This document shows, piece after piece, positions 1-64,000 of a DNA stretch of 64,000 nucleotides. The first letter of the stretch is position 1. The number at the start of each line of letters is the position of its first letter. The stretch is from Ancylobacter mangrovi (GTDB taxonomy: Bacteria; Pseudomonadota; Alphaproteobacteria; Rhizobiales; Xanthobacteraceae). The DNA lies in assembly GCF_024752355.1 (NCBI RefSeq), contig NZ_JANTHZ010000001.1, positions 992,001 to 1,056,000 of the forward strand, written 5' to 3'. The position numbers were made by a program, and so were the translations under genes. The notes under the pieces were generated by a model that had not been told where the DNA came from, did no database searches, and was given only the letters and a program-made list of their open reading frames with translations.

Positions 1-1
1 G

Positions 2-271
2 GACGATACGCGCGATGCTTGTCTGAAACGCCTGAACCGGATCGAGGGTCAGGTGCGCGGGATCGCGCGCATGGTCGAGGACAAGCGCTACTGCATCGAC
101 ATCGTAACCCAGGTGGCGGCGGTGCGGGCGGCGCTCAAGAAGGTCGAGGAAGAGGTCCTGCGGGACCATGTCGCCCATTGCGTCGAGCACGCCATCGCCT
201 CCGGCGACGCCGACGAGCAGCGCCGCAAGGTCTCCGAACTGATGACGGTGCTCGGCAAGCTGAACGCCTGA
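2..271 (+). CDS. CsoR/FrmR-family metal-sensing repressor (5' end cut)
   Basis: This is the C-terminal part of a small all-helical repressor of the CsoR/RcnR/FrmR family, which de-represses metal or formaldehyde resistance genes when the ligand binds. The reading frame is open to the window edge, so the true start lies upstream; a GTG at 53 is internal to the conserved RLNRIEGQVRGI helix and is not the start. The visible ligand residues are a Cys in RYCIDI and a His-x3-Cys in DHVAHC. This Cys-His-Cys set matches copper-type CsoR better than nickel-type RcnR (Cys-His-His). The partner gene it controls is not in view. The family call is secure; the metal is inferred. Confidence 0.85.
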   Translation, partial: DDTRDACLKRLNRIEGQVRGIARMVEDKRYCIDIVTQVAAVRAALKKVEEEVLRDHVAHCVEHAIASGDADEQRRKVSELMTVLGKLNA

Positions 272-286
272 GCGCCGGGCCAGGGC

Positions 287-1525
287 TCAGGGCGCCTTCA
301 GCCCCAGCGAGGCGACGTAGCTGCGGTTGATGCGGCAATTGGCGAAGCGCGCATTCTCGATATAGGCCCGCAGCGTGGCGGCGACAGCCTCGCGCGAGGG
401 CTTCTCCATCCCGGCCCAGGCGCTGCGCGGCACACTGCCGAAGCGGGCGATCGCGTCCCATCCCTCGGGCTTGACGATCGAGGCGATGGTGGAGCGGGAA
501 TCGAGGTTCTTGTAGGTCCAGAAGCTCCAGCCGATGCCGAAGCGCTCGTTCAGCGCGCGGTACTTGGCGTTCCACGCATCGGTGAGTTCGCCCGTCTCGC
601 CGAGGAAGATCGGCACGCCCCAGCGATTGGCGAAGTTCACATAGGCCTGCACCTCGCGCCGCTCGGGGCTCGCCCAGAACTTGTGGTAGGTGTAGGCGAG
701 GTTGTCGGCGAAGGGCGGGCCGAACACGGCGAAATTCGTGCTCCACTGCGCCGCTGCAAGGATCACCGGGTGGTTCGGGTCGACGGCACGGATCGCCGTC
801 GTGATCTGCTCGTAGAAGGGCTCGAGGCGCGGATTGAGATAGTCCATGTCGCTGTAGGGCGAGATCGGCTCGTTCAGCAGCTCGTAGCCCAGCACCGCCG
901 TCTCGTCGCGATAGCGGGTGGCGATCGCCCGCCACAGCGTGATTGTGCGGCGCCTGAACTCGGGCACGTAGAAGGTCAGCGGATAGCCGACGCCATCGTC
1001 ATGGTTCACGCCGGTCTGGCCGCCGGGCGCGGCGTGGATGTCGAGGATGACCTTGATGCCATACGCCTTCGCCCAGCCCACCGCCCGGTCGATCAGCGCC
1101 CAGCCCTCGCCCTGCGGGTCGACCTGCGAGGGGTTCGCCGGGTCGAGGAAGAACTTCCAGTGCAGCGGGATGCGCACCGTGGTGAAGCCCGCCGCCGCGA
1201 GGAAGGCGATATCGTCCTCGCGCACATAGACGTCGCGGAAGTCGTGCCAGAACCGCGCCGCTTCCTCCGGGCCGGCGAGATACTCGATCACGTCCTCGAT
1301 CTGGTACGGCGCGCGCTGGACCTCGAACTTGAACATGTAGCCTTCCGGCAGCAGCCAGTTGCCGAAGCTCGTGCCCCTGATGTGGAAGGTCGACCCGTCC
1401 GGATTGACGAAGCGCGTGCCCTCCGCCCGCACGAAGCCGTCCTGCGCCCGCGCGCTGACGCCGGGCACGGCCAGCAGCGCGGCAAGCAGGAGGATGTGGA
1501 ACAGGCGGAACGGGGCGGGCCTCAT
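287..1525 (-). CDS. Exported glycoside hydrolase family 5 (cellulase-like)
   Basis: Secreted endo-type beta-glycosidase of 412 residues. Residues 1-28 form a Sec signal peptide ending VSARAQ. The rest reads as a GH5 barrel: the acid/base Glu219 in LLNEP and the nucleophile Glu310 in FLGETGE are both present. The ATG at 1525 was chosen because it gives a clean signal peptide; the longer in-frame extension to 1681 is arginine-rich and overlaps the divergent gene. It is convergent with the CsoR-like gene (15 bases apart) and divergent from the GntP-type permease. The exact polysaccharide (cellulose, beta-glucan or mannan) cannot be read from the sequence. A GH1 beta-glucosidase two genes away would suit cello-oligosaccharides. 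Confidence 0.85.
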   Translation of the reverse strand: MRPAPFRLFHILLLAALLAVPGVSARAQDGFVRAEGTRFVNPDGSTFHIRGTSFGNWLLPEGYMFKFEVQRAPYQIEDVIEYLAGPEEAARFWHDFRDVYVREDDIAFLAAAGFTTVRIPLHWKFFLDPANPSQVDPQGEGWALIDRAVGWAKAYGIKVILDIHAAPGGQTGVNHDDGVGYPLTFYVPEFRRRTITLWRAIATRYRDETAVLGYELLNEPISPYSDMDYLNPRLEPFYEQITTAIRAVDPNHPVILAAAQWSTNFAVFGPPFADNLAYTYHKFWASPERREVQAYVNFANRWGVPIFLGETGELTDAWNAKYRALNERFGIGWSFWTYKNLDSRSTIASIVKPEGWDAIARFGSVPRSAWAGMEKPSREAVAATLRAYIENARFANCRINRSYVASLGLKAP

Positions 1526-1679
1526 GAGGCGGCACGCTATGTGAGCCGCGAGAGCGGAGCAATGGGCCGTCGCGCGGCGCCGGGGGATGGCGTATCGCCG
1601 CTGCACCGCCAGACGCACGGTGACAGCGCGCCCGCCGCGCGCTAATCGAGTTGGCTCCCGCCCTCGACCTCCGTCATCC

Positions 1680-3011
1680 ATGTCGCTTTACCAGGCCGCC
1701 TACCTCCTCGTCGCGCTGATCCTGTTCGTGCTCATGGTCCGGCGCGGGCGGGTGCAGACCTTCCTCGCGCTGACGCTCGTCGCCATCGGCTTCGGCTATG
1801 CGGCGGGCATGTCGACCTCCTATGTCGGCAAGGCCTTCGGCCTCGGCTTCGCGCAGGCCGTCAACACGCCCGGCCTCATCGTCCTCGCTGCGGCCCTCAT
1901 CGCCGCCATCGCCGACGGCGCGGGGGCGACCGACTTCCTCGCCGCCAGGGCGCGCGGCTGGCGCACGCGCTCGGTGCCGCTGGCGATCATCGGCCTCCTC
2001 GCCGGCCTCGGCTCGACGCCGGCGGCCGCCTTCGCGGTGCTGAACCCGTTGCGCCGGGCGATAAGCGGCGACAGCCCGCGCTCCGCCCTGGTGCTGGGGC
2101 TGAGCCTCTCCGCCAGCCACGGCGTGCTCATCCCCGCGCCGGTGATGCTGGCGAGCGCCACCATCCTCGGCGCCGACTGGATGCTAGCGGCACAGATCGG
2201 CCTGCCGCTCGCCCTGCTCCTCGGCGCCCTCGGCACCGTGCTCGCGAGGACGACCACGGCGAGCGGGACCGCTCCCGCGCAGACCGCCGAGCTCGTCGAT
2301 GGCAAGCGCCTGCACGCGCCGCGCCGGGCCAGCTTCGCGCTCGTCGCGGTCAGCCTCGTGCTGGTGGCGATGCTCATCACGCAGTCGCTGGGCGACATCG
2401 CCAGCGAGCCGCTGGGCGGCGGCTCGAACCGCGAGTTCCTTTTGGCGCTCGGTCGGCCGGCGATCCTGCTCATGGTCGGAACCGGCCTGATGCTGCTGCT
2501 GAGCTGGTTCTGGCCGCCGGGCGGTCTGTCCGAGGAGGGATGGGTCGGCCTGGCGCTCACCCGCGCCGCCGGCCTGCTGCTCTTGATCGGCGCCGCTGGC
2601 GGCCTCTCCAAGATCGCGCAGGAGACCGGCATGGCGGAGATGAATGCCGAGCGCCTGATCGGCCTCGCGCCCGCCGGGCCGCTCGCCCTGCTGCTGCCCT
2701 TCGCGCTGGCGGCCGTGGTGAAGACGCTGCAGGGCTCCTCGCTGGTGGCGGCGATCACCGCTTCCGGCATGGTGATGGAACTCGTCGGCCCGCTCGGCCT
2801 CGGCGATCCCGCCGGCCGCACGCTCGCCGCGCTCGCGGTCGGAGCGGGGGCGATGTGCGCACCGCATATAAATGACGGATTTTTCTGGCTGGTTGCGAAT
2901 GCGGGCCGCTTCACCCCCGGCGCGCTGCTGGCGCGGCTCTCGCTCGGCACGCTGCTTCAGGGAGCGCTTGCCGTCGCCGTGCTGATGCTGATCCGGCTCA
3001 TCGCATCCTGA
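1680..3011 (+). CDS. GntP-family permease (gluconate/organic acid type)
   Basis: Integral membrane transporter of 443 residues with about 12 hydrophobic segments and no signal peptide. It shows GntP-family signatures: a KTLQGSSLVAAITASGM segment near residue 365, corresponding to the RxxQGSxTVA motif of gluconate:H+ symporters, and a HINDGFFWLV segment near 408 corresponding to HVNDSGFWLV. The ATG at 1680 starts directly on the first membrane helix and is preferred to an upstream start at 1587 with an Arg-rich leader. It lies 17 bases before the GH1 gene on the same strand, so the two may be co-transcribed. The substrate is probably a sugar acid or other hydroxy acid, inferred from family only. 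Confidence 0.8.
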   Translation: MSLYQAAYLLVALILFVLMVRRGRVQTFLALTLVAIGFGYAAGMSTSYVGKAFGLGFAQAVNTPGLIVLAAALIAAIADGAGATDFLAARARGWRTRSVPLAIIGLLAGLGSTPAAAFAVLNPLRRAISGDSPRSALVLGLSLSASHGVLIPAPVMLASATILGADWMLAAQIGLPLALLLGALGTVLARTTTASGTAPAQTAELVDGKRLHAPRRASFALVAVSLVLVAMLITQSLGDIASEPLGGGSNREFLLALGRPAILLMVGTGLMLLLSWFWPPGGLSEEGWVGLALTRAAGLLLLIGAAGGLSKIAQETGMAEMNAERLIGLAPAGPLALLLPFALAAVVKTLQGSSLVAAITASGMVMELVGPLGLGDPAGRTLAALAVGAGAMCAPHINDGFFWLVANAGRFTPGALLARLSLGTLLQGALAVAVLMLIRLIAS

Positions 3012-3028
3012 GGCCAGGGAGACCGCCG

Positions 3029-4453
3029 ATGCTTCGCCGCCGTGACTTCCTCGCCTGCGCCGCCGCGGCCACCGCGCTGCCGGCGCTTCCCGGCCCGGCG
3101 CGGGCACAGGCGCCGATGCCGAAACTGCCCTCCGGCTTCATCTGGGGCGCCTCGACCTCCGCCTACCAGATCGAGGGGGCGGTGAAGGCGGACGGGCGCG
3201 CGCCCTCGATCTGGGACATCTTCTCGCATACGCCCGGCCGCATCGCCGACGGCACCAATGGCGACGTCGCCTGCGACCACTACAATCGCTACGCGGGCGA
3301 TGTCGACCTGATGGCCGATGCGGGCTTTCGCGCCTACCGCTTCTCCATCGCCTGGCCGCGCGTGATCCCTCAGGGCACCGGGCCGGTGAACGCCGCCGGA
3401 CTCGACTTCTACGACCGGCTGGTCGACCGCCTGCTCCAGCGCGGCATCGCGCCCATGGCCTGCCTCTACCACTGGGACCTGCCGCAGGCGCTGCAGGACC
3501 GGGGCGGCTGGCACAATCGCGACATCGCCAACTGGTTCGCGGACTATGCCCGGGCGGCGGTTGCCCGGCTCGGCGACCGGGTCCGGCCCTGGGCGATGCT
3601 GAACGAGCCCTCGGTCCACGCCATCTTCGGCCACGGCTTCGGCAACCACGCGCCGGGCCTCACCGGCTGGGCGAGCTACGTCACCGCGCAGCACCACCAG
3701 AACCTCGCGCAGGGCACCGGCATCGCCGCCATCCGCGCCGAACGCCGCGACCTCGCGCTGGGCACCGTGTTCTCGCTGCAGCCGATCTATCCCGCCAGCA
3801 ACACGCCGCAGGACGTCGCCGCGGCGGGCCGCTTCGACGCCTGCTGGAACACGATCAACCTCGATCCCCTGTTCCACGGCCGCTACCCGGCCGAGTTCGA
3901 GCGCTATTTCGCCCCGCTCACCGCGGCCAACGACATGGCGACGATCCGCGTGCCGGTCGATTTCCTCGGCGTGAACTATTACGGGCCGTCCTACATCAAG
4001 CACGACCCCGGCGCCTTCCTCGCGCAGGCCGGCTATGGCGCGGTGCCGCCGGGCACGCCGCGCACCCTGCTCGGCTGGCCGATCGAGGCCAACGGGCTGG
4101 TCAAGGTGCTGGCGCGACTGCGCGACCATTACGGCAACCCGCCCGTCTACGTGACCGAGAACGGCGCCTGCTACGAGGACCCCGCTCCCGCCGGCGGCGT
4201 GGTGCAGGACCCGGAGCGCGTCGCCTATATCCGCGAGCATCTCGAGGCCTGCGCGACCGCGATCCGCCAGGGCTGCGCGCTCAACGGCTATTTCGTGTGG
4301 TCGCTGCTCGACAATTTCGAGTGGGCGGAGGGCGAGCGCCGGCGCTTCGGCGTGGTGCGGGTCGATTTCGACACGCTGGAGCGCACCCCGAAAGCCTCGC
4401 TGCAGTTCCTTTCCAGGCTGATGCGGGCGCAGCCGGCTTCCGCCGTACCGTAA
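3029..4453 (+). CDS. Tat-exported GH1 beta-glucosidase
   Basis: Family 1 glycosidase of 474 residues that hydrolyses terminal beta-linked sugars. The mature enzyme has the GH1 entry motif FIWGASTSAYQIEG, acid/base Glu193 in LNEPS and nucleophile Glu377 in YVTENGA. Residues 1-28 look like a twin-arginine signal (RRRDFLA followed by an alanine-rich stretch and ARAQA), which is unusual because GH1 beta-glucosidases are normally cytoplasmic. The start follows a short gap after the permease gene. Together with the secreted GH5 this suggests breakdown of beta-glucans outside the cytoplasm. Family and catalytic residues are clear; export is predicted. Confidence 0.92.
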   Translation: MLRRRDFLACAAAATALPALPGPARAQAPMPKLPSGFIWGASTSAYQIEGAVKADGRAPSIWDIFSHTPGRIADGTNGDVACDHYNRYAGDVDLMADAGFRAYRFSIAWPRVIPQGTGPVNAAGLDFYDRLVDRLLQRGIAPMACLYHWDLPQALQDRGGWHNRDIANWFADYARAAVARLGDRVRPWAMLNEPSVHAIFGHGFGNHAPGLTGWASYVTAQHHQNLAQGTGIAAIRAERRDLALGTVFSLQPIYPASNTPQDVAAAGRFDACWNTINLDPLFHGRYPAEFERYFAPLTAANDMATIRVPVDFLGVNYYGPSYIKHDPGAFLAQAGYGAVPPGTPRTLLGWPIEANGLVKVLARLRDHYGNPPVYVTENGACYEDPAPAGGVVQDPERVAYIREHLEACATAIRQGCALNGYFVWSLLDNFEWAEGERRRFGVVRVDFDTLERTPKASLQFLSRLMRAQPASAVP

Positions 4454-4594
4454 GGCGCTTCGCACGCGTGACATGCGCCAGACACATATGTCGGTCATTT
4501 GACGCTGGTTCGAGAACACCCTTTCCTGTGCTACCAAGCGTTAAATCAGAGATGTCCCCGCCAACCGGCGGGACCCGCAAAACCGAGCAGTTGC

Positions 4595-4900
4595 ATGCAG
4601 ACAGACGATCCCGCCGTCGCTGAAATCATCGCGTTCATCTCCGGCGAAGTCGGGGTCGATTCGAGCCTGCTGACGCCCGAGACCCCCGTCGCGGAGCTCG
4701 GCATCTCCTCGCTCGACCTCATCGAGACCATCTTCAAGCTCGAAAGCCGGTTCGGCATCGAGATCCCCAATGACGGACCGCTGAACGGCAATGACGTGAC
4801 CGTCGGCACGCTGGTCGAGCACGTCGCCGGCCTGCTCGCGGCCAAGAACGCCAAGAGCGCGGCGCCCGGGGCCGCCGGCCCCTCGGCGAAGACCGCCTGA
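4595..4900 (+). CDS. Stand-alone acyl carrier protein (NodF-like)
   Basis: Small acyl carrier protein of 101 residues. The phosphopantetheine site is Ser39 in LGISSLDLIE; the usual DSL is SSL here. The ATG at 4595 gives an ACP of normal length; an upstream start at 4499 would add an unlikely 32-residue leader. The stop codon overlaps the start of the next gene (TGATG), so ACP and ketosynthase are translationally coupled. This dedicated ACP plus ketosynthase arrangement is that of the rhizobial NodF/NodE pair, which elongates special acyl chains. No other nod genes are present, so nodulation is not implied; a specialised lipid or acyl-group product is the more general inference. Confidence 0.85.
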   Translation: MQTDDPAVAEIIAFISGEVGVDSSLLTPETPVAELGISSLDLIETIFKLESRFGIEIPNDGPLNGNDVTVGTLVEHVAGLLAAKNAKSAAPGAAGPSAKTA

Positions 4901-6114
4901 TGAGCGCACGCGTCGCGATTACCGGTCTCGGCGCCGTCTCGGCGCTGGGCCTCGACGTCGCCTCCCATCTCGCCGGGCTGAAGGCGGGCACGGTGGGCAT
5001 CGGGCCGCTGCGCCGGGTCGATGCCACCACGCTGCGCTCGAAGATCGGCGCCGAGGTGCCGGAATTCGACCCGCAGGCCTATTTCGAGCCGCGCCAGCTC
5101 GGCCTGCTGGATCGGAGCTCGCAGATGGGCCTCATCGCGACGCGCGAGGCGGTGGCGCAGTCCGGCGGGGCGCTCGAGGGCGTCGCCTCGCACCGGGCCG
5201 GCGCGATCTTCTCGGCTTCCATCGGCTACTGGACGATGGAGGAGGGCTACCAGAAGCTCTATCTCGACAAGGCCCCGCGCCCGCATCCCTTCACCGTGCC
5301 GCGCGCCATGCCGAGCGGCACGGCGAGCGTCGTGACCATGGATCTCGGCATCCACGGCCCGGCCTTCGGCATCGCCTCGGCCTGCTCCTCGGCGAGCCAC
5401 GCCATGGGCACGGCGTTCCACATGGTGCGCTCGGGCATGCTCGACGTGGCCGTTGCCGGGGGCGCCGAGGCGTCGATGACGCCGGGCATGCTGCGGGCCT
5501 GGGAGGCGCTGCGCGTGCTCTCGCCGGAAGGCTGCCATCCCTTCTCCAGGGACCGTTCCGGCCTCGTGCTTGGCGAGGGCGCGGCCGTCATCGTGCTGGA
5601 GAATCTGGAGCGGGCCCGCGCGCGCGGTGCCACCGTCCTCGCCGAGATGACCGGCTTCGGCATGAGCTCCGACGGGATCGACATGACCGCGCCGGACACG
5701 GAAAGCTGCGCGCGGGCCATGAGCCTGGCGCTGGAGGACGCCGGTATCGCGCCCGAGGCGGTCGACTACGTGAACGCCCACGGCACCGCCACCCCGCTGA
5801 ACGACAAGACCGAGAGCGCCGCGATGCGGCTCGTCTTCGGCAACCGGCTGGCGGCGCTGCCGGTTTCCTCGACCAAGTCGATGTACGGCCACACGCTGAG
5901 CGCCTCAGGCGCGCTCGACATGGTGGCGACCGTGCTGGCGCTGCGCGAGGGCTTCCTGCCGCCGACCATGGGCTTCAACGAGGCCGACCCGGAATGCGAC
6001 GTCGACTGCGTGCCAAACGCCTCGCGCGCCGCCTCGCCGGAGGTCGCCATCTCCTCGAGCTTCGCCTTCGGCGGCCTCAACGCCGTGCTGGCGGTCCGGC
6101 GCTATCCGGGCTGA
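4900..6114 (+). CDS. Beta-ketoacyl-ACP synthase (FabF/NodE-like)
   Basis: Condensing enzyme of 404 residues that extends an acyl chain on the neighbouring ACP with malonyl units. The full KAS II-type active site is visible: Cys162 in ASACSSASHA, His294 in NAHGTATPLND and His331 in STKSMYGHTLSASG, with Lys326. Length and motifs match FabF/NodE. It overlaps the ACP gene by one base and its 3' end overlaps the convergent LysR gene by 13 bases. No reductase, dehydratase or acyltransferase gene is adjacent, so the pair must borrow the housekeeping fatty acid synthase. The final product is unknown. Confidence 0.88.
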   Translation: MSARVAITGLGAVSALGLDVASHLAGLKAGTVGIGPLRRVDATTLRSKIGAEVPEFDPQAYFEPRQLGLLDRSSQMGLIATREAVAQSGGALEGVASHRAGAIFSASIGYWTMEEGYQKLYLDKAPRPHPFTVPRAMPSGTASVVTMDLGIHGPAFGIASACSSASHAMGTAFHMVRSGMLDVAVAGGAEASMTPGMLRAWEALRVLSPEGCHPFSRDRSGLVLGEGAAVIVLENLERARARGATVLAEMTGFGMSSDGIDMTAPDTESCARAMSLALEDAGIAPEAVDYVNAHGTATPLNDKTESAAMRLVFGNRLAALPVSSTKSMYGHTLSASGALDMVATVLALREGFLPPTMGFNEADPECDVDCVPNASRAASPEVAISSSFAFGGLNAVLAVRRYPG

Positions 6115-7091
6115 GGCCCGACGCCCTCGACGTGGAGCGGGCCGTCGCTCGCCGGGCCGGCGAGGTCCCGGAGCGCGGGGATGACGCCGGCGAGCTGGGC
6201 GCGGCAGAAGGCGGCGATCTCGCGCGGTAGCCGGCCGAGCTCCTGCCGGCGGGCGATCAGAGTCAGATGCCGCACCAGCCCCGGCCCGGGCAGCGGGCGG
6301 CAGGCGAGCCCGTCCAGCGCCAGCGCGGCTTCGAACACGCAGAGCGGCGTCGTGATGGCAAAGCCCGCCCCGGCGGCGACGCTCGCCGTCACCCCGTAGG
6401 GGGTGTCGAATTCGAGGCGTCGCGGCAAATCGAGACGCAGCCGCCGCAGATGCCGCTCCACCTCCATCCCGGTCTTCGAGCGGGCGGAGAAGCGCACCAG
6501 CGGCAGCGTCTGCGTGAGCGCGACGAGATCGGCCGGCCGCGCCGGCGGAGCGACGTCCGCCGGCATCAGCAGCACGTAGGGCTCGCTCAGCAGCGGCCAG
6601 CGCTCCAGCCCCTCGATCTCGTCGAGGTCGTCCGCGCCGACCAGCAGGTCGAGCTGGCGGGTCAGCAGCGCCCCGGCATGCGAGGCGGTGAGCCCGGAGA
6701 GCACCGAGGCCTGCTCCGCCATCTCGTCCAGCTTTCCCGCCAGCGGTGCCATCAGCGCGCGCGAGAGCGAGTCGACGAGGCCCGCGCGCAGCAGCGGCAG
6801 CCGGGCATGCTCCGCCTCGCGCAGCAGCGGCGCGATCTGCCGCGCCTCGGAGAGCAGCGCGCTCGCCCGCTGGCGCAGTGCGCCGCCGGCGGCCGTGAGG
6901 GCGAGCGGGCGGGCGCTGCGGTCGAACAGCACGACGCCGATGCGCCGCTCGAGGTCCGCCACCGCCTGCGACACCGCCGGCTGGGTGAGCGAGAGCCGGC
7001 GCGCAGCCTGCGCCATCGTTCCCGCCTCGCAGACGGCGAGGAAGATGTCGAGGCCACGCAGATCGAAGGGCAGCGCGTCGGGTGAGGCCAT
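6102..7091 (-). CDS. LysR-family regulator of the sox/mgd operon
   Basis: LysR-type transcription factor of 329 residues. The N-terminal winged helix-turn-helix is clear (residues 8-67, including AARRLSLTQPAVSQAVADLE), followed by a two-lobed effector domain. The ATG at 7091 places the HTH at the usual distance from the N-terminus; an extension to 7256 runs into the divergent gene. It is divergent from soxB/mgdA with a 117-base gap holding a TATAA-N7-TTATA inverted repeat, the classic LysR arrangement. It is therefore the likely activator of the N-methylglutamate dehydrogenase/sarcosine oxidase operon. The effector is unknown, possibly an N-methyl amino acid. Confidence 0.88.
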   Translation of the reverse strand: MASPDALPFDLRGLDIFLAVCEAGTMAQAARRLSLTQPAVSQAVADLERRIGVVLFDRSARPLALTAAGGALRQRASALLSEARQIAPLLREAEHARLPLLRAGLVDSLSRALMAPLAGKLDEMAEQASVLSGLTASHAGALLTRQLDLLVGADDLDEIEGLERWPLLSEPYVLLMPADVAPPARPADLVALTQTLPLVRFSARSKTGMEVERHLRRLRLDLPRRLEFDTPYGVTASVAAGAGFAITTPLCVFEAALALDGLACRPLPGPGLVRHLTLIARRQELGRLPREIAAFCRAQLAGVIPALRDLAGPASDGPLHVEGVGPQPG

Positions 7092-7135
7092 GGTTTTCCT
7101 TCCGCCGGTGGGCGCGCCACGAGCGCGTTCGTAGC

Positions 7136-7152
7136 TATAACCAAAACTTATA
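7136..7152. promoter_or_regulatory. LysR-type inverted repeat in the divergent promoter region
   Basis: TATAA at 7136-7140 and TTATA at 7148-7152 form a 5-bp inverted repeat with a 7-base centre, in an AT-rich patch between divergent lysR and soxB/mgdA. It has the T-N11-A geometry expected of a LysR recognition site. The assignment is by position and symmetry only. Confidence 0.5.
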
Positions 7153-7208
7153 TTATCACCAGCACGGGCACGTTCTAAAGCTCGATCCAATGATCGCGCG
7201 AGGCCCTG

Positions 7209-8459
7209 ATGCGCTACTCCTTCCTCAGCATCCTGAAGAACGGCCTGTCCGGCCAATCAGGCTGGAAACCCGCCTGGCGCGATGCCGCGCCGAAGCCCGC
7301 CTATGACGTCGTCATCGTCGGCGGGGGCGGCCACGGCCTCGCCACCGCCTTCTACCTCGCCAGCGAGCACGGCATCCGCAACGTCGCGGTGATCGAGAAG
7401 GGCTATATCGGCTCCGGCAATGCCGGGCGGAACACCACCATCATCCGCTCGAACTACCTGCTGCCGGGCAACGAGCCGTTCTACGAATGGTCGATGAAGC
7501 TGTGGGAAGGGCTGGAGCAGGCGGTGAACTACAACGCCATGGTCAGCCAGCGCGGCGTGCTCAACCTCTACCATTCCGACGCGCAGCGCGACGCCTTCGC
7601 CCGGCGCGGCAACTCCATGCGGCTCGCCGGCGCCGACAGCGAATTGCTGGATACCGAAGGCGTGCGGGCCATGTACCCGTTCCTCGACTTCGACAATGCG
7701 CGCTTCCCGATCCGCGGCGGTCTGCTGCAGCGGCGTGGCGGCACCGCGCGGCATGACGCGGTGGTGTGGGGCTATGCCCGCGCCGCCGACCAGCTCGGCG
7801 TCGACATCGTGCAGAACTGCGAGGTGACGGGCTTCCTCACCGAGGGCGACGCCATCATCGGGGTCGAGACCTCGCGCGGCCCGATCCGGGCGGGGAAGGT
7901 CGGCCTCGCCGTCGCCGGCTCCTCCTCGCGGGTGGCGAAGCACGCCGGCCTGCGCCTGCCGATGGAGAGCCACGTGCTGCAGGCCTTCGTGTCCGAAGGG
8001 CTCAAGCCGATGATCGACGGCGTCGTCACCTTCGGCGCCGGGCACTTCTACATCAGCCAGTCCGACAAGGGCGGGCTCGTCTTCGGCGGCGACATCGACG
8101 GCTACAACTCCTACGCCCAGCGCGGCAATCTTCCCGTGGTGGAGGACGTCGCCGAAAGCGGCATGGCGCTGATGCCGCGCATCGGCCGCCTGCGGCTGCT
8201 GCGCATGTGGGGCGGCGTCATGGACATGTCGATGGACGGCTCGCCGATCATCGACCGCACGCCGCGTCCCGGCCTCTACCTCAATTCCGGCTGGTGCTAT
8301 GGCGGCTTCAAGGCGACGCCGGCCTCGGGCTGGTGCTTCGCCCACCTGCTGGCGACCGACCGCGATCACGCGACCGCCACCGCCTTCAAGCTCGACCGCT
8401 TCCGCACCGGCCACCTCATCGACGAAAAGGGAGTCGGCGCCCAGCCGAACCTGCACTGA
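7209..8459 (+). CDS. soxB: Sarcosine oxidase beta subunit / N-methylglutamate dehydrogenase subunit A
   Basis: FAD-dependent catalytic subunit (416 residues) of a heterotetrameric amine oxidase that demethylates an N-methyl amino acid. The dinucleotide-binding motif VVIVGGGGHG is at residues 34-43, and RGGTARHDAVVW carries His182, which aligns with the His that binds FMN covalently in tetrameric sarcosine oxidases. It opens a soxB-D-A-G operon and overlaps soxD by one base (TGATG). In N-methylglutamate-pathway bacteria the homologous operon is named mgdABCD and oxidises N-methylglutamate to glutamate plus a C1 unit. The mgsABC and gmaS-type genes downstream favour that role over sarcosine. 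Family is certain; substrate is inferred. Confidence 0.92.
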   Translation: MRYSFLSILKNGLSGQSGWKPAWRDAAPKPAYDVVIVGGGGHGLATAFYLASEHGIRNVAVIEKGYIGSGNAGRNTTIIRSNYLLPGNEPFYEWSMKLWEGLEQAVNYNAMVSQRGVLNLYHSDAQRDAFARRGNSMRLAGADSELLDTEGVRAMYPFLDFDNARFPIRGGLLQRRGGTARHDAVVWGYARAADQLGVDIVQNCEVTGFLTEGDAIIGVETSRGPIRAGKVGLAVAGSSSRVAKHAGLRLPMESHVLQAFVSEGLKPMIDGVVTFGAGHFYISQSDKGGLVFGGDIDGYNSYAQRGNLPVVEDVAESGMALMPRIGRLRLLRMWGGVMDMSMDGSPIIDRTPRPGLYLNSGWCYGGFKATPASGWCFAHLLATDRDHATATAFKLDRFRTGHLIDEKGVGAQPNLH

Positions 8460-8722
8460 TGCGCATTCCCTGCCCCTATTGCGGCGCGCGCGATTCCGCC
8501 GAGTTCGCCTATCTGGGCGACGCGACGCCCACCCGTCCCGATCCCGAGGCGCCGGACGCGCAGGACGCGTTCCACGACTACGTCTATCTGCGCGACAATC
8601 CGGCCGGCGCGCATGCCGAATGGTGGTACCACGCCGCCGGCTGCCGCCGCTGGGTGAAGGTCGAGCGCGACACGCTCACCCATGTCGTCTCGCAGGCGCA
8701 GTTCGCGGGAGGGGCCGAATGA
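8459..8722 (+). CDS. soxD: Sarcosine oxidase delta subunit / N-methylglutamate dehydrogenase subunit B
   Basis: Small zinc-binding subunit (87 residues) of the heterotetrameric oxidase. The N-terminal CPYCG motif and the later HAAGCRRW, with a conserved WWYH segment before it, are the family hallmarks; these residues bind structural zinc in known complexes. It is translationally coupled on both sides, sharing one base with soxB and four bases (ATGA) with soxA. It has no catalytic site of its own. Confidence 0.92.
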   Translation: MRIPCPYCGARDSAEFAYLGDATPTRPDPEAPDAQDAFHDYVYLRDNPAGAHAEWWYHAAGCRRWVKVERDTLTHVVSQAQFAGGAE

Positions 8723-11691
8723 GCCGCCTCGCCACGGGCGGTCTCGTCGACCGCGCCCGCCCCCTCTCCTTCACCTTCGACGGCGTGAGCTATTCCGGCC
8801 TCGCCGGCGACACGCTCGCCTCGGCGCTGCTGGCGAACGACGTCCGCCTCGTCGGCCGCTCGTTCAAGTATCACCGCCCGCGCGGCATCCTCTCGGCAGG
8901 ACCGGAGGAGCCGAACGCGCTGGTCGAACTGCGCACCGGCGCCCGCCGCGAGCCGAACACGCGCGCCACCGTCGCCGAGCTGTTCGACGGGCTGGAGGCG
9001 TCGAGCCAGAACCGCTGGCCGTCGCTCAAGCTCGACGCGCTCAGCGTCAACGGGCTGGTGTCGCCGTTCCTCGGCGCCGGCTTCTACTACAAGACCTTCA
9101 TGTGGCCGGCCGGCTTCTGGGAGAAGCTCTACGAGCCGGTGATCCGCCGCGCCGCCGGCCTCGGCCACGCCGCCGCGGAGGCCGACCCCGACCATTACGA
9201 GAAGGCCAACGCCTTCTGCGACGTGCTGGTGATCGGCGCCGGGCCGGCCGGGCTGATGGCGGCCCTCGCCGCCGGGCGCGCAGGGGCGCGGGTCATTCTC
9301 GCCGACGAGGATTTCCTGCCGGGCGGGCGGCTCAATGCCGAGGCCGTCGAGATCGGCGGCAAGGCGGCCAGCGACTGGGCGGCGGGCATCGTCGCCGAAC
9401 TTTCGAGCCTGCCGAACGTGCGGATCATGACGCGGACCACCGTGTTCGGCGTCTATGACGACGAATATGGCGCCGTGGAGCGGGTTGGCGATCATCTGCC
9501 CGTCCCCGCGCCGTTCCAGCCGCGCCAGCGGCTCTGGCGCATCGCGGCGAAACGCACCGTGCTCGCGGCCGGCGCAACCGAACGGCCGATCGTGTTCGGC
9601 GGCAACGACCGGCCGGGCGTGATGCTCGCCGGCGCCGCGCGCAGCTACGCCAATCGCTACGGCGTCGCCGTCGGCAGCACGGTCGCCGTCTTCGCCAACA
9701 ATGACGGCGCGTGGGCATCAGCCTTCGATCTCGCCGCGGCAGGCGTCGCCGTGGCGGCGATCATCGACATACGCCGCGAGGTCGCCCCGTCGCTGATGGC
9801 GCAGGCCAAGGCGCGCGACCTTCGCACCATCCTCGACGGGCAGGTGACCGGCACCGCCGGCCGGCTGGTCGGCGGCGAGCTCACCGGCATCTCGGTCCGG
9901 GCAAACGGGCGCAACGAGACGCTCGCCTGCGACGCACTTGCCATGTCCGGCGGCTGGTCGCCCAATGTCCACCTCACCTGCCACCATCGCGGCAGGCCGG
10001 TGTGGGACGCGTCCATTGCCGCCTTCGTGCCCGGCGGCACGCCGCCCGACATGACGGTGGCGGGCGCGGCACGGGGCACCTTCGCACTGTCCGGCATCCT
10101 GACGGAAGGGGCGAGGCTGGGCGCAGAGGCCGCGGGCGACCTCGGCTTTACCGCGGCCGCCCTCGACCTGCCGGCGACGAAGGACACGCCCGCCGCGATC
10201 ACCGCCTTCTGGCAGGTGCACGGCTCGAAGGGTCCGGCCTTCGTCGACCAGCAGAACGACGTCACCGCCAAGGATGTCGGCATCGCCCACAAGGAAGGCT
10301 TCCGCTCGGTCGAGCACCTCAAGCGCTACACCACGCTCGGCATGGCGACCGACCAGGGGCGCACCTCGAACGTCGCCGGCCTCGCCATCATGGCGGAGCT
10401 CAGCGGCGCCGGCATCATCGAGACCGGCACCACCATCTTCCGGCCGCCCTACACGCCGGTGGCGCTGGGCGCGCTCGGCGGCCACCATCGCGGCAAGGAT
10501 TTCCGGCCCACCCGCCTCACCCCGACCCATGGCTGGGCGGAGGAGCGGGGCGCCGTGTTCATCGAGACCGGCCCCTGGCTGCGCGCGCAATATTTCCCGC
10601 GCCCCGGCGAGAGCGACTGGCTGGAGACGGTCAACCGCGAGGTGAAGGCGGTGCGCGCGTCGGTCGGGCTGATCGACGTCTCGACCTTCGGCAAGATCGA
10701 CCTGCAGGGGCCCGACGCCGGCACCTTCCTCGACCGCGTCTACATCAACGGCTTCGCCAAGCTGGCCGTCGGCAAGGCGCGCTACGGCGTGATGCTGCGC
10801 GAGGACGGCATCGTCATGGATGACGGCACCACCGCCCGCCTCGCCGACGACCACTATGTGATGACCACCACCACCGCCAATGCCGGCAAGGTCTACCAGC
10901 ACCTCGAATTCTGCCTGCAGGTGCTGTGGCCGGAGCTCGACGTGACGCTCGCCTCGATCTCCGAGCAATGGGCGCAGATCGCCCTCGCCGGCCCGCGCTC
11001 GCGCGAGGTGCTGGCGAAGATCGTGGATGCCCCGCTCGACGTCTCCAATGAGGGCCTGCCCTTCATGGGCGCGGTCGAGGCCACGGTGATGGGCGGCGTC
11101 GCCGCGCGAATCTTCCGGCTCTCCTTCTCGGGCGAGCTCGGCTACGAGATCGCCGTGCCGGCCCGGCAGGGCGAGGCGCTGGCCCGCGCGCTGATGGCCG
11201 CCGGCGAAGCCTTCGGCATCACGCCCTACGGCACCGAGGCGCTCGGCGTACTGCGCATCGAGAAGGGCCACGTCTCGGGCAACGAGCTGAGCGGCCAGAC
11301 CACGGCCGGCGACCTCGGGCTCGGGCGCATGGCGTCGACGAAGAAAGATTATATCGGCCGCGTCCTGGCCGCGCGCCCCGGCCTCGCCGATCCCGACCGC
11401 CCGACCTTCGTCGGCTTCCGACCGGTGGACGGGGCGCAGCGCCTGCGCGCCGGCGCGCATTTCCTGCCCCTCGGCGCGCCCGCCGACCTGGCCCATGACG
11501 AGGGCTACATGACCTCCGTCGCCTTCTCGCCCCATCTCGCCCAGTGGATCGGCCTCGGCCTGCTGAAGAACGGGCCGGCGCGCATCGGCGAGCGCGTGCG
11601 CGCCTATGACCCGGTCCGCGGCGGCGATATCGAGGTCGAGATCTGTTCGCCCGCCTTCATCGATCCGGAAGGGAGCCGTCAGCGTGTGTGA
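8719..11691 (+). CDS. soxA: Sarcosine oxidase alpha subunit / N-methylglutamate dehydrogenase subunit C
   Basis: Large subunit of 990 residues. The N-terminal region (about 1-100) is the ferredoxin-like domain with FKYHRPRGILSAGPEEPNALVEL. The nucleotide-binding domain begins with DVLVIGAGPAGLMAA near residue 172. The C-terminal third from about residue 620 is a GcvT-like folate-binding domain (GLIDVSTFGKIDLQGPDA), where the methyl group is transferred to tetrahydrofolate to give 5,10-methylene-THF. Start at 8719 overlaps the soxD stop. The downstream folD and purU genes act directly on that product. The domain order and length are typical for SoxA and MgdC. Confidence 0.93.
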   Translation: MSRLATGGLVDRARPLSFTFDGVSYSGLAGDTLASALLANDVRLVGRSFKYHRPRGILSAGPEEPNALVELRTGARREPNTRATVAELFDGLEASSQNRWPSLKLDALSVNGLVSPFLGAGFYYKTFMWPAGFWEKLYEPVIRRAAGLGHAAAEADPDHYEKANAFCDVLVIGAGPAGLMAALAAGRAGARVILADEDFLPGGRLNAEAVEIGGKAASDWAAGIVAELSSLPNVRIMTRTTVFGVYDDEYGAVERVGDHLPVPAPFQPRQRLWRIAAKRTVLAAGATERPIVFGGNDRPGVMLAGAARSYANRYGVAVGSTVAVFANNDGAWASAFDLAAAGVAVAAIIDIRREVAPSLMAQAKARDLRTILDGQVTGTAGRLVGGELTGISVRANGRNETLACDALAMSGGWSPNVHLTCHHRGRPVWDASIAAFVPGGTPPDMTVAGAARGTFALSGILTEGARLGAEAAGDLGFTAAALDLPATKDTPAAITAFWQVHGSKGPAFVDQQNDVTAKDVGIAHKEGFRSVEHLKRYTTLGMATDQGRTSNVAGLAIMAELSGAGIIETGTTIFRPPYTPVALGALGGHHRGKDFRPTRLTPTHGWAEERGAVFIETGPWLRAQYFPRPGESDWLETVNREVKAVRASVGLIDVSTFGKIDLQGPDAGTFLDRVYINGFAKLAVGKARYGVMLREDGIVMDDGTTARLADDHYVMTTTTANAGKVYQHLEFCLQVLWPELDVTLASISEQWAQIALAGPRSREVLAKIVDAPLDVSNEGLPFMGAVEATVMGGVAARIFRLSFSGELGYEIAVPARQGEALARALMAAGEAFGITPYGTEALGVLRIEKGHVSGNELSGQTTAGDLGLGRMASTKKDYIGRVLAARPGLADPDRPTFVGFRPVDGAQRLRAGAHFLPLGAPADLAHDEGYMTSVAFSPHLAQWIGLGLLKNGPARIGERVRAYDPVRGGDIEVEICSPAFIDPEGSRQRV

Positions 11692-11733
11692 ACCTGCCCG
11701 ATCGCGCCCCCCGTTCGCCGGGATGTACCTGCC

Positions 11734-12327
11734 ATGACCTCAGTGCTCGAAATGGGCCCCGTCACCCGCATGCCGCCCGCCGGCCGATACGGCCCGCAGG
11801 CGAACCCGGGCATCACGGTTGAGATGTCCGACCCGCCGGGTCTCGCCACCCTCGCCGCGCGGCGTGGGCAGATGGCCGCGTTGGTCGCGGCGATGCGGCA
11901 GGCCTTCGGCCTCGACCTCGGCGACGGACCGCAGGTGTCCCGTAGCGAGGGCATGAGCGCCATCGGAGCCGGCCCGGGCCGATGGTTCGTGCTCTGCGAT
12001 GCGCCCGGTGACATGAGCCGACGCCTCGCCCCGCTCGCCGCCTTTGCAGCGATCACCGAGCAGACCGACGGCTACGTCGCCTTCACGCTCGCCGGCCCGC
12101 GCGTGGACGATCTGCTCGCCAAGGGCGTGACGATCGACCTCCACCCGTCGGCGTTCCCGCCCGGCCGCGCGGCGACGACAAATGTCGCCCATATCAACCT
12201 CACCCTGTGGCGGGAGGCGCCGGACCGCCATGTCATTCTGGTGGGGCGCAGCCATGCGGTGGGCTTTGCCCGCTTTCTCATCGCCTCGGGCGCCGAGTAC
12301 GGACTGAGCTTCGTCCGTCGAGGTTGA
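11734..12327 (+). CDS. soxG: Sarcosine oxidase gamma subunit / N-methylglutamate dehydrogenase subunit D
   Basis: Gamma subunit of 197 residues, the least conserved part of the complex. It is recognised by its position after soxA and by the GcvT-like C-terminal pattern ([21 protein letters not shown], then [11 protein letters not shown] and [17 protein letters not shown]). The ATG at 11734 is 42 bases after the soxA stop. It closes the four-gene core and is followed after 127 bases by purU on the same strand. Confidence 0.85.
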
Positions 12328-12454
12328 CCGCGGCGTGTTGCGCGCTTCCCTCGACGCCTCATCTCCCCTAAAACCCGCGCCCACATACCGCCCGTCGCCT
12401 GCCGGTCCCGTCCGGGGATCGGCGGCGGCGCAGGGCGCCCCGACGAGAGCCGCC

Positions 12455-13324
12455 ATGACCGACGAGTCGAACACCTACATCCTGCTCTTCTCCTGCCCGG
12501 ACCGTCCCGGCATCGTCGCCGGCGTCGCCAACTTCCTGTTCGAGCAGGGTTGCAACATCCTCGAGGCCCAGCAGTTCGACGACACGGAGAGCGGGCGCTT
12601 CTTCATGCGCGTCTCCTTCGAGCGCGTCTCGGGCGAAGAGACGCTGGAGAGCCTGAGCGAGAAGTTCCTGCCGCTGGCGGAGAAGTTCGGCCTCGACTGG
12701 CGCCTGCGCTCGCGGGCACGCAAGCGCAAGGTCATGCTGCTGGTCTCGCGCTTCGACCACTGCCTCGCCGACCTTATCTATCGCTGGCGCATCGGCGAGA
12801 TCCCGATGGACATCACCGCCATCGCCGCCAACTACCCGCGCGAGACCTACGCCCATCTCGACCTTGACGGCATCCCGTTCCACCACCTGCCGATCACCAA
12901 GGAAACCAAGATGGAGCAGGAGGCCCAGCTCTGGGAGCTGTTCCAGAAGACCGGCTCGGAGATCGCGGTGCTGGCGCGCTACATGCAGGTGCTCTCGGAC
13001 GGGCTGTCGGCGAAGCTCTCGGGACGCTGCATCAACATCCACCATTCCTTCCTGCCCGGCTTCAAGGGCGCCCGCCCCTACCACCAGGCGCATATGCGCG
13101 GCGTGAAGCTGATCGGCGCCACCGCGCACTACGTCACCTCCGACCTCGACGAGGGGCCGATCATCGAGCAGGACGTGGAGCGCATCACCCATCAGGACAG
13201 CGCCGAGGACCTGGTGCGCAAGGGGCGCGACATCGAGCGGCGCGTGCTGGCGCGCGCGCTGGCCTGGCACCTCGACGACCGGGTGCTGATCAATGGCCGC
13301 AAGACGGTCGTGTTTCGGGACTGA
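12455..13324 (+). CDS. purU: Formyltetrahydrofolate deformylase
   Basis: Hydrolyses 10-formyl-THF to formate and THF. The protein has 289 residues with an N-terminal ACT domain (about 5-85, [15 protein letters not shown]) and a C-terminal formyltransferase-fold domain. The catalytic segment [19 protein letters not shown] and the [11 protein letters not shown] motif are intact. The ATG at 12455 fits the family N-terminus; the upstream in-frame extension is low-complexity. In this operon context it frees THF and yields formate from the methyl group released by the upstream oxidase, rather than supplying formate to purine synthesis. Confidence 0.94.
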
Positions 13325-13334
13325 GGAGAGCCCC

Positions 13335-14213
13335 ATGGTCGAGACCCGCCTGATCGACGGCAAGGCCTTCGCCGAGGGCCTGCGCGCACGGATCGCCGAC
13401 GAGGTGACCGAGTTCAAGGCTCGCACGGCCGTGACGCCCGGCCTCGCCGTGGTCCTGGTCGGGGAGGACCCGGCGAGCGCGGTCTATGTGCGCAACAAGG
13501 GCAAGCAGACTGTCGAGGCCGGCATGGCCTCGATCGAGCACAAGCTGGCGGCCTCGGCCTCGCAGGACGAAGTGCTCGCGCTGGTGCGCCAGCTCAATGC
13601 CGATCCCGCCGTGCACGGCATCCTCGTGCAGCTTCCCCTGCCCGCCCATATCGACGCGCAGGCGGTGCTCGCCACCATCGACCCGGCGAAGGACGTCGAC
13701 GGCTTCCACGTGGTCAATGCCGGCCGGCTCGCCGTCGGGCTCGACGCGCTGGTGCCCTGCACGCCGCTCGGCTGCATCCTGCTGCTGAAGCACAATCTGG
13801 GCTCGCTTGCCGGGCTGGAGGCGGTGGTGGTCGGGCGCTCGAACATTGTCGGCAAGCCGCTGGCGCAGCTCCTGCTGCGCGAGGACTGCACCGTCACCAT
13901 CGCCCATTCGCGTACCCGCGACCTGCCCGAGGTGTGCCGCCGCGCGGATATCCTCATCGGCGCGGTCGGCCGCCCGGAAATGATCCGCGGCGCCTGGATC
14001 AAGCCCGGCGCCACCGTGATCGACGTCGGCATCAACCGGGTGGCGAAGCCGGACGGCGGCACGCGGCTGGTCGGCGACGTCGCCTTCGAAGAGGCGCAGG
14101 GCGTTGCCGGCGCCATCACGCCGGTGCCGGGCGGGGTCGGGCCGATGACGATCGCCTGCCTGCTGCAGAACACGCTGACCGCCGCGAAGCGGCAGGTGGC
14201 CGGCGGCGCGTGA
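13335..14213 (+). CDS. folD: Methylene-THF dehydrogenase / methenyl-THF cyclohydrolase
   Basis: Bifunctional FolD of 292 residues converting 5,10-methylene-THF to 10-formyl-THF with NADP+ reduction. Visible motifs are YVRNKGKQ carrying the catalytic Lys, VQLPLPAHI, the DGFH segment, [17 protein letters not shown] of the nucleotide-binding domain, and [18 protein letters not shown]. It begins 10 bases after purU. A likely second folD copy elsewhere would be the housekeeping one, but this cannot be seen. It links the oxidase product to PurU and generates NADPH. Confidence 0.94.
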
Positions 14214-14220
14214 GCGCCGG

Positions 14221-15615
14221 CTACACGCGCGGCAGGCGGTTCCAGGCGTCGAGGCCGGCGATCTTGTAGGCCTCAGCGAGGGTCGGGTAGTTGAACGTGT
14301 TCTCGATGAAGTAGTCGATCGTGCCCTTGAGGTTCAGCACCGCCTGGCCGATGTGGATCAGCTCGGTGGCGCCCTCGCCCACGATGTGCACGCCGAGCAG
14401 ACGCCGGGTCTTCACCGAGAAGATCATCTTCATCATCCCGTTGTTCAGCCCCATGATGTGGCCGCGCGAGGTCTCCCGGAAGCGGGCGATGCCGCATTCA
14501 TAGGGAATCTCGCGCCGGCGCACCTCCTCCTCGCTCATGCCGACCGTGGACATCTCCGGCACCGAATAGATGCCATAGGGGAAGAATTCCGGCGGCGGCG
14601 GCGGCTCCAGCCCGAAGGCGTGGCAGGCGGCGACGCGCCCCTGCTCCATCGAGGTCGAGGCGAGGCTTGGAAAGCCGATCACGTCTCCCGCCGCGTAGAT
14701 GTGCGGCACGTTCGTCTGCAGCGTCTTGGGCTCGACGGCGATGCGCCCGCGATGGTCGACCGCGAGCCCTGCCGCGTCGAGGTTCAGCCGGTCGGTCGCG
14801 CCCACGCGCCCGGCGGCGAAGAGCAGCATGTCGGACTGCACGGTGCGCCCGTCGGCCAGCTTGCAGACCGGGCGCTCATCGCCGTCAAGTTCGATCGAGG
14901 TGACGGCGGAACCGAGCCTCAGCCCCACGTTCCGGTCGCGCAGTTCGTGCACGAACTCGTCGATCAGCTCCTTGTCGATGAAGTCGAGGAAGCTGCTGCG
15001 CGGCTCGATCAGCGTCACCGCGACGTCGAGCGCGCTGAAGATAGTGGCGTATTCCACGCCGATGACGCCCGCGCCGATCACCGCGAGGCTGCGCGGCAGC
15101 TTGGGCAGGTCGACGATCTCGTCGCTGTCGAACACGGTCATGCCGTTGAAGGGCACGTAGTCGGGGCGGAACGGGCGCGTACCGCAGGCGATCAGGACAT
15201 GCGCCGCGGTGAAGACGTCGACGTCACCATCGTCATTGGTGACCTCGATCGTGTGCGGATCAGTGAAGCGGGCCTCGCCGCGCGCGTTCTTCACCCCGTT
15301 GCGGGCGAACTGGTGCTCGAGGACCTCGACCTCGTGGTCGAGCGTCTTGTGCAGCCGGCTCATCAGGTCGCCCGCCCCGATGTCGTGCTTCACCCGGTAG
15401 GAGCGCCCGTAGAAGCCGCGCTCGCGCCAGCCCGACAGGTTGAGCACGGTCTCGCGCAGAGTCTTGGAGGGAATCGTGCCGGTATGGACAGAGACCCCGC
15501 CGACGCGCCGGCCCTTCTCGATCACCAGCACCGACTTGCCGATTTTTGCGGACTGCACCGCGGCACGCCGCCCCGACGGGCCGCTGCCGATGACAATCAT
15601 GTCGAAGTCGTACAT
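14221..15615 (-). CDS. sthA: Soluble NAD(P)+ transhydrogenase
   Basis: Si-specific pyridine nucleotide transhydrogenase, 464 residues, moving hydride from NADPH to NAD+. FAD motif MIVIGSGPSGRRAA is near the N-terminus, a second Rossmann motif (SLAVIGAGVIGVEYA) is near residue 175, and a PNDR dimerisation domain follows. At the position of the redox disulfide of lipoamide dehydrogenases it reads VGGVSVHTGTIPSKTLRE with no cysteine pair, as expected for SthA. The ATG at 15615 gives the family N-terminus MYDFDMIVIG. It is convergent with folD with only 7 bases between. The placement suggests NADPH made by FolD is converted to NADH for respiration. Confidence 0.9.
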   Translation of the reverse strand: MYDFDMIVIGSGPSGRRAAVQSAKIGKSVLVIEKGRRVGGVSVHTGTIPSKTLRETVLNLSGWRERGFYGRSYRVKHDIGAGDLMSRLHKTLDHEVEVLEHQFARNGVKNARGEARFTDPHTIEVTNDDGDVDVFTAAHVLIACGTRPFRPDYVPFNGMTVFDSDEIVDLPKLPRSLAVIGAGVIGVEYATIFSALDVAVTLIEPRSSFLDFIDKELIDEFVHELRDRNVGLRLGSAVTSIELDGDERPVCKLADGRTVQSDMLLFAAGRVGATDRLNLDAAGLAVDHRGRIAVEPKTLQTNVPHIYAAGDVIGFPSLASTSMEQGRVAACHAFGLEPPPPPEFFPYGIYSVPEMSTVGMSEEEVRRREIPYECGIARFRETSRGHIMGLNNGMMKMIFSVKTRRLLGVHIVGEGATELIHIGQAVLNLKGTIDYFIENTFNYPTLAEAYKIAGLDAWNRLPRV

Positions 15616-15764
15616 TGAAAGCTGAACCGTTCTGATGGCGGGATGGACGCCCGGGCTTTCGATGCACGATGAATGCCAAGGTCCGATGACGACCGCCTTC
15701 CGGCGGCAGGATATCGGGCGCGGGCGCGAGGCCGTGGCGTCAAGGGGCAGGACACAGGGAAGAG

Positions 15765-16454
15765 GTGGCACGCGTGGCTGATCGCAGGCAGGAGACATCG
15801 GGCAAGGCGCAGGCGGCGAAGGGAGCCGAGCCGGGTGCGGAAGAGCTCAGCACCGGCTCGGGAGCGCCGGTCGCCAACGAGCGCACGCTGGAGCAGGCGC
15901 TGGGCCTCCAGGTCCGCGCCACCCGCCGCGACCTCGACCTCACCGTCTCCGATCTCGCCAGCGCCGCCGGCATCTCGGTCGGCATGCTCTCCAAGATCGA
16001 GAACGGGCTGATCTCGCCCTCCCTCGCCACGCTGCAGGCGATCTCGAGCGTGCTCAACGTGCCGCTGTCGACGCTGTTCTCCTCCTTCGAGGAAAAGCGC
16101 GACTGCTCCTTCGTGCCCGCCGGGCAGGGCGTGCACATCGAGCGGCGCGGCACCAAGGTCGGGCACCAATACGAGCTGCTCGGCCACGCGCTCGGCGGCG
16201 AGGTGGCGGTCGAGCCCTACCTGATCACGCTCAGCGAGGAGGCGGTGCCCTATACCGGCTTCCACCATGTGGGCATCGAGTTCATCCACATGCTTTCCGG
16301 CGAGGTGATCTATCGCCATGGCGACCGCACCTACCATCTGCGGCCGGGCGACTCGCTGATGTTCGATTCCGCCGCCACGCATGGGCCGGAGGAACTGCTG
16401 GTGCGGCCGATGACCTATCTGTCGATCATCGTCTATCCGCGCGCGCCGAGCTGA
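15765..16454 (+). CDS. XRE-family regulator with C-terminal cupin
   Basis: Transcription factor of 229 residues. Residues about 44-110 are a Cro/C1-type HTH (SDLASAAGISVGMLSKIENG), and residues about 125-225 are a small-ligand cupin (FHHVGIEFIHMLSGEVIYRHG with YHLRPGDSLMFDSAATHGPE). The GTG at 15765 is taken as the start; a GTG three codons later is equally possible given AGAGG spacing. It lies 144 bases upstream of mgsA on the same strand, with a palindrome in that gap that is probably its operator. It is a likely regulator of the mgsABC genes. XRE-cupin proteins commonly control amine or amino-acid genes; the ligand here is unknown. Confidence 0.87.
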   Translation: MARVADRRQETSGKAQAAKGAEPGAEELSTGSGAPVANERTLEQALGLQVRATRRDLDLTVSDLASAAGISVGMLSKIENGLISPSLATLQAISSVLNVPLSTLFSSFEEKRDCSFVPAGQGVHIERRGTKVGHQYELLGHALGGEVAVEPYLITLSEEAVPYTGFHHVGIEFIHMLSGEVIYRHGDRTYHLRPGDSLMFDSAATHGPEELLVRPMTYLSIIVYPRAPS

Positions 16455-16500
16455 GCGCGGACGCCCGCTCCCCCCGCAACCCTCGCCCCTCAATTTCCTC

Positions 16501-16518
16501 AGAAGAAAAATTTATTCT
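16501..16518. promoter_or_regulatory. Palindromic operator upstream of mgsA
   Basis: AGAAGAAAAATTTATTCT is an 18-base imperfect palindrome (outer AGAA/TTCT arms and AAA/TTT inner arms), strikingly AT-rich in a GC-rich genome. It lies just upstream of a possible promoter and between the XRE-cupin gene and mgsA. It is the best candidate site for that regulator. Confidence 0.5.
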
Positions 16519-16524
16519 CCTGCA

Positions 16525-16553
16525 TTGACGGCTCGCCGGCACGCACCTAAGAA
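16525..16553 (+). promoter_or_regulatory. Possible sigma-70-type promoter for mgsABC
   Basis: TTGACG at 16525-16530 and TAAGAA at 16548-16553 are separated by exactly 17 bases. The -35 box is good, the -10 box weak. The palindrome at 16501-16518 ends six bases before the -35 box. A Shine-Dalgarno AGGAG at 16587-16591 precedes the mgsA ATG by 7 bases. Confidence 0.4.
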
Positions 16554-16598
16554 GGAGCGTGACATCGCCTCCCCCGGATTTGTGCCAGGAGCTCCGCC

Positions 16599-17480
16599 AT
16601 GTGCGGCATCGTCGGGCTGTTCCTCAAGGACCCCAAACTCGAACCCGAGCTCGGCGCCATGCTGGCGCAGATGCTCGACGTGATGTGTGACCGCGGGCCG
16701 GACTCGGCCGGCTTCGCCGTGTACGGCGCCGGTGCTCCCGGTTTCGTCAAGCTGACCCTGCGCGGCCCGGCCGGCACCGATTTCGCGAAGATCGGCGCCG
16801 AGATCGGCCATCTCGTCACCCCGCGCGACACCCATGCGGTGCTGAGCGTGCCGGCGGCCGAGGAGATGGCCGCGCGTACCGCCCTGGCCCGCATCGCGCC
16901 GGATATCCGCGTGGTCGGTGCCGGCGCGCGCATGGAGCTCTACAAGGAAGTCGGCCTGCCCGCCGACGTCGCCCGCCGCTTCAAGCTGGACGCCATGTCC
17001 GGCACCCACGCCATCGGCCATACCCGCATGGCGACGGAGAGCGCGGTGACGACGGACGGCGCCCACCCCTTCTCCACCGGCCCGGACCAGTGCCTCGTGC
17101 ACAATGGCTCGCTCTCCAACCATGCGGGCGTGCGTCGCCGGCTGGCGCGCGAGGGCGTGAGCGTCGACACCGAGAACGACAGCGAGGTCGCGGCCGCCTA
17201 CCTCACCTACCGCATGCGCTCGGGTGACTCGCTGGGCGAGGCGCTGACCCATTCGCTGGACGACCTCGACGGCTTCTACACCTTCGTCGTCGGCACGGAG
17301 AGCGGCTTCGGCGTGCTGCGCGATCCCATCGCCTGCAAGCCCGCCGTCATGGCCGAGACCGATGGCTATGTCGCCTTCGGCTCCGAATACCGCGCCCTCG
17401 CCGGCCTGCCGGGCATCGATTCCGCCCGCGTGTTCGAGCCGGAGCCGGCCAAGGTCTATTTCTGGGATCGCGCCGCATGA
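16599..17480 (+). CDS. mgsA: N-methylglutamate synthase subunit A (GlxB-like glutamine amidotransferase)
   Basis: Class II glutamine amidotransferase domain protein, 293 residues, starting MCGIVG with nucleophile Cys2 exposed after Met removal. The GHTRMATESAV and LVHNGSLSNH motifs of the Ntn fold are present. It is the free-standing equivalent of the amidotransferase domain of glutamate synthase. In the N-methylglutamate pathway this subunit would hydrolyse gamma-glutamylmethylamide, releasing methylamine for transfer. It overlaps the next gene by four bases. GlxB is the name of the rhizobial homologue; the Mgs name rests on the neighbouring sox/mgd and GlnT-type genes. Confidence 0.88.
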   Translation: MCGIVGLFLKDPKLEPELGAMLAQMLDVMCDRGPDSAGFAVYGAGAPGFVKLTLRGPAGTDFAKIGAEIGHLVTPRDTHAVLSVPAAEEMAARTALARIAPDIRVVGAGARMELYKEVGLPADVARRFKLDAMSGTHAIGHTRMATESAVTTDGAHPFSTGPDQCLVHNGSLSNHAGVRRRLAREGVSVDTENDSEVAAAYLTYRMRSGDSLGEALTHSLDDLDGFYTFVVGTESGFGVLRDPIACKPAVMAETDGYVAFGSEYRALAGLPGIDSARVFEPEPAKVYFWDRAA

Positions 17481-18202
17481 AACTCTCCCTCACCCCTGCG
17501 GCGGCCGAACGGGCCGTCGATATCGACCTCGCCAGCTCCGCGCTGCGCGAGCTGAACGCGGCGCTCCACAAGCTGACGCCCGACACCAACGAGACCTACT
17601 GGCGGATCGCCAACCCCGCCGGACGCCACGCGATCGCAGCAGGGCTCGACGTGCCGGTGACGGTCGAGATCGACGGTCCCGTCGGCTACTACTGCGCCGG
17701 CATGAACAAGCAGGCGAGCGTGATCGTGAACGGCAATGCCGGCGTCGGCGTCGCCGAGAACATGATGAGCGGCTTCGTGCATGTGAAGGGCGACGCCAGC
17801 CAGTCCGCCGGCGCCACCGCCCATGGCGGCCTGCTGGTCATCGACGGCAACGCCTCGGCGCGCTGCGGCATCTCGATGAAGGGCGTCGACATCGTGGTGA
17901 AGGGCTCGGTCGGCCACATGAGCGCCTTCATGGCGCAGGCCGGCACCCTCACCGTGCTGGGCGACGCGGGCGAGGCGCTGGGCGACAGCCTCTACGAGGC
18001 GAAGCTGTTCGTGCGCGGCTCGGTCGCCGGCCTCGGCGCCGACTGCGTGGAGAAGGAGATGCGCGACGAGCACAGGACGCTGCTCGCCGCCAAGCTCGAC
18101 GCCGCCGGCATTCTCGGCGAGGTCGACATCTCCGAGTTCCGCCGCTACGGCTCGGCCCGCTCGCTCTACCACTTCCACATCGACAACGTGTCGAGCTACT
18201 GA
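17477..18202 (+). CDS. mgsB: N-methylglutamate synthase subunit B (GlxC-like)
   Basis: Protein of 241 residues equivalent to the C-terminal GXGXG beta-helix domain of glutamate synthase. Repeating glycine-turns are visible (VIVNGNAGVGVAENM, GLLVIDGNASARCG, GTLTVLGDAGEALG). This domain has a structural role in the three-part synthase. It starts in a four-base overlap with mgsA and ends 11 bases before mgsC. Confidence 0.88.
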   Translation: MKLSLTPAAAERAVDIDLASSALRELNAALHKLTPDTNETYWRIANPAGRHAIAAGLDVPVTVEIDGPVGYYCAGMNKQASVIVNGNAGVGVAENMMSGFVHVKGDASQSAGATAHGGLLVIDGNASARCGISMKGVDIVVKGSVGHMSAFMAQAGTLTVLGDAGEALGDSLYEAKLFVRGSVAGLGADCVEKEMRDEHRTLLAAKLDAAGILGEVDISEFRRYGSARSLYHFHIDNVSSY

Positions 18203-18213
18203 GGGCGGGCGCG

Positions 18214-19551
18214 ATGAACGACATGACCCACACCCCGCGCACCAAGCCGCGCGTCTCGGCCACCTTCGACGAGTACACGCTCTCGGAGATCCGCCGCGCC
18301 GCCGCGACCGGCATCTACGACATCCGCGGCGCCGGCGCGAAGCGCAAGGTTCCCCATTTCGACGACCTGCTGTTTCTCGGCGCCTCGATGTCGCGCTACC
18401 CGCTGGAGGGTTATCGCGAGCGCTGCGACACCTCGGTCGTGCTCGGCACCCGCTTCGCCAAGAAGCCGATCGAGCTCAAGATCCCGGTCACCATTGCCGG
18501 CATGAGCTTCGGCTCGCTCTCGGCCAATGCCAAGGAAGCGCTCGGGCGCGGCGCCTCGACCATGGGCACCTCGACCACCACCGGCGACGGCGGCATGACC
18601 AATGAGGAGCGCGGGCACTCGAAGACGCTCGTTTACCAGTACCTGCCCTCGCGCTACGGCATGAACCCGGACGATCTGAAGCGCGCCGACGCCATCGAGG
18701 TGGTGGTCGGCCAGGGCGCCAAGCCCGGCGGCGGTGGCATGCTGCTCGGCCAGAAGATCACCGAGCGCGTCGCGGCCATGCGCACCCTGCCCGTCGGCAT
18801 CGACCAGCGCTCGGCCTGCCGCCATCCCGACTGGACCGGCCCCGACGACCTCGAGATCAAGATCGAGGAGTTGCGGGAGATCACCGACTGGGAGAAGCCG
18901 ATCTATGTGAAGGTCGGCGCGGCGCGTCCCTATTACGACACCGCGCTGGCGGTGAAGTCCGGTGCCGACGTCGTGGTCGTCGACGGCATGCAGGGCGGCA
19001 CGGCAGCGACGCAGGAAGTGTTCATCGAGAATGTCGGCATCCCGACCATCGCGGCGGTGCATCAGGCGGTGAAGGCGCTTCAGGACCTCGGCATGCACCG
19101 CAAGGTGCAGCTCGTGGTCTCCGGCGGCATCCGCAACGGCGCGGACGTCGCCAAGGCGCTGGCGCTCGGCGCCGACGCGGTCGCCATCGGCACGGCGGCG
19201 CTGGTGGCGCTCGGCGACAACGATCCCCACTACCAGGCGGAATACGAGGCGCTCGGCACCGTCGCCGGCGCCTATGACGACTGGCACGAGGGACGCGACC
19301 CGGCCGGCATCACCACCCAGGACCCCGAGCTGATGAAGCGGCTCGACCCGGTCGCCGCCGGCCGTCGCCTTGCCAACTACCTCGCGGTGCTGACGCTGGA
19401 GTGCCAGACCATCGCCCGCGCCTGCGGCAAGAGCCACGTGCACAATCTCGAGCCCGAGGACCTCGTCGCGCTGACCATCGAGGCGGCGGCGATGGCCAAC
19501 GTACCGCTCGCCGGCACCGACTGGATTCCCGGTCGGGACGGACGATTCTGA
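18214..19551 (+). CDS. mgsC: N-methylglutamate synthase subunit C (GlxD-like FMN subunit)
   Basis: FMN-binding glutamate-synthase-like catalytic subunit of 445 residues. It shows the alpha/beta barrel motifs ISPxD-type PVTIAGMSFGSLSANAKEA, GQGAKPGGGGMLLG and the phosphate-binding VVSGGIRNGADVAKALALGA. It would condense methylamine with 2-oxoglutarate to give N-methylglutamate. The ATG at 18214 follows mgsB by 11 bases. A strong hairpin with a T-rich tail starts 8 bases after the stop, so the mgs transcript may end here. Confidence 0.9.
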   Translation: MNDMTHTPRTKPRVSATFDEYTLSEIRRAAATGIYDIRGAGAKRKVPHFDDLLFLGASMSRYPLEGYRERCDTSVVLGTRFAKKPIELKIPVTIAGMSFGSLSANAKEALGRGASTMGTSTTTGDGGMTNEERGHSKTLVYQYLPSRYGMNPDDLKRADAIEVVVGQGAKPGGGGMLLGQKITERVAAMRTLPVGIDQRSACRHPDWTGPDDLEIKIEELREITDWEKPIYVKVGAARPYYDTALAVKSGADVVVVDGMQGGTAATQEVFIENVGIPTIAAVHQAVKALQDLGMHRKVQLVVSGGIRNGADVAKALALGADAVAIGTAALVALGDNDPHYQAEYEALGTVAGAYDDWHEGRDPAGITTQDPELMKRLDPVAAGRRLANYLAVLTLECQTIARACGKSHVHNLEPEDLVALTIEAAAMANVPLAGTDWIPGRDGRF

Positions 19552-19558
19552 ACCCGCA

Positions 19559-19578
19559 CCCCGCGCCTCGGCGCGGGG
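19559..19578 (+). terminator. Rho-independent terminator after mgsC
   Basis: CCCCGCGCC (19559-19567) and GGCGCGGGG (19570-19578) form a perfect stem, realistically 8 bp with a CTCG loop, followed by TTTGCATTT. It separates mgsABC from the glnT/gmaS-type gene, implying partial read-through or a separate promoter for the latter. Confidence 0.65.
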
Positions 19579-19637
19579 TTTGCATTTGATCATCGCGCAA
19601 AGAACCCGGAAGGGTCGGGGAACAGCACGGATTGCAG

Positions 19638-20942
19638 ATGGCAAACGATCTCGCTCACGCCGCCAAAGAACTCGGCATCAAGTACTTCCTCATCTCCTAT
19701 GTCGACCTGTTCGGCGCGCTGCGCGCCAAGCTGGTGCCGGCCGCCGCGATCGGCGGCATGCAGAAGGCGGGCGCGGGCTTCGCCGGCTTCGCCACCTGGC
19801 TCGACATGACGCCGGCGGACCCGGACCTGTTCGCGGTTCCCGATCCCGAGAGCCTGATCCAGCTTCCCTGGAAACCCGAGGTCGGCTGGCTCGCCTCGGA
19901 CCTCGTCATGAATGACGAGCTGGTCGCGCAGGCCCCGCGCAACGTTCTCAAGAACATCATGCTCGGCGCCGACTCGCTCGGCTACCAGATGAAGAGCGGC
20001 GTCGAGTGCGAGTACTTCCTCACCACACCCGACGGCCTGAAGATCTCCGACGCCGCCGACGACGCGACCAAGCCCTGCTACGACCAGTCCGCCCTGATGC
20101 GCCGCTTCGAGGTCATCAGGGAGATCTGCGACTGCATGCTGACCCTCGGCTGGGGGCCCTACCAGAACGACCATGAGGACGCGAACGGCCAGTTCGAGAT
20201 GAACTGGGACTTCGACGACGCCCTCGTCACCGCCGACCGCCACGTCTTCTTCAAGTACATGGTCAAGGCGATCGCCGAGAAGCACGGGCTGCGCGCCACC
20301 TTCATGCCCAAGCCCTTCATCGACCTCACCGGCTCGGGCTGCCACATGCACACCTCGCTGTGGAGCCCGGACGGCGCCAACCTGTTCGAGGACGAGGACG
20401 GCGAGCTCGGCCTGTCCGACCTCGGCTACAGCTTCATCGGCGGGCTGATCCACAATGCCGAGGCGATGTGCGCCTTCACCAATCCGACGGTGAACTCCTA
20501 CAAGCGCATCAACGCGCCGGTCACGATCTCCGGCGCCACCTGGGCCCCCAACACCGTCACCTACACTGGCAACAACCGCACCCACATGATCCGCATCCCC
20601 GATGCGGGGCGGCTGGAGCTTCGCCTGCCGGACGGCTCGGCCAATCCCTATCTGATGCCCGCCGCCGTGCTCGCCGCCGGCCTCGACGGCATCCAGAACC
20701 AGCGCGATCCGGGCAAGCGGCTCGACATCAACATGTACACGGACGGGCACAAGGTGCGCGGCGCCAAGAAGCTGCCGCTCAACCTGCTCGACGCCACCCG
20801 TGCGCTGGCGAAGTCGAACATCCTGCGCAGCGCGCTCGGCGCCCCCCTCATCGACGGCTACATCAAGCTGAAGACCGAGGAGTGGAACGCCTATTCCCAC
20901 CACCTCACCGAATGGGAACGCGCCAACACGCTCGACATCTGA
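19638..20942 (+). CDS. gmaS: Gamma-glutamylmethylamide synthetase (GlnT-type glutamine synthetase)
   Basis: Glutamine-synthetase-fold ligase of 434 residues. Family motifs are present: a GSGCHMHTSLW segment, NPTVNSYKRI, and RLELRLPDGSANPYL. The N-terminus (DLFGALRAKLVP) is of the GlnT/GmaS type rather than the housekeeping GlnA. In the N-methylglutamate pathway this enzyme joins methylamine to glutamate using ATP. The position after mgsABC is typical. The ATG at 19638 is preferred to a TTG two codons upstream. GlnT with ammonia as substrate remains an alternative name. It is followed by a hairpin shared with the convergent pccR-like gene. Confidence 0.85.
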   Translation: MANDLAHAAKELGIKYFLISYVDLFGALRAKLVPAAAIGGMQKAGAGFAGFATWLDMTPADPDLFAVPDPESLIQLPWKPEVGWLASDLVMNDELVAQAPRNVLKNIMLGADSLGYQMKSGVECEYFLTTPDGLKISDAADDATKPCYDQSALMRRFEVIREICDCMLTLGWGPYQNDHEDANGQFEMNWDFDDALVTADRHVFFKYMVKAIAEKHGLRATFMPKPFIDLTGSGCHMHTSLWSPDGANLFEDEDGELGLSDLGYSFIGGLIHNAEAMCAFTNPTVNSYKRINAPVTISGATWAPNTVTYTGNNRTHMIRIPDAGRLELRLPDGSANPYLMPAAVLAAGLDGIQNQRDPGKRLDINMYTDGHKVRGAKKLPLNLLDATRALAKSNILRSALGAPLIDGYIKLKTEEWNAYSHHLTEWERANTLDI

Positions 20943-20961
20943 GCGGCGCCCGACGACAGCG

Positions 20962-20985
20962 GCGGCCGGGCACTGACCCGGCCGC
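20962..20985. terminator. Hairpin between convergent gmaS and pccR-like genes
   Basis: GCGGCCGGG (20962-20970) pairs with CCCGGCCGC (20977-20985) around a six-base loop, in the 55-base gap between two converging genes, with CCCTTTCTC following on the plus strand. A bidirectional terminator is likely. Confidence 0.45.
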
Positions 20986-20997
20986 TCGCGCCCTTTC

Positions 20998-22431
20998 TCA
21001 ATCGCGCACGGTGAACGGCACCACGCCGCGTCGGTCCGGATCGAGCGTGATCTCGCGGTCCAGCGGGGGAAAGGCGCGCTCGGGACAGGCGGTCCGCGGG
21101 CAGATGCGGCAGTTGACGCCGAGCGGCGACACGCTGGCCGATTTCAGGTCCATCCCGTCGGCATAGACCACCTCGCCCGCATAGGAGACCTCGCAGCCGA
21201 TGCCGAGCGCGTAGCGGCGCTCGCGCTGGCCGTGGCGCGTCGGCGGCTTCGAGGTGCTGCGCGCGAGGCACAGATAGCGCACCCCGTCCGGCATCTCGCC
21301 GAACTGCATCAGCATGCGCGAGGGCTGCTCGAACGCCTCGTGGACGTTCCACACCGGGCAGGCGCCGCCATAGCGCGCGAACTGGAAACGCGTGGCGCTG
21401 TGGCGCTTGATGACGTTGCCGGCGCGGTCGACCTTCAGGAAATAGAACGGCACCCCCTTCTCGCCCGGCCGCTGCAGGGTCGAGAGCCGATGGCAGACCT
21501 GCTCGAGGCTCGCCCCGGTCATGGCGCCGAGGAGGTCGAGGTCGTGCCGCGTCTCGCGCGCCAGGCGGGCGAAACGGCGATAGGGCAGGATCAGCGCGCC
21601 GGCATAATAGTTCTGCAGCGACAGCCGGCACACTTCGCGCGCCGCCGCGCTGCGGAAGCCCGCATCCAGCACATGCCGGTCGATCAGCTCGCTCTGCTCG
21701 AAGCGGGCGATCAGCGCCGCGAGGCGGAAGCTGCGGCTCGCCGGATCGAGCGTGCGCGAGAGCGTCGCGGTTCGCCGGTGGCGGTCGAAATGCAGCAGCG
21801 GCGCGTCGGGCTCGTCGGCCGGCGCGGCATCGACCGTGATGCCGTGGTGCCGGCGCAGATGCTCGACCAGCACGGCGGGGGCGTCGTCGCGCGCGAACAG
21901 GTCGAGCGCGGCGCTGCGCTCCTCGGCGGCACGGTCGAGCCCGTCGACATAGTTGTCGATGTAGTGGAAGTGGTCGCGCACCTCCTCATAGGGGGCGAGG
22001 TTGCGCGCCTCGCCGTCGAGCTCGGTGGCGATCGACGTCACCGCGTCGTCATGGGCCGCTCGGCGCTCCTCGAGCCGGCGCAGCGCACCGTAGAGCCGCA
22101 GGAACGCATGGGCGAAGGCGGGGGCGTGGGTAGTCGCGTTCTTCAGGTCCTGGAGGCTCGGCTCCAGCCCCTTGAAGACCGGATCAGCCAGCGCCTCGCG
22201 CAGATCCGTCACCACGCGGTCGAGATCGTCGGCACCGAAATGGGCGATGTCGAGATTGAAGGTGCGGCTGATCGCGAGCAGCACGGCGGCCGTCACGGGA
22301 CGCTGGTTACTCTCGATCTGATTGATGTAGCTTGGCGAGAGGGAAAGGCGACGGGCGAAGTCGATCTGCGTCAGGCCGAGCCGCTCGCGCACGTTGCGCA
22401 CCGCGTGACCGGCATAGACCTTCTTCGACAT
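20998..22431 (-). CDS. PccR/ScfR-type XRE regulator of propionyl-CoA carboxylase
   Basis: Regulator of the short-chain fatty acyl regulator family, 477 residues. Residues about 10-65 are the HTH (LGLTQIDFARRLSLSPSYIN); a peptidase-like middle domain follows (HFHYIDNYVDGLDRAA); the C-terminal domain ends with a conserved cysteine cluster (CRICPRTACPERAFPP). Homologues such as PccR of Rhodobacter sense propionyl-CoA-type metabolites and control pcc and mutase genes. Here it is divergent from pccB with a 251-base region holding repeated TTTCAC/GTGAAA elements. The ATG at 22431 fits the HTH position. The family is clear; the target is inferred from neighbourhood. Confidence 0.88.
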   Translation of the reverse strand: MSKKVYAGHAVRNVRERLGLTQIDFARRLSLSPSYINQIESNQRPVTAAVLLAISRTFNLDIAHFGADDLDRVVTDLREALADPVFKGLEPSLQDLKNATTHAPAFAHAFLRLYGALRRLEERRAAHDDAVTSIATELDGEARNLAPYEEVRDHFHYIDNYVDGLDRAAEERSAALDLFARDDAPAVLVEHLRRHHGITVDAAPADEPDAPLLHFDRHRRTATLSRTLDPASRSFRLAALIARFEQSELIDRHVLDAGFRSAAAREVCRLSLQNYYAGALILPYRRFARLARETRHDLDLLGAMTGASLEQVCHRLSTLQRPGEKGVPFYFLKVDRAGNVIKRHSATRFQFARYGGACPVWNVHEAFEQPSRMLMQFGEMPDGVRYLCLARSTSKPPTRHGQRERRYALGIGCEVSYAGEVVYADGMDLKSASVSPLGVNCRICPRTACPERAFPPLDREITLDPDRRGVVPFTVRD

Positions 22432-22452
22432 GAACGGCGGACCTTCGATTTT

Positions 22453-22488
22453 GTGAAAATTTTACAATTTCACGATCCGCATTTTCAC
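22453..22488. promoter_or_regulatory. Repeated TTTCAC/GTGAAA operator in pccR-pccB region
   Basis: GTGAAA at 22453-22458 and TTTCAC at 22468-22473 form an inverted repeat, and a second TTTCAC lies at 22483-22488, 15 bases further. The stretch is AT-rich and lies directly upstream of the pccR-like start. It fits an operator for autoregulation and control of pccB. Confidence 0.5.
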
Positions 22489-22682
22489 AGCTTATCTTTT
22501 GTCCCGCAAGCGCCTAAGACACGACGTGTGCCGGGAAGACGTGCAGGATGCGCGAACGCGGCGCGCGATGACGGGCATCGCCGGCGGCTTTCCCGTCGGG
22601 CGCCCGGGGCATGAAGCCGAGGGCGAGCTGCGGCCGGCACGCCGCTGCCGCCACGACGAGACGATGCGTTCGAGGGACCGCC

Positions 22683-24215
<1,533 letters not shown>

Positions 24216-24224
24216 GGCTCACGC

Positions 24225-26240
<2,016 letters not shown>

Positions 26241-26250
26241 GGAGGGCCTC

Positions 26251-28122
26251 ATGGATGCGCTCACCGATCTCGACCTCGCCTCCTTCCCGCCCGCGAGCCG
26301 GGCGGACTGGCTGAAGCTGGTCGAGGGCGTGCTGAAGGGCGCGCCCTATGACAGGCGGATGGTGACGCGCACGCCCGACGGCTACACGCTCGACGCCCTG
26401 CCCGAGCGGCGCCGGGACGCGATGCCGCTCGCCGGACGGCCGGCCGGCGCGCCATGGCGCATCGTCTCCCGGATCGACCACGACAACCCCGCCCTCGCCA
26501 ACGAACAGATTCTGGAAGATCTCGACGGCGGGGCCGACGGCATCGGCCTCGTCTTCGCGTCCGCCCCCTCCGCCCGCGGCTTCGGCCTGCCCGTGCGCCA
26601 CGAGGAACTGGTGGCGGTGCTGCAGGGGGTGATGCCGGAGCTGATCACGCTGCGGGTCGAGGCGGGTCAGTTCCAGGGGCGCGACATCGCGCTCGCCCTC
26701 GCCCGGCTGTTCGAGAAGCACGATCCGGCGCGGCTCGACCTGCGCTTCGGGCTCGATCCGATCGGCGATCTGGCCGCGCTCGGCAGTGCGCCGATCGAGT
26801 GGGACGCACTCGCTGCCCGGCTCGGCCAGACCGCCGGCACGCTGCGCGGGCGCGGCTTCACCTCGCCCATGCTGCGCGCGGACGGGCGCATTCATCACGA
26901 TGCCGGTGCCACGGACGCGCAGGAGCTCGCCGCCGTACTGGCGACGGCGACGGCCTATCTGCGCGCGCTGGAGGCCGCCGGGCTGACGCTGGAGGAAGCG
27001 GCCGCCGCGATCGAGGTGACGCTGACTGCGGACGTCGACCAGTTCGGTACGCAGGCCAAGCCCCGCGCCTTCCGCCAGCTCTGGGCGGCGATGCTCGGCG
27101 CCTGCGGCGCGGAGGCGGTTCCGGTCGCCATCCATATGGAGACTGCCTGGCGCACGCTCACCCGGCACGATCCTTACGTGAACCTGCTGCGCGGCACGGT
27201 CGCCGCCTTCGCGGCGGGCACGGGCGGCGCCGACAGCCTGACCGTGCTGCCCTTCACCCAGGCGCTCGGCCTGCCGGACAACGCCGCGCGCCGGCTCGCC
27301 CGCAACACGCAGATCCTGCTGATCGAGGAATCGAACATCCACCGCGTCGCCGATCCCGGCGCCGGCGCGGGCGCGATCGAGGAACGCACCGAGAAGCTCG
27401 CCGCGGCGGCATGGGACATCTTCCGCGACATCGAGCGCGAGGGCGGCATGGTGGAGGCGCTCACCGCCGGCACCTGGCAGCGCCGCCTTGCCACCGCGCG
27501 CGCGGCGCGGACGAAGGAAGTGGCGACGCGGCGCCTGCCGCTGACCGGCACCTCGGAATTCCCGCTGCTCGGCGAGAGCGTGCCGCCGGTCCTGGCGCCG
27601 CCGCGCCCCGTGCCCATCCCGGGGGGCGAGGGTGCGCTGAGCTGCGAGCCGCTCGCCGGCCATCGCCTCGCCGAACCGTTCGAGCGGCTCCGCACCGCGG
27701 GCGAGGCGGCCAATCCGGCGCCTCGGGTCTTCCTCGCCAATCTCGGCACGCCGTCCGATTTCACCGCGCGTTCGGGCTTCGCCCGCGCCGCCTTCGAGGT
27801 TGGCGGCATCGCCGCCCTCTCCAATGACGGCTTCACCGACTGGGGCGCGCTCGCCGAGGCCTTCCGGGCCTCCGGCGCGGGCATCGCCTGCCTGTGCTCC
27901 TCGGACGAGGTCTACGCGACGTCAGCGGTCGAGGCGGCGCGGGCGCTGCGCGCGGCGGGTGCGGGCACGCTCTATCTTGCCGGACGCCCGGGCGAGCAGG
28001 AGGACGCCTGGCGCGCGGCCGGGGTCGAGGTCTTCCTCGCGGCGGGCGACGATCTCATCGCCTTTCTCGCCGGTGCCCACCGCCGGCTCGGCATCGATGC
28101 CACACGGGAGGTCACGTCATGA
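26251..28122 (+). CDS. mutA: Methylmalonyl-CoA mutase small subunit
   Basis: Non-catalytic subunit of the two-subunit methylmalonyl-CoA mutase, 623 residues. The barrel half is recognisable ([18 protein letters not shown] and [20 protein letters not shown]), but the C-terminal cobalamin-type domain lacks the DxHxxG motif, as is normal for this subunit. It starts 10 bases after pccA and overlaps the large-subunit gene by four bases. Many alphaproteobacteria have only a single large-chain mutase, so the heterodimeric form is a point of note. It is not a pseudogene: the frame is intact throughout. Confidence 0.92.
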
Positions 28123-30299
28123 GCACGGGCAGGACGACCGGCGGCGCCAGCCGCATCCCCGATTTTTCCGCCATCGAATGGACGGCGCCCCGGCCTCCCG
28201 CGCCGGCGGCCGCCGCCGAGGCGTGGCAGACGCCCGAGCGCATCGCGGTGAAGCCGGTCTACGGACCGCACGACATCGAGGGCCTCGGCTTCGTCGATTC
28301 CTATCCGGGCATCGCGCCGTTCCTGCGCGGACCTTATCCCACCATGTACGCGACCCGGCCGTGGACGATCCGGCAATATGCCGGCTTCTCGACCGCCGAG
28401 GACTCGAACGCCTTCTACCGCCGCAACCTCGCGGCGGGTCAGAAGGGGCTGTCGGTCGCCTTCGACCTCGCCACCCATCGCGGCTATGACAGCGACCATC
28501 CGCGCGTCGCCGGCGATGTCGGCATGGCGGGGGTGGCGATCGATTCCATACTCGACATGCGCACCCTGTTCTCCGGCATCCCGCTGGACCGGATGAGCGT
28601 GTCCATGACCATGAACGGCGCGGTGCTGCCGGTGCTCGCGCTCTATGTCGTCGCGGCGGAGGAGCAGGGCGTGAAGCCAGCCCAGCTCTCCGGGACCATC
28701 CAGAACGACATCCTCAAGGAGTTCATGGTCCGCAACACCTACATCTACCCGCCCGGCCCTTCGATGCGCATCATCTCCGACATCTTCGCCTTCGCCTCGA
28801 AGGAGATGCCGCGCTTCAACTCGATCTCGATCTCCGGCTATCACATGCAGGAAGCCGGGGCGACGCAGGACCTCGAGCTCGCCTATACGCTGGCAGATGG
28901 CGTGCAATATGTGCGCGCGGGCGGCGAGGCGGGCCTGCCTATCGACAGCTTCGCACCGCGCCTCAGCTTCTTCTGGGCGATCGGCATGAACTTCTTCATG
29001 GAGGTCGCCAAGCTGCGCGCCGCCCGCCTCATCTGGGCGAAGCTGATGAAGGAACTGGGCGCGCAGAGCGAGAAGTCGCTGCCGCTGCGCACCCATTCGC
29101 AGACCTCGGGCTGGAGCCTGACGGCGCAGGACGTGTTCAACAACGTCATGCGCACCATGGTCGAGGCGATGGCGGCAACCCAGGGCCACACCCAGTCGCT
29201 GCACACCAATGCGCTCGACGAGGCGCTGGCGCTGCCGACCGACTTCTCCGCCCGCATCGCCCGCAACACGCAGATCCTGCTGCAGCAGGAGAGCGGCACC
29301 ACGCGGGCGATCGACCCCTGGGGCGGGGCCTATTACGTCGAGCGCCTGACGGCCGATCTCGCCCGCCGCGCGCTCGGCCACATCGCCGAGGTCGAGGAGC
29401 TCGGCGGCATGGCCAAGGCGATCGAGGCCGGCATTCCGAAGCTGCGCATCGAGGAAGCCGCCGCCATCACCCAAGCGCGCATCGACGGCGGCGCGCAGAG
29501 CGTGGTCGGCGTCAACAAGTACCGGCCCCTGCGCGAGACCCCGATCGACGTGCTGAGGGTCGACAATTCGGCCGTGCGCGCCGCCCAGCTCGAGAAGCTG
29601 AGGCGCCTCAAGGCCGAGCGCGACCCGAAGGCGGTGGAGGCCGCCCTGACGGCGCTGGAGAACGGGGCGGCGGGCAAGGGCAACCTGCTCGCGCTCGCCA
29701 TCGATGCCGCCCGCGCCAAGGCGACGGTGGGGGAAATCTCCGACGCGCTGGAGCGCGTCTTCGGCCGGCACCGCGCCGAAATCCGCGCGGTCTCCGGCGT
29801 CTATCGCCGGGAGGCCGAAGCGATGACCGACAAGGTGGGCCGCGTCCGCGCCATGGTGGACGTGTTCGAGCACGAGGAAGGCCGGCGCCCGCGCATCCTG
29901 GTCGCCAAGGTCGGGCAGGACGGGCACGACCGCGGGCAGAAGGTGATTGCCTCGGCCTTCGCCGATCTCGGCTTCGACGTCGATATCGGCCCGCTCTTCG
30001 CCACGCCGGAGGAAGCCGCCCGCCAGGCGGTGGAGAACGACGTGCACGTCATCGGCATCTCCTCGCTCGCCGCCGGGCACCTCACCCTCGTGCCGCAGGT
30101 GAAGGCGGCGCTGGCGGCGGAGGGCCGGCCGGACATCATGGTGGTGGTCGGCGGCGTCGTCCCGCCGCAGGACTACGACGCGGTGCACGCGGCCGGCGCG
30201 GAGGCGATCTACCCGCCGGGCACCGTCATCGCCGACGCGGCGGCCGAGCTGCTCGCCAAGCTCTCCGGCCGTCTCGGCCACAAGCAGGCGGCGGAATAG
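28119..30299 (+). CDS. scpA: Methylmalonyl-CoA mutase large (catalytic) subunit
   Basis: Adenosylcobalamin-dependent mutase of 726 residues converting (R)-methylmalonyl-CoA to succinyl-CoA. The N-terminal barrel has the [20 protein letters not shown] substrate loop. The C-terminal B12 domain has VGQDGHDRG with the cobalt-ligand His near residue 603, then SSLAAGH and [10 protein letters not shown]. It overlaps mutA by four bases (ATGA). No methylmalonyl-CoA epimerase or MeaB chaperone gene is adjacent; they must lie elsewhere. It ends 7 bases before the convergent FUSC gene. Confidence 0.95.
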
Positions 30300-30306
30300 C
30301 GCCGCC

Positions 30307-31293
30307 TCAGGCCGGCTTCTGCGCCGACTTGAGCGGATTGAACGCCCAGACCAGCACGGTCATGATGCTGACCCCGATCACGATGCCGACCAGCCGGTCG
30401 ACCGGCGGGTCGAGCGAGGTCGGCGGCCCCGCGCCCACCAGCGTCACCAGATAGGCGATCGCCGATTGCGTGCCGATATAGGCGTTCGGCGACTTGGCGA
30501 GGTGCAGCCGGGCGAAGGTGAACACGCCGAAGAACAGCGCGGCGGTCCACCACCACGGGTCGGAAGCATCGATGCCGATGACGATGAGCCCCGCCGTCCC
30601 GCCGATGATGCAGCCGAGGATGCGCTGGAAACCCCGGTGGCGCGTCGCCATCGGGTCGCTGTCGACCACGATCAGGCTGGAGATCAGCACCTGGGGGAGC
30701 TGCGGCAGGTCGAAATAGGCCCAGATCAGCACGATGATGATGGTGCCGAGCCCGGCGATCAGCGACTGGCGCAGCGCGTTCTCGGGGGTGGCGGCGCTCG
30801 GCTGCGCCACCAGATGCGCCGGCAGTTCGCCCGCGCGCGGGCCGAGCGCCCAGTTCGACAGCGTGCCGCAGACCACGCCGATCATGATCTCGTAGCAGCG
30901 GTCGAAGGCGAAGTCGTAGAGGTCCTGCGGCTGGACCATGGTGTAGAGCATGACCAGCATGAAGGTCAGCGCGCCGTAGAACCAGGCATAGCCATAGGCA
31001 CTGCGCTGGCGGCCATAGGTGCCGAGGGCGGCGGAGGCGGTGACCAGCACCGCCTGCTGCACCGGCAGCCCTTCCATCCACTGGCCGACGAAATAGCCGA
31101 GGGTCACGCCGATGAGCGTGCCCGTCACCCGCAGCACGCCCTTGGTGAACAGCGCGTCGCGGTCGGTATTGGCGATGATCATCACGCTGAGCGCGGCCCA
31201 GTAGGGCTCGGCCAGCCCCATCCACAGGGCGATGTAGACCGCGACGAGCACGCCCGAGGCTGTGGCGAAGGCCTGTCGGGCGACGTCGTCCAT
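30307..31293 (-). CDS. FUSC-family membrane protein (half-length efflux pump component)
   Basis: Membrane protein of 328 residues with about eight to ten hydrophobic segments and an intact PYWAALSVMIIANTDRDALF segment typical of FUSC/aromatic-acid exporters such as AaeB. It is about half the length of AaeB (over 650 residues), holding essentially one membrane block and lacking a large cytoplasmic domain. It lies 2 bases downstream of an HlyD-type adaptor gene, giving an AaeA/AaeB-like pair. The exported compound (possibly an aromatic or other weak acid) is not determinable. Confidence 0.75.
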   Translation of the reverse strand: MDDVARQAFATASGVLVAVYIALWMGLAEPYWAALSVMIIANTDRDALFTKGVLRVTGTLIGVTLGYFVGQWMEGLPVQQAVLVTASAALGTYGRQRSAYGYAWFYGALTFMLVMLYTMVQPQDLYDFAFDRCYEIMIGVVCGTLSNWALGPRAGELPAHLVAQPSAATPENALRQSLIAGLGTIIIVLIWAYFDLPQLPQVLISSLIVVDSDPMATRHRGFQRILGCIIGGTAGLIVIGIDASDPWWWTAALFFGVFTFARLHLAKSPNAYIGTQSAIAYLVTLVGAGPPTSLDPPVDRLVGIVIGVSIMTVLVWAFNPLKSAQKPA

Positions 31294-31295
31294 CG

Positions 31296-32276
31296 CTAGA
31301 ACCAGATCAGCACGCGGGCATCCGCGCCGTTGAACAGCCGCAAGCCGTCCGGCCAGTCGTCGAGCGTGACCTCCACCGGGAAGCGCCGCGGCAGCCGCAC
31401 CCAGTCGGTCGTCGGCGCCACATAGGGCACGACCTCCGGCACATCCGGCGAGCGCGCCACGCCGGTGGCGATGCCGCTGACATGGCCTTCATGGATGACC
31501 CAGGGATCGGAGCCGAGCGTCAGCCACACCTTCTGGCCGACCTGCAGCCGGGCGAGATGACGCTCGGCGACGTTCGCGACGATGCGCCGGCGCCGCTCCG
31601 TCACCAGCGCCAGCACCTTGGAGCCGGGCTCGAGATAGTCACCCTGCCTTGTGGTGAAGGGTGCCACATGCCCCGGCTCGGGCGCGGCCACAGTGGTCTT
31701 GGAGAGATCGTACTGCGCCTTGTCGAGCGCGGCATTGGCGGCGGCGATGTTCGCCTGCGCCACCGTCACGCGGCGCGCGGCCACGCTGAGCTGGGCCTGC
31801 GCCATCAGCACATTGGCGCCGGCGGTGGCGACGTCGCGGGTGGCGACGTCCAGATTGGCCTCGGTCGAGAAGCCCTCGGTCGAGAGCGACTTCACCCGTC
31901 CCAGCGTCGCCTGGGCGTTGGTCTGCACCGCCTCGGCCGAGGTGACGTTCGCCTTCGCCGCCGTCACCTCGTCGTGGGCGAGTTCCAGATCGGCCTTCGC
32001 CTGCGCGAGCGCGGCCTGCGTCTCCTCGAGCTTGAGCTGGAACGGGGTCCGCTCGATCTCGAACAGCAGGTCGCCCGCCGCGACGGGCTGGTCGTTCTGC
32101 ACCGCGAGGCGGGAGACCGGGCCCTCGATCTGCGAGGAGATGACGACGATGTCGCTCATCACATAGGCGTCGGAGGTGTAGGCGAAGAAGCGGACGCTGA
32201 TCTCGTAGAGCGCGAAAAGCGCGATCGCCACGCCCACGATCAGCGTCACCGGATGGCGCAGCAGGCGGCTCAGCAT
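31296..32276 (-). CDS. HlyD-family periplasmic adaptor of an efflux pump
   Basis: Membrane fusion protein of about 326 residues. One N-terminal membrane helix is followed by a beta-barrel/lipoyl region (VVISSQIEGPVSRLAVQNDQ), a long alanine-rich coiled coil (about 80-190) and a second barrel half. It matches EmrA/AaeA-type adaptors. The ATG at 32276 directly before the membrane segment is preferred; an ATG seven codons upstream (32297) is possible. It overlaps nothing and is 2 bases before the FUSC gene. No outer-membrane channel gene is adjacent. Confidence 0.82.
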   Translation of the reverse strand: MLSRLLRHPVTLIVGVAIALFALYEISVRFFAYTSDAYVMSDIVVISSQIEGPVSRLAVQNDQPVAAGDLLFEIERTPFQLKLEETQAALAQAKADLELAHDEVTAAKANVTSAEAVQTNAQATLGRVKSLSTEGFSTEANLDVATRDVATAGANVLMAQAQLSVAARRVTVAQANIAAANAALDKAQYDLSKTTVAAPEPGHVAPFTTRQGDYLEPGSKVLALVTERRRRIVANVAERHLARLQVGQKVWLTLGSDPWVIHEGHVSGIATGVARSPDVPEVVPYVAPTTDWVRLPRRFPVEVTLDDWPDGLRLFNGADARVLIWF

Positions 32277-32365
32277 GTAACCACGAATCTCCCGCATCCC
32301 GCGCGGCGGTTGCCGGCATCATCGCGGTTTTGCAGGCGGTCCTCAATCCGTCCCGCACGCGCTCT

Positions 32366-34108
32366 TCACAGCGGCGGATGCGGGATCGAGGACAGAAGCT
32401 CGCGCGTATAGTCCGCCTTCGGCGCCGCCATCACCTCGGCGGTGCGGCCCTCTTCCACGATACGCCCCGCGCGCATGACGATGACGCGGTCGCACAGCAT
32501 GCGCACCACTTCGAGATCGTGGCTGACGAAGATGTAGCTCATGCCGAGCCGGACCTTGAGGTCCTGCAGCAGGTTGAGCACCACGGCCTGCACCGAGACG
32601 TCGAGCGCGGCGGTCGGCTCGTCGAGCACGACCAGATCGGGATCGAGCGCGATCGCCCGGGCGATGCCCACGCGCGCCTTCTGCCCGCCGGAGAGCTGGT
32701 GCGGGAAGCGGTCGAGAAACTGCGTGGGAAGGCCGACCAGCCCGGCCAGTTCCTCCACCCGCGCGCGCAGGGCGCCGCCGCCGAGACCCGTTCCCATGCG
32801 CATCAGCGGATCGGCGATGGCGCGGGCGGCGGTGAAGCGCGGGTTGAGGCTGTCGGTCGGGTCCTGGAACACGAGCTGGATGCGCGGGCGGAAGGACGAG
32901 CGGGCGAAGCGGCGCGCCGGCATGGCGCCGATGTCCTCGCCGTCGAACAGGATCCGCCCGGAGGTCGGATCGGCGAGGCGCATCACCATCATCGAGGTGG
33001 TGGACTTGCCGCAGCCCGATTCACCCACAAGGCCGAGGCTTTCGCCCCGCGCGACCTCGAAGCTGATGCCGTCCACCGCGCGGAAGGGTGCGTCCGCCTC
33101 CGCGTCCGCGCTCCTGCCGAACAGCTTCGCGAACCCGCCGCCGCTTCCCTGGCGCGGATATTCCTTCACGAGATTCTCGACCACCAGCAGCGGCTCGCCC
33201 GTCTTTGCCGGCATCGCCGCGGGCATGGGCGGCGCCGCCTCGGGCACCGTGCCCTCCGGCAGCAGGTCGCGCAGGCCGATGCCGGGACGCGGCGTCGCAC
33301 GCATAAGCTTGCGGGTATAGACGTGCTGGGGGGCACGGAAGATCGCCTCGGCGGTGGCGGATTCCACCACCTTGCCCTTCTCCATCACCATCACCCGGTC
33401 GCAATAGGCGGCCGCCAGCCCGAGATCGTGGGTGATGAGGATGGTCGCCATGTTGCGCTCGCGCGCGAGCTCGACCACGAGGTCCATCACCGCCTTCTGG
33501 GTGGTGACGTCGAGGCCGGTGGTCGGCTCGTCGGCGATGAGGAGCTGCGGCCGGCAGGCGAGCGCCAGCGCGATCACGATGCGCTGGCACATGCCGCCCG
33601 ACAGCTCGAACGGATAGGCGTGGTAGCGCTCCTCCGGCCGGGCGATGCGCACGGCCTTCAGCACCTCGATCGCCTTCTCCCTGGCATCGCTCGGTTGCGC
33701 CTGCACATGCTCGATCAGCACGTCCTCGATCTGCTTGCCGACCTTGCGGATCGGGTTCAGCGCCGCGCGCGGGTTCTGGAAGATCATCGACATCTCGCGC
33801 CCGCGCAGGGCGCGCACCGTGCTCTCCGAGGCGTTGCCGACATCGACGCCGCCGAAGGTGATGGTGCCCTCGGCGATGCGGCCGGCACGGTCGAGGATGC
33901 GCATGACGGTGTAGGAAGTGACCGACTTGCCGGAGCCGGATTCGCCGACGATGCCCAGCGTCTCGCCCCGGCCGAGGGTGAGGTTCACCTTCTCCACCGC
34001 CCGTACCGCGCCGCGCCGGGTGGCGAACTCGACGGTGAGGTCCTGCACGTCGAGAAGCGGCGGCTGCATGTGGTTGGCCCCGTGCGCGATGTCGGTGCGG
34101 ATGTTCAT
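32366..34108 (-). CDS. Peptide-type ABC transporter ATPase, two fused ATP-binding domains
   Basis: Energy-coupling protein of 580 residues with two complete ATPase domains in one chain, like DppD and DppF fused. Walker A motifs are [10 protein letters not shown] (domain 1) and [10 protein letters not shown] (domain 2); signature motifs are LSGGMCQR and LSGGQKAR; Walker B regions are [12 protein letters not shown] and [12 protein letters not shown]. It is the last gene of a four-gene ABC operon read right to left and follows the DppC-like permease by 12 bases. It drives uptake of a peptide, opine or similar solute. Confidence 0.92.
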
Positions 34109-34120
34109 GGCCCGCTCTCC

Positions 34121-35002
34121 TCAGGTGCGCCGCTGCGGATCGACGAGGTCGCGCAGGCCGTCGCCGAGCAGGTTGAAGCAGAACACCGCGAGCATGAGCG
34201 TCACGCCCGGGAAGAAGGCGATCCACCATTCGCCGGAGATGATGAAGGAGGCGCCCTCGGCGACCATGATGCCCCATTCGGGCGTGGGCGGGCGCACACC
34301 GAGGCCGATGAAGGACAGGCCCGCTGCGTTGAGGATGGCGTAGCCCATGGTCAGCGAGACCTGCACCATCATGATCGGCAGGATGTTGGGCGCGATCTGC
34401 CCGAGCAGGATGCGCAGCTCCGAATTGCCGGTCAGCCGCGCCGCCTGCACGAAGCCGGCCTCGCGGCGGATGTTCGCCTCGGCGCGGGCGACGCGGACAT
34501 AGAGCGGGAAGTTGATGATCGCGGTGGCGATGATGATGTTCGTCACCGTGTTGCCCATCGCCGCGACGATGCCCATGGCGAGGACGAACAGCGGAAAGGC
34601 CATGATGGTGTCGGAGACGCGCCCGACGATCTGGTCGGTCCAGCCGCCGAAATAGCCGGCCGCGAGGCCCGCGAAGCCGCCGACCACGAACACCAGCGCG
34701 ACGGATGCAACGGCGATGGTCATGTCGAGCCGGCTCGCCACCACCACACGCGAGAAGATGTCGCGCCCGAGTTGGTCGGTGCCGAACCAGTGTGTCGCGC
34801 TCGGCGGCTGCAGCGCGGCGGCGGTGTCGCTCGCCAGCGGGTCGTACGGCACGACATAGGGGCCGATCAGCGCCGCGACGACGAGCAGCGCGAACAGCCC
34901 GAAGGCGATGCCGGTGACCGGGTTCTCGGCCATGATGTGGCGCGCATGGGAGAACAGGTTGTCCCGGGCGGGCGGGGCGTCGGTTGCGGTGGCGAGGCTC
35001 AT
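34121..35002 (-). CDS. Peptide-type ABC transporter permease (DppC-like)
   Basis: Inner-membrane permease of 293 residues with six predicted helices, an N-terminal cytoplasmic tail and the DppC signatures HWFGTDQLGRDIFSRVV near residue 72 and the EAA loop (RVARAEANIRREAGFVQAAR). The ATG at 35002 lies 11 bases after the preceding permease gene. It pairs with the DppB-like permease to form the channel. Confidence 0.92.
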   Translation of the reverse strand: MSLATATDAPPARDNLFSHARHIMAENPVTGIAFGLFALLVVAALIGPYVVPYDPLASDTAAALQPPSATHWFGTDQLGRDIFSRVVVASRLDMTIAVASVALVFVVGGFAGLAAGYFGGWTDQIVGRVSDTIMAFPLFVLAMGIVAAMGNTVTNIIIATAIINFPLYVRVARAEANIRREAGFVQAARLTGNSELRILLGQIAPNILPIMMVQVSLTMGYAILNAAGLSFIGLGVRPPTPEWGIMVAEGASFIISGEWWIAFFPGVTLMLAVFCFNLLGDGLRDLVDPQRRT

Positions 35003-35013
35003 GGCGGATCTCC

Positions 35014-36027
35014 TCACGCTTCGATGCGCACGCGCGGATCGACGAGGCCGTAGAGAATGTCGATGGCGAGGTTGAGCAGCACGTAGAGGATCGCCATGGC
35101 GAGCACGAAGCCCTGCACCGGCGCGTAGTCGGAGGTGATCAGCGCCTCGATGGCGTAGGAGCCGATGCCCGGCCAGGCGAACACCTTCTCCACCAGCACG
35201 TTGGCGCCGAGCAGGAAGGAGAACACCATGCCGAGCGTGGTGATGACCGGCAGCAGCGCGTTGCGGAAGGCGTAGCCGAGCACGATCTTCGAGGGCTTCA
35301 GCCCGCTCGCGCGCGCCGTGCGCACGAAGTCGGAGGCGAGCACGGCGAGCATGGAGGCGCGCGTCATGCGCGCGATCGGCGCCAGCGAGAAGATGGCGAG
35401 CGTCACCGCCGGCAGCCAGATCTGCGAGAAGGCGGCGCGGAAGGTCTCGAAATCGCCGGTCGCCAGGCTGTCGATCAGGTAGAAGCCGGTGATGTCCGGC
35501 GGGGCGGAATAGAAGAAGTCGAGCCGCCCCAGCGGCGCCGGCGCCCAGCCGAGCCGGAAATAGAAGACATAGACCAGCAGAAGGCCGGTGAAGAAGACGG
35601 GCAGCGACACGCCGGCGGTCGCCACGATCCGGCACAGATGGTCGATCCACGAGCCCTGCCGCACGGCGGCAAGGATGCCGAGCGGCACGGCGATCAGGAT
35701 CGACAGCAGCAGGCCGAGCAGGGTCAGCTCGGCGGAAGCCGGCAGGCGCGCGCGCAGATCGTCGAGCACCGGCTGGCCGGTGGTCAGCGAATTGCCCAGA
35801 TTGCCGGTGGCGAGGTCCTTCACATAGGCGACGAACTGCACCGGCAGCGGCTTGTCGAGGCCGAGCTTGGCGCGGATCTCCTCGATCGCCTGCGGCGTCG
35901 CCGCCGGGCCGGCGAAATAGGCCGCCGTGTCGCCCGGCAGCACCCGGGTCAGCAGGAAGGTGACGATGATGACCCCGATGATGCTCGGTATCGCCGTCGC
36001 AAGACGCCTGGCTATCTGGGCAAGCAC
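35014..36027 (-). CDS. Peptide-type ABC transporter permease (DppB-like)
   Basis: Permease of about 337 residues with the DppB hallmarks: an N-terminal helix, LPGDTAAYF-type periplasmic loop, and the EAA loop FVRTARASGLKPSKIVLGYAFRNALLP. I place the start at a GTG (36027) because GGAGG precedes it by 6 to 7 bases and the protein then begins at the first helix. A longer ATG-initiated form would start inside the intercistronic hairpin region at 36096. A TTG two codons upstream lacks spacing. Confidence 0.88.
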   Translation of the reverse strand: MLAQIARRLATAIPSIIGVIIVTFLLTRVLPGDTAAYFAGPAATPQAIEEIRAKLGLDKPLPVQFVAYVKDLATGNLGNSLTTGQPVLDDLRARLPASAELTLLGLLLSILIAVPLGILAAVRQGSWIDHLCRIVATAGVSLPVFFTGLLLVYVFYFRLGWAPAPLGRLDFFYSAPPDITGFYLIDSLATGDFETFRAAFSQIWLPAVTLAIFSLAPIARMTRASMLAVLASDFVRTARASGLKPSKIVLGYAFRNALLPVITTLGMVFSFLLGANVLVEKVFAWPGIGSYAIEALITSDYAPVQGFVLAMAILYVLLNLAIDILYGLVDPRVRIEA

Positions 36028-36064
36028 GCGCAACCCTCCGCGGTTGAGAGTACGACCGTCCTTT

Positions 36065-36093
36065 CGGACCACGGCGGCCGTCGCCGTGGTCCG
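36065..36093 (-). other. Intercistronic hairpin between binding-protein and permease genes
   Basis: CGGACCACGGCG (36065-36076) and CGCCGTGGTCCG (36082-36093) form a perfect 12-bp stem with a 5-base loop, between the binding-protein stop and the permease start. There is no T-run on the coding strand after it. It probably stabilises the upstream message and lowers downstream expression. Confidence 0.65.
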
Positions 36094-36132
36094 CACATCG
36101 CCGCGGCGCCGTAGGCGCGCGCCGCGCTACCC

Positions 36133-37761
36133 TCAGCCCTTCTTCAGGGTCCGGTAGTCGAGCTGGCGGTGGAACCAGTACTGGTAGCCGGTGATCGGCT
36201 TCTGCATCGCGACGCTGAGATAAGGCTGGTAGAGCGGCACGCGCGGCACGTCGGCGAAGGCGATGTCGATGAAGCCGTCGACGTCCTTGTTGTAGGTCGG
36301 CCAGTCGGCCGCCGCCGCCGCGGCGCGGGCGCCGTCGATCAGCTTGTCCATGGCCGGGTTCTTGTAGCTCATCGTGTTGAACAGCGTGTTCTGGCCATGA
36401 TAGCACCAGAAGAAGAAGTATTCGGGATAGTCGAGCCAGCCCGAGAAGAAGTTGGAGATGAGCGGCATCTCCTTCTTGATCAGCTCGCCGCGCCAGTTGG
36501 CGCCCGGGATCTTGTTCAGCGTCACCTTGATGCCGATCTGGCCGAGGCTCTCCTGCACCAGCGTGCAGAGCGGCTCGTTGATCGCCGCCGAGCCGAGGTC
36601 GAAGGACAGCGTGGTCTCGAAGCCGTCGGCATAGCCGGCCTTCGCCATCAGTTCCTTGGCCTTGGCGATGTCGGTGTCGTAGGCGTGGGCCTGCGGCCAG
36701 ACCGGCTCGCTCACCGTGTTCGACTTGGCGCCGTAGAGCGGCTTGGCGAGGCCGAACAGCACCGCGTCCATGATCTTCTGGTAGGGCAGCGCATAGGCCA
36801 CCGCCTGGCGCACCCCGAGCTTGTCGAAGGGCGGCTTGGTGACGTTCATGCCGATATACTGGATGCCGTTCGAGATCGGGTTGGAGATGACCTTCACCTT
36901 CCCTTCCTTGTCGAGCTCCACGAAGTCCTTGGCCGGCAGGTCGAAGGAGATGTCGGCGTCGCCGCGCTCGATCAGCGCCCGGCGGTTGCCGGCGGAAGGC
37001 ACCATGCGCCACACCACGCGCTTCAGCGCCGGCATCGGGCCGCACTTCCAGGAATCGTTGCGCTCGAACAGCACCTCGGTGCCGGACTGCCACTTCGTCA
37101 CCTTGTAGGCGCCGCCCCCGGCCGTGTTCTGCTTGGTGTATTCGAGGCCCCACTTGTCCTGCTCGGTGGCCTTGGACTGCACCAGCCTGGAGTTGAACAC
37201 CGACGGCACGATCACCGCGAGGTCCGGCATGGTCAGACGGTCGGGGCGGATGAAGTCGACGCGGAAGGTGTGGTCGTCGACCGCCACGAACTGCTCCGGC
37301 TTCTCCAGCGAGCCGGCCTTCATCTGCACGGTCGGGAAGCCGCCGACCGACACCGCGCGGTCGAAGGACCACTTCACGTCCTGCGCCGTCACCGGCGAGC
37401 CGTCGTGGAAGGTCGCGTCCTTGCGCAGCTTGAAGGTGACCGAGTCCGGCTTGAGGTCCCACTCCTCGGCAAGCTCGGGCACCAGCTTGTCGCGGTCGTA
37501 GCTCTGCGTGCCGTCCGGCATCGTCTTGGTGCCGTAGCTCATCAGGCGGTCGTAGCAGTTCCACGCCACCTCGTAGCCGGGACGGTTGGTGCCCACGCCA
37601 TGGATGTCGAGATTGTTCGGACCGGACTCGCTGACCAGCAGCAGGGTCTCCTGCCGCGCCGACTGCGCGCTCGCCGACGACCACACGGCCGGGGCGGCGA
37701 CGCCGGTAGCGGCGGCGGAGGAAACAACGGCGGCGGACTTCAGAAATTCACGACGGTTCAT
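36133..37761 (-). CDS. Peptide-type ABC transporter substrate-binding protein (family 5)
   Basis: Periplasmic binding protein of 542 residues. The signal is of Tat type (NRREFLKSAAVVSS, cleavage near AQSA). The family-5 pattern is visible: YDRLMSYG, LVPELAEEWDLKPDSVTFKLRKDATFHDGSPVTAQDV split over residues 70-130, and VGGFPT-type and GANWRGELIKKEMPL segments. The ATG at 37761 gives the signal peptide; longer in-frame extensions cross the promoter. It heads a four-gene importer operon and is divergent from a GntR regulator. Substrate could be a peptide, opine or related compound. Confidence 0.92.
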   Translation of the reverse strand: MNRREFLKSAAVVSSAAATGVAAPAVWSSASAQSARQETLLLVSESGPNNLDIHGVGTNRPGYEVAWNCYDRLMSYGTKTMPDGTQSYDRDKLVPELAEEWDLKPDSVTFKLRKDATFHDGSPVTAQDVKWSFDRAVSVGGFPTVQMKAGSLEKPEQFVAVDDHTFRVDFIRPDRLTMPDLAVIVPSVFNSRLVQSKATEQDKWGLEYTKQNTAGGGAYKVTKWQSGTEVLFERNDSWKCGPMPALKRVVWRMVPSAGNRRALIERGDADISFDLPAKDFVELDKEGKVKVISNPISNGIQYIGMNVTKPPFDKLGVRQAVAYALPYQKIMDAVLFGLAKPLYGAKSNTVSEPVWPQAHAYDTDIAKAKELMAKAGYADGFETTLSFDLGSAAINEPLCTLVQESLGQIGIKVTLNKIPGANWRGELIKKEMPLISNFFSGWLDYPEYFFFWCYHGQNTLFNTMSYKNPAMDKLIDGARAAAAAADWPTYNKDVDGFIDIAFADVPRVPLYQPYLSVAMQKPITGYQYWFHRQLDYRTLKKG

Positions 37762-37826
37762 GGAAGGCCGAGCTCCGGGCAATGTCGGATGGAAGGTACC
37801 GCTGCATTCTCTGGCCAATACTGTGC

Positions 37827-37895
37827 ATGCAATTTCGTGAATTTGCGTGCTCAAATTGTTTTCACGCTTGCTCAAATTCTGGCCTGTATGCAATT
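37827..37895. promoter_or_regulatory. Nested direct repeats in the gntR/ABC divergent promoter region
   Basis: ATGCAATT occurs at 37827-37834 and 37888-37895, and TGCTCAAATT at 37848-37857 and 37869-37878, the latter pair exactly 21 bases apart. GCAATTTCGTGAATTTGC (37829-37846) is an imperfect palindrome. The array sits in an AT-rich patch between divergent genes and is a likely GntR operator cluster. Confidence 0.5.
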
Positions 37896-37958
37896 CCCGA
37901 TTCATGGCAAGGATAGGCGGTGTTCTTTCGGCGAGTGCAGCAGGATAGGCGCCCACCC

Positions 37959-38651
37959 ATGTCGGATGACCGGCAGACGCGGACCGAGAAGCTGGCGAGC
38001 GAGATCGCCGATGCCATTCTCGACGGCACGCTGGCGCCCGGCAGCCGCCTCGACGAGCATATGCTGGCCGCCCGCTACGGCACCTCGCGCACCCCGGTCC
38101 GCGAGGCGCTGCGCCAGCTCGCGACCACCGGGCTGATCGAATTGCGCCCGCGCCGCGGGGCCATCGTCGCGCAGGTGACCTCGGACGAACTCGAGATGCT
38201 GTTCGTCGCCATGGGCGAACTGGAGGCGACCTGCGCCCGGCTCTCCGCCATGAGCATGACGCCGATCGAGCGCCGGCGCCTCGGCGCGCTCTACGACTCC
38301 ATGGGCGAGATGGTGGCGCAGGACGACGTCCCCGCCTACACCGCCGCCAACACCGCGCTGCACGCCATGTTCTATGCCGGGACCCACAATCCCGTGCTGG
38401 CGGAGATGACGGCCGGGCTGCGCCGGCGCGTCGGGCCGTTCCGGCGGGCGCAGTTCCGCGCCCCGGGCCGGCTCGCCCTGTCCCATGCCGAGCACGGGGC
38501 GGTGGTGCGGGCCGTGCTCGGCGGCGATGCCACTGCGGCCCATGCCGCCATGCTGCACCATGTCAGCCTGGTCGAGGACGCCTTCGAGCAGCTCGTCGCG
38601 ACAGCGATGGAAGCGCCGGGCTCTTCCCCCCACCGGGCGAAGGCCGGCTGA
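37959..38651 (+). CDS. GntR-family regulator (FadR/FCD type)
   Basis: Transcription factor of 230 residues. The winged helix covers about residues 8-75 (ASEIADAILDGTLAPGSRL and TSRTPVREALRQL), followed by an all-helical FCD ligand domain. The ATG at 37959 gives a normal N-terminus. It is divergent from the ABC importer operon (197-base gap with repeats) and is followed by a hairpin that overlaps the end of the convergent MscS gene. The likely role is control of the peptide-type importer in response to a carboxylate. Confidence 0.88.
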   Translation: MSDDRQTRTEKLASEIADAILDGTLAPGSRLDEHMLAARYGTSRTPVREALRQLATTGLIELRPRRGAIVAQVTSDELEMLFVAMGELEATCARLSAMSMTPIERRRLGALYDSMGEMVAQDDVPAYTAANTALHAMFYAGTHNPVLAEMTAGLRRRVGPFRRAQFRAPGRLALSHAEHGAVVRAVLGGDATAAHAAMLHHVSLVEDAFEQLVATAMEAPGSSPHRAKAG

Positions 38652-38721
38652 CCATCTCCCAAAGCGAACGGCGGTGACGTCCGACGGCAATGGATCTCGC
38701 CATCGCCGCCGGGTCTCGCCG

Positions 38722-38751
38722 CCAGTCCTGCCGACCGCGCGTCAGGACTGG
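38722..38751 (+). terminator. Terminator after gntR, overlapping the MscS gene end
   Basis: CCAGTCCTG (38722-38730) pairs perfectly with CAGGACTGG (38743-38751), followed on the plus strand by TCCTTTTCC. The right arm overlaps the last codons of the convergent MscS-type gene. The 12-base loop is large, so efficiency is uncertain. Confidence 0.45.
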
Positions 38752-41069
38752 TCCTTTTCCTCGATCGTGGGAAGCATCGACCCGTCCTCCTCGTCCGTAC
38801 GCTCGCGCGCGCCGGGATGCTCCTCGATGAGCGGCCCGGGCGTGCGCGCCGCACGGGCGGCGTCGGCGCGGCGGCGCGAGGGCATCTCGATGTCCTCGGG
38901 ACGCTGGTTGACGACGCGCAGCGGCGCCGCCAGCCCCTTCTTGTCGGATCCCATGTAGATGGTGCGATGCGGGAACGGGATCTCGATCCCCTTCGCCTCG
39001 AACGCCGCCTTGATGCGCCGGTAGAACTCGCGCCTGACGTTCCACTGGCCCAGCGGCCGGGTCTTGAAACGCCCGCGCAGCCAGACGCTGGACTCCTGCA
39101 AGGCCTCGACGCCAACCACCTCGAACGGCTCGACGATGGTGTCCGCCAGCGGCCCCTTGGCGGCCATGTCCGCCGCGACCTCCGCCATCACCGCCAGCGC
39201 ATCGTCGATGTTCTCGCGATAGGCGACGTTGACGTCGACCACGGCGTAGGCGAAATCCTTCGACATGTTCTTGATGGTCTGCACCTCGCCGAACGGGATC
39301 GAGTGCACATTGCCGTCGAAATCGCGCATGTGGACGGTGCGGATGGTGATCTTCTCCACCAGCCCGGCATGAGTGCCCACCTCGACCACGTCGCCCACCG
39401 ACAGCGTGTCCTCCATCAGGATGAACACGCCGGTGATGACGTCCTTGACCAAAGTTTGGGCGCCGAAGCCGATGGCGAGGCCGAGCACACCGGCACCGGC
39501 CAGCAGCGGGGCGATATCGACGCCGACTTCCGACAGCAGGATCAGTCCGCCCAGCGTCAGCAGCACGACGCGGAACGCGTTCTGCACGAAGGGCAGAAGC
39601 GTCTTCAGCCGCGTCGAGTTGGGGTTGGTGAGGCGCAGCCGTTCGGCGAAGGCGGCCGCGATCTCCCACAGGACGAGCCCGATCACCAGCACGATGCCGA
39701 TCGAGATCATCCGGCCGACAAGGCCCTGCCCGGACTCCGAGGACAGCCACAGGAAGGGCTGCGCGCCCCAGATCTCCAGCAGCACCAGCACGACGAAGGC
39801 GATGAACACCCATTTCAGCACGGCACGCAGGATGGGGATGTAGCGATTGGCCCGCACCTCGAGCAGAGGGAAGCGGGCATGGAGCTCCGGGTTGAGCCGG
39901 AACACCCGGTCGAAGGCGCGGATGAGCCCTATCCCGACCAGCGTCGCGATCGTCACGGCGAGGATGGAGAGCAGCGTCGCGCGGGCGAGGAAGTCGAAGC
40001 CGCGGCCGATGTCCAGCACCCACACCAGATACGCCACGGAGATGTAGGCGATCATCAGCACGTGCCAGAACTCGGCGACGGTGTCGCGCACCCGGGCGAG
40101 CTTGCTGTCACGCGAGCCGATCCGGCGCAGACGCCGTCCCACGCCGTTCCTGACCTGGAGGATCAGGACGACGCACATGCCCGCGAGCAGGAGGGCGAGC
40201 AGGTCGCCGAAGAACACGTAGGCCGCCCGGGAGAGCCCGAGCACCCAGGCCGCGCGCAGGATGAAATAGCCGTAGATCGCCGTGTGCGTGAAGCGCCGGA
40301 CCCAGAGATAGCCATAGGCCGCGCTTTCATTGTCGAGCCTGAACAGCCGCATCTTCGGCGTGTCCGGCGTCAGTACCGCCCGCGCGGCGACGATCACCAG
40401 CCGCGCGAGGACGTTGGCGTTGATCACCGTCACCACCGCCAGCCGGACGATGAAGCTGAGCTCGACCAGCGCCAGCACGCCATAGGCCACCGCCGCGAAG
40501 ACGGCGATCGGCACCACGTCGAGTATGGTGCGCATGATGAGCATCAGCAGCTTGGCGATGAAGGAATGCGTCGCCCTGGCCTCGATGGCGCGCCGCGGAC
40601 GCGACAGCAGCCATTTGGCGGCGTATTCGGCGAAGATCGCCGCCACCAGTACCGCGATGACCATGCTCACCGCCCAGCCGATGCGCTGAAGCACGAACGG
40701 GTCGGTGAGATTCTCGAACAGCTGCATCGCCTCGGTGGGCAGCGTCTCGATCTCGCTAAGGATGCCGAGCACGGCCCCGGAGAAGGCTCCGAGCGATTCG
40801 GTAGCGCCGGACAGCCAGTCCTCGCGCTTGACCGGCTCCTCGGCGACGGCGCCGCTGTCGACCAGGGCGCGCAGCTTGTCGAGGAACTCCTTGCGGGTTG
40901 CATCGTTGCTCAACGTATCGAGCAGCGCGCGCAGATTGGGCGTCGTCTCCGTCGCAGGGGTCGAGGCGGGCGTCGAAGCGGCCGGAGCCGGCACCTGGCT
41001 GAAGGCCGGTGCGGTGAAGAGAAGGCAGAAGGCGAGCAGGAGAAGGCTGGGTAACGCGCGCGGCGGCAT
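38742..41069 (-). CDS. Large MscS-family mechanosensitive channel
   Basis: Membrane channel of 775 residues. A signal peptide (1-24, ending AFSQ) is followed by a proline/alanine linker, then many helices. The MscS core is in the C-terminal third: pore helix GAGVLGLAIGFGAQTLVKDVITG, the beta domain VGDVVEVGTHAGLVEKITIRT, and a cytoplasmic domain with FPHRTIYMGS. It is longer than MscS (about 290) and resembles the multi-helix YbdG/MscM-type group. It opens under osmotic downshock to release solutes. It is divergent from the TauE/SafE gene across 288 bases. Confidence 0.88.
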   Translation of the reverse strand: MPPRALPSLLLLAFCLLFTAPAFSQVPAPAASTPASTPATETTPNLRALLDTLSNDATRKEFLDKLRALVDSGAVAEEPVKREDWLSGATESLGAFSGAVLGILSEIETLPTEAMQLFENLTDPFVLQRIGWAVSMVIAVLVAAIFAEYAAKWLLSRPRRAIEARATHSFIAKLLMLIMRTILDVVPIAVFAAVAYGVLALVELSFIVRLAVVTVINANVLARLVIVAARAVLTPDTPKMRLFRLDNESAAYGYLWVRRFTHTAIYGYFILRAAWVLGLSRAAYVFFGDLLALLLAGMCVVLILQVRNGVGRRLRRIGSRDSKLARVRDTVAEFWHVLMIAYISVAYLVWVLDIGRGFDFLARATLLSILAVTIATLVGIGLIRAFDRVFRLNPELHARFPLLEVRANRYIPILRAVLKWVFIAFVVLVLLEIWGAQPFLWLSSESGQGLVGRMISIGIVLVIGLVLWEIAAAFAERLRLTNPNSTRLKTLLPFVQNAFRVVLLTLGGLILLSEVGVDIAPLLAGAGVLGLAIGFGAQTLVKDVITGVFILMEDTLSVGDVVEVGTHAGLVEKITIRTVHMRDFDGNVHSIPFGEVQTIKNMSKDFAYAVVDVNVAYRENIDDALAVMAEVAADMAAKGPLADTIVEPFEVVGVEALQESSVWLRGRFKTRPLGQWNVRREFYRRIKAAFEAKGIEIPFPHRTIYMGSDKKGLAAPLRVVNQRPEDIEMPSRRRADAARAARTPGPLIEEHPGARERTDEEDGSMLPTIEEKDQS

Positions 41070-41192
41070 AAGAGATCCCGTCGTTCTTGATCACGAGCGC
41101 CCGAGTCGCAACGCATGGCACGGGCGAGCGGCAGGAGGCGGGCCATCGCCAACGCGGCACGCCGACGCTTGTTCCTCCCAAGGGTTCCAGAT

Positions 41193-41246
41193 TTGCCGCG
41201 ATGCGGCAACCCGCCCGGACGCAGGGCAGGTTCCTCCCCTGCCCTG
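41193..41246. repeat. Two perfect inverted repeats in the mscS/tauE intergenic region
   Basis: TTGCCGC-GAT-GCGGCAA (41193-41209) and CAGGGCAGG-N7-CCTGCCCTG (41222-41246) are both perfect. They lie in the 288-base region between the divergent channel gene and the TauE/SafE gene. They could be an operator, a leader hairpin or both; no T-run follows. The rest of the gap shows nothing I can support. Confidence 0.5.
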
Positions 41247-41357
41247 ATCACTGCCCTCCCGGAATTGTGGCCGGCGGCACGGTGGGCCTCGGCAAGGTGC
41301 CGCGACTGGTGTTCAATGACGTCCCGGGAACGGCAGCTCCGGGGTGCCTGCACGCGA

Positions 41358-42134
41358 ATGATCGATTTTACATATATACTTTCAGGGTTTCTCGTCGGCG
41401 CCCTAGTCGGCCTCACCGGAGTGGGCGGCGGCTCGCTGATGTCGCCCCTGCTGATCCTGCTTTTCGGGGTGGCCCCGACCACCGCCATCGGCACCGATCT
41501 GTGGTTCGCGGCCGTCACCAAGATCGTCGGTTCGACCTTTCATCACCGCTTCGGCAGCCTTGATCTGCGCATCGCGATGCTGCTCGGGCTCGGCAGCATC
41601 CCGACCTCGATCATCGTCATCGCCAGCCTGTACCACTCGCAGCTGGCGTTCGATCCCGCGGTCACGACGCGGATTCTCGGCGCGGTGCTGGTGGCGACGT
41701 CGATCGCCATGATGTTTCGCGAGCGCATCCGCCGGGCCGCCGCCCGCAACAGCCACCGGCTCGATCGTCTCACCCTGTTCCGCGACGCGGGCACAGTGCT
41801 GTGCGGCTGCCTCGTCGGCGGGCTGGTGACCCTGACCTCGGTCGGCGCCGGCGCGCTCGGGGCGGTGTTCCTCATCGCCCTCTATCCCGGCCTCGCCGCG
41901 CGGCAGATCGCGGGGACCGATACGGCCCACGCCGTGCCGCTGACCATCATCGGCGGGATCGGCTATCTTTTCCTCGGCAATGTGGACCTCGCCCTGCTCG
42001 GCCTGCTCCTCATCGGCTCGATCCCCGGCGTCGCCATCGGCGCCCTGGCCTGTTCGCGCCTCGACGACCGGCTGGTGCGGGCGCTGATCACCGTCGTGCT
42101 GCTGATTGCCGGTATCAAGCTGCTACTGCGCTGA
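41358..42134 (+). CDS. TauE/SafE-family sulfite/organosulfonate exporter
   Basis: Membrane protein of 258 residues with about eight helices. The TauE/SafE pattern is clear: ILSGFLVGALVGLTGVGGGS near the N-terminus, its repeat LCGCLVGGLVTLTSVGAGA near residue 150, and an LFGVAPTTAIGTDLW segment. The ATG at 41358 starts on the first helix. It transports anionic compounds such as sulfite or sulfoacetate; the actual substrate is not indicated by neighbours. Confidence 0.88.
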   Translation: MIDFTYILSGFLVGALVGLTGVGGGSLMSPLLILLFGVAPTTAIGTDLWFAAVTKIVGSTFHHRFGSLDLRIAMLLGLGSIPTSIIVIASLYHSQLAFDPAVTTRILGAVLVATSIAMMFRERIRRAAARNSHRLDRLTLFRDAGTVLCGCLVGGLVTLTSVGAGALGAVFLIALYPGLAARQIAGTDTAHAVPLTIIGGIGYLFLGNVDLALLGLLLIGSIPGVAIGALACSRLDDRLVRALITVVLLIAGIKLLLR

Positions 42135-42235
42135 GTTTTCTCCGACTTTTAGGGTAACGTTGTTATGACGGAGGGCATTCCGCCCGCCTGCGATCGCGAT
42201 TATCGTCGGGTCAACTGAAGCGTGAAGGCAGGCGC

Positions 42236-43336
42236 ATGGCAGGGCAATCGGGCGATGCTCCCGTCAAACGGCCGGAAAGGAACCGGTTTCGCGCGATCGT
42301 GGTCGCCGGCCTGATCGGCCTTTACGCAAGCGCCGCGCAGGCGCAATCCACCGCCGGCGGCACGGTGAAGCTCAACGTCGTCGGCGGCCTCGCGGGCCTC
42401 ACCCAGTACACCAAGCTCGAGCAGCCCTTCTGGCAGTCCGAGATCGCCGAGATGTCCAACGGGCGCATCTCCGCCACCATCCGCCCGCTCGACGGCGGCG
42501 GGCTGCGCGGCCAGGAGATGCTGCAGCTCCTGCGGCTCGGCGTGGTCTCGTTCGGGACCGCGCTGCTCTCGGTCGTGGCCGGCGACGAGCCCGAGCTGAA
42601 CGCCATCGACCTGCCGGTGCTCAACCCCGACATCGCCACCCTGCGCCGCACGGTGGCGGCGTTCCGCCAGCATCTCGCCGACGTGCTGCGCACGCGCTAC
42701 GACATCGAGCTTCTCGGCGTCTACACCTACCCGGCTCAGGTGCTCTTCTGCAAAAGCGCGTTCAAAGGGCTCGACGACCTGGTCGGGCGCAAGGTGCGCA
42801 CCTCCTCGGTCGGTCAGTCGGAGCTGATGGCGGCGCTCGGCGCGATTCCGGTGCTGGTCCCGTTCGCAGAGATCGTGCCGGCGCTGCGCGAGGGCGTCAC
42901 GGATTGCGCGATCACCGGAACCCTGAGCGGCTACGAGATCGGGCTGCCGGACGTGACCACCCATGTGCACGACATGGCGATCAGCTGGGGGCTTTCCGTC
43001 TTCGGCGCCAACCGGACGACATGGAACAGCCTGCCGGCGGACGTGCGCTCGACCATACGCTCGGGCGTGGCCGAGCTCGAACGCCGCATCTGGCTGCAGG
43101 CGGGCGCCGATACCGAGCGCGGGCTCAGCTGCAATGCCGGGGCCGCCTCCTGCGGCACGCCGCCGAGCGAGCCCATGACCATCGTGCCGCTGTCGAAGGC
43201 CGACGCGTCACGGCGCCGGCATCTCCTCGAGGACGTCGTGCTACCGCGCTGGATCGCGCGCTGCGGCCTCGCCTGCGTCCAGGCGTGGAACACCTATCTC
43301 GCCCCCACCCATTCCATAACGGTATCCGCCGAGTGA
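42236..43336 (+). CDS. TRAP-type solute-binding protein (orphan, DctP-like)
   Basis: Periplasmic binding protein of 366 residues. Residues about 19-36 form a signal peptide ending ASAAQAQ. The body reads as a DctP/TAXI-like TRAP family protein: GRISATIRPLDGGGLRGQEML, LDDLVGRKVRTSSVGQSELMAALGA and PALREGVTDCAITGTLSG. No TRAP permease genes (DctQ or DctM) flank it. Instead a membrane GGDEF-EAL protein begins 35 bases downstream on the same strand. This suggests a sensing role rather than transport. The C-terminal region has an unusual pair of cysteines (RCGLACVQAW). Confidence 0.85.
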   Translation: MAGQSGDAPVKRPERNRFRAIVVAGLIGLYASAAQAQSTAGGTVKLNVVGGLAGLTQYTKLEQPFWQSEIAEMSNGRISATIRPLDGGGLRGQEMLQLLRLGVVSFGTALLSVVAGDEPELNAIDLPVLNPDIATLRRTVAAFRQHLADVLRTRYDIELLGVYTYPAQVLFCKSAFKGLDDLVGRKVRTSSVGQSELMAALGAIPVLVPFAEIVPALREGVTDCAITGTLSGYEIGLPDVTTHVHDMAISWGLSVFGANRTTWNSLPADVRSTIRSGVAELERRIWLQAGADTERGLSCNAGAASCGTPPSEPMTIVPLSKADASRRRHLLEDVVLPRWIARCGLACVQAWNTYLAPTHSITVSAE

Positions 43337-43371
43337 GCCTTGCGCGTAGCCCTAGCAGTCGATGACAGCCC

Positions 43372-46068
43372 ATGATCTGGCACCGTCTCAAGCTGATTGT
43401 CGCGAGCGGGACCGCGATCATCCTGCTGATTATCGTGGCGGGAACGGCCGCGCTTCTCGACCGCGCCGAGCGGACGGCGACGGCGACGGTCGAGATCTCT
43501 CTGGAGCGCTCGGCCCAGGCGGTCGAGAACGCGCTGAACCGCCAGCTCCTGCAAGTCCATGGCGCGCTCGCGAGCCTGCCCACGCTGTTCAGAGCCGCCA
43601 GGGTCACGCCCATGGACCCGGTGGTGGTCGACGACCTGCTGAGCGGGCTGAATTTCCAGACCCTCGCCTATCGCGACCTGCTGCTGGTCGATTCCCAGGG
43701 CACGATCCTCGGATCGGCCCGCCAGCGTCCCGTGGGCCGGCACCTTCCCTTCGACGCCGATGAGCTGAAGCAGGGCCCGACCGCGCTGGTCGGGCCGGTC
43801 CGCAATGCGATCACCGGCGACTGGTCGATCTACGTCACCCGCTCCATTTCCGGCTGGAACGGGGTGACGGCGGTCGCCGAGGTGCCCATTCCCACGCTGA
43901 TGAAGCTGCTCGCCGAAACCGGTACGCTGCCGGGTGTCCGGCTTCTGCTGGAGCGCCCCAACGGGCAGCTCATCGCCTCGCTGCCGCATGACGAGCTCGA
44001 GACCGGCCGCATACGTCCTTCAGCTCTCGGAAGAAGCGCGCCGGACGGCAGGGCGTTCATCTCGGTTAACGCCGCCACCGGCCAGAGCACGGTCTCGGTG
44101 GTGCGCGCCTCGCTCTATGGCGATGCGCGAGTGGTGCTCACCGCGCCGCTCGACGCGATGCTGACCGACTGGCGGCGCGACCGCGACGCCACCATCATGA
44201 TCGCCACGATCGGCACCCTCCTGATCGCCGCCTTCTCCGCGGCACTGCTGGTGGCACTACGCCAGCGCGAGAAGACCGATGCGGAACGTGCCCGCGCGCA
44301 GGCGGTGCTGGTCAACGCGGTCGAGGCCATGTCAGACGGCTTCGTCATGTGGGACGAGCACGACCGCCTCGTCACCTGCAACGAGCGCTACCGCGACCTC
44401 TACAGCATCAGCGCGCCGTTCATGATCGCCGGCTCGACCTTCGAGGAGATCGTCCGCAAGGGCGTGGAGGAGGGGCAGTATCCGGAAGCGGCCGGCAATG
44501 CCGAGGGCTTCGTGGCGCGTATGATGGCGCTGCACGCCGAGGGAACCGGCTCGGAGGAGCGCCTTCTTCCGGACGGACGCTGGGTGCTGATGAAGGAACG
44601 GCGCACGGCCGATGGCGGGACCGTCGGCACGCGTACCGACATCACCCAGCTCAAGACCATGCTGGGCGAGCTCGGCGAGGCCAATCGGCGGGCAAACGAG
44701 GCCGCCGCCGAGGCACGGCGCCAGAACGCGGCGCTGACCGAGCGCGAGAGCCGCATCCGCTTCCTCGCCCATCATGACGACCTGACGCGGCTGCCGAACC
44801 GGGTGCTGTTCCGCGACCGCGTCGCCTCCGCGCTCAACCGCGCCGCGGCCCGGGGCGAGGAGCTCGCCCTGCTCTATCTCGACCTCGACCGCTTCAAGGA
44901 CGTGAACGACACGCTCGGCCACCCGGTGGGCGACGCGCTGCTCCAGGCCGTGGCGGCAAGGCTCAGCGCCTGCGTCAACGATCCCGAGCGCGTCGCCCGT
45001 CTCGGCGGCGACGAATTCGCGGTCGTCAGCCTTGCCGAGGTGCAACCCGAAAGCGCCGAGGACCTCAGCACCCGGATCATCGAGGAGATCGGCCGGCCCT
45101 ACAACATTCTCGGCCACACGATCGGCATGAGCGCCAGCATCGGCATCGCGGTCGCCGACCGGCAGGGCAACGACGCGGACGGGCTGCTCAAGCAGGCGGA
45201 CCTCGCGCTCTACGAGGCGAAGGGCAAAGGCCGCGCCCGGCTCTGCGTCTTCGAGCCGGGCATGGAGGCGCATCTGCGCGACCGCCTCGCCATCGAGGCC
45301 GACCTGCTCCTCGCCCTGCCGGGCGAGCAGTTCGAGCTCGTCTACCAGCCGATCTACGATCTCAATTCGGGGCGGCTGCGCGGCTTCGAGGCGCTGCTGC
45401 GCTGGCACCATCCCACGCGCGGGCTGGTCAGCCCGGCGGCGTTCGTCCCGGTCGCCGAGGACACGCGGCTCATCGTCGAGATCGGCAACTGGATCCTGCA
45501 CCGGGCCTGCGTCGACGCGCTGCGCCTGCCGGACGGACTGCGGATCGCGATAAACCTGTCACCGATCCAGCTCGCCTTCGGCGACATCGTCGAAAGCGTG
45601 GCCCGGACCCTGCGCGACACCGGGCTCGACCCGACGCGGCTGGAGCTCGAGATCACGGAGACGGCGCTGTTCAGCAACGACCAGCGCAATCTCGAGGTGC
45701 TGAGGCGGCTCAAGCTGCTTGGCGTGCGGATCGTGCTCGACGATTTCGGCACCGGCTATTCGAGCCTGAGCCATCTCCACGTCTTCCCGCTCGACAAGGT
45801 CAAGATCGACCGGCTGTTCGTGCGCGACAGCACCGTGCGCTCGAAGAGCGCCGTCATCGTCGAGGCCATTGCCGGGCTCGCCTCGCGGCTCGGCATGACG
45901 ACGACGGCGGAGGGGATCGAGACCACCGATCAGTGGGAGGTGGCGCGCGCCTCCGGCTGCACGGAGGCGCAGGGCTACCTGCTGGGCAAGCCGCTGCCGA
46001 TCGAGGGGGCGCTGCACGTCGCCACCCTGCCCGACCATCCCTGCTTCAAGGCGCCGAAGGCAATCTGA
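43372..46068 (+). CDS. Membrane GGDEF-EAL protein with periplasmic sensor and PAS domain
   Basis: Cyclic-di-GMP turnover protein of 898 residues. Helix 1 is at about 7-28 and helix 2 at about 273-297, framing a periplasmic domain of some 240 residues with a Cache-like look (FQTLAYRDLLLVDSQGTILG). A PAS domain (about 312-430) follows. The GGDEF motif is intact at 545-549 and the EAL motif at 673-675 (GFEALLRW), with DDFGTGYSSL further on. Both catalytic signatures are therefore conserved. It is 35 bases behind the orphan TRAP binding protein and probably co-expressed. The net direction (synthesis or breakdown) is not determinable by reading. Confidence 0.93.
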   Translation: MIWHRLKLIVASGTAIILLIIVAGTAALLDRAERTATATVEISLERSAQAVENALNRQLLQVHGALASLPTLFRAARVTPMDPVVVDDLLSGLNFQTLAYRDLLLVDSQGTILGSARQRPVGRHLPFDADELKQGPTALVGPVRNAITGDWSIYVTRSISGWNGVTAVAEVPIPTLMKLLAETGTLPGVRLLLERPNGQLIASLPHDELETGRIRPSALGRSAPDGRAFISVNAATGQSTVSVVRASLYGDARVVLTAPLDAMLTDWRRDRDATIMIATIGTLLIAAFSAALLVALRQREKTDAERARAQAVLVNAVEAMSDGFVMWDEHDRLVTCNERYRDLYSISAPFMIAGSTFEEIVRKGVEEGQYPEAAGNAEGFVARMMALHAEGTGSEERLLPDGRWVLMKERRTADGGTVGTRTDITQLKTMLGELGEANRRANEAAAEARRQNAALTERESRIRFLAHHDDLTRLPNRVLFRDRVASALNRAAARGEELALLYLDLDRFKDVNDTLGHPVGDALLQAVAARLSACVNDPERVARLGGDEFAVVSLAEVQPESAEDLSTRIIEEIGRPYNILGHTIGMSASIGIAVADRQGNDADGLLKQADLALYEAKGKGRARLCVFEPGMEAHLRDRLAIEADLLLALPGEQFELVYQPIYDLNSGRLRGFEALLRWHHPTRGLVSPAAFVPVAEDTRLIVEIGNWILHRACVDALRLPDGLRIAINLSPIQLAFGDIVESVARTLRDTGLDPTRLELEITETALFSNDQRNLEVLRRLKLLGVRIVLDDFGTGYSSLSHLHVFPLDKVKIDRLFVRDSTVRSKSAVIVEAIAGLASRLGMTTTAEGIETTDQWEVARASGCTEAQGYLLGKPLPIEGALHVATLPDHPCFKAPKAI

Positions 46069-46116
46069 GCCGCGCCTGGGCGATCGTGCTTGCCGATGGA
46101 GCGCCGGAGCCGCCCG

Positions 46117-46926
46117 TCAGGGGCGCTCGCCACGGGCGAGGCGCCCGCTGATCGCCGCCAGCACGGGGAGGAGATCGGCGACGCCATCGATCACATAGTG
46201 CGCGCCGGCCGAGGTCAGCTTCTCGACCGCCTTCGCGCGGCGTTCGGCGAAGGCTTCGGGGGACAGCGCCGCGGTGTCGCCGCGCGACAGGCCGAATACG
46301 TTGCCGGTGACGGCGACGCCGACGGTCCAGGCGCCGCAGTTCAGCCCCTCGCCGATGCCCACCTCGGTGTCGTCCACCTTCACCACCGACCAGGCCGGAT
46401 AGACCTGAAGGTCCGTCAGCACCTTCCACATGAGGAAGGGGGTCGGGCGCCCGTCCGGCACGTCGCCGGTGCAGGCCATGGCGTCGGCCGCGAAGCCCTG
46501 CTCGGCCGCGCGCGGGGTGATCTTCGCCATGATCTCGCGCGTGTAGCCGGTGGTGCTGCCGATCTTCACGCCTGCCGCGCGCAGCGCCGCCGCGGTCTCG
46601 GCCGCGCCGGGAATGAGGTCGGCGAAGCTTGCCGCCACCGCGAGGTTCTTCGGCACGAACACCGCATAGACCGCGTCGATGTCCGCCTCCGTCGGCGCGT
46701 GGCCGTGCACCCTCTGCCACTCGGCGGCAATGCGCGGCATGGCGAGCAGCGCGGCAACGTGCGGGCGCTTGGCCATGCCCATCGGCACGCGGGCCTCGTC
46801 GATGCTGATCTCGACGTCGAACTCGCCGAACGCCTCGACGAAGGCACCCATCGGCGCGAGCGAGCCGAAATCGACGACGGTGCCGGCCCAGTCGAAGACG
46901 ACGGCCTTGAGGTGGGACAGTGACAT
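46117..46926 (-). CDS. phnX: Phosphonoacetaldehyde hydrolase
   Basis: HAD-superfamily enzyme of 269 residues that splits phosphonoacetaldehyde to acetaldehyde and phosphate. The nucleophile Asp12 is in VVFDWAGT, and Lys53 in VPMGMAKRPH matches the Schiff-base lysine of the known enzymes by position when the ATG at 46926 is used, which supports that start. The KVDDTEVGIGEGLNCGAWTVG motif follows. Three in-frame codons upstream a second ATG exists at 46935. It is the last gene of the phosphonate block and follows the PhnV-like permease by 86 bases. Confidence 0.94.
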   Translation of the reverse strand: MSLSHLKAVVFDWAGTVVDFGSLAPMGAFVEAFGEFDVEISIDEARVPMGMAKRPHVAALLAMPRIAAEWQRVHGHAPTEADIDAVYAVFVPKNLAVAASFADLIPGAAETAAALRAAGVKIGSTTGYTREIMAKITPRAAEQGFAADAMACTGDVPDGRPTPFLMWKVLTDLQVYPAWSVVKVDDTEVGIGEGLNCGAWTVGVAVTGNVFGLSRGDTAALSPEAFAERRAKAVEKLTSAGAHYVIDGVADLLPVLAAISGRLARGERP

Positions 46927-47012
46927 GGCATTCATCCGGTTGAAGAGCGCCGCGCCGCCGGTGGGCATTGAGCCGACCTCGAGGCGTCGCGGCAGGGAAG
47001 ATCCGTCCCGCC

Positions 47013-47810
47013 TCAGCGCAGCATGGCCCTGCTCGACACGCGGGACAGGACGGTCAGCACGATCAGCGTCGCGACGCCGAGAATGGTGGTCAGCGTCGCC
47101 GCGTCGAAGATCGCGCCACGGTCGGACAGGGCGAAGATGCGCACCGGCATGGTAACCCAGCCGGGCGGATAGACCATGATGGTGGCGCCGAGCTCACCCA
47201 TCGACAGCGCGAAGCTCAGGCTGAAGGCGGCGATGAGATAGGGCGTCAGCAGCGGCAGCGTCACCCGCCGCAGGCGATAGAACGGCCGCGCGCCCAGGCT
47301 CTCGGCTATCTGCTCGCATTCGGCCGGCACGCGGGCGAGGCCGGCGGTGACGTTGCCGAAGGTGAAGGCGAAGACCAGCACGAAATGGGCGATCAGCACG
47401 ATGGCGCGGGTGCCGTTCAAGAGGAAGGGCGGCTGGCTGAAGGCGACCAGCAGGCCGAGCCCGACCGAGACGGACGGCACCGCGCTCGGCACGAAGAACA
47501 CCGCTTCGAGAAGCCGCGCGGGCAGCCTGACGCGGCGGCGCAGCGCGAGCGCCGCCCAGGTGCCGCAGGCGAGCGCCGCAGTGCTGGCGATGGCGCCGGT
47601 CATCAGGCTGGTGACGAGGGCGTCGAGCGAATCGCTGCGGAACGCCTCGGCGTAGTGGAGAAGCGTGAACTCGCCCGGCAGGGCGCCGTTCCAGGTCCGC
47701 GCGAGGCTCGCCAGCACGATCACCGCGATCGGCAGCCCGTAGAGCACCGCGAAGAGCGGCAGCACGACCGCCCAGACGGCGAGGCGCCAGGCCCTAGACC
47801 CTGCCAGCAT
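47013..47810 (-). CDS. phnV: 2-aminoethylphosphonate ABC transporter permease (PhnV-like)
   Basis: Inner-membrane permease of 265 residues, six helices, with the EAA loop CEQIAESLGARPFYRLRRVTLPLL. It overlaps the other permease gene by 17 bases. Family resemblance is to iron/phosphonate-type ABC permeases; the AEP assignment comes from phnX and phnW in the same strand block. Confidence 0.85.
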   Translation of the reverse strand: MLAGSRAWRLAVWAVVLPLFAVLYGLPIAVIVLASLARTWNGALPGEFTLLHYAEAFRSDSLDALVTSLMTGAIASTAALACGTWAALALRRRVRLPARLLEAVFFVPSAVPSVSVGLGLLVAFSQPPFLLNGTRAIVLIAHFVLVFAFTFGNVTAGLARVPAECEQIAESLGARPFYRLRRVTLPLLTPYLIAAFSLSFALSMGELGATIMVYPPGWVTMPVRIFALSDRGAIFDAATLTTILGVATLIVLTVLSRVSSRAMLR

Positions 47811-48681
47811 TGCCGCCTCCGAAATGCGAGATGATGGCCCGGTAGAGGCCGTAGAGCCCGAGCGAGAGCACGACGTTCACCACCGCGATCACGCAGGCGC
47901 TGGTGTAGTCGAATTCCTGGATCGCCTTGGCGTAGACCAGCATCGGCAGGGTGATGACGTCCTTGGCGCCGATGAAGAGCACGATGCCGAACTCGTTCAC
48001 CGTCAGCAGCAGGCACAGGCTGCCGCCGGCGAGCAGCGCGGGCAGCGAGGCCGGCAGGATGATCTGGCGGATGACGCGGAACGGGCGCGCGCCGAGGCTG
48101 CTCGCCACTTCGAGCTGGGCCGGCTCGATGGTCGAGAACGCCGCCAGCAGCGGGCGCATGACGAAGGGGGTGAACACGGTGATCTCGGCGAGGATCACGC
48201 CCCATTGGGAATAGAGGAAGTCGACCGGCGGCTGCTCAAGGTGGAAAGCGTCCACCAGCAGCCCGTTCAGCAGGCCGGCCGAGCCGTAGATGAAGGTGAA
48301 GGCCAGCGTCATCAGGAAGGTCGGCAGGGCGATGATCATGTCGATCAGCCGGCCGGCGATCGGCGCGCCGGGAAACGGGATGAACGCGATCACCAGCGAC
48401 AGCACGAAGCCGAGCACGAGGCAGCCCGCGGTCGCGCTGCCGGCGATGACGACCGTGTGGTAGAGCCCGCTGACGAACTCGCGCGAGCGCAGCACCGTCT
48501 CGATGTGAAGGAGCGAGGCGCCCTCGCCTTCGGGCGCCAGCGCCTCGCGCACGATCAGGCTCAGCGGGTAGAAGAACAGGACCAGCAGCACCAGCAGCGG
48601 CGGCACCACCCACAGCAGTCCGGCCCGGAAGCTCCGCCCCGGGCGCGGCGATGCGACGGCGTGGGCGGCGAGGTCAGCCAC
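47794..48681 (-). CDS. phnU: 2-aminoethylphosphonate ABC transporter permease (PhnU-like)
   Basis: Permease of 295 residues with a hydrophobic start at about residue 20 and the EAA loop LEVASSLGARPFRVIRQIILPAS. It overlaps the ATPase gene by eight bases and the following permease gene by 17 bases, so the operon is compact. It pairs with the PhnV-like permease. Confidence 0.86.
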   Translation of the reverse strand: MADLAAHAVASPRPGRSFRAGLLWVVPPLLVLLVLFFYPLSLIVREALAPEGEGASLLHIETVLRSREFVSGLYHTVVIAGSATAGCLVLGFVLSLVIAFIPFPGAPIAGRLIDMIIALPTFLMTLAFTFIYGSAGLLNGLLVDAFHLEQPPVDFLYSQWGVILAEITVFTPFVMRPLLAAFSTIEPAQLEVASSLGARPFRVIRQIILPASLPALLAGGSLCLLLTVNEFGIVLFIGAKDVITLPMLVYAKAIQEFDYTSACVIAVVNVVLSLGLYGLYRAIISHFGGGNAGRV

Positions 48682-49828
48682 GGGGCGCGTCCTCCGGCAC
48701 CAGCGTCACCTCGGACGGATCGAAGCAGACGCGCAGCTGATCGCCCAGCGCCGGCGGCACCGCCATCGGCACGCAGGTCATGCGCAGGCTCTCGCCTTCC
48801 GCCGTCAGCGTGATGTTGTGCACGTCGCCCTGCCACTGGACGCTCTGCACCACGCCGGTGAGCGCATTGGCCACCGCGCCCTCGCCGGCGAAGCGCATGT
48901 GGTGCGGGCGCACGCAGAGCAGGCAGTCGCGGCCCTCCGGCAGGTTGTGCGGATTGCGCGCGAGCAGCTCGGCGCCGCCGAACCGCACCCGCGCCTCGCC
49001 CGGTCCGGCCGCCGTCAGCCCGCCGACGGAAAGGAGGTTCGCCCGCCCGAGGAACTCGGCGGCGAAGCGCGTGGGCGGGTGGCGGAACAGCGCCTGCGCC
49101 TCGCCGAAGGCCTGCATCTCGCCGTCGCGCATGATGCCGATATGGTTGGCGAGCGTCAGCGCCTCGGTCTGGTCGTGCGTCACATAGAGCACGGTCAGGT
49201 CCGGCAGGTCGTGATGCAGCTTGGCGATCTCGTCGATCATGGCGCGGCGGATCTGGGTGTCGAGCGCGGAGAGCGGCTCGTCGAGCAGCAGCACCTGGGG
49301 CTTGGGCGCCAGCGCCCGGGCGATGGCGACGCGCTGCTGCTGGCCGCCGGAGAGCTCGCGCGGGTAGCGCTTGCCATAGGCCGACATGCCGACCATGGCG
49401 AGGCATTCGGGCACGCGCTGGCGGATGACGTCGCGCGGCGCGCCCTGCGCCTGGAGGCCGAAGGCGACGTTGTCCTCGACCCGCATATGCGGGAACAGCG
49501 CGTAGTTCTGCACCACCATGCCGATCTGCCGGTCATAGGGCGCGAGGTCCGTCACGTCGCGGTCGCCGATCATGATGCGGCCCGAGCTCGGCCGCACGAA
49601 GCCGGCGACGACGCGCAGCGCCGTGGTCTTGCCCGAGCCGGACGGGCCGATCAGCGCCACGATCTCCCCGGGATGGACGGTCAGGGTCAACGACTTGAGC
49701 ACGGTCAGCCCGCCGTAGGCGACCGAGACGTCCTCGAATCCGATCCGGCTGCCCGACGTCCGGGAGGCGGTGCGCACTCCGTCGAGGGGCGCGCATCGCT
49801 CGATTTCCTGGGCGGTTATGTCGACCAT
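48674..49828 (-). CDS. phnT: 2-aminoethylphosphonate ABC transporter ATPase (PhnT-like)
   Basis: ATPase of 384 residues. Walker A is GPSGSGKTTALR, the signature is LSGGQQQR, and Walker B is VLLLDEPLSALD; a C-terminal TOBE-type domain follows. The ATG at 49828 shares a base with the stop of the binding-protein gene (TGATG); a TTG one codon upstream is less likely. It belongs to the FbpC/PhnT group that energises importers for metals and phosphonates. Confidence 0.88.
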   Translation of the reverse strand: MVDITAQEIERCAPLDGVRTASRTSGSRIGFEDVSVAYGGLTVLKSLTLTVHPGEIVALIGPSGSGKTTALRVVAGFVRPSSGRIMIGDRDVTDLAPYDRQIGMVVQNYALFPHMRVEDNVAFGLQAQGAPRDVIRQRVPECLAMVGMSAYGKRYPRELSGGQQQRVAIARALAPKPQVLLLDEPLSALDTQIRRAMIDEIAKLHHDLPDLTVLYVTHDQTEALTLANHIGIMRDGEMQAFGEAQALFRHPPTRFAAEFLGRANLLSVGGLTAAGPGEARVRFGGAELLARNPHNLPEGRDCLLCVRPHHMRFAGEGAVANALTGVVQSVQWQGDVHNITLTAEGESLRMTCVPMAVPPALGDQLRVCFDPSEVTLVPEDAPRG

Positions 49829-50853
49829 CAATTGCCCGAGATCGCCTGCTTGTAGGCGGCGACGTCGGCCTTCAGGCCGTCCAGCACCTTGGTCCAGTCC
49901 GGCGACCAGATCTCGACGCCGTCGAGCATGGCGTTGAGCTTCTTGAAGTTCTCGTCGTCCGGCTTGACGTCGGTGCGTACGGGAAAGCCGCCGGCGACCG
50001 AGCTGACGTCTTCCTGCGCATCCTTGCTCAGCAGGAAGTCGATCAGCTTCTTGCCGTTCTCCGCGTCCGGGGCATTGGCGACGAGGCCGATGTAATAGGG
50101 CAGCGCGAAGGTGCTCTTCTTGCCGTCCGGGCCGGCGGGAATGAAGATCTTGATGTTCGGGTTGCTGGCCGACTGCGCCAGATTCATCTGCATGTCGCCA
50201 TTGGCGACATAGAGCTCGCCCTTGTTGACGAGGGCGGTCAGCTTGCCGGTGGAAGCGGAGGGGCCGAGATTGTTGGCCTCGAGCTTCTTGAGGTAGGCGA
50301 GACCAGCTTCCTTGCCGCCGAAGACGTGGAAGGTCTGCAGCATCAGCGCGGTGCCGTCACCGGCCTGGCCGGGCGTCGAATACTGGAGCTTCTTGGCGAA
50401 CTTCGGATCGAGCAGCGCCTCGTAGCTCGCGGGCGCTTCCTTCAGCACGGAGGCGTTGTAGATGAAGTTCGGGTAGTTGTTGATCATCGCCGCATAGAGG
50501 CCGCCGGCATCCTTGTCGCGGGCCTCGATCATGTCGCCGCCGGCGGGGGTGTAGGCCTGCAGCAGACCTTCGCTGGCGGCCTTCTGCATGAAGGGCGGCA
50601 GGGTCACGAGCACGTCGGCCTGGGTGTTCGACTTCTCCTTGGACAGGCGGTCGACGACGCCGCCGGAACCGGCCTCGACGAACTGGACCTTGATCCCGGT
50701 CGCCTTGGTGAACGCGTCGAAATGCTTGCCGTACCAGCTCGGCGAACCGTCATGGAGACCGTCGGCGCTGTAGATCGTGACGACGCCCGAATCCGCAAAG
50801 GACGGCGTCGTGGCTGCCGCGAGGAGCAGCACGGAAAGGATGGAGGCTTTCAT
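49828..50853 (-). CDS. phnS: 2-aminoethylphosphonate ABC transporter binding protein (PhnS-like)
   Basis: Periplasmic binding protein of 341 residues with a signal peptide (1-21, PSFADS). The N-terminal mature part [18 protein letters not shown] and the [18 protein letters not shown] segment are those I associate with AEP-binding proteins of this family. It heads the phnS-T-U-V-X run on the minus strand. The ATG at 50853 is preferred to an adjacent TTG. An iron-type substrate is the alternative for this superfamily, made unlikely by the neighbours. Confidence 0.85.
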
Positions 50854-50971
50854 CAAACGGGTTCCCTTTTGGGTGCCAGGCGAGAGGCGGCCTTCCGACC
50901 ATTAATTAGGCGACTTACGAACTGACCAAAAAATGATCTTGCCGCGTCGCCGATAAGTAAAATCTATTCGT

Positions 50972-51002
50972 CTTATGGTCATAGAGGTCAGGCTTATAGG
51001 TC
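50972..51002. repeat. Direct repeats upstream of phnS
   Basis: CTTATGGTC (50972-50980) and CTTATAGGTC (50993-51002) are near-identical repeats 21 bases apart, with a further GGTCA at 50986-50990 and TGACC at 50923-50927. They lie in the 214-base gap upstream of phnS and may be regulator sites. Nothing else is recognisable in that gap beyond an AT-rich stretch. Confidence 0.4.
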
Positions 51003-51067
51003 GCGAGTCGCCGCACGCGACCATCGGCCCGCTGCATGTCGGTCAGGAGACAGCCCTTAGGGAAGCT

Positions 51068-52078
51068 TCAGACGAAGGCGACGCCCCGGCTCTGCGCCAG
51101 CAGGCGCGGATCGCGCGAGCGGATGGTGACCGGCCGCCCCGCGATGATCTCGAAGCAGCGCGCCAGCGTGTCCTCTTCGAGCCGCGCCATCGCCTCATGG
51201 GTGAAGAAGGTGAGATGGGGGAACAGGATCACGTCGTCGCGCCCGAAGAGCGGGCTCATCAGGTGCCCCTCGCGCGCCAGCGGCTCGCTGGAGAAGACGT
51301 CGAGCGCCACCCCGCCGAGGCGGCCGGCGAGCACCGCCTCCACCAGCGCCGCCTCGTCGATCAGCGCGCCGCGCGAGACGTTCACCAGCACCGCGCCGGG
51401 CCTGAGGCGGGCGAGTTCGGCGCGGCCGATCAAATGGCGCGTCTGCGCGTTCAGCACGCAGTGCAGCGACACGAAATCGCAGCGGGCAAGCATGGCGTGG
51501 AGATCGTCAACCTTCTCGACGCCCGCCTGCGCCATCGTCTCCCGGTCGACATTCGGATCGAAGCCGAGCACCTGCGCGCGGAAGCCCTGCCCAGCCATGC
51601 GCGCCATGCTGCGCCCGATCTTGCCGACGCCGACGAGGCCGACCACCGAGCCGGCGATGTCGCGCCCGAGCCAGCGCTGGGCGGGCCAGATCCAGCCCTC
51701 CTCCTGCATCGCCCGCCCGATCTCGGGCAGCCGCTTTGCCAGCGCGATCATCATCGCGAAGGCGCCTTCGGCCACCGTCTCCTCGGCATATTCGGGAACG
51801 TTCACGACCGGGATGCCGCGCGCGATCGCGGCCGGGATGTCGATCGCGTCGATCCCCACCCCATATTTGACGATGCCGCGCAGCTTCCTCGCCGCGGCGA
51901 TGACACGCGGGGTGATCGGCGTGTAGCACATGAGCAGCAGGTCGGCGTCCGCCACCGCCTCCGCCAGCGCCTCCTCGCAGATGCCATCCGGCAGCGTCAC
52001 GAGGTCGATGCCCCGCGCCCGCAGGCCCGCATCGATGCCCGGACATTCGAGCTCCGCATCGGTACGAACGGCCTTCAT
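51068..52078 (-). CDS. D-isomer-specific 2-hydroxyacid dehydrogenase in the phosphonate island
   Basis: NAD(P)-dependent dehydrogenase of 336 residues. The Rossmann motif is VVGLVGVGKIGRSMA, and the catalytic set is present: Arg in VNVSRGALIDEAAL, Glu in FSSEPL, His in FPHLTFFTHEA. It lies between the importer and the PbfA-like gene, 43 bases after the latter. No known 2-aminoethylphosphonate step needs it. It could act on a phosphonate hydroxy- or keto-acid (for example in the phosphonopyruvate/phosphonolactate area) or on the pyruvate/alanine side, but this is speculation. The family is secure, the substrate unknown. Confidence 0.88.
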   Translation of the reverse strand: MKAVRTDAELECPGIDAGLRARGIDLVTLPDGICEEALAEAVADADLLLMCYTPITPRVIAAARKLRGIVKYGVGIDAIDIPAAIARGIPVVNVPEYAEETVAEGAFAMMIALAKRLPEIGRAMQEEGWIWPAQRWLGRDIAGSVVGLVGVGKIGRSMARMAGQGFRAQVLGFDPNVDRETMAQAGVEKVDDLHAMLARCDFVSLHCVLNAQTRHLIGRAELARLRPGAVLVNVSRGALIDEAALVEAVLAGRLGGVALDVFSSEPLAREGHLMSPLFGRDDVILFPHLTFFTHEAMARLEEDTLARCFEIIAGRPVTIRSRDPRLLAQSRGVAFV

Positions 52079-52120
52079 GCGCGTGGCTCCGGGAATGACG
52101 GGTCGGGACGGGAGAGGCGG

Positions 52121-53482
52121 TCAGCCGGCCAGTATGGCGGCCTCGACGATGTCGAGGGCCCGGTCGAGATCCTGCTTCGAGATGACCAGCGGCGGCGACA
52201 GGGTGAGCACGTTGCCCTGGCTGATCTTGAAGCTCAGCCCGGCCTCCAGGCAGCGGTAATAGACCGTCTCGGCCAGCGCGAGGTCCGGGCGCCGCTCGGC
52301 CCTGTCGGTGACGATCTCGACGCCGAACAGCAGCCCGCGCCCGCGCACGTCGCCGATATGGGGCGTGCGGGCCATCAGCTCGCGCATGCGGTCCATCGCG
52401 TGCGCGCCGATCTCGGCGGCCCGCTCGACGAGACCCTCCTCGCGGATGATGGCGAGGGTGGTAAGCGCCGCACGGGTCGTGACCGGGTTCTTCTCATGCG
52501 TGTAGTGGCCGATGGCGTAGTCGCCGGCGACGTCGAGGTCGTGGCGGGCGATCACCGAGGCGATCGGCAGAACACCGCCGCCCAGCGCCTTACCGAGCAC
52601 GATGATGTCCGGCGTTACCCCGTCATGCTCGGAGGCGAAGAACCGCCCGGTCTTGCCGAGCCCGGTCGGGATCTCGTCGAAGATCAGCAGCGTGCCGTGG
52701 CGGTCGCAGGCCTCGCGCACCGCCTTCCAGAAGCCGGGCGCCGGCACCAACGGCGTGGCGCGCATCGGCTCGGCGATGAAGGCCGCGAAATCGCCCTCGC
52801 GCCCGAGAACGTAGGAAATCATGTTGGCGCAGGCGCGCGCGGAATCCTCGAGGTTGTCGTAGCCATAGGCGCAGCCATGGCTGGCCCAGGGCGCGACATG
52901 CTCGGCGCCAGGCAGCAGCGGCCCGGCGATTCCGGAGCGGAAGGTCGCCTCGCCGCCGACGCTCGCCGCGCCGAAGCCCGCGCCGTGGAACGCATCCCAG
53001 AAGGACAGCGTCTTGAAGCGGCCGGTGGCGGCGCGCGCCAGCTTCAGCGCCACTTCCACCGCGTCCGAACCGCCGGTGGTGAACAGCACCTTGTCGAGCG
53101 CCCCCGGCGCCAGCCGGCCCAGCGTCTCGGCGAGTTCCACCGCCGGCTCGCAGGTGAAGCGCCGCGGCGCGAAGCACAGCTCGTCGAGCTGCGCCTTGAT
53201 CGCCTCCTTCAGCCGCGGATGACCGTAGCCGATGTGGTGGACGCTGTTGCCATGGAAATCCATGTAGCGCCGGCCGGTCGTGTCCTCGATCCAGATCCCC
53301 TCGGCTTTGGCGATCGCGGCGACGCAGGGGCTGGAGAGGCTCTGGTGCAGGAAGGCGTTGGAATCGCGTGCCAGCAGGTCGCGCGTGGCGGCATCCTGCT
53401 GGCGCGCCGTCCACGCGGCGCGGGCGGCCGAGGTGTTGGATTCCCCTTCAGTGTGGACCAGAGACAGCGGGCGGGGCGGCAT
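52121..53482 (-). CDS. pbfA: PLP-dependent class III enzyme, probable (R)-1-hydroxy-2-aminoethylphosphonate ammonia-lyase
   Basis: Class III aminotransferase-fold protein of 453 residues. Asp269 (LLIFDEIPTGLGKTGR) and the PLP lysine Lys298 (IIVLGKALGGGVLPIA) are conserved. In phosphonate clusters with phnW and phnX, the recurrent class III homologue is PbfA, which deaminates (R)-1-hydroxy-2-aminoethylphosphonate to phosphonoacetaldehyde. The placement next to phnW fits that role. The alternative is an ordinary omega-aminotransferase, since reading alone cannot separate lyase from transaminase in this fold. Confidence 0.75.
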   Translation of the reverse strand: MPPRPLSLVHTEGESNTSAARAAWTARQQDAATRDLLARDSNAFLHQSLSSPCVAAIAKAEGIWIEDTTGRRYMDFHGNSVHHIGYGHPRLKEAIKAQLDELCFAPRRFTCEPAVELAETLGRLAPGALDKVLFTTGGSDAVEVALKLARAATGRFKTLSFWDAFHGAGFGAASVGGEATFRSGIAGPLLPGAEHVAPWASHGCAYGYDNLEDSARACANMISYVLGREGDFAAFIAEPMRATPLVPAPGFWKAVREACDRHGTLLIFDEIPTGLGKTGRFFASEHDGVTPDIIVLGKALGGGVLPIASVIARHDLDVAGDYAIGHYTHEKNPVTTRAALTTLAIIREEGLVERAAEIGAHAMDRMRELMARTPHIGDVRGRGLLFGVEIVTDRAERRPDLALAETVYYRCLEAGLSFKISQGNVLTLSPPLVISKQDLDRALDIVEAAILAG

Positions 53483-53615
53483 TCAGGCGTCTCCTGGCAG
53501 GGCACGCGGCGGGCGCCGCCTGTTCATGTGAGCGCCGGCCGGTGCGGGGGCGGCGCGAAGGCGCTGCGGGTCGGGCCTTACGGACCGGCAGGTGGATAGC
53601 ACCCGTTCAGGACGA

Positions 53616-54818
53616 TCAGGCGACGAGCCGCGCGCGCTCGCCCAGAACGTGGGGCGCGGGCGCTGCCGAGGCGACGCCCATCTCCTCCAGCGACCGGCAC
53701 GCCGCCTCGACCACCGCGCGCATGACATGCGCGTCGAAATGGCCGATGCAGCCGACGCGGAAGCTCTCGACCGCCGTCAGCTTGCCCGGATAGATCAGGA
53801 AGCCCTTCGCCTTCATCAGATCGTAGAAGCGCGGGAACGAGAAGTTCGGGTCCGCCGGGCAGAAGAAGGTGACGATGATCGGCGAGAGCCAGCGTTCCGC
53901 CAGCAGCGTCTCGAAGCCCGCCGCGCGCATGCCGGCGACCAGCACGTTGCGATTATTGGCATAGCGCGCGCCCCGGCCGGCGACGCCGCCCTCGGCCTCA
54001 TGCAGATGCAGCGCCTCGATGAAGGCGGCGACGACGTGGGTGGGCGGGGTGAAGCGCCACTGGCCGGTCTTCTCCATCACCTTCCACTGGTCGTGCAGGT
54101 CGAGGCTCAGCGAATGGCAGTTGCGCTGCGCCGCCTCCAGCTCGCTCTTGCGGGCGATGACGAAGCCGAAGCCGGGCACGCCCTCGATGCACTTGTTGGC
54201 CGAGGAGACGAGCGCCTCGTAGCGCAGCGCGTTCACATCCGCCGGGACGGCACCGAAGGCGCTCATCGAATCCACCAGCAGCTTGCGCCCGCGGGCGTAG
54301 ACCGCCTCGGAAATCTCTTGGACGGGATTGAGGATGCCCGAGCTGGTCTCGCAATGGATGACCAGCACATGGGTAATCGCCGGGTCCGCATCGAGCGCCG
54401 CCGCCACCTCCTCACCGCGCGGGGGCAGGTAGTCGCCCTTGTCGATCAGCGTGTGGGCGCGGCCGAGATAGCGCAGGATCTGCGCCGCCCGCAGCCCGTA
54501 GGCGCCGTTGGCGAGCACCAGAACCTTGCCCTCGCGCGGCACCAGCGTGCCCAGCATCGCCTCGACGCAGGCCGTGCCGCTGCCCTGCATCGGCACGCAG
54601 TCGAACGCGCCGTCGCGGTCGTCGATCAGCGCCAGAAGCCGGCGGCGCAGCTCCGCCGTCAGCGCCCGGAAATCGCCGTCCCACGAACCCCAGTCGCGCA
54701 GCATCGCCTGCTTCACCGCGGCCGCGGTGGTCAGCGGGCCGGGCGTCAGAAGATAGGGCTCGCCCAGCATCGGCGGCGCGAAGGCTGTCGCGGCGTCGTC
54801 AATCGTGCCATCGGACAT
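53616..54818 (-). CDS. phnW: 2-aminoethylphosphonate--pyruvate transaminase
   Basis: Fold-type I transaminase of 400 residues converting AEP and pyruvate to phosphonoacetaldehyde and alanine. The N-terminus [10 protein letters not shown], the cofactor Asp183 ([11 protein letters not shown]) and Lys209 ([18 protein letters not shown]) match PhnW closely. The start at 54818 lies in the divergent region shared with the LysR gene; it is the first gene of the minus-strand phosphonate run. Its product is the substrate of PhnX in the same block. Confidence 0.93.
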
Positions 54819-54888
54819 GGCCGGGCCTCACGAAAGGACATTCATCGTCCCGTCATGATGGCGTGCGCAGGTTTCATTTGAGAAATCG

Positions 54889-54909
54889 TTATTTTGTATC
54901 CATATATAA
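54889..54909. promoter_or_regulatory. AT-rich LysR-type site between phnW and lysR
   Basis: TTAT at 54889-54892 and ATAA at 54906-54909 flank a 13-base centre in a run of A and T unlike the surrounding GC-rich sequence. It is about 70 bases upstream of phnW and 100 bases upstream of the LysR gene, and is the best candidate shared operator. Confidence 0.35.
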
Positions 54910-55008
54910 ACTGGAGCGATGATCGGCCGCTCATCCGGCCGGCGCGCTCGCAAACCGTCCTTCCCGCGACCCGCGGCCTCCCGCCGCCAAGCACCGGCCC
55001 GCGACGCC

Positions 55009-55914
55009 ATGCGCTACGTGCAGCTTCGTGCCTTCCATTATGTCGCGATCTCCGGCGGCTTCTCGCGCGCGGCCGCCGAGCTTTTCCTGACGCAGCCGGC
55101 CATTTCCGACCAGGTTCGCAAGCTGGAGTCCGAGTACGACATCCTGCTGTTCAACCGCGAGCGCAAGCAGGTCACGCTGACCCCGGCGGGCGAGAACCTG
55201 CTGCAGATCACGCGGCGCATGTTCGACGCCGAGAACCAGGCGCTGGAGCTGCTGTCGGAATCGCGCGCGCTGCGCGCCGGCGTGCTGCGCATCGTCGCCG
55301 ACGCGGCGCACCACATCCTCCACATCCTGCACGCCTTCCGCGAGAAATATCCCGGCGTGATGGTCACCATCCGCTCGGGCAACACCGAGACCGTGGTCGA
55401 GAACCTTCTGAACTACGAGGCCGATATCGGCGTGCTCGGCGACCTCAATCCGAGCCGGGAGTTCGACATCATCCGCCTCGACGCGACCCCGATCACCGCC
55501 TTCACCGCGCGCGACAACCCGCTGGCCCGCTCCGACGCGCTCTCCTTCGCCGAGCTCGCCACCCTGCCGCTGGTCGGCCGCGAGGTCGGCTCCAAGACCC
55601 GGCGTCGCCTCGAGGAGAGCGCGGCCAGGGACGGCGTGCAGCTCAATTTCATGATCGAGGCCGAGGGCCGCGAGGCGGTGCGCGAGATCGTGGCCTCCGG
55701 GCTCGGCGTCGGCTTCGTCTCGGAAGCCGAGTTCGGGCTCGACCCGCGCCTCGTCAAGATCCCGATCCGCGGCGAGCCGGTGCTGATGGAAGAGGCGCTG
55801 ATCTGCCTCAGCGAACGCAGCCAGGCGAAGACGATCCGCGCCTTCCTCGACCTCGCGCGCACGCTCGCCTCGCGCGAGGCCCCGCAGCCGTCGCACCGGC
55901 GCGCGGGGGCGTGA
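55009..55914 (+). CDS. LysR-family regulator of phosphonate genes
   Basis: LysR transcription factor of 301 residues. The HTH region (about 3-62, FLTQPAISDQVRKLESEYDI) is followed by a ligand domain with the GLGVGFVSEAEFG segment. The ATG at 55009 gives the typical N-terminus MRYVQLRAFHYV. It is divergent from phnW and probably activates the AEP genes. LysR regulators with phnW-phnX clusters are well known (PhnR type). Confidence 0.88.
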   Translation: MRYVQLRAFHYVAISGGFSRAAAELFLTQPAISDQVRKLESEYDILLFNRERKQVTLTPAGENLLQITRRMFDAENQALELLSESRALRAGVLRIVADAAHHILHILHAFREKYPGVMVTIRSGNTETVVENLLNYEADIGVLGDLNPSREFDIIRLDATPITAFTARDNPLARSDALSFAELATLPLVGREVGSKTRRRLEESAARDGVQLNFMIEAEGREAVREIVASGLGVGFVSEAEFGLDPRLVKIPIRGEPVLMEEALICLSERSQAKTIRAFLDLARTLASREAPQPSHRRAGA

Positions 55915-55927
55915 GACCGGCCGGTCT
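55914..55927. terminator. Palindrome between convergent lysR and mocR genes
   Basis: AGACCGGCCGGTCT is a perfect 14-base palindrome beginning at the last base of the lysR stop, between two converging genes, followed by TCG. As RNA it would fold into a short hairpin, possibly a weak bidirectional terminator. Confidence 0.3.
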
Positions 55928-55935
55928 TCGCGCGG

Positions 55936-57444
55936 TCAGTCGCGCAAGGCGCCGGGCGTGCGGGTGAAGATCGAGCGCAGCACCTCGACCCCCTCGTCCA
56001 TCTGCTCCTCGCTGAAGGCGCTGAAGCCGAGCGTGATCAGGTGATCGACCTGCGCCTCGCGGGCGAGGGCCGAGATCGGCAGGATCTCGAGCCCCCGCCG
56101 CGCCGCCGCCTCCGCCAGCCTGCGCCCGCTCAGCCCTTCGGCGAGCTCGGCGATCACCTCCATGCCGGTATTAGTCGGCGTCGCCCGAAGCCAGTCGGAC
56201 AGCCGCCGCTCCAGGCAGTCCAGCAGATGCTCCTGCCGTTGCGCGTAGAGGCGGCGCATGCGCCGGACATGGGCGGCGAGATAGCCGTCATCCATGAAAC
56301 GCGCGACCAGCGCCTGTTCGAGCATCGGCGAATAGCGCCCGACGATGGCGCGGGCGGAGACGAAGGCTTCGACCAGCGCGTCGGGCAGCACCGCGAAGCC
56401 GAGACGCAGGCCCGGGAACAGCATCTTGCTGAAGGTGCCGAAATAGAGGACGCGTCCTTCGCGGTCGAGCGCGTGCAGCGCCGGCATGGGCCGCCCGCCA
56501 TAGCGGAACTCGGTGTCGTAGTCGTCCTCGAGGATCCAGGCGCCGGCGGCGCTGGCCCATTGCAGCAGCGCGTGCCGCCGCTCGAGGCTCAGCTCCATGC
56601 CGAGCGGGAACTGCTTGGAAGGCGAGACATAGGCGAGGCGCGCATTCGGCGCGCGCGCCAAGCCCTGCGCGACGACGAGGCCCTCCTCGTCGACCGGCAG
56701 CGGTATGGGAACCGCGCCGGCGGCGGTGGCGGAAGCGTAGATGCCGTCATATCCGGGGTCCTCGCACCAGACCTGCTCGCCCGGGGTGAGCAGGATCCGG
56801 CAGGCGAGGTCGACCGCGTGCTGGGCGCCGGCGAAGATGACGATGTTGTGCGGCCGGCAGGTGAGCCCGCGGCTGAGCGCGACATGCTCGGCGATGGCGA
56901 TGCGCAGCGGCTCGTAGCCCTGCGGGTCGCCCTCCCCCAGCAGTTCGCCGGCCGCGCCGGGATCGAGCTCGCGGTAGAGATTGGCCGCGAGGCTCGCCCA
57001 GCGGCGGACCGGGAAAGTGTCCACGGCGGGGAAATTGGCGCGGAACGGCACCGGCCGGCGCATGTGGCGCAGCGTGGACGGCGCGTGGGTGATCGCGGAA
57101 TCGGGCGCGAAGCAGCGGTTCATGTTGCCGGCCGCCTCGATGGCGGGATTGATGCGCGCCGGCGCCTTGGCCGGAAGCTGCTCGGGCAGATCGTGGACGA
57201 CATAGGTGCCCGAGCCCGTCATCGGCTGCAGGAAGCCTTCGGAAATCAGGTGGTCGAAGGCCAGCAGCACGGTGTTGCGGGAGACGCCGAGCAGGCGTGC
57301 GAAGTCCCGGGTCGAGGGGAGCTTCTCGCCCGGCTTGATCGATCCAGCGGAGATTTCGCCGACCAGCCGGTGATAGAGCTGCCGGTGCAGCGGGAGGTCG
57401 GTGCCTCTCTCGATGTCGAGAGCGAGCGAATCCAGGAGATGCAC
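55936..57444 (-). CDS. MocR-family regulator (GntR HTH + aminotransferase domain)
   Basis: Regulator of about 502 residues. The N-terminal GntR winged helix covers residues about 8-75 (GEKLPSTRDFARLLGVSRNT), and a fold-type I aminotransferase-like domain covers the rest with PLP lysine in FGTFSKMLFPGLRLGF. The GTG at 57444 was chosen because GGAGG precedes it closely and it gives a compact N-terminus; an ATG-less upstream extension exists. MocR proteins use PLP adducts of amines or amino acids as signals. It sits at the 3' end of the ABC/transaminase operon on the same strand and is probably its regulator. Confidence 0.88.
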   Translation of the reverse strand: MHLLDSLALDIERGTDLPLHRQLYHRLVGEISAGSIKPGEKLPSTRDFARLLGVSRNTVLLAFDHLISEGFLQPMTGSGTYVVHDLPEQLPAKAPARINPAIEAAGNMNRCFAPDSAITHAPSTLRHMRRPVPFRANFPAVDTFPVRRWASLAANLYRELDPGAAGELLGEGDPQGYEPLRIAIAEHVALSRGLTCRPHNIVIFAGAQHAVDLACRILLTPGEQVWCEDPGYDGIYASATAAGAVPIPLPVDEEGLVVAQGLARAPNARLAYVSPSKQFPLGMELSLERRHALLQWASAAGAWILEDDYDTEFRYGGRPMPALHALDREGRVLYFGTFSKMLFPGLRLGFAVLPDALVEAFVSARAIVGRYSPMLEQALVARFMDDGYLAAHVRRMRRLYAQRQEHLLDCLERRLSDWLRATPTNTGMEVIAELAEGLSGRRLAEAAARRGLEILPISALAREAQVDHLITLGFSAFSEEQMDEGVEVLRSIFTRTPGALRD

Positions 57445-57526
57445 GGCGCCTCCACGATCTGGGTGGCCGCCGAAACGCAAGATTCGCGCCACGCCTGCCC
57501 GTGCCACGAATCCCTCTCCGCCCCTG

Positions 57527-58354
57527 TCAGACGGCGCTGCGTTCGCGCTCCGGCCGGTGTCCGAAGGTGACGGTGCCGGTCAGCATGAGGACGAACATGA
57601 CCGCGAGCAGGAAGAACACCACCAGGTTGACGCAGGTGGCGAGCGCGTAGAGCTCCGGCTTCACCCCGTAGCGCAGCGCGCCCCAGGCGGCCGACGGCAG
57701 GGTCGGCGTCGCCCCGAGCAGGTAGAAGGAAATCTCCAGATTGTTGAACGACATGATGAAGGTGACGATGAAGGCGCCGAACAGGCCGGGCCAGACCAGC
57801 GGCAGCGTCACCTCGAAGAAGGTGCGCATCGGGCTGGCGCCGAACACCATGGCCGCATCGTCCAGCCGCCAGTCGTAGCGGTAGAGCTGGGTGGCGATGA
57901 TCAGCAGCGCATAGCTGAAGCAGTGCACCGCATTGGCGAGGATCGCCGAGCCGAGATTGCCCGGCAGGCCGAGGAACAGCCCGTTGAAGATGAGCGAGGA
58001 GATGCCCAGCAGCACCTCCGAGACGAAGAGCGGCGCGACGAACAGGGCGAGGTAGAGCGGCGCCCGGCGGCCCGCATGGCGCAGGAGCCCGATGGTCGCC
58101 AGCCCCGCGAGCAGGGTCGAGAGCGCCGCCGCGCACAGGCCGATGATGATGCTGTTGCCCAGCGCCGCCTGATAGAGCGAGTTGGAGAACAGCCGCCCCA
58201 TGATGGTGAGCGTCCATTTCGGCGGATAGGGAAAGGTGTAGTTCCGCGCGAAGCTGGCGAGCGCGATATGGATGATCGGCAGGTAGAGGAAGAGATAGCA
58301 GAGTGCCACCGTCCCCAGCAGCAGCGTCTTTGCGGGCCTGATGCGCATCCTCAT
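57527..58354 (-). CDS. Polyamine-type ABC transporter permease (PotC-like)
   Basis: Permease of 275 residues with six helices and the EAA loop LDDAAMVFGASPMRTFFEVTLPLVW. The ATG at 58354 overlaps the stop of the preceding permease by ATGA; a second ATG at 58348 has better Shine-Dalgarno spacing. It is the second membrane subunit of the importer. Confidence 0.88.
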   Translation of the reverse strand: MRMRIRPAKTLLLGTVALCYLFLYLPIIHIALASFARNYTFPYPPKWTLTIMGRLFSNSLYQAALGNSIIIGLCAAALSTLLAGLATIGLLRHAGRRAPLYLALFVAPLFVSEVLLGISSLIFNGLFLGLPGNLGSAILANAVHCFSYALLIIATQLYRYDWRLDDAAMVFGASPMRTFFEVTLPLVWPGLFGAFIVTFIMSFNNLEISFYLLGATPTLPSAAWGALRYGVKPELYALATCVNLVVFFLLAVMFVLMLTGTVTFGHRPERERSAV

Positions 58355-59211
58355 CCCCTCCCGAAGCCGGTGAAGCCGGTGCGGCGCAGGTCGAGCAGCC
58401 GCGCCACGATCGCGACCAGCAGCACGCAGACGGCGAACAGCACCACGCCCATCGCCGCCCCGAGCGCCCATGTGCCGCTCTCGGCGAATTGCTGGGCGAT
58501 CGCCATGCCGAACAGCGTGCCGTTCGGCCCGCCGAGAAAGCGCGGCGCCAGCGTCGCCGACAGGCAGGGGATGAAGCACAGCGCGAAACCGATCAGCGTG
58601 CCGAACAGGTTCAGCGGCCAGGTGACCTCGAAGAAGGCGCGCGCCGGGCTGGCGCCGAAGATCTTGGCGGCATCGATCAGCCGTTGGTCGAAATTGAGCA
58701 GCGAAAGGTAGATCACCGTCACGACAATCGGCAGATAGAGGTAGATGAGGCCGATGGCGCTGGCGAAGTTGGTGTACATGATCACCCTCAGCGGCGCGGC
58801 GCCGAGCGACATGAGCACCCCGTTGAGCAGGCCGATCGGCCCCAGCAGTCCCTGCAGCGCGATGATGCGCAGCACCTCGCCGGTGAGGAACGGCACGGCG
58901 AAGGCGAGGGAGAGCAGCAGGCGGTAGCGCCCGCCATAGAGGATGATGCCATAGGCGATCGGCCAGGCGAGCACCGTGCAGATCACAGACACCGCCGTCG
59001 CCATGAGTAGCGAGCGCAGCAGGAAGGTCTGGTAGGCGGTCTCGGTCGCCAGCACCCGATAGTTGTTCAGGTTGAAGTCCTGGATGATGTGGTAGTTCTC
59101 GGTGCGCCAGATGCTGAGCACCAGCATCGACAGGAGCGGCAGCACGAACATCGCGACCAGGAAGACGCTGGGAATGCCGAGGAAGATGGCCGGTGCGAAG
59201 CGCCCTCTCAC
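58351..59211 (-). CDS. Polyamine-type ABC transporter permease (PotB-like)
   Basis: Permease of 286 residues, with helices from about residue 8 and EAA loop LIDAAKIFGASPARAFFEVTWPLN. The start is a GTG at 59211 that overlaps the ATPase stop as GTGA, preceded by GGGAGG with a 6-base gap, a strong and unusual non-ATG start that fixes the N-terminus. A TTG-initiated longer form at 59259 is unlikely. Confidence 0.9.
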   Translation of the reverse strand: MRGRFAPAIFLGIPSVFLVAMFVLPLLSMLVLSIWRTENYHIIQDFNLNNYRVLATETAYQTFLLRSLLMATAVSVICTVLAWPIAYGIILYGGRYRLLLSLAFAVPFLTGEVLRIIALQGLLGPIGLLNGVLMSLGAAPLRVIMYTNFASAIGLIYLYLPIVVTVIYLSLLNFDQRLIDAAKIFGASPARAFFEVTWPLNLFGTLIGFALCFIPCLSATLAPRFLGGPNGTLFGMAIAQQFAESGTWALGAAMGVVLFAVCVLLVAIVARLLDLRRTGFTGFGRG

Positions 59212-60290
59212 TGGTCGCCTCCCGCCTGCGCGAACAGGTCGACATCGGCCGCGTCCCAATAGGCGGTGACCTCGGCGCCGCCGGGCAGTTCCGCGCCGTC
59301 GCGCGGCCGGCTGGCGATGAGCTCGCCCCCGCTCCAGCTCAGCACGTATTCGGCATAGGCGCCGCGCAGGATCACGTGGCGGATCCGCGCCGCTATCGTG
59401 TTCGCTCCCGCCGCCGCCCCGGGCTCGGCAAGTTTCAGGCGCACCTTCTCGTTCTTCACATAGGCGACGACATTGTCGCCCTCGCCGATGCCGGGCCGGG
59501 CGGCGGTCTCGATCAGCACGCCTTCGCCGCGGATGGCGAGGCGGTCGCTCGCCTGCGCGGCGACACCCTCGAAGCGGTTCGAGCGGCCCACGAACTGGGC
59601 GATGAAGGCCGTCTTCGGCCGGTCGTAGATGTCGGTGCGCGAGGCGAAGTCCTCCACCCGCCCGCCGCGCACCACGGCGATGCGGTCGCTCATGCTCAAC
59701 GCCTCTTCCTGATTGTGCGTGACATAGATGAAGGGGATGCCGAGCGCGGTCTGGTGCCGGCGGATCTCCACCTCCATCTCCTGGCGCAGTTCACGGTCGA
59801 GATTGGCCAGCGGCTCGTCGAGCAGCAGCACCTTGGGCCGGCCGACCAACCCGCGCCCGAGCGCGACGCGCTGCTGCTGGCCGCCGGAGAGCTGGTTCGG
59901 ATAGCGCTTCTCGAGGCCGCGAAGGGCGAGGATGCCGAGCACCCAGTCCACGCGCTCGGCTATCTCGCCCTTCTGCAGCTTCAGCATGCGCAGCGGGAAG
60001 GCGAGGTTCTCGTAGACCGTGCGGTGCGGGAACAAGAGGAATTCCTGGAACACCATCGCCACGCCCCGCCGGTGCGGCGGCAGGTGGGTGACGTCCTCGC
60101 CGTCGATGAGGACACGGCCCTGGGTCGGCGTTTCCAGCCCGGCGATGATGCGAAGGAGCGTCGTCTTGCCCGAGCCGCTGGGGCCGAGCAGCGAGACGAA
60201 CTCATGCTTGTCGATTGCCATGTCGACGCGATCGACAGCCCAGACGCTGCCGTACTGCTTGGATACGCCGTCGAGGGTTATGTAGGCCAC
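59208..60290 (-). CDS. Polyamine-type ABC transporter ATPase (PotA-like)
   Basis: ATPase of 360 residues with Walker A GPSGSGKTTLLR, signature LSGGQQQR and Walker B VLLLDEPLANLD, then a TOBE domain with an IAARIRHVILRGAYAEY segment typical of PotA. It is preceded by a 78-base gap with a hairpin after the binding-protein gene. It powers import of a cationic amine or related solute. Confidence 0.92.
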   Translation of the reverse strand: MAYITLDGVSKQYGSVWAVDRVDMAIDKHEFVSLLGPSGSGKTTLLRIIAGLETPTQGRVLIDGEDVTHLPPHRRGVAMVFQEFLLFPHRTVYENLAFPLRMLKLQKGEIAERVDWVLGILALRGLEKRYPNQLSGGQQQRVALGRGLVGRPKVLLLDEPLANLDRELRQEMEVEIRRHQTALGIPFIYVTHNQEEALSMSDRIAVVRGGRVEDFASRTDIYDRPKTAFIAQFVGRSNRFEGVAAQASDRLAIRGEGVLIETAARPGIGEGDNVVAYVKNEKVRLKLAEPGAAAGANTIAARIRHVILRGAYAEYVLSWSGGELIASRPRDGAELPGGAEVTAYWDAADVDLFAQAGGDQ

Positions 60291-60325
60291 GCCGCACTCC
60301 CGGATGAAAAGAGACAGAAGCTGAT

Positions 60326-60352
60326 GCCCGGGCCGCCAGAGCGCACCCGGGC
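60326..60352 (-). other. Intercistronic hairpin between binding-protein and ATPase genes
   Basis: GCCCGGG (60326-60332) and CCCGGGC (60346-60352) form a 7-bp stem with a 13-base loop in the gap after the binding-protein stop. It parallels the hairpin at 36065-36093 and may boost binding-protein expression relative to downstream genes. Confidence 0.5.
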
Positions 60353-60368
60353 GATGGCTTCGGTCCGA

Positions 60369-61568
60369 TCAGGCGGCCTGCATGCGCGACCAGACACGCT
60401 CCCATTTCTCGGTCGAGGAGGGCTGGTCGAACATGTACATGGTCGACAGTTCCTCGGTGCGGTCCATCAGATAGAGCTTCTGCTCCTCCGGCGTCGAGAT
60501 CGGGCGCAGGTCCACCGTCGCCGAGGTGCCGGCGATGAGCGAGATCTTCTTGATCGTCTCGGGAGCGAGGAAGGTGTCGATGAAGTCGTAGCAGAGCGCG
60601 AGCGTGCCCGGATCGGTGACGCCCGAGGTCACCAGCCAGGTATCCACCCAGCCAAGCCCGCCCTCCTTCGGCACGAGCTGGTGGGCGAAGTCGAGATCGG
60701 TCTCGCCCTTCATCTTCTTCTGCACCAGCACGCGATAGATCTGGGCGAATTCCGGCGCCGCCACGATGGCACCGCTCTCCAGAAGCTGCTGCAGCGTGGT
60801 GTTGTCCTGGTAGCGGGTGAGCAGGAGCGGCTTCTGCTGGATCAGCAGCTTCTCCACCTCCGCCAGCTCCTCGTCGGTGAGGACGTAGGGGTTGAACGGC
60901 TTGCCGTCGGGGCGCGGCTTGTCCTTGGTGCCCATACGGGTCGCGACCAGGATGCCGGTGAGGGCGATGTTCTCCTCGAAGCGCGCGCTGGTCGACAGGC
61001 GCCCGGCATAGGCCGGGTCGAACAGCACCTCGATGCTCTGCACCTTCTCCTTCGGCACCTCGGCGGTGTTGTAGGTGGTGCCGTAGCTGCCCCAGCACCA
61101 GGTGACGCCGAAATGCTCGCCCGAGGTCTGGTCCGTCAGCAGCTTGTAGCGGTCGGGCTGGAACACCGGGTAGACGTTGGCGGTGTTGGGGATCCTGGCG
61201 TAGTCGATCGCCCGGATCAGCTTCTCCCGGAAATAGAGGCCCGGCCAGTAGCCGTCGGCCTGCACCAGATCGAAGTCCTTCGTGCCGCCGACGCGCAGCT
61301 TGTTATAGGCTTCGGAATTGCCGTCGAAGAAGGTCGGCGAAAACTTGACCTTGTGCTTGTCCTCGAAGGCCGAGACGATTTCGGGAACGGCGTAGCCCTC
61401 CCACATCAGCGCGCGCAGCTCGGTCGGCGCCGCCGAGGCGGGCCGGATATAGGGTGCGGCGACGGCGGTCACGGCGCCGGCCGCGAGCGTCTTCAGCACG
61501 GTGCGGCGATCGGCGGACAGCGCGGACGAGACCGCCGCGTCGCACGAACGAGACTTCGATTTGGTCAT
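60369..61568 (-). CDS. Polyamine-type ABC transporter binding protein (PotD-like)
   Basis: Periplasmic binding protein of 399 residues with a probable Tat signal (SADRRTVLKTLAAGAVTAVAAP; cleavage near PASAA). Segments LMWEGYAVPEIVSAFEDKH and VTWCWGSYGTTYNTAEVP are typical of PotD/PotF-like proteins. It follows the transaminase gene by 119 bases on the same strand. The ligand is probably an amine; binding specificity cannot be read. Confidence 0.88.
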   Translation of the reverse strand: MTKSKSRSCDAAVSSALSADRRTVLKTLAAGAVTAVAAPYIRPASAAPTELRALMWEGYAVPEIVSAFEDKHKVKFSPTFFDGNSEAYNKLRVGGTKDFDLVQADGYWPGLYFREKLIRAIDYARIPNTANVYPVFQPDRYKLLTDQTSGEHFGVTWCWGSYGTTYNTAEVPKEKVQSIEVLFDPAYAGRLSTSARFEENIALTGILVATRMGTKDKPRPDGKPFNPYVLTDEELAEVEKLLIQQKPLLLTRYQDNTTLQQLLESGAIVAAPEFAQIYRVLVQKKMKGETDLDFAHQLVPKEGGLGWVDTWLVTSGVTDPGTLALCYDFIDTFLAPETIKKISLIAGTSATVDLRPISTPEEQKLYLMDRTEELSTMYMFDQPSSTEKWERVWSRMQAA

Positions 61569-61687
61569 GGTCAGGCCCTCTGGTTTTTCGAGATTGGCGG
61601 GATTGCTTCCCTGCGGGACCCATGCCTTGTGCGTTTCCCCTCCGGGCGGTCTGGCGCCGCCTCAGCCTGCGTGTCACCTGTCGCCGT

Positions 61688-62629
61688 TCAGGCCGCGAGC
61701 GCGAACGGGTTGTCGGCATCGGCATAGTTGACCGGCGTCATGTGCCAGCCTTCCTTGTGCTTGCGCCAATAGGTCTCCTTCAGCTTCGCGCTGATCGGCC
61801 CGGGCCGGTCGTTGCCGTAGATGCGCTCGTTCACCCGCGCGCAGGGCATCACGCCGCCGGCGGTGGTGGTGGTGAACACCTCGTCGGCATCCATCAGGTC
61901 GTCGAAGGTGATCGGCCCGACCACCGGCTCGAGGCCGAGCTCGGGGCAGATGTCGAGCACCGACAGGCGCGTCACCCCTTCCAGCGCGCCGCGGTCCGGC
62001 GTGATGACCTTGGTGCCCTTGACGATGAAGACGTTGAAGCCCGCGCCCTCGGTCAGGAAGCCTTCCTGGTCCAGCAGGATGGCGGTGTCGAAGCCCTTGT
62101 CGTTGGCCTCGAACATGCCGCGCGTGAAGTCGCGCCACATGTAGTTCTTCAGCGTCGGGTCGAGCGAGCGGGGCGAGATGCGCGGCACCGACGCCACCAG
62201 CAGATGCGCGCCGCGCTCCTGCACCTCGGGCTTGATGACGTCGACCCACGGCACCGCATAGGCGATGAAGGTGTTGTCGCAGTCGAGCGGGTTGCGCGAG
62301 CCGTAGACGCTCGGGACGCCGCGGGTCGAGACCATCGCGACGAAGGCATGCTGCAGCCCGCTCAGCGCCACGACGCGGCCGAGGATGTGGCGCATCTGCT
62401 CACGGGTGACGCCTGGATCGAGCCGGTAGCCGGCCAGCGACCTGTGGAAGCGGTCGAGGTGGTCCTCGAGGCGGAAGAAGCCGCCATCGGTGACGTGGAC
62501 GACGTCATAGGTGACGTCGGAATGCACGAAGCCCCAGTCGCCGACCGGAATCCTGGCCTCGGAGATCGGCACATAGGTGCCGTTCATGTAGGCGGCGCCC
62601 TTCGAGTAGTCGGGGCTCGACTCGCTCAT
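61688..62629 (-). CDS. Fold-type IV transaminase resembling (R)-selective amine transaminases
   Basis: PLP enzyme of 313 residues, class IV fold. The N-terminal motif GFVHSDVTYDVVHV followed by FFRLEDHLDRF matches the signature I know from (R)-selective amine transaminases (HSDLTYDV and FFRLDDH) rather than branched-chain or D-amino-acid enzymes. The PLP lysine is Lys161 (SLDPTLKNYMWRDFT) and Glu194 in LTEGAGFNVF binds the cofactor nitrogen. It heads a minus-strand run into a polyamine-type importer and lies divergent from the LarA-like gene. Natural substrates are unknown. D-amino acid transaminase is the fallback assignment. Confidence 0.85.
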   Translation of the reverse strand: MSESSPDYSKGAAYMNGTYVPISEARIPVGDWGFVHSDVTYDVVHVTDGGFFRLEDHLDRFHRSLAGYRLDPGVTREQMRHILGRVVALSGLQHAFVAMVSTRGVPSVYGSRNPLDCDNTFIAYAVPWVDVIKPEVQERGAHLLVASVPRISPRSLDPTLKNYMWRDFTRGMFEANDKGFDTAILLDQEGFLTEGAGFNVFIVKGTKVITPDRGALEGVTRLSVLDICPELGLEPVVGPITFDDLMDADEVFTTTTAGGVMPCARVNERIYGNDRPGPISAKLKETYWRKHKEGWHMTPVNYADADNPFALAA

Positions 62630-62810
62630 GGTGTTCTCCTTCCAATTTCCGCACCGAGCGGACCGGAGACAGCTTTCCTCTCAATGGCCCCGTCAAAAAG
62701 CACCGCTTCGCAGGAAACGGACGGTACCACTTCCATCCCGGCGGGCCGGCCGTCCGGGTTCCCCTTCCCGGGCACCGCGTCCCTTGCTTCGCGCGCGGGC
62801 GAGCGCATAT

Positions 62811-62824
62811 GTCGGCAGGCCGAC
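62811..62824. promoter_or_regulatory. Inverted repeat in the transaminase/LarA divergent region
   Basis: GTCGGC-AG-GCCGAC is a perfect 6-bp inverted repeat with a 2-base centre, followed by TCTTTTG, within the 287-base gap between the divergent transaminase and LarA-like genes. It could be a regulator site. The rest of the gap is GC-rich and unremarkable. Confidence 0.35.
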
Positions 62825-62916
62825 TCTTTTGCGCGGCGATCCTGATATGATCGCGCGCGGCGCGTCTCGCGCCATCGTCCCCCGTGTCGGCAAGCAAGGC
62901 CCCGGACCTGAGTATC

Positions 62917-64000
62917 ATGGCAGACGCCCGATCGATTCCCCTGCTCTTCGGACGCGCCGGCATCGAGCTGAAACTGCCCGAGGCGGCGCGCCCGCAGATC
63001 ATCCAGAAGGCGCACCTGCCCCGGCTGCCGGATGCTCGCGCAGCGCTGCAGGACGCGCTCGACACGCCCATCGACGCCCCCCCGCTGGCGGAGCTCGCGA
63101 AGGGCCGGGCCAGCGCCTGCATCCTCATCTGCGACATCACCAGGCCGGTGCCGAACGGGCTGTTCCTGCGGCCGATGATCGAGACGATGCACGCCGCCGG
63201 CATCCCGCTTTCCGCCATCACCGTGCTGGTCGCCACCGGCCTACACCGGCCGAACGAGGGCGCGGAGCTCGCCGAGCTGGTGGGTGACGACTGGGTGCTG
63301 GAGAATGTCACGGTCGCGAACCATTTCGCCCGCGACGCCGAGGCCCATGTCGACCTCGGCCCGACGCCGACGCGCGCGACGCCGGTCTTCATCGACCGCC
63401 GCTTCGTCGAGGCGGAGCTGCGCATCGCCACCGGCCTCGTCGAGCCGCATTTCATGGCCGGCTGGTCGGGCGGGCGCAAGGTGGTGGCACCGGGCGTCGC
63501 CGGCCACCAGACCATCCGCACCTTCCATTCGGCGCGGTTCATGGAGGACCCGCTGGCGGTCCAGTGCAATCTCGTCGGCAACCCGCTGCATGAGGAGCAG
63601 CTCGAGATCGTGCGCAAGATCGGCGAGATCTACGCGCTCAACACCGTGCTCGACGAGGACCGCAACCTGGTCCACGTGACCTTCGGCGAGATCATCGCGA
63701 GCCATCTGGCGGCGGTCGACTTCGTCACCTCCGCGACCCGCATCGAGATGCCGCGCAAGTTCAAGACCGTGGTCACCACCTCGGCCGGCTATCCGCTCGA
63801 CAAGACCTACTACCAGACCGTCAAGGGCATGGTGACGCCGCTCGACATACTGGAGCCGGGCGGCACGCTGATCATCGCCTCGGAATGCTCGGAAGGCTTC
63901 GGCTCCGAGGAGTTCCGCGACGCGCAGGCGCGCCTGGTCGAGCTCGGGCCGGAGCGCTTCCTCGCCACCATCAGCGCCAAGTCGCTGGCGGACATCGACG
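62917..64000 (+). CDS. LarA-like nickel-enzyme homologue (3' end cut)
   Basis: Lactate-racemase-like protein, at least 361 residues visible and open at the window edge. The N-terminal domain has CDITRPVPN and VATGLHRPNEG. His110, His178, Lys188 (EPHFMAGWSGGRK) and His204 occupy the same spacing as the residues that hold the nickel-pincer cofactor in LarA (His-Lys 10 apart, Lys-His 16 apart). It should therefore bind that cofactor, which requires LarB, LarC and LarE made elsewhere. Substrate could be lactate or another hydroxy acid. Its ATG at 62917 is divergent from the transaminase gene. Confidence 0.88.
   Translation, partial: MADARSIPLLFGRAGIELKLPEAARPQIIQKAHLPRLPDARAALQDALDTPIDAPPLAELAKGRASACILICDITRPVPNGLFLRPMIETMHAAGIPLSAITVLVATGLHRPNEGAELAELVGDDWVLENVTVANHFARDAEAHVDLGPTPTRATPVFIDRRFVEAELRIATGLVEPHFMAGWSGGRKVVAPGVAGHQTIRTFHSARFMEDPLAVQCNLVGNPLHEEQLEIVRKIGEIYALNTVLDEDRNLVHVTFGEIIASHLAAVDFVTSATRIEMPRKFKTVVTTSAGYPLDKTYYQTVKGMVTPLDILEPGGTLIIASECSEGFGSEEFRDAQARLVELGPERFLATISAKSLADID

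Follow-up and report, generated by a model that had tools for sequence, protein, structure and literature searches.

The window analysed here, a stretch of 64,000 nucleotides from Ancylobacter mangrovi, contains a block of six genes on the minus strand. The first gene of this block (61688..62629) encodes a PLP-dependent transaminase of fold type IV (313 aa, PF01063), and is followed by the genes for a PotD-type substrate-binding protein (SBP; 60369..61568, PF13416), a PotA-type ABC ATPase (59208..60290, PF00005 and TOBE_2), PotB-type (58351..59259) and PotC-type (57527..58348) permeases, both matching PF00528, and a MocR regulator (55936..57507) combining a GntR HTH (PF00392) with a fold-I aminotransferase domain (PF00155, Aminotran_1_2). 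The annotated TTG start of the PotB-type gene at 59259 may be too early, with a GTG at 59211 as a candidate alternative, and third-position GC was 0.89–0.94 across all six genes. A 36-bp direct repeat on the same strand (62697..62732), corresponding to a conserved footprint before the transaminase gene, is a putative MocR operator. On the plus strand, a divergent gene for a LarA-like protein (PF09861 and PF21113), the first of a larA-larC-larE-larB series, starts at 62884 and extends past position 64000, with its end at L008:2212, outside the window. The original prediction had described this arrangement of transaminase, PotDABC-type importer and MocR on one strand with a divergent larA-like gene, and all these components are present, as are the two motifs attributed to the transaminase, HSDVTYDV and FFRLEDH.

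Twenty genomes from five genera contain all six genes of the block, with the gene order conserved. Its flanks vary, and the other neighbouring families were each common to no more than two of eight taxon groups. Among 101 relatives, a MocR orthologue was identified in 16 of the 17 with a transaminase orthologue and in none of the 84 without one. Judged from these sequence comparisons, the six genes are one real conserved unit, as had been proposed for the transaminase, the importer and MocR. A Pot-type importer was also considered as a class-wide trait of the transaminase clade and rejected, because importer-type neighbours (a binding protein and two such permeases within 7 kb) were found at only 3 of 60 class loci, one of them being the Zavarzinia block; this survey listed 69 places (2 in the own genome, 60 examined and 7 left out), and several of its loci were interrupted by contig ends. 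In the set of relatives, 11 of 33 transaminase loci had importer-type neighbours, three of these being the block and the others coming from a few clades. The A. mangrovi genome encodes 30 SBP_bac_8 proteins above the cut-off, so approximately 0.085 would be expected by chance per 14 kb. A CaiB-like gene, the product of which we take to be a CaiB-type CoA-transferase, was observed upstream in three Ancylobacter genomes, at the G027 remnant and in Zavarzinia (58% identity). Our literature searches found no published description of this gene set.

It had also been suggested that the importer, the transaminase and LarA act in series, with LarA racemising a hydroxy acid obtained from the transamination product. 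The two divergent genes share an intergenic region of 254 bp that contains the putative operator, and larA is followed by the cofactor genes larC, larE and larB (LarC, 172.2 bits for a cut-off of 90; LarC2, 95.8/50; LarE, 241.1/150; LarB, 236.8/175), as such a role would lead one to expect. However, LarA adjoins the block in only 1 of the 20 complete cases, its occurrence in the genus is independent of the block (found in 9 of 17 genomes with the block and in 6 of 13 without it; P = 1 in Fisher's test), and in eight relatives it lies 25–43 kb away (five), far away on the same contig (two) or on another contig (one). We therefore rejected LarA as a pathway member; the suggestion is already largely refuted and has very little chance of being correct. 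LarA appears, from its genomic distribution, to be a chance neighbour outside the unit, and the expected co-occurrence held in relatives for the importer but not for the LarA linkage. The LarA-like protein yielded 332 bits with the broad-spectrum LarA 9eid/9eia, and remained below the cut-off of all five matched LarA/LarAH models: Ni_dep_LarA (341.6/460), the malate-type models (282.8/500 and 251.7/462), LarAH10 (233.4/540) and LarAH14/15/16 (57.6/740).

Members of the fold-IV transaminase family act on (R)-amines, on D-amino acids or on L-branched-chain amino acids, and the (R)-selective enzymes are widely used in synthesis; no statement of a cellular role for the latter was found in the parts of the literature covered by our searches. 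The block transaminase matches PF01063 with 140.8 bits (E 7.9e-41), its nearest solved structure is the amine transaminase 8zm7 (261 bits), and it is 41–43% identical to five reference chains, including 8zm7, 6snl, 6fte and 6xwb. K161 occupies the catalytic-lysine column in 115 of 115 alignment rows, including all 23 block rows. Among these block rows (L026, which is partial, and L023, with less than 250 aa, were not counted, and L022 and L091 are one Zavarzinia locus), the motif residues in Nectria numbering are retained: H53 in 21, Y58, V60 and V114 in 23, and F113 in 22. By contrast with the eight reference rows (five PDB chains and loci L086–L088), the block rows invariably have a His at the S62 position (S 4/8 and A 4/8 in the references) and an Ala at E115 (E 4/8), and R126 (Arg 8/8) is replaced with Tyr (22/23) or Phe (1/23), the Tyr also being observed in the ungapped pairing with the reference chains. 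In a midpoint-rooted FastTree phylogeny including only five reference chains, four (R)-amine transaminase ((R)-ATA) structures, TaTT (6xu3) and L086–L088 were separated from the block transaminase with a support of 1.0. In this tree, the block transaminase belongs to a clade that is sister to that of the characterised (R)-ATAs. The designation of the enzyme as an (R)-amine transaminase thus holds for the fold, the lysine and the five motif residues, but not for S62, E115, R126 and the tree grouping; since the protein lies outside the (R)-ATA group and lacks three signature residues, its activity is not readable from sequence. The FFRL-D/E-DH motif does not figure among the specificity residues given for the Nectria enzyme in the available text of PMC4255305. 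MAFFT placed a loop arginine, R112, in all 23 block rows and in none of the eight reference rows. The ungapped pairing, in disagreement, gave K, T, K and R at this site in 8zm7, 6snl, 6fte and 6xwb, respectively, and a gap in 6xu3. The notion that the loop arginine had moved from R126 to R112 was consequently discarded, and our claim is limited to the loss of R126.

Two Sphingomonas MAGs carry a gene for a D-amino-acid dehydrogenase (DadA) directly after the transaminase gene, an arrangement compatible with a reaction on (R)-amines or D-amino compounds. The copy from L027 scored 702.8 bits (cut-off 383) and that from L026 clusters with it; the names of the two MAGs refer to lichens and form a single series, so that the genomes are perhaps not independent of each other, and the L026 transaminase match covers only residues 94–313. 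This Sphingomonas version of the transaminase has no importer alongside, and the best DadA-like match in the A. mangrovi genome is only 36% identical. Together with R112 in the MAFFT block rows and the existence of fold-IV enzymes active on both D-amino acids and (R)-amines, as described in the portions available of PMC10671532 and PMC8320979, the DadA neighbours suggest that a D-amino acid, perhaps cationic, rather than an amine might be imported and deaminated by the transaminase. However, DadA could equally recycle D-alanine formed from pyruvate in an (R)-amine reaction, and the D-amino-acid transaminase families were far below their cut-offs (136.7/320, 97.8/277.45 and 38.7/538). We consider a D-amino acid to be a possible, but rather doubtful, substrate.

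The SBP, the ATPase and the two permeases are encoded in one run, and this PotABCD-like architecture agrees with the polyamine-type importer of the original prediction, but no Pot family cut-off was reached among the matches listed (PotD, 33.4/582; PotA, 316.6/482; PotB, 125.9/348; PotC, 95.3/326). Among the best 25 of 186 families, the ATPase scored 318.6 bits with PhnT2 and 316.6 bits with PotA, both below the cut-off. The best solved chain for the PotD-like SBP is a polyamine transport protein; alignments with SpuD/PotF were weak, and the AlphaFold2 model was poor (pLDDT 50.4). The signal region of the SBP contains an Arg pair, R21 R22, which all 11 aligned orthologues share, and the protein is possibly Tat-exported.

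In five genomes (A. crimeensis, two named Methylopila, G580 and G749), DeoR-like, glycerol-3-phosphate-oxidase-like and glycerol-kinase-like genes lie just upstream of the block, and the nearest importer without a transaminase (G684, PotD 52% identity) is located beside DeoR-like, class II aldolase-like and FGGY kinase-like genes. The substrate could accordingly be pictured as a polyol with an amino group, for example serinol or 3-aminopropane-1,2-diol, the product of which would enter a glycerol-type pathway. This seems unlikely to us: the gene trio accompanies only 5 of the 20 complete blocks and is lacking at the A. mangrovi block, and each of the accompanying genes scanned (those of A. crimeensis and the aldolase-like and kinase-like genes of G684) was below its family cut-off. 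Moreover, the oxidase-like protein of A. crimeensis is closer to those of Methylopila (69–73%) than to those of its own genus (up to 65%), so the gene may simply have travelled with the block by transfer.

The element upstream of the transaminase gene is a direct repeat, AAKTGGYNC / AARCGGYNC, 24 nt apart, located 67 bp before the transaminase start. At up to 3 mismatches, this site is the single match in the A. mangrovi genome, and 18 of 101 genomes contain the element, one each, whereas the reversed-pattern control gave 1 match in 101 genomes. Seventeen of the 18 elements sit 66–82 bp before the transaminase gene, in 17 of 17 genomes with a transaminase orthologue, and the remaining one precedes a deletion remnant of the block in G027. 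The element was found with 0 mismatches in G749 and G580, neither of which was used for pattern building, although G580 belongs to the genus of Methylopila, which was; L027 has 1 mismatch. No element was detected at up to 5 mismatches in Mangrovicoccus, where the block is present, at L062, the second transaminase copy in G006, or at the L026 locus. We interpret the element as a putative MocR operator, and its conservation as a single copy per genome fits local MocR control. According to the available text of PMC5320631, MocR regulons include aminotransferases and transporters, and the boxes often contain TGT or TGG.

MocR itself scored 457 bits with the rhizopine MocR model (cut-off 650) and 403.1 bits with PdxR (cut-off 320). 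A score above the PdxR cut-off would predict PLP biosynthesis; MocR would then govern PLP supply in the manner of PdxR and affect the block only indirectly. This reading is highly improbable here, given that the only site in the A. mangrovi genome at up to 3 mismatches precedes the transaminase gene and that the MocR orthologue is tied to the block. The element might also act as an RNA hairpin or terminator rather than as a DNA operator, because a terminator-like stem with a T run (62703–62720) overlaps it and 95.2% of cells can pair, vs. 42–57% when slid. However, among 21 element sequences (leaving out L021, L026 and L062, which have no match, the G027 remnant and duplicates), no pair was changed on both sides and covariation did not exceed that of shuffles; the consensus energy is -1.66 kcal/mol, and most of the first repeat box, which resembles the second, falls outside the stem. 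The RNA hairpin was rejected in view of this lack of covariation, and we give it a low probability. Three terminator-like sites were observed in the stretch, for 2.7 expected.

We favour, as the more probable interpretation, a self-contained catabolic cassette in which the import and transamination of an amino compound are controlled by MocR. A small amino compound would enter through the PotDABC-type ABC importer, and the fold-IV transaminase would transfer the amino group of this compound to a keto acid. Pyruvate is the probable acceptor, and the products would be a ketone, an aldehyde or a keto acid, together with D-alanine or another D-amino acid. The compound would be sensed by MocR as a PLP adduct, and MocR would control the block via the direct repeat before the transaminase gene. 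The sequences show that the unit exists and is conserved, that a conserved element precedes it and that LarA is independent of it; we infer the assignment of this element to MocR, the direction of transport, the inducer, the amino acceptor and the stereochemistry. Several observations weigh against such a cassette: the transaminase does not group with the characterised (R)-ATAs and is without three of their signature residues, the Sphingomonas version has no adjacent importer, the element is absent at up to 5 mismatches from Mangrovicoccus and L062, importer pairing is not general in the transaminase clade, and MocR exceeds the PdxR cut-off. That the cassette is dedicated to the catabolism of a single natural compound, be it a chiral amine, an amino alcohol or a D-amino compound, is a more tentative proposal, on the unlikely side in our estimation. 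Because a single site appears to link MocR to one transaminase and one importer, the natural substrate should be findable: whatever compound acts on MocR at the 36-bp element is expected to be both the importer ligand and the transaminase substrate. If the cassette is dedicated in this way, a large fold-IV clade, sister to the (R)-amine transaminases and lacking the loop R126, would have a traceable physiological role, and MocR with its operator would be a compact, movable sensor for the compound in question; if inducer, importer ligand and transaminase substrate are indeed the same, a ready-made sensor for that amine would also be available.

The block can be compared with several known systems. 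It shares with the (R)-selective ATAs (8zm7, 6snl, 6fte, 6xwb, 4ce5 and 3wwh) the fold and H53, Y58, V60, F113 and V114, but differs from them by the His, Ala and Tyr replacing S62, E115 and R126, and by its separate tree group. BlasaTA and CpuTA, D-amino-acid transaminases of expanded specificity, resemble the block enzyme in fold IV and in the (R)/D side, two relatives of the latter having a DadA neighbour, but the block enzyme is far below the cut-offs of the D-amino-acid transaminase families. The four-component architecture and sequence similarity are common to the importer and to PotABCD, PotFGHI and the 2-aminoethylphosphonate (AEP) importers, although no Pot or AEP cut-off was reached among the matches listed. 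The LarA-like gene has the Lar_N/LarA_C domains and the larC, larE and larB companions of nickel-pincer racemases, but not a score assigning it to any of the five matched LarA classes. The aminotransferases of the taurine, GABA and ectoine pathways are of fold type I, whereas that of the block is of fold type IV, for which (R)/D stereochemistry is expected. In the available text of PMC5320631, these pathway aminotransferases are homologous to each other, and the TauR (taurine), GabR (GABA) and EutR (ectoine) operons, like the block, combine MocR-controlled transporters with an aminotransferase step; a repeated operator precedes the target in those systems, as the putative operator precedes the transaminase gene here, a likeness of arrangement.

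The six minus-strand genes of the block encode a fold-IV transaminase (61688-62629), a PotD-type binding protein (60369-61568), a PotA-type ATPase (59208-60290), a first (58351-59259) and a second permease (57527-58348) and a MocR regulator (55936-57507), with successive intergenic distances of 119 bp, 78 bp, an overlap, 2 bp and 19 bp. A LarA-like gene, which runs beyond the window, is divergent from the transaminase, with 254 bp between them, and the gene set of the original prediction (transaminase, PotDABC-type importer, MocR and divergent LarA-like gene) was thus present as described. Neighbourhoods were compared for 18 loci found by similarity and for loci taken from relatives. The complete block, with the same gene order, was kept in 20 distinct genomes, bearing out the proposed co-occurrence of transaminase and importer: 14 from Ancylobacter (the window and loci L010, L011, L012, L013, L015, L017, L018, L020, L024, L025, L058, L059 and L061) and six from outside the genus (two named Methylopila, G580, G749, Mangrovicoccus and Zavarzinia). 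Three more Ancylobacter genomes carry partial blocks: in G006, the transaminase match is limited to residues 1-245 and PotD is missing; in G016, only the transaminase and PotD remain nearby; and in G021, the contig end is reached. Besides the six, no neighbour family was common to more than two of the eight taxon groups (at least 45% identity). MocR orthologues (E <= 1e-120) were found in 16 of 101 relatives, all within the 17 genomes with a transaminase orthologue (at least 76% identity), G016 being the sole member of the 17 without one. PotD at E <= 1e-100 was detected in 6/397 genomes of the order, counting the own genome and G684, which has no transaminase and a PotD just 52% identical, and in 1/398 genomes of the phylum (the own genome); the block is therefore rare. 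The transaminases of Methylopila and Mangrovicoccus were nested among those of Ancylobacter in a tree with weak internal support, which, together with the scatter over distant genera, suggests that the block may have spread by transfer.

A conserved 36-bp element, AAKTGGYNCYGTCNYTTYNNNNNNAARCGGYNCTTT, precedes the transaminase and contains a pair of boxes (AAKTGGYNC and AARCGGYNC) that resemble each other and lie 24 nt apart. The own genome has a single match at up to three mismatches (window 62697-62732). Among the 101 relatives, 18 genomes carry one copy each, located 66-82 bp upstream of the transaminase in 17/17 transaminase genomes; a reversed-pattern control gave one match in these relatives. 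The 18th genome, G027, holds a decayed block copy (L152:9001-11316) that retains the element; an internal stretch between about residue 34 of the transaminase and about residue 126 of the first permease is deleted, which fuses the transaminase start to the first permease. The presence of the element is partly by construction, since the pattern was derived from most of the genomes later scanned, but its absence elsewhere in the same genomes is not, and neither are the exact matches in G749 and G580, two genomes that did not contribute to the pattern (G580 shares its genus with Methylopila, which did). At up to five mismatches, the element was found in 19 of the 20 complete blocks, the Mangrovicoccus block having none. 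Passages of PMC5320631 describe MocR sites as typically consisting of repeated boxes with TGT or TGG, and we consider the element a putative MocR operator. As an RNA hairpin, it received no covariation support.

The nearest solved structures to the transaminase were amine transaminases, mostly named (R)-selective (41-43% identity). For the Nectria enzyme, sections of PMC4255305 give a residue signature that includes H53, Y58, V60, S62, F113, V114, E115 and R126. H53, Y58, V60, F113 and V114 (Nectria numbering) are retained in the block transaminase, but S62 is replaced with His and E115 with Ala in 23/23 block rows, and R126 with Tyr (22 rows) or Phe (1 row). One O-pocket-loop arginine binds the pyruvate carboxylate in R-TAs according to parts of PMC8320979, whereas the sections of PMC4255305 report Arg126 of the Nectria enzyme as too remote. 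A second loop arginine, R112, is present in all 23 block rows, and 6xwb also has Arg there. Four (R)-ATA structures, TaTT (6xu3) and L086-L088 clustered apart (support 1.0) when the tree was rooted at its midpoint, and the block transaminases fell inside a large other group. Given the lost signature residues and the separate tree group, the block enzymes are placed outside the characterised (R)-ATAs, but may still function like them, as the (R)-selective label originally proposed would have it. L086 is an own-genome paralogue (L086:9390-10403; C12:620846-621718), 61-68% identical to the five reference chains; it is more (R)-ATA-like, retains the loop VRG and lies beside a different Pot-type importer.

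Paralogous transaminases, about 60% identical, directly precede glyA (serine hydroxymethyltransferase) in five Ancylobacter-group genomes (L066-L070), all without the six-gene block, and 62% identical transaminases precede another PotDABC set in three genomes. Class-wide, importer enrichment beside the transaminase clade was not seen (3/60 loci), and contexts were diverse. At L072, L073 and L075, two tandem hydantoinase-B-like genes (judged by eye) are followed by transaminases of 50-51% identity.

Two Sphingomonas MAGs have a D-amino-acid dehydrogenase gene directly after the transaminase. That of L027 scored 702.8 bits (cut-off 383), and this locus has MocR and the element and no importer; at L026, the transaminase is incomplete and there is no element. 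According to sections of PMC4255305, (R)-ATAs form D-alanine from pyruvate, so DadA could serve to recycle this product, or just as well to oxidise a D-amino acid. The best DadA-like match of the own genome is 36% identical. Upstream of 5/20 complete blocks lie DeoR-like, glycerol-3-phosphate-oxidase-like and glycerol-kinase-like genes, for which a family scan of one of these sets gave scores under cut-off throughout, and DeoR-like and FGGY kinase-like genes adjoin the importer of G684, the closest one without a transaminase. These neighbours hint at polyol-like amines as substrate; shared transfer also accounts for the polyol-type genes upstream of the five blocks.

The LarA-like gene, followed by larC, larE and larB, had been predicted to act in the same pathway. 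Among the 20 complete blocks, with about 8-10 kb upstream covered in most loci, it adjoins the block in the window only, and within the genus it occurs in 9/17 block genomes vs 6/13 others (Fisher P = 1.0). Its distance to the transaminase is 25-43 kb in G001, G011, G013, G020 and G029; the gene is far away in G016 and G023, on a different contig in G021, and 26 kb from the block remnant in G027. Such scattered positions indicate loose regional synteny, with no LarA-block linkage. A rearrangement is the preferred explanation of the adjacency in the window; LarA does not belong to the cassette, and its proposed pathway role was abandoned. At L008:884-19795, the genes after larA-larC-larE-larB are transporter-like (judged by eye), sugar-acid-dehydratase-like and lactate-dehydrogenase-like, and the region is apparently devoted to 2-hydroxy acids or sugar acids, a setting that would suit LarA.

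A phosphonate cluster (48674-55914) lies beside the block. Its PhnW, PbfA and AEP-binding protein were each above cut-off, and its AEP-type LysR scored 340 bits (cut-off 341.1). The cluster includes a D-2-hydroxyacid-dehydrogenase-like gene (51068-52078); in AEP clusters, parts of PMC12366243 identify such a gene as PbfF, an NAD-dependent racemase.

No description of this gene set was found in the literature under the term combinations searched. Judged from its sequence, the block is a predicted amine-uptake-and-transamination cassette, probably controlled by its own MocR, and represents a variant form of an already known type of system.
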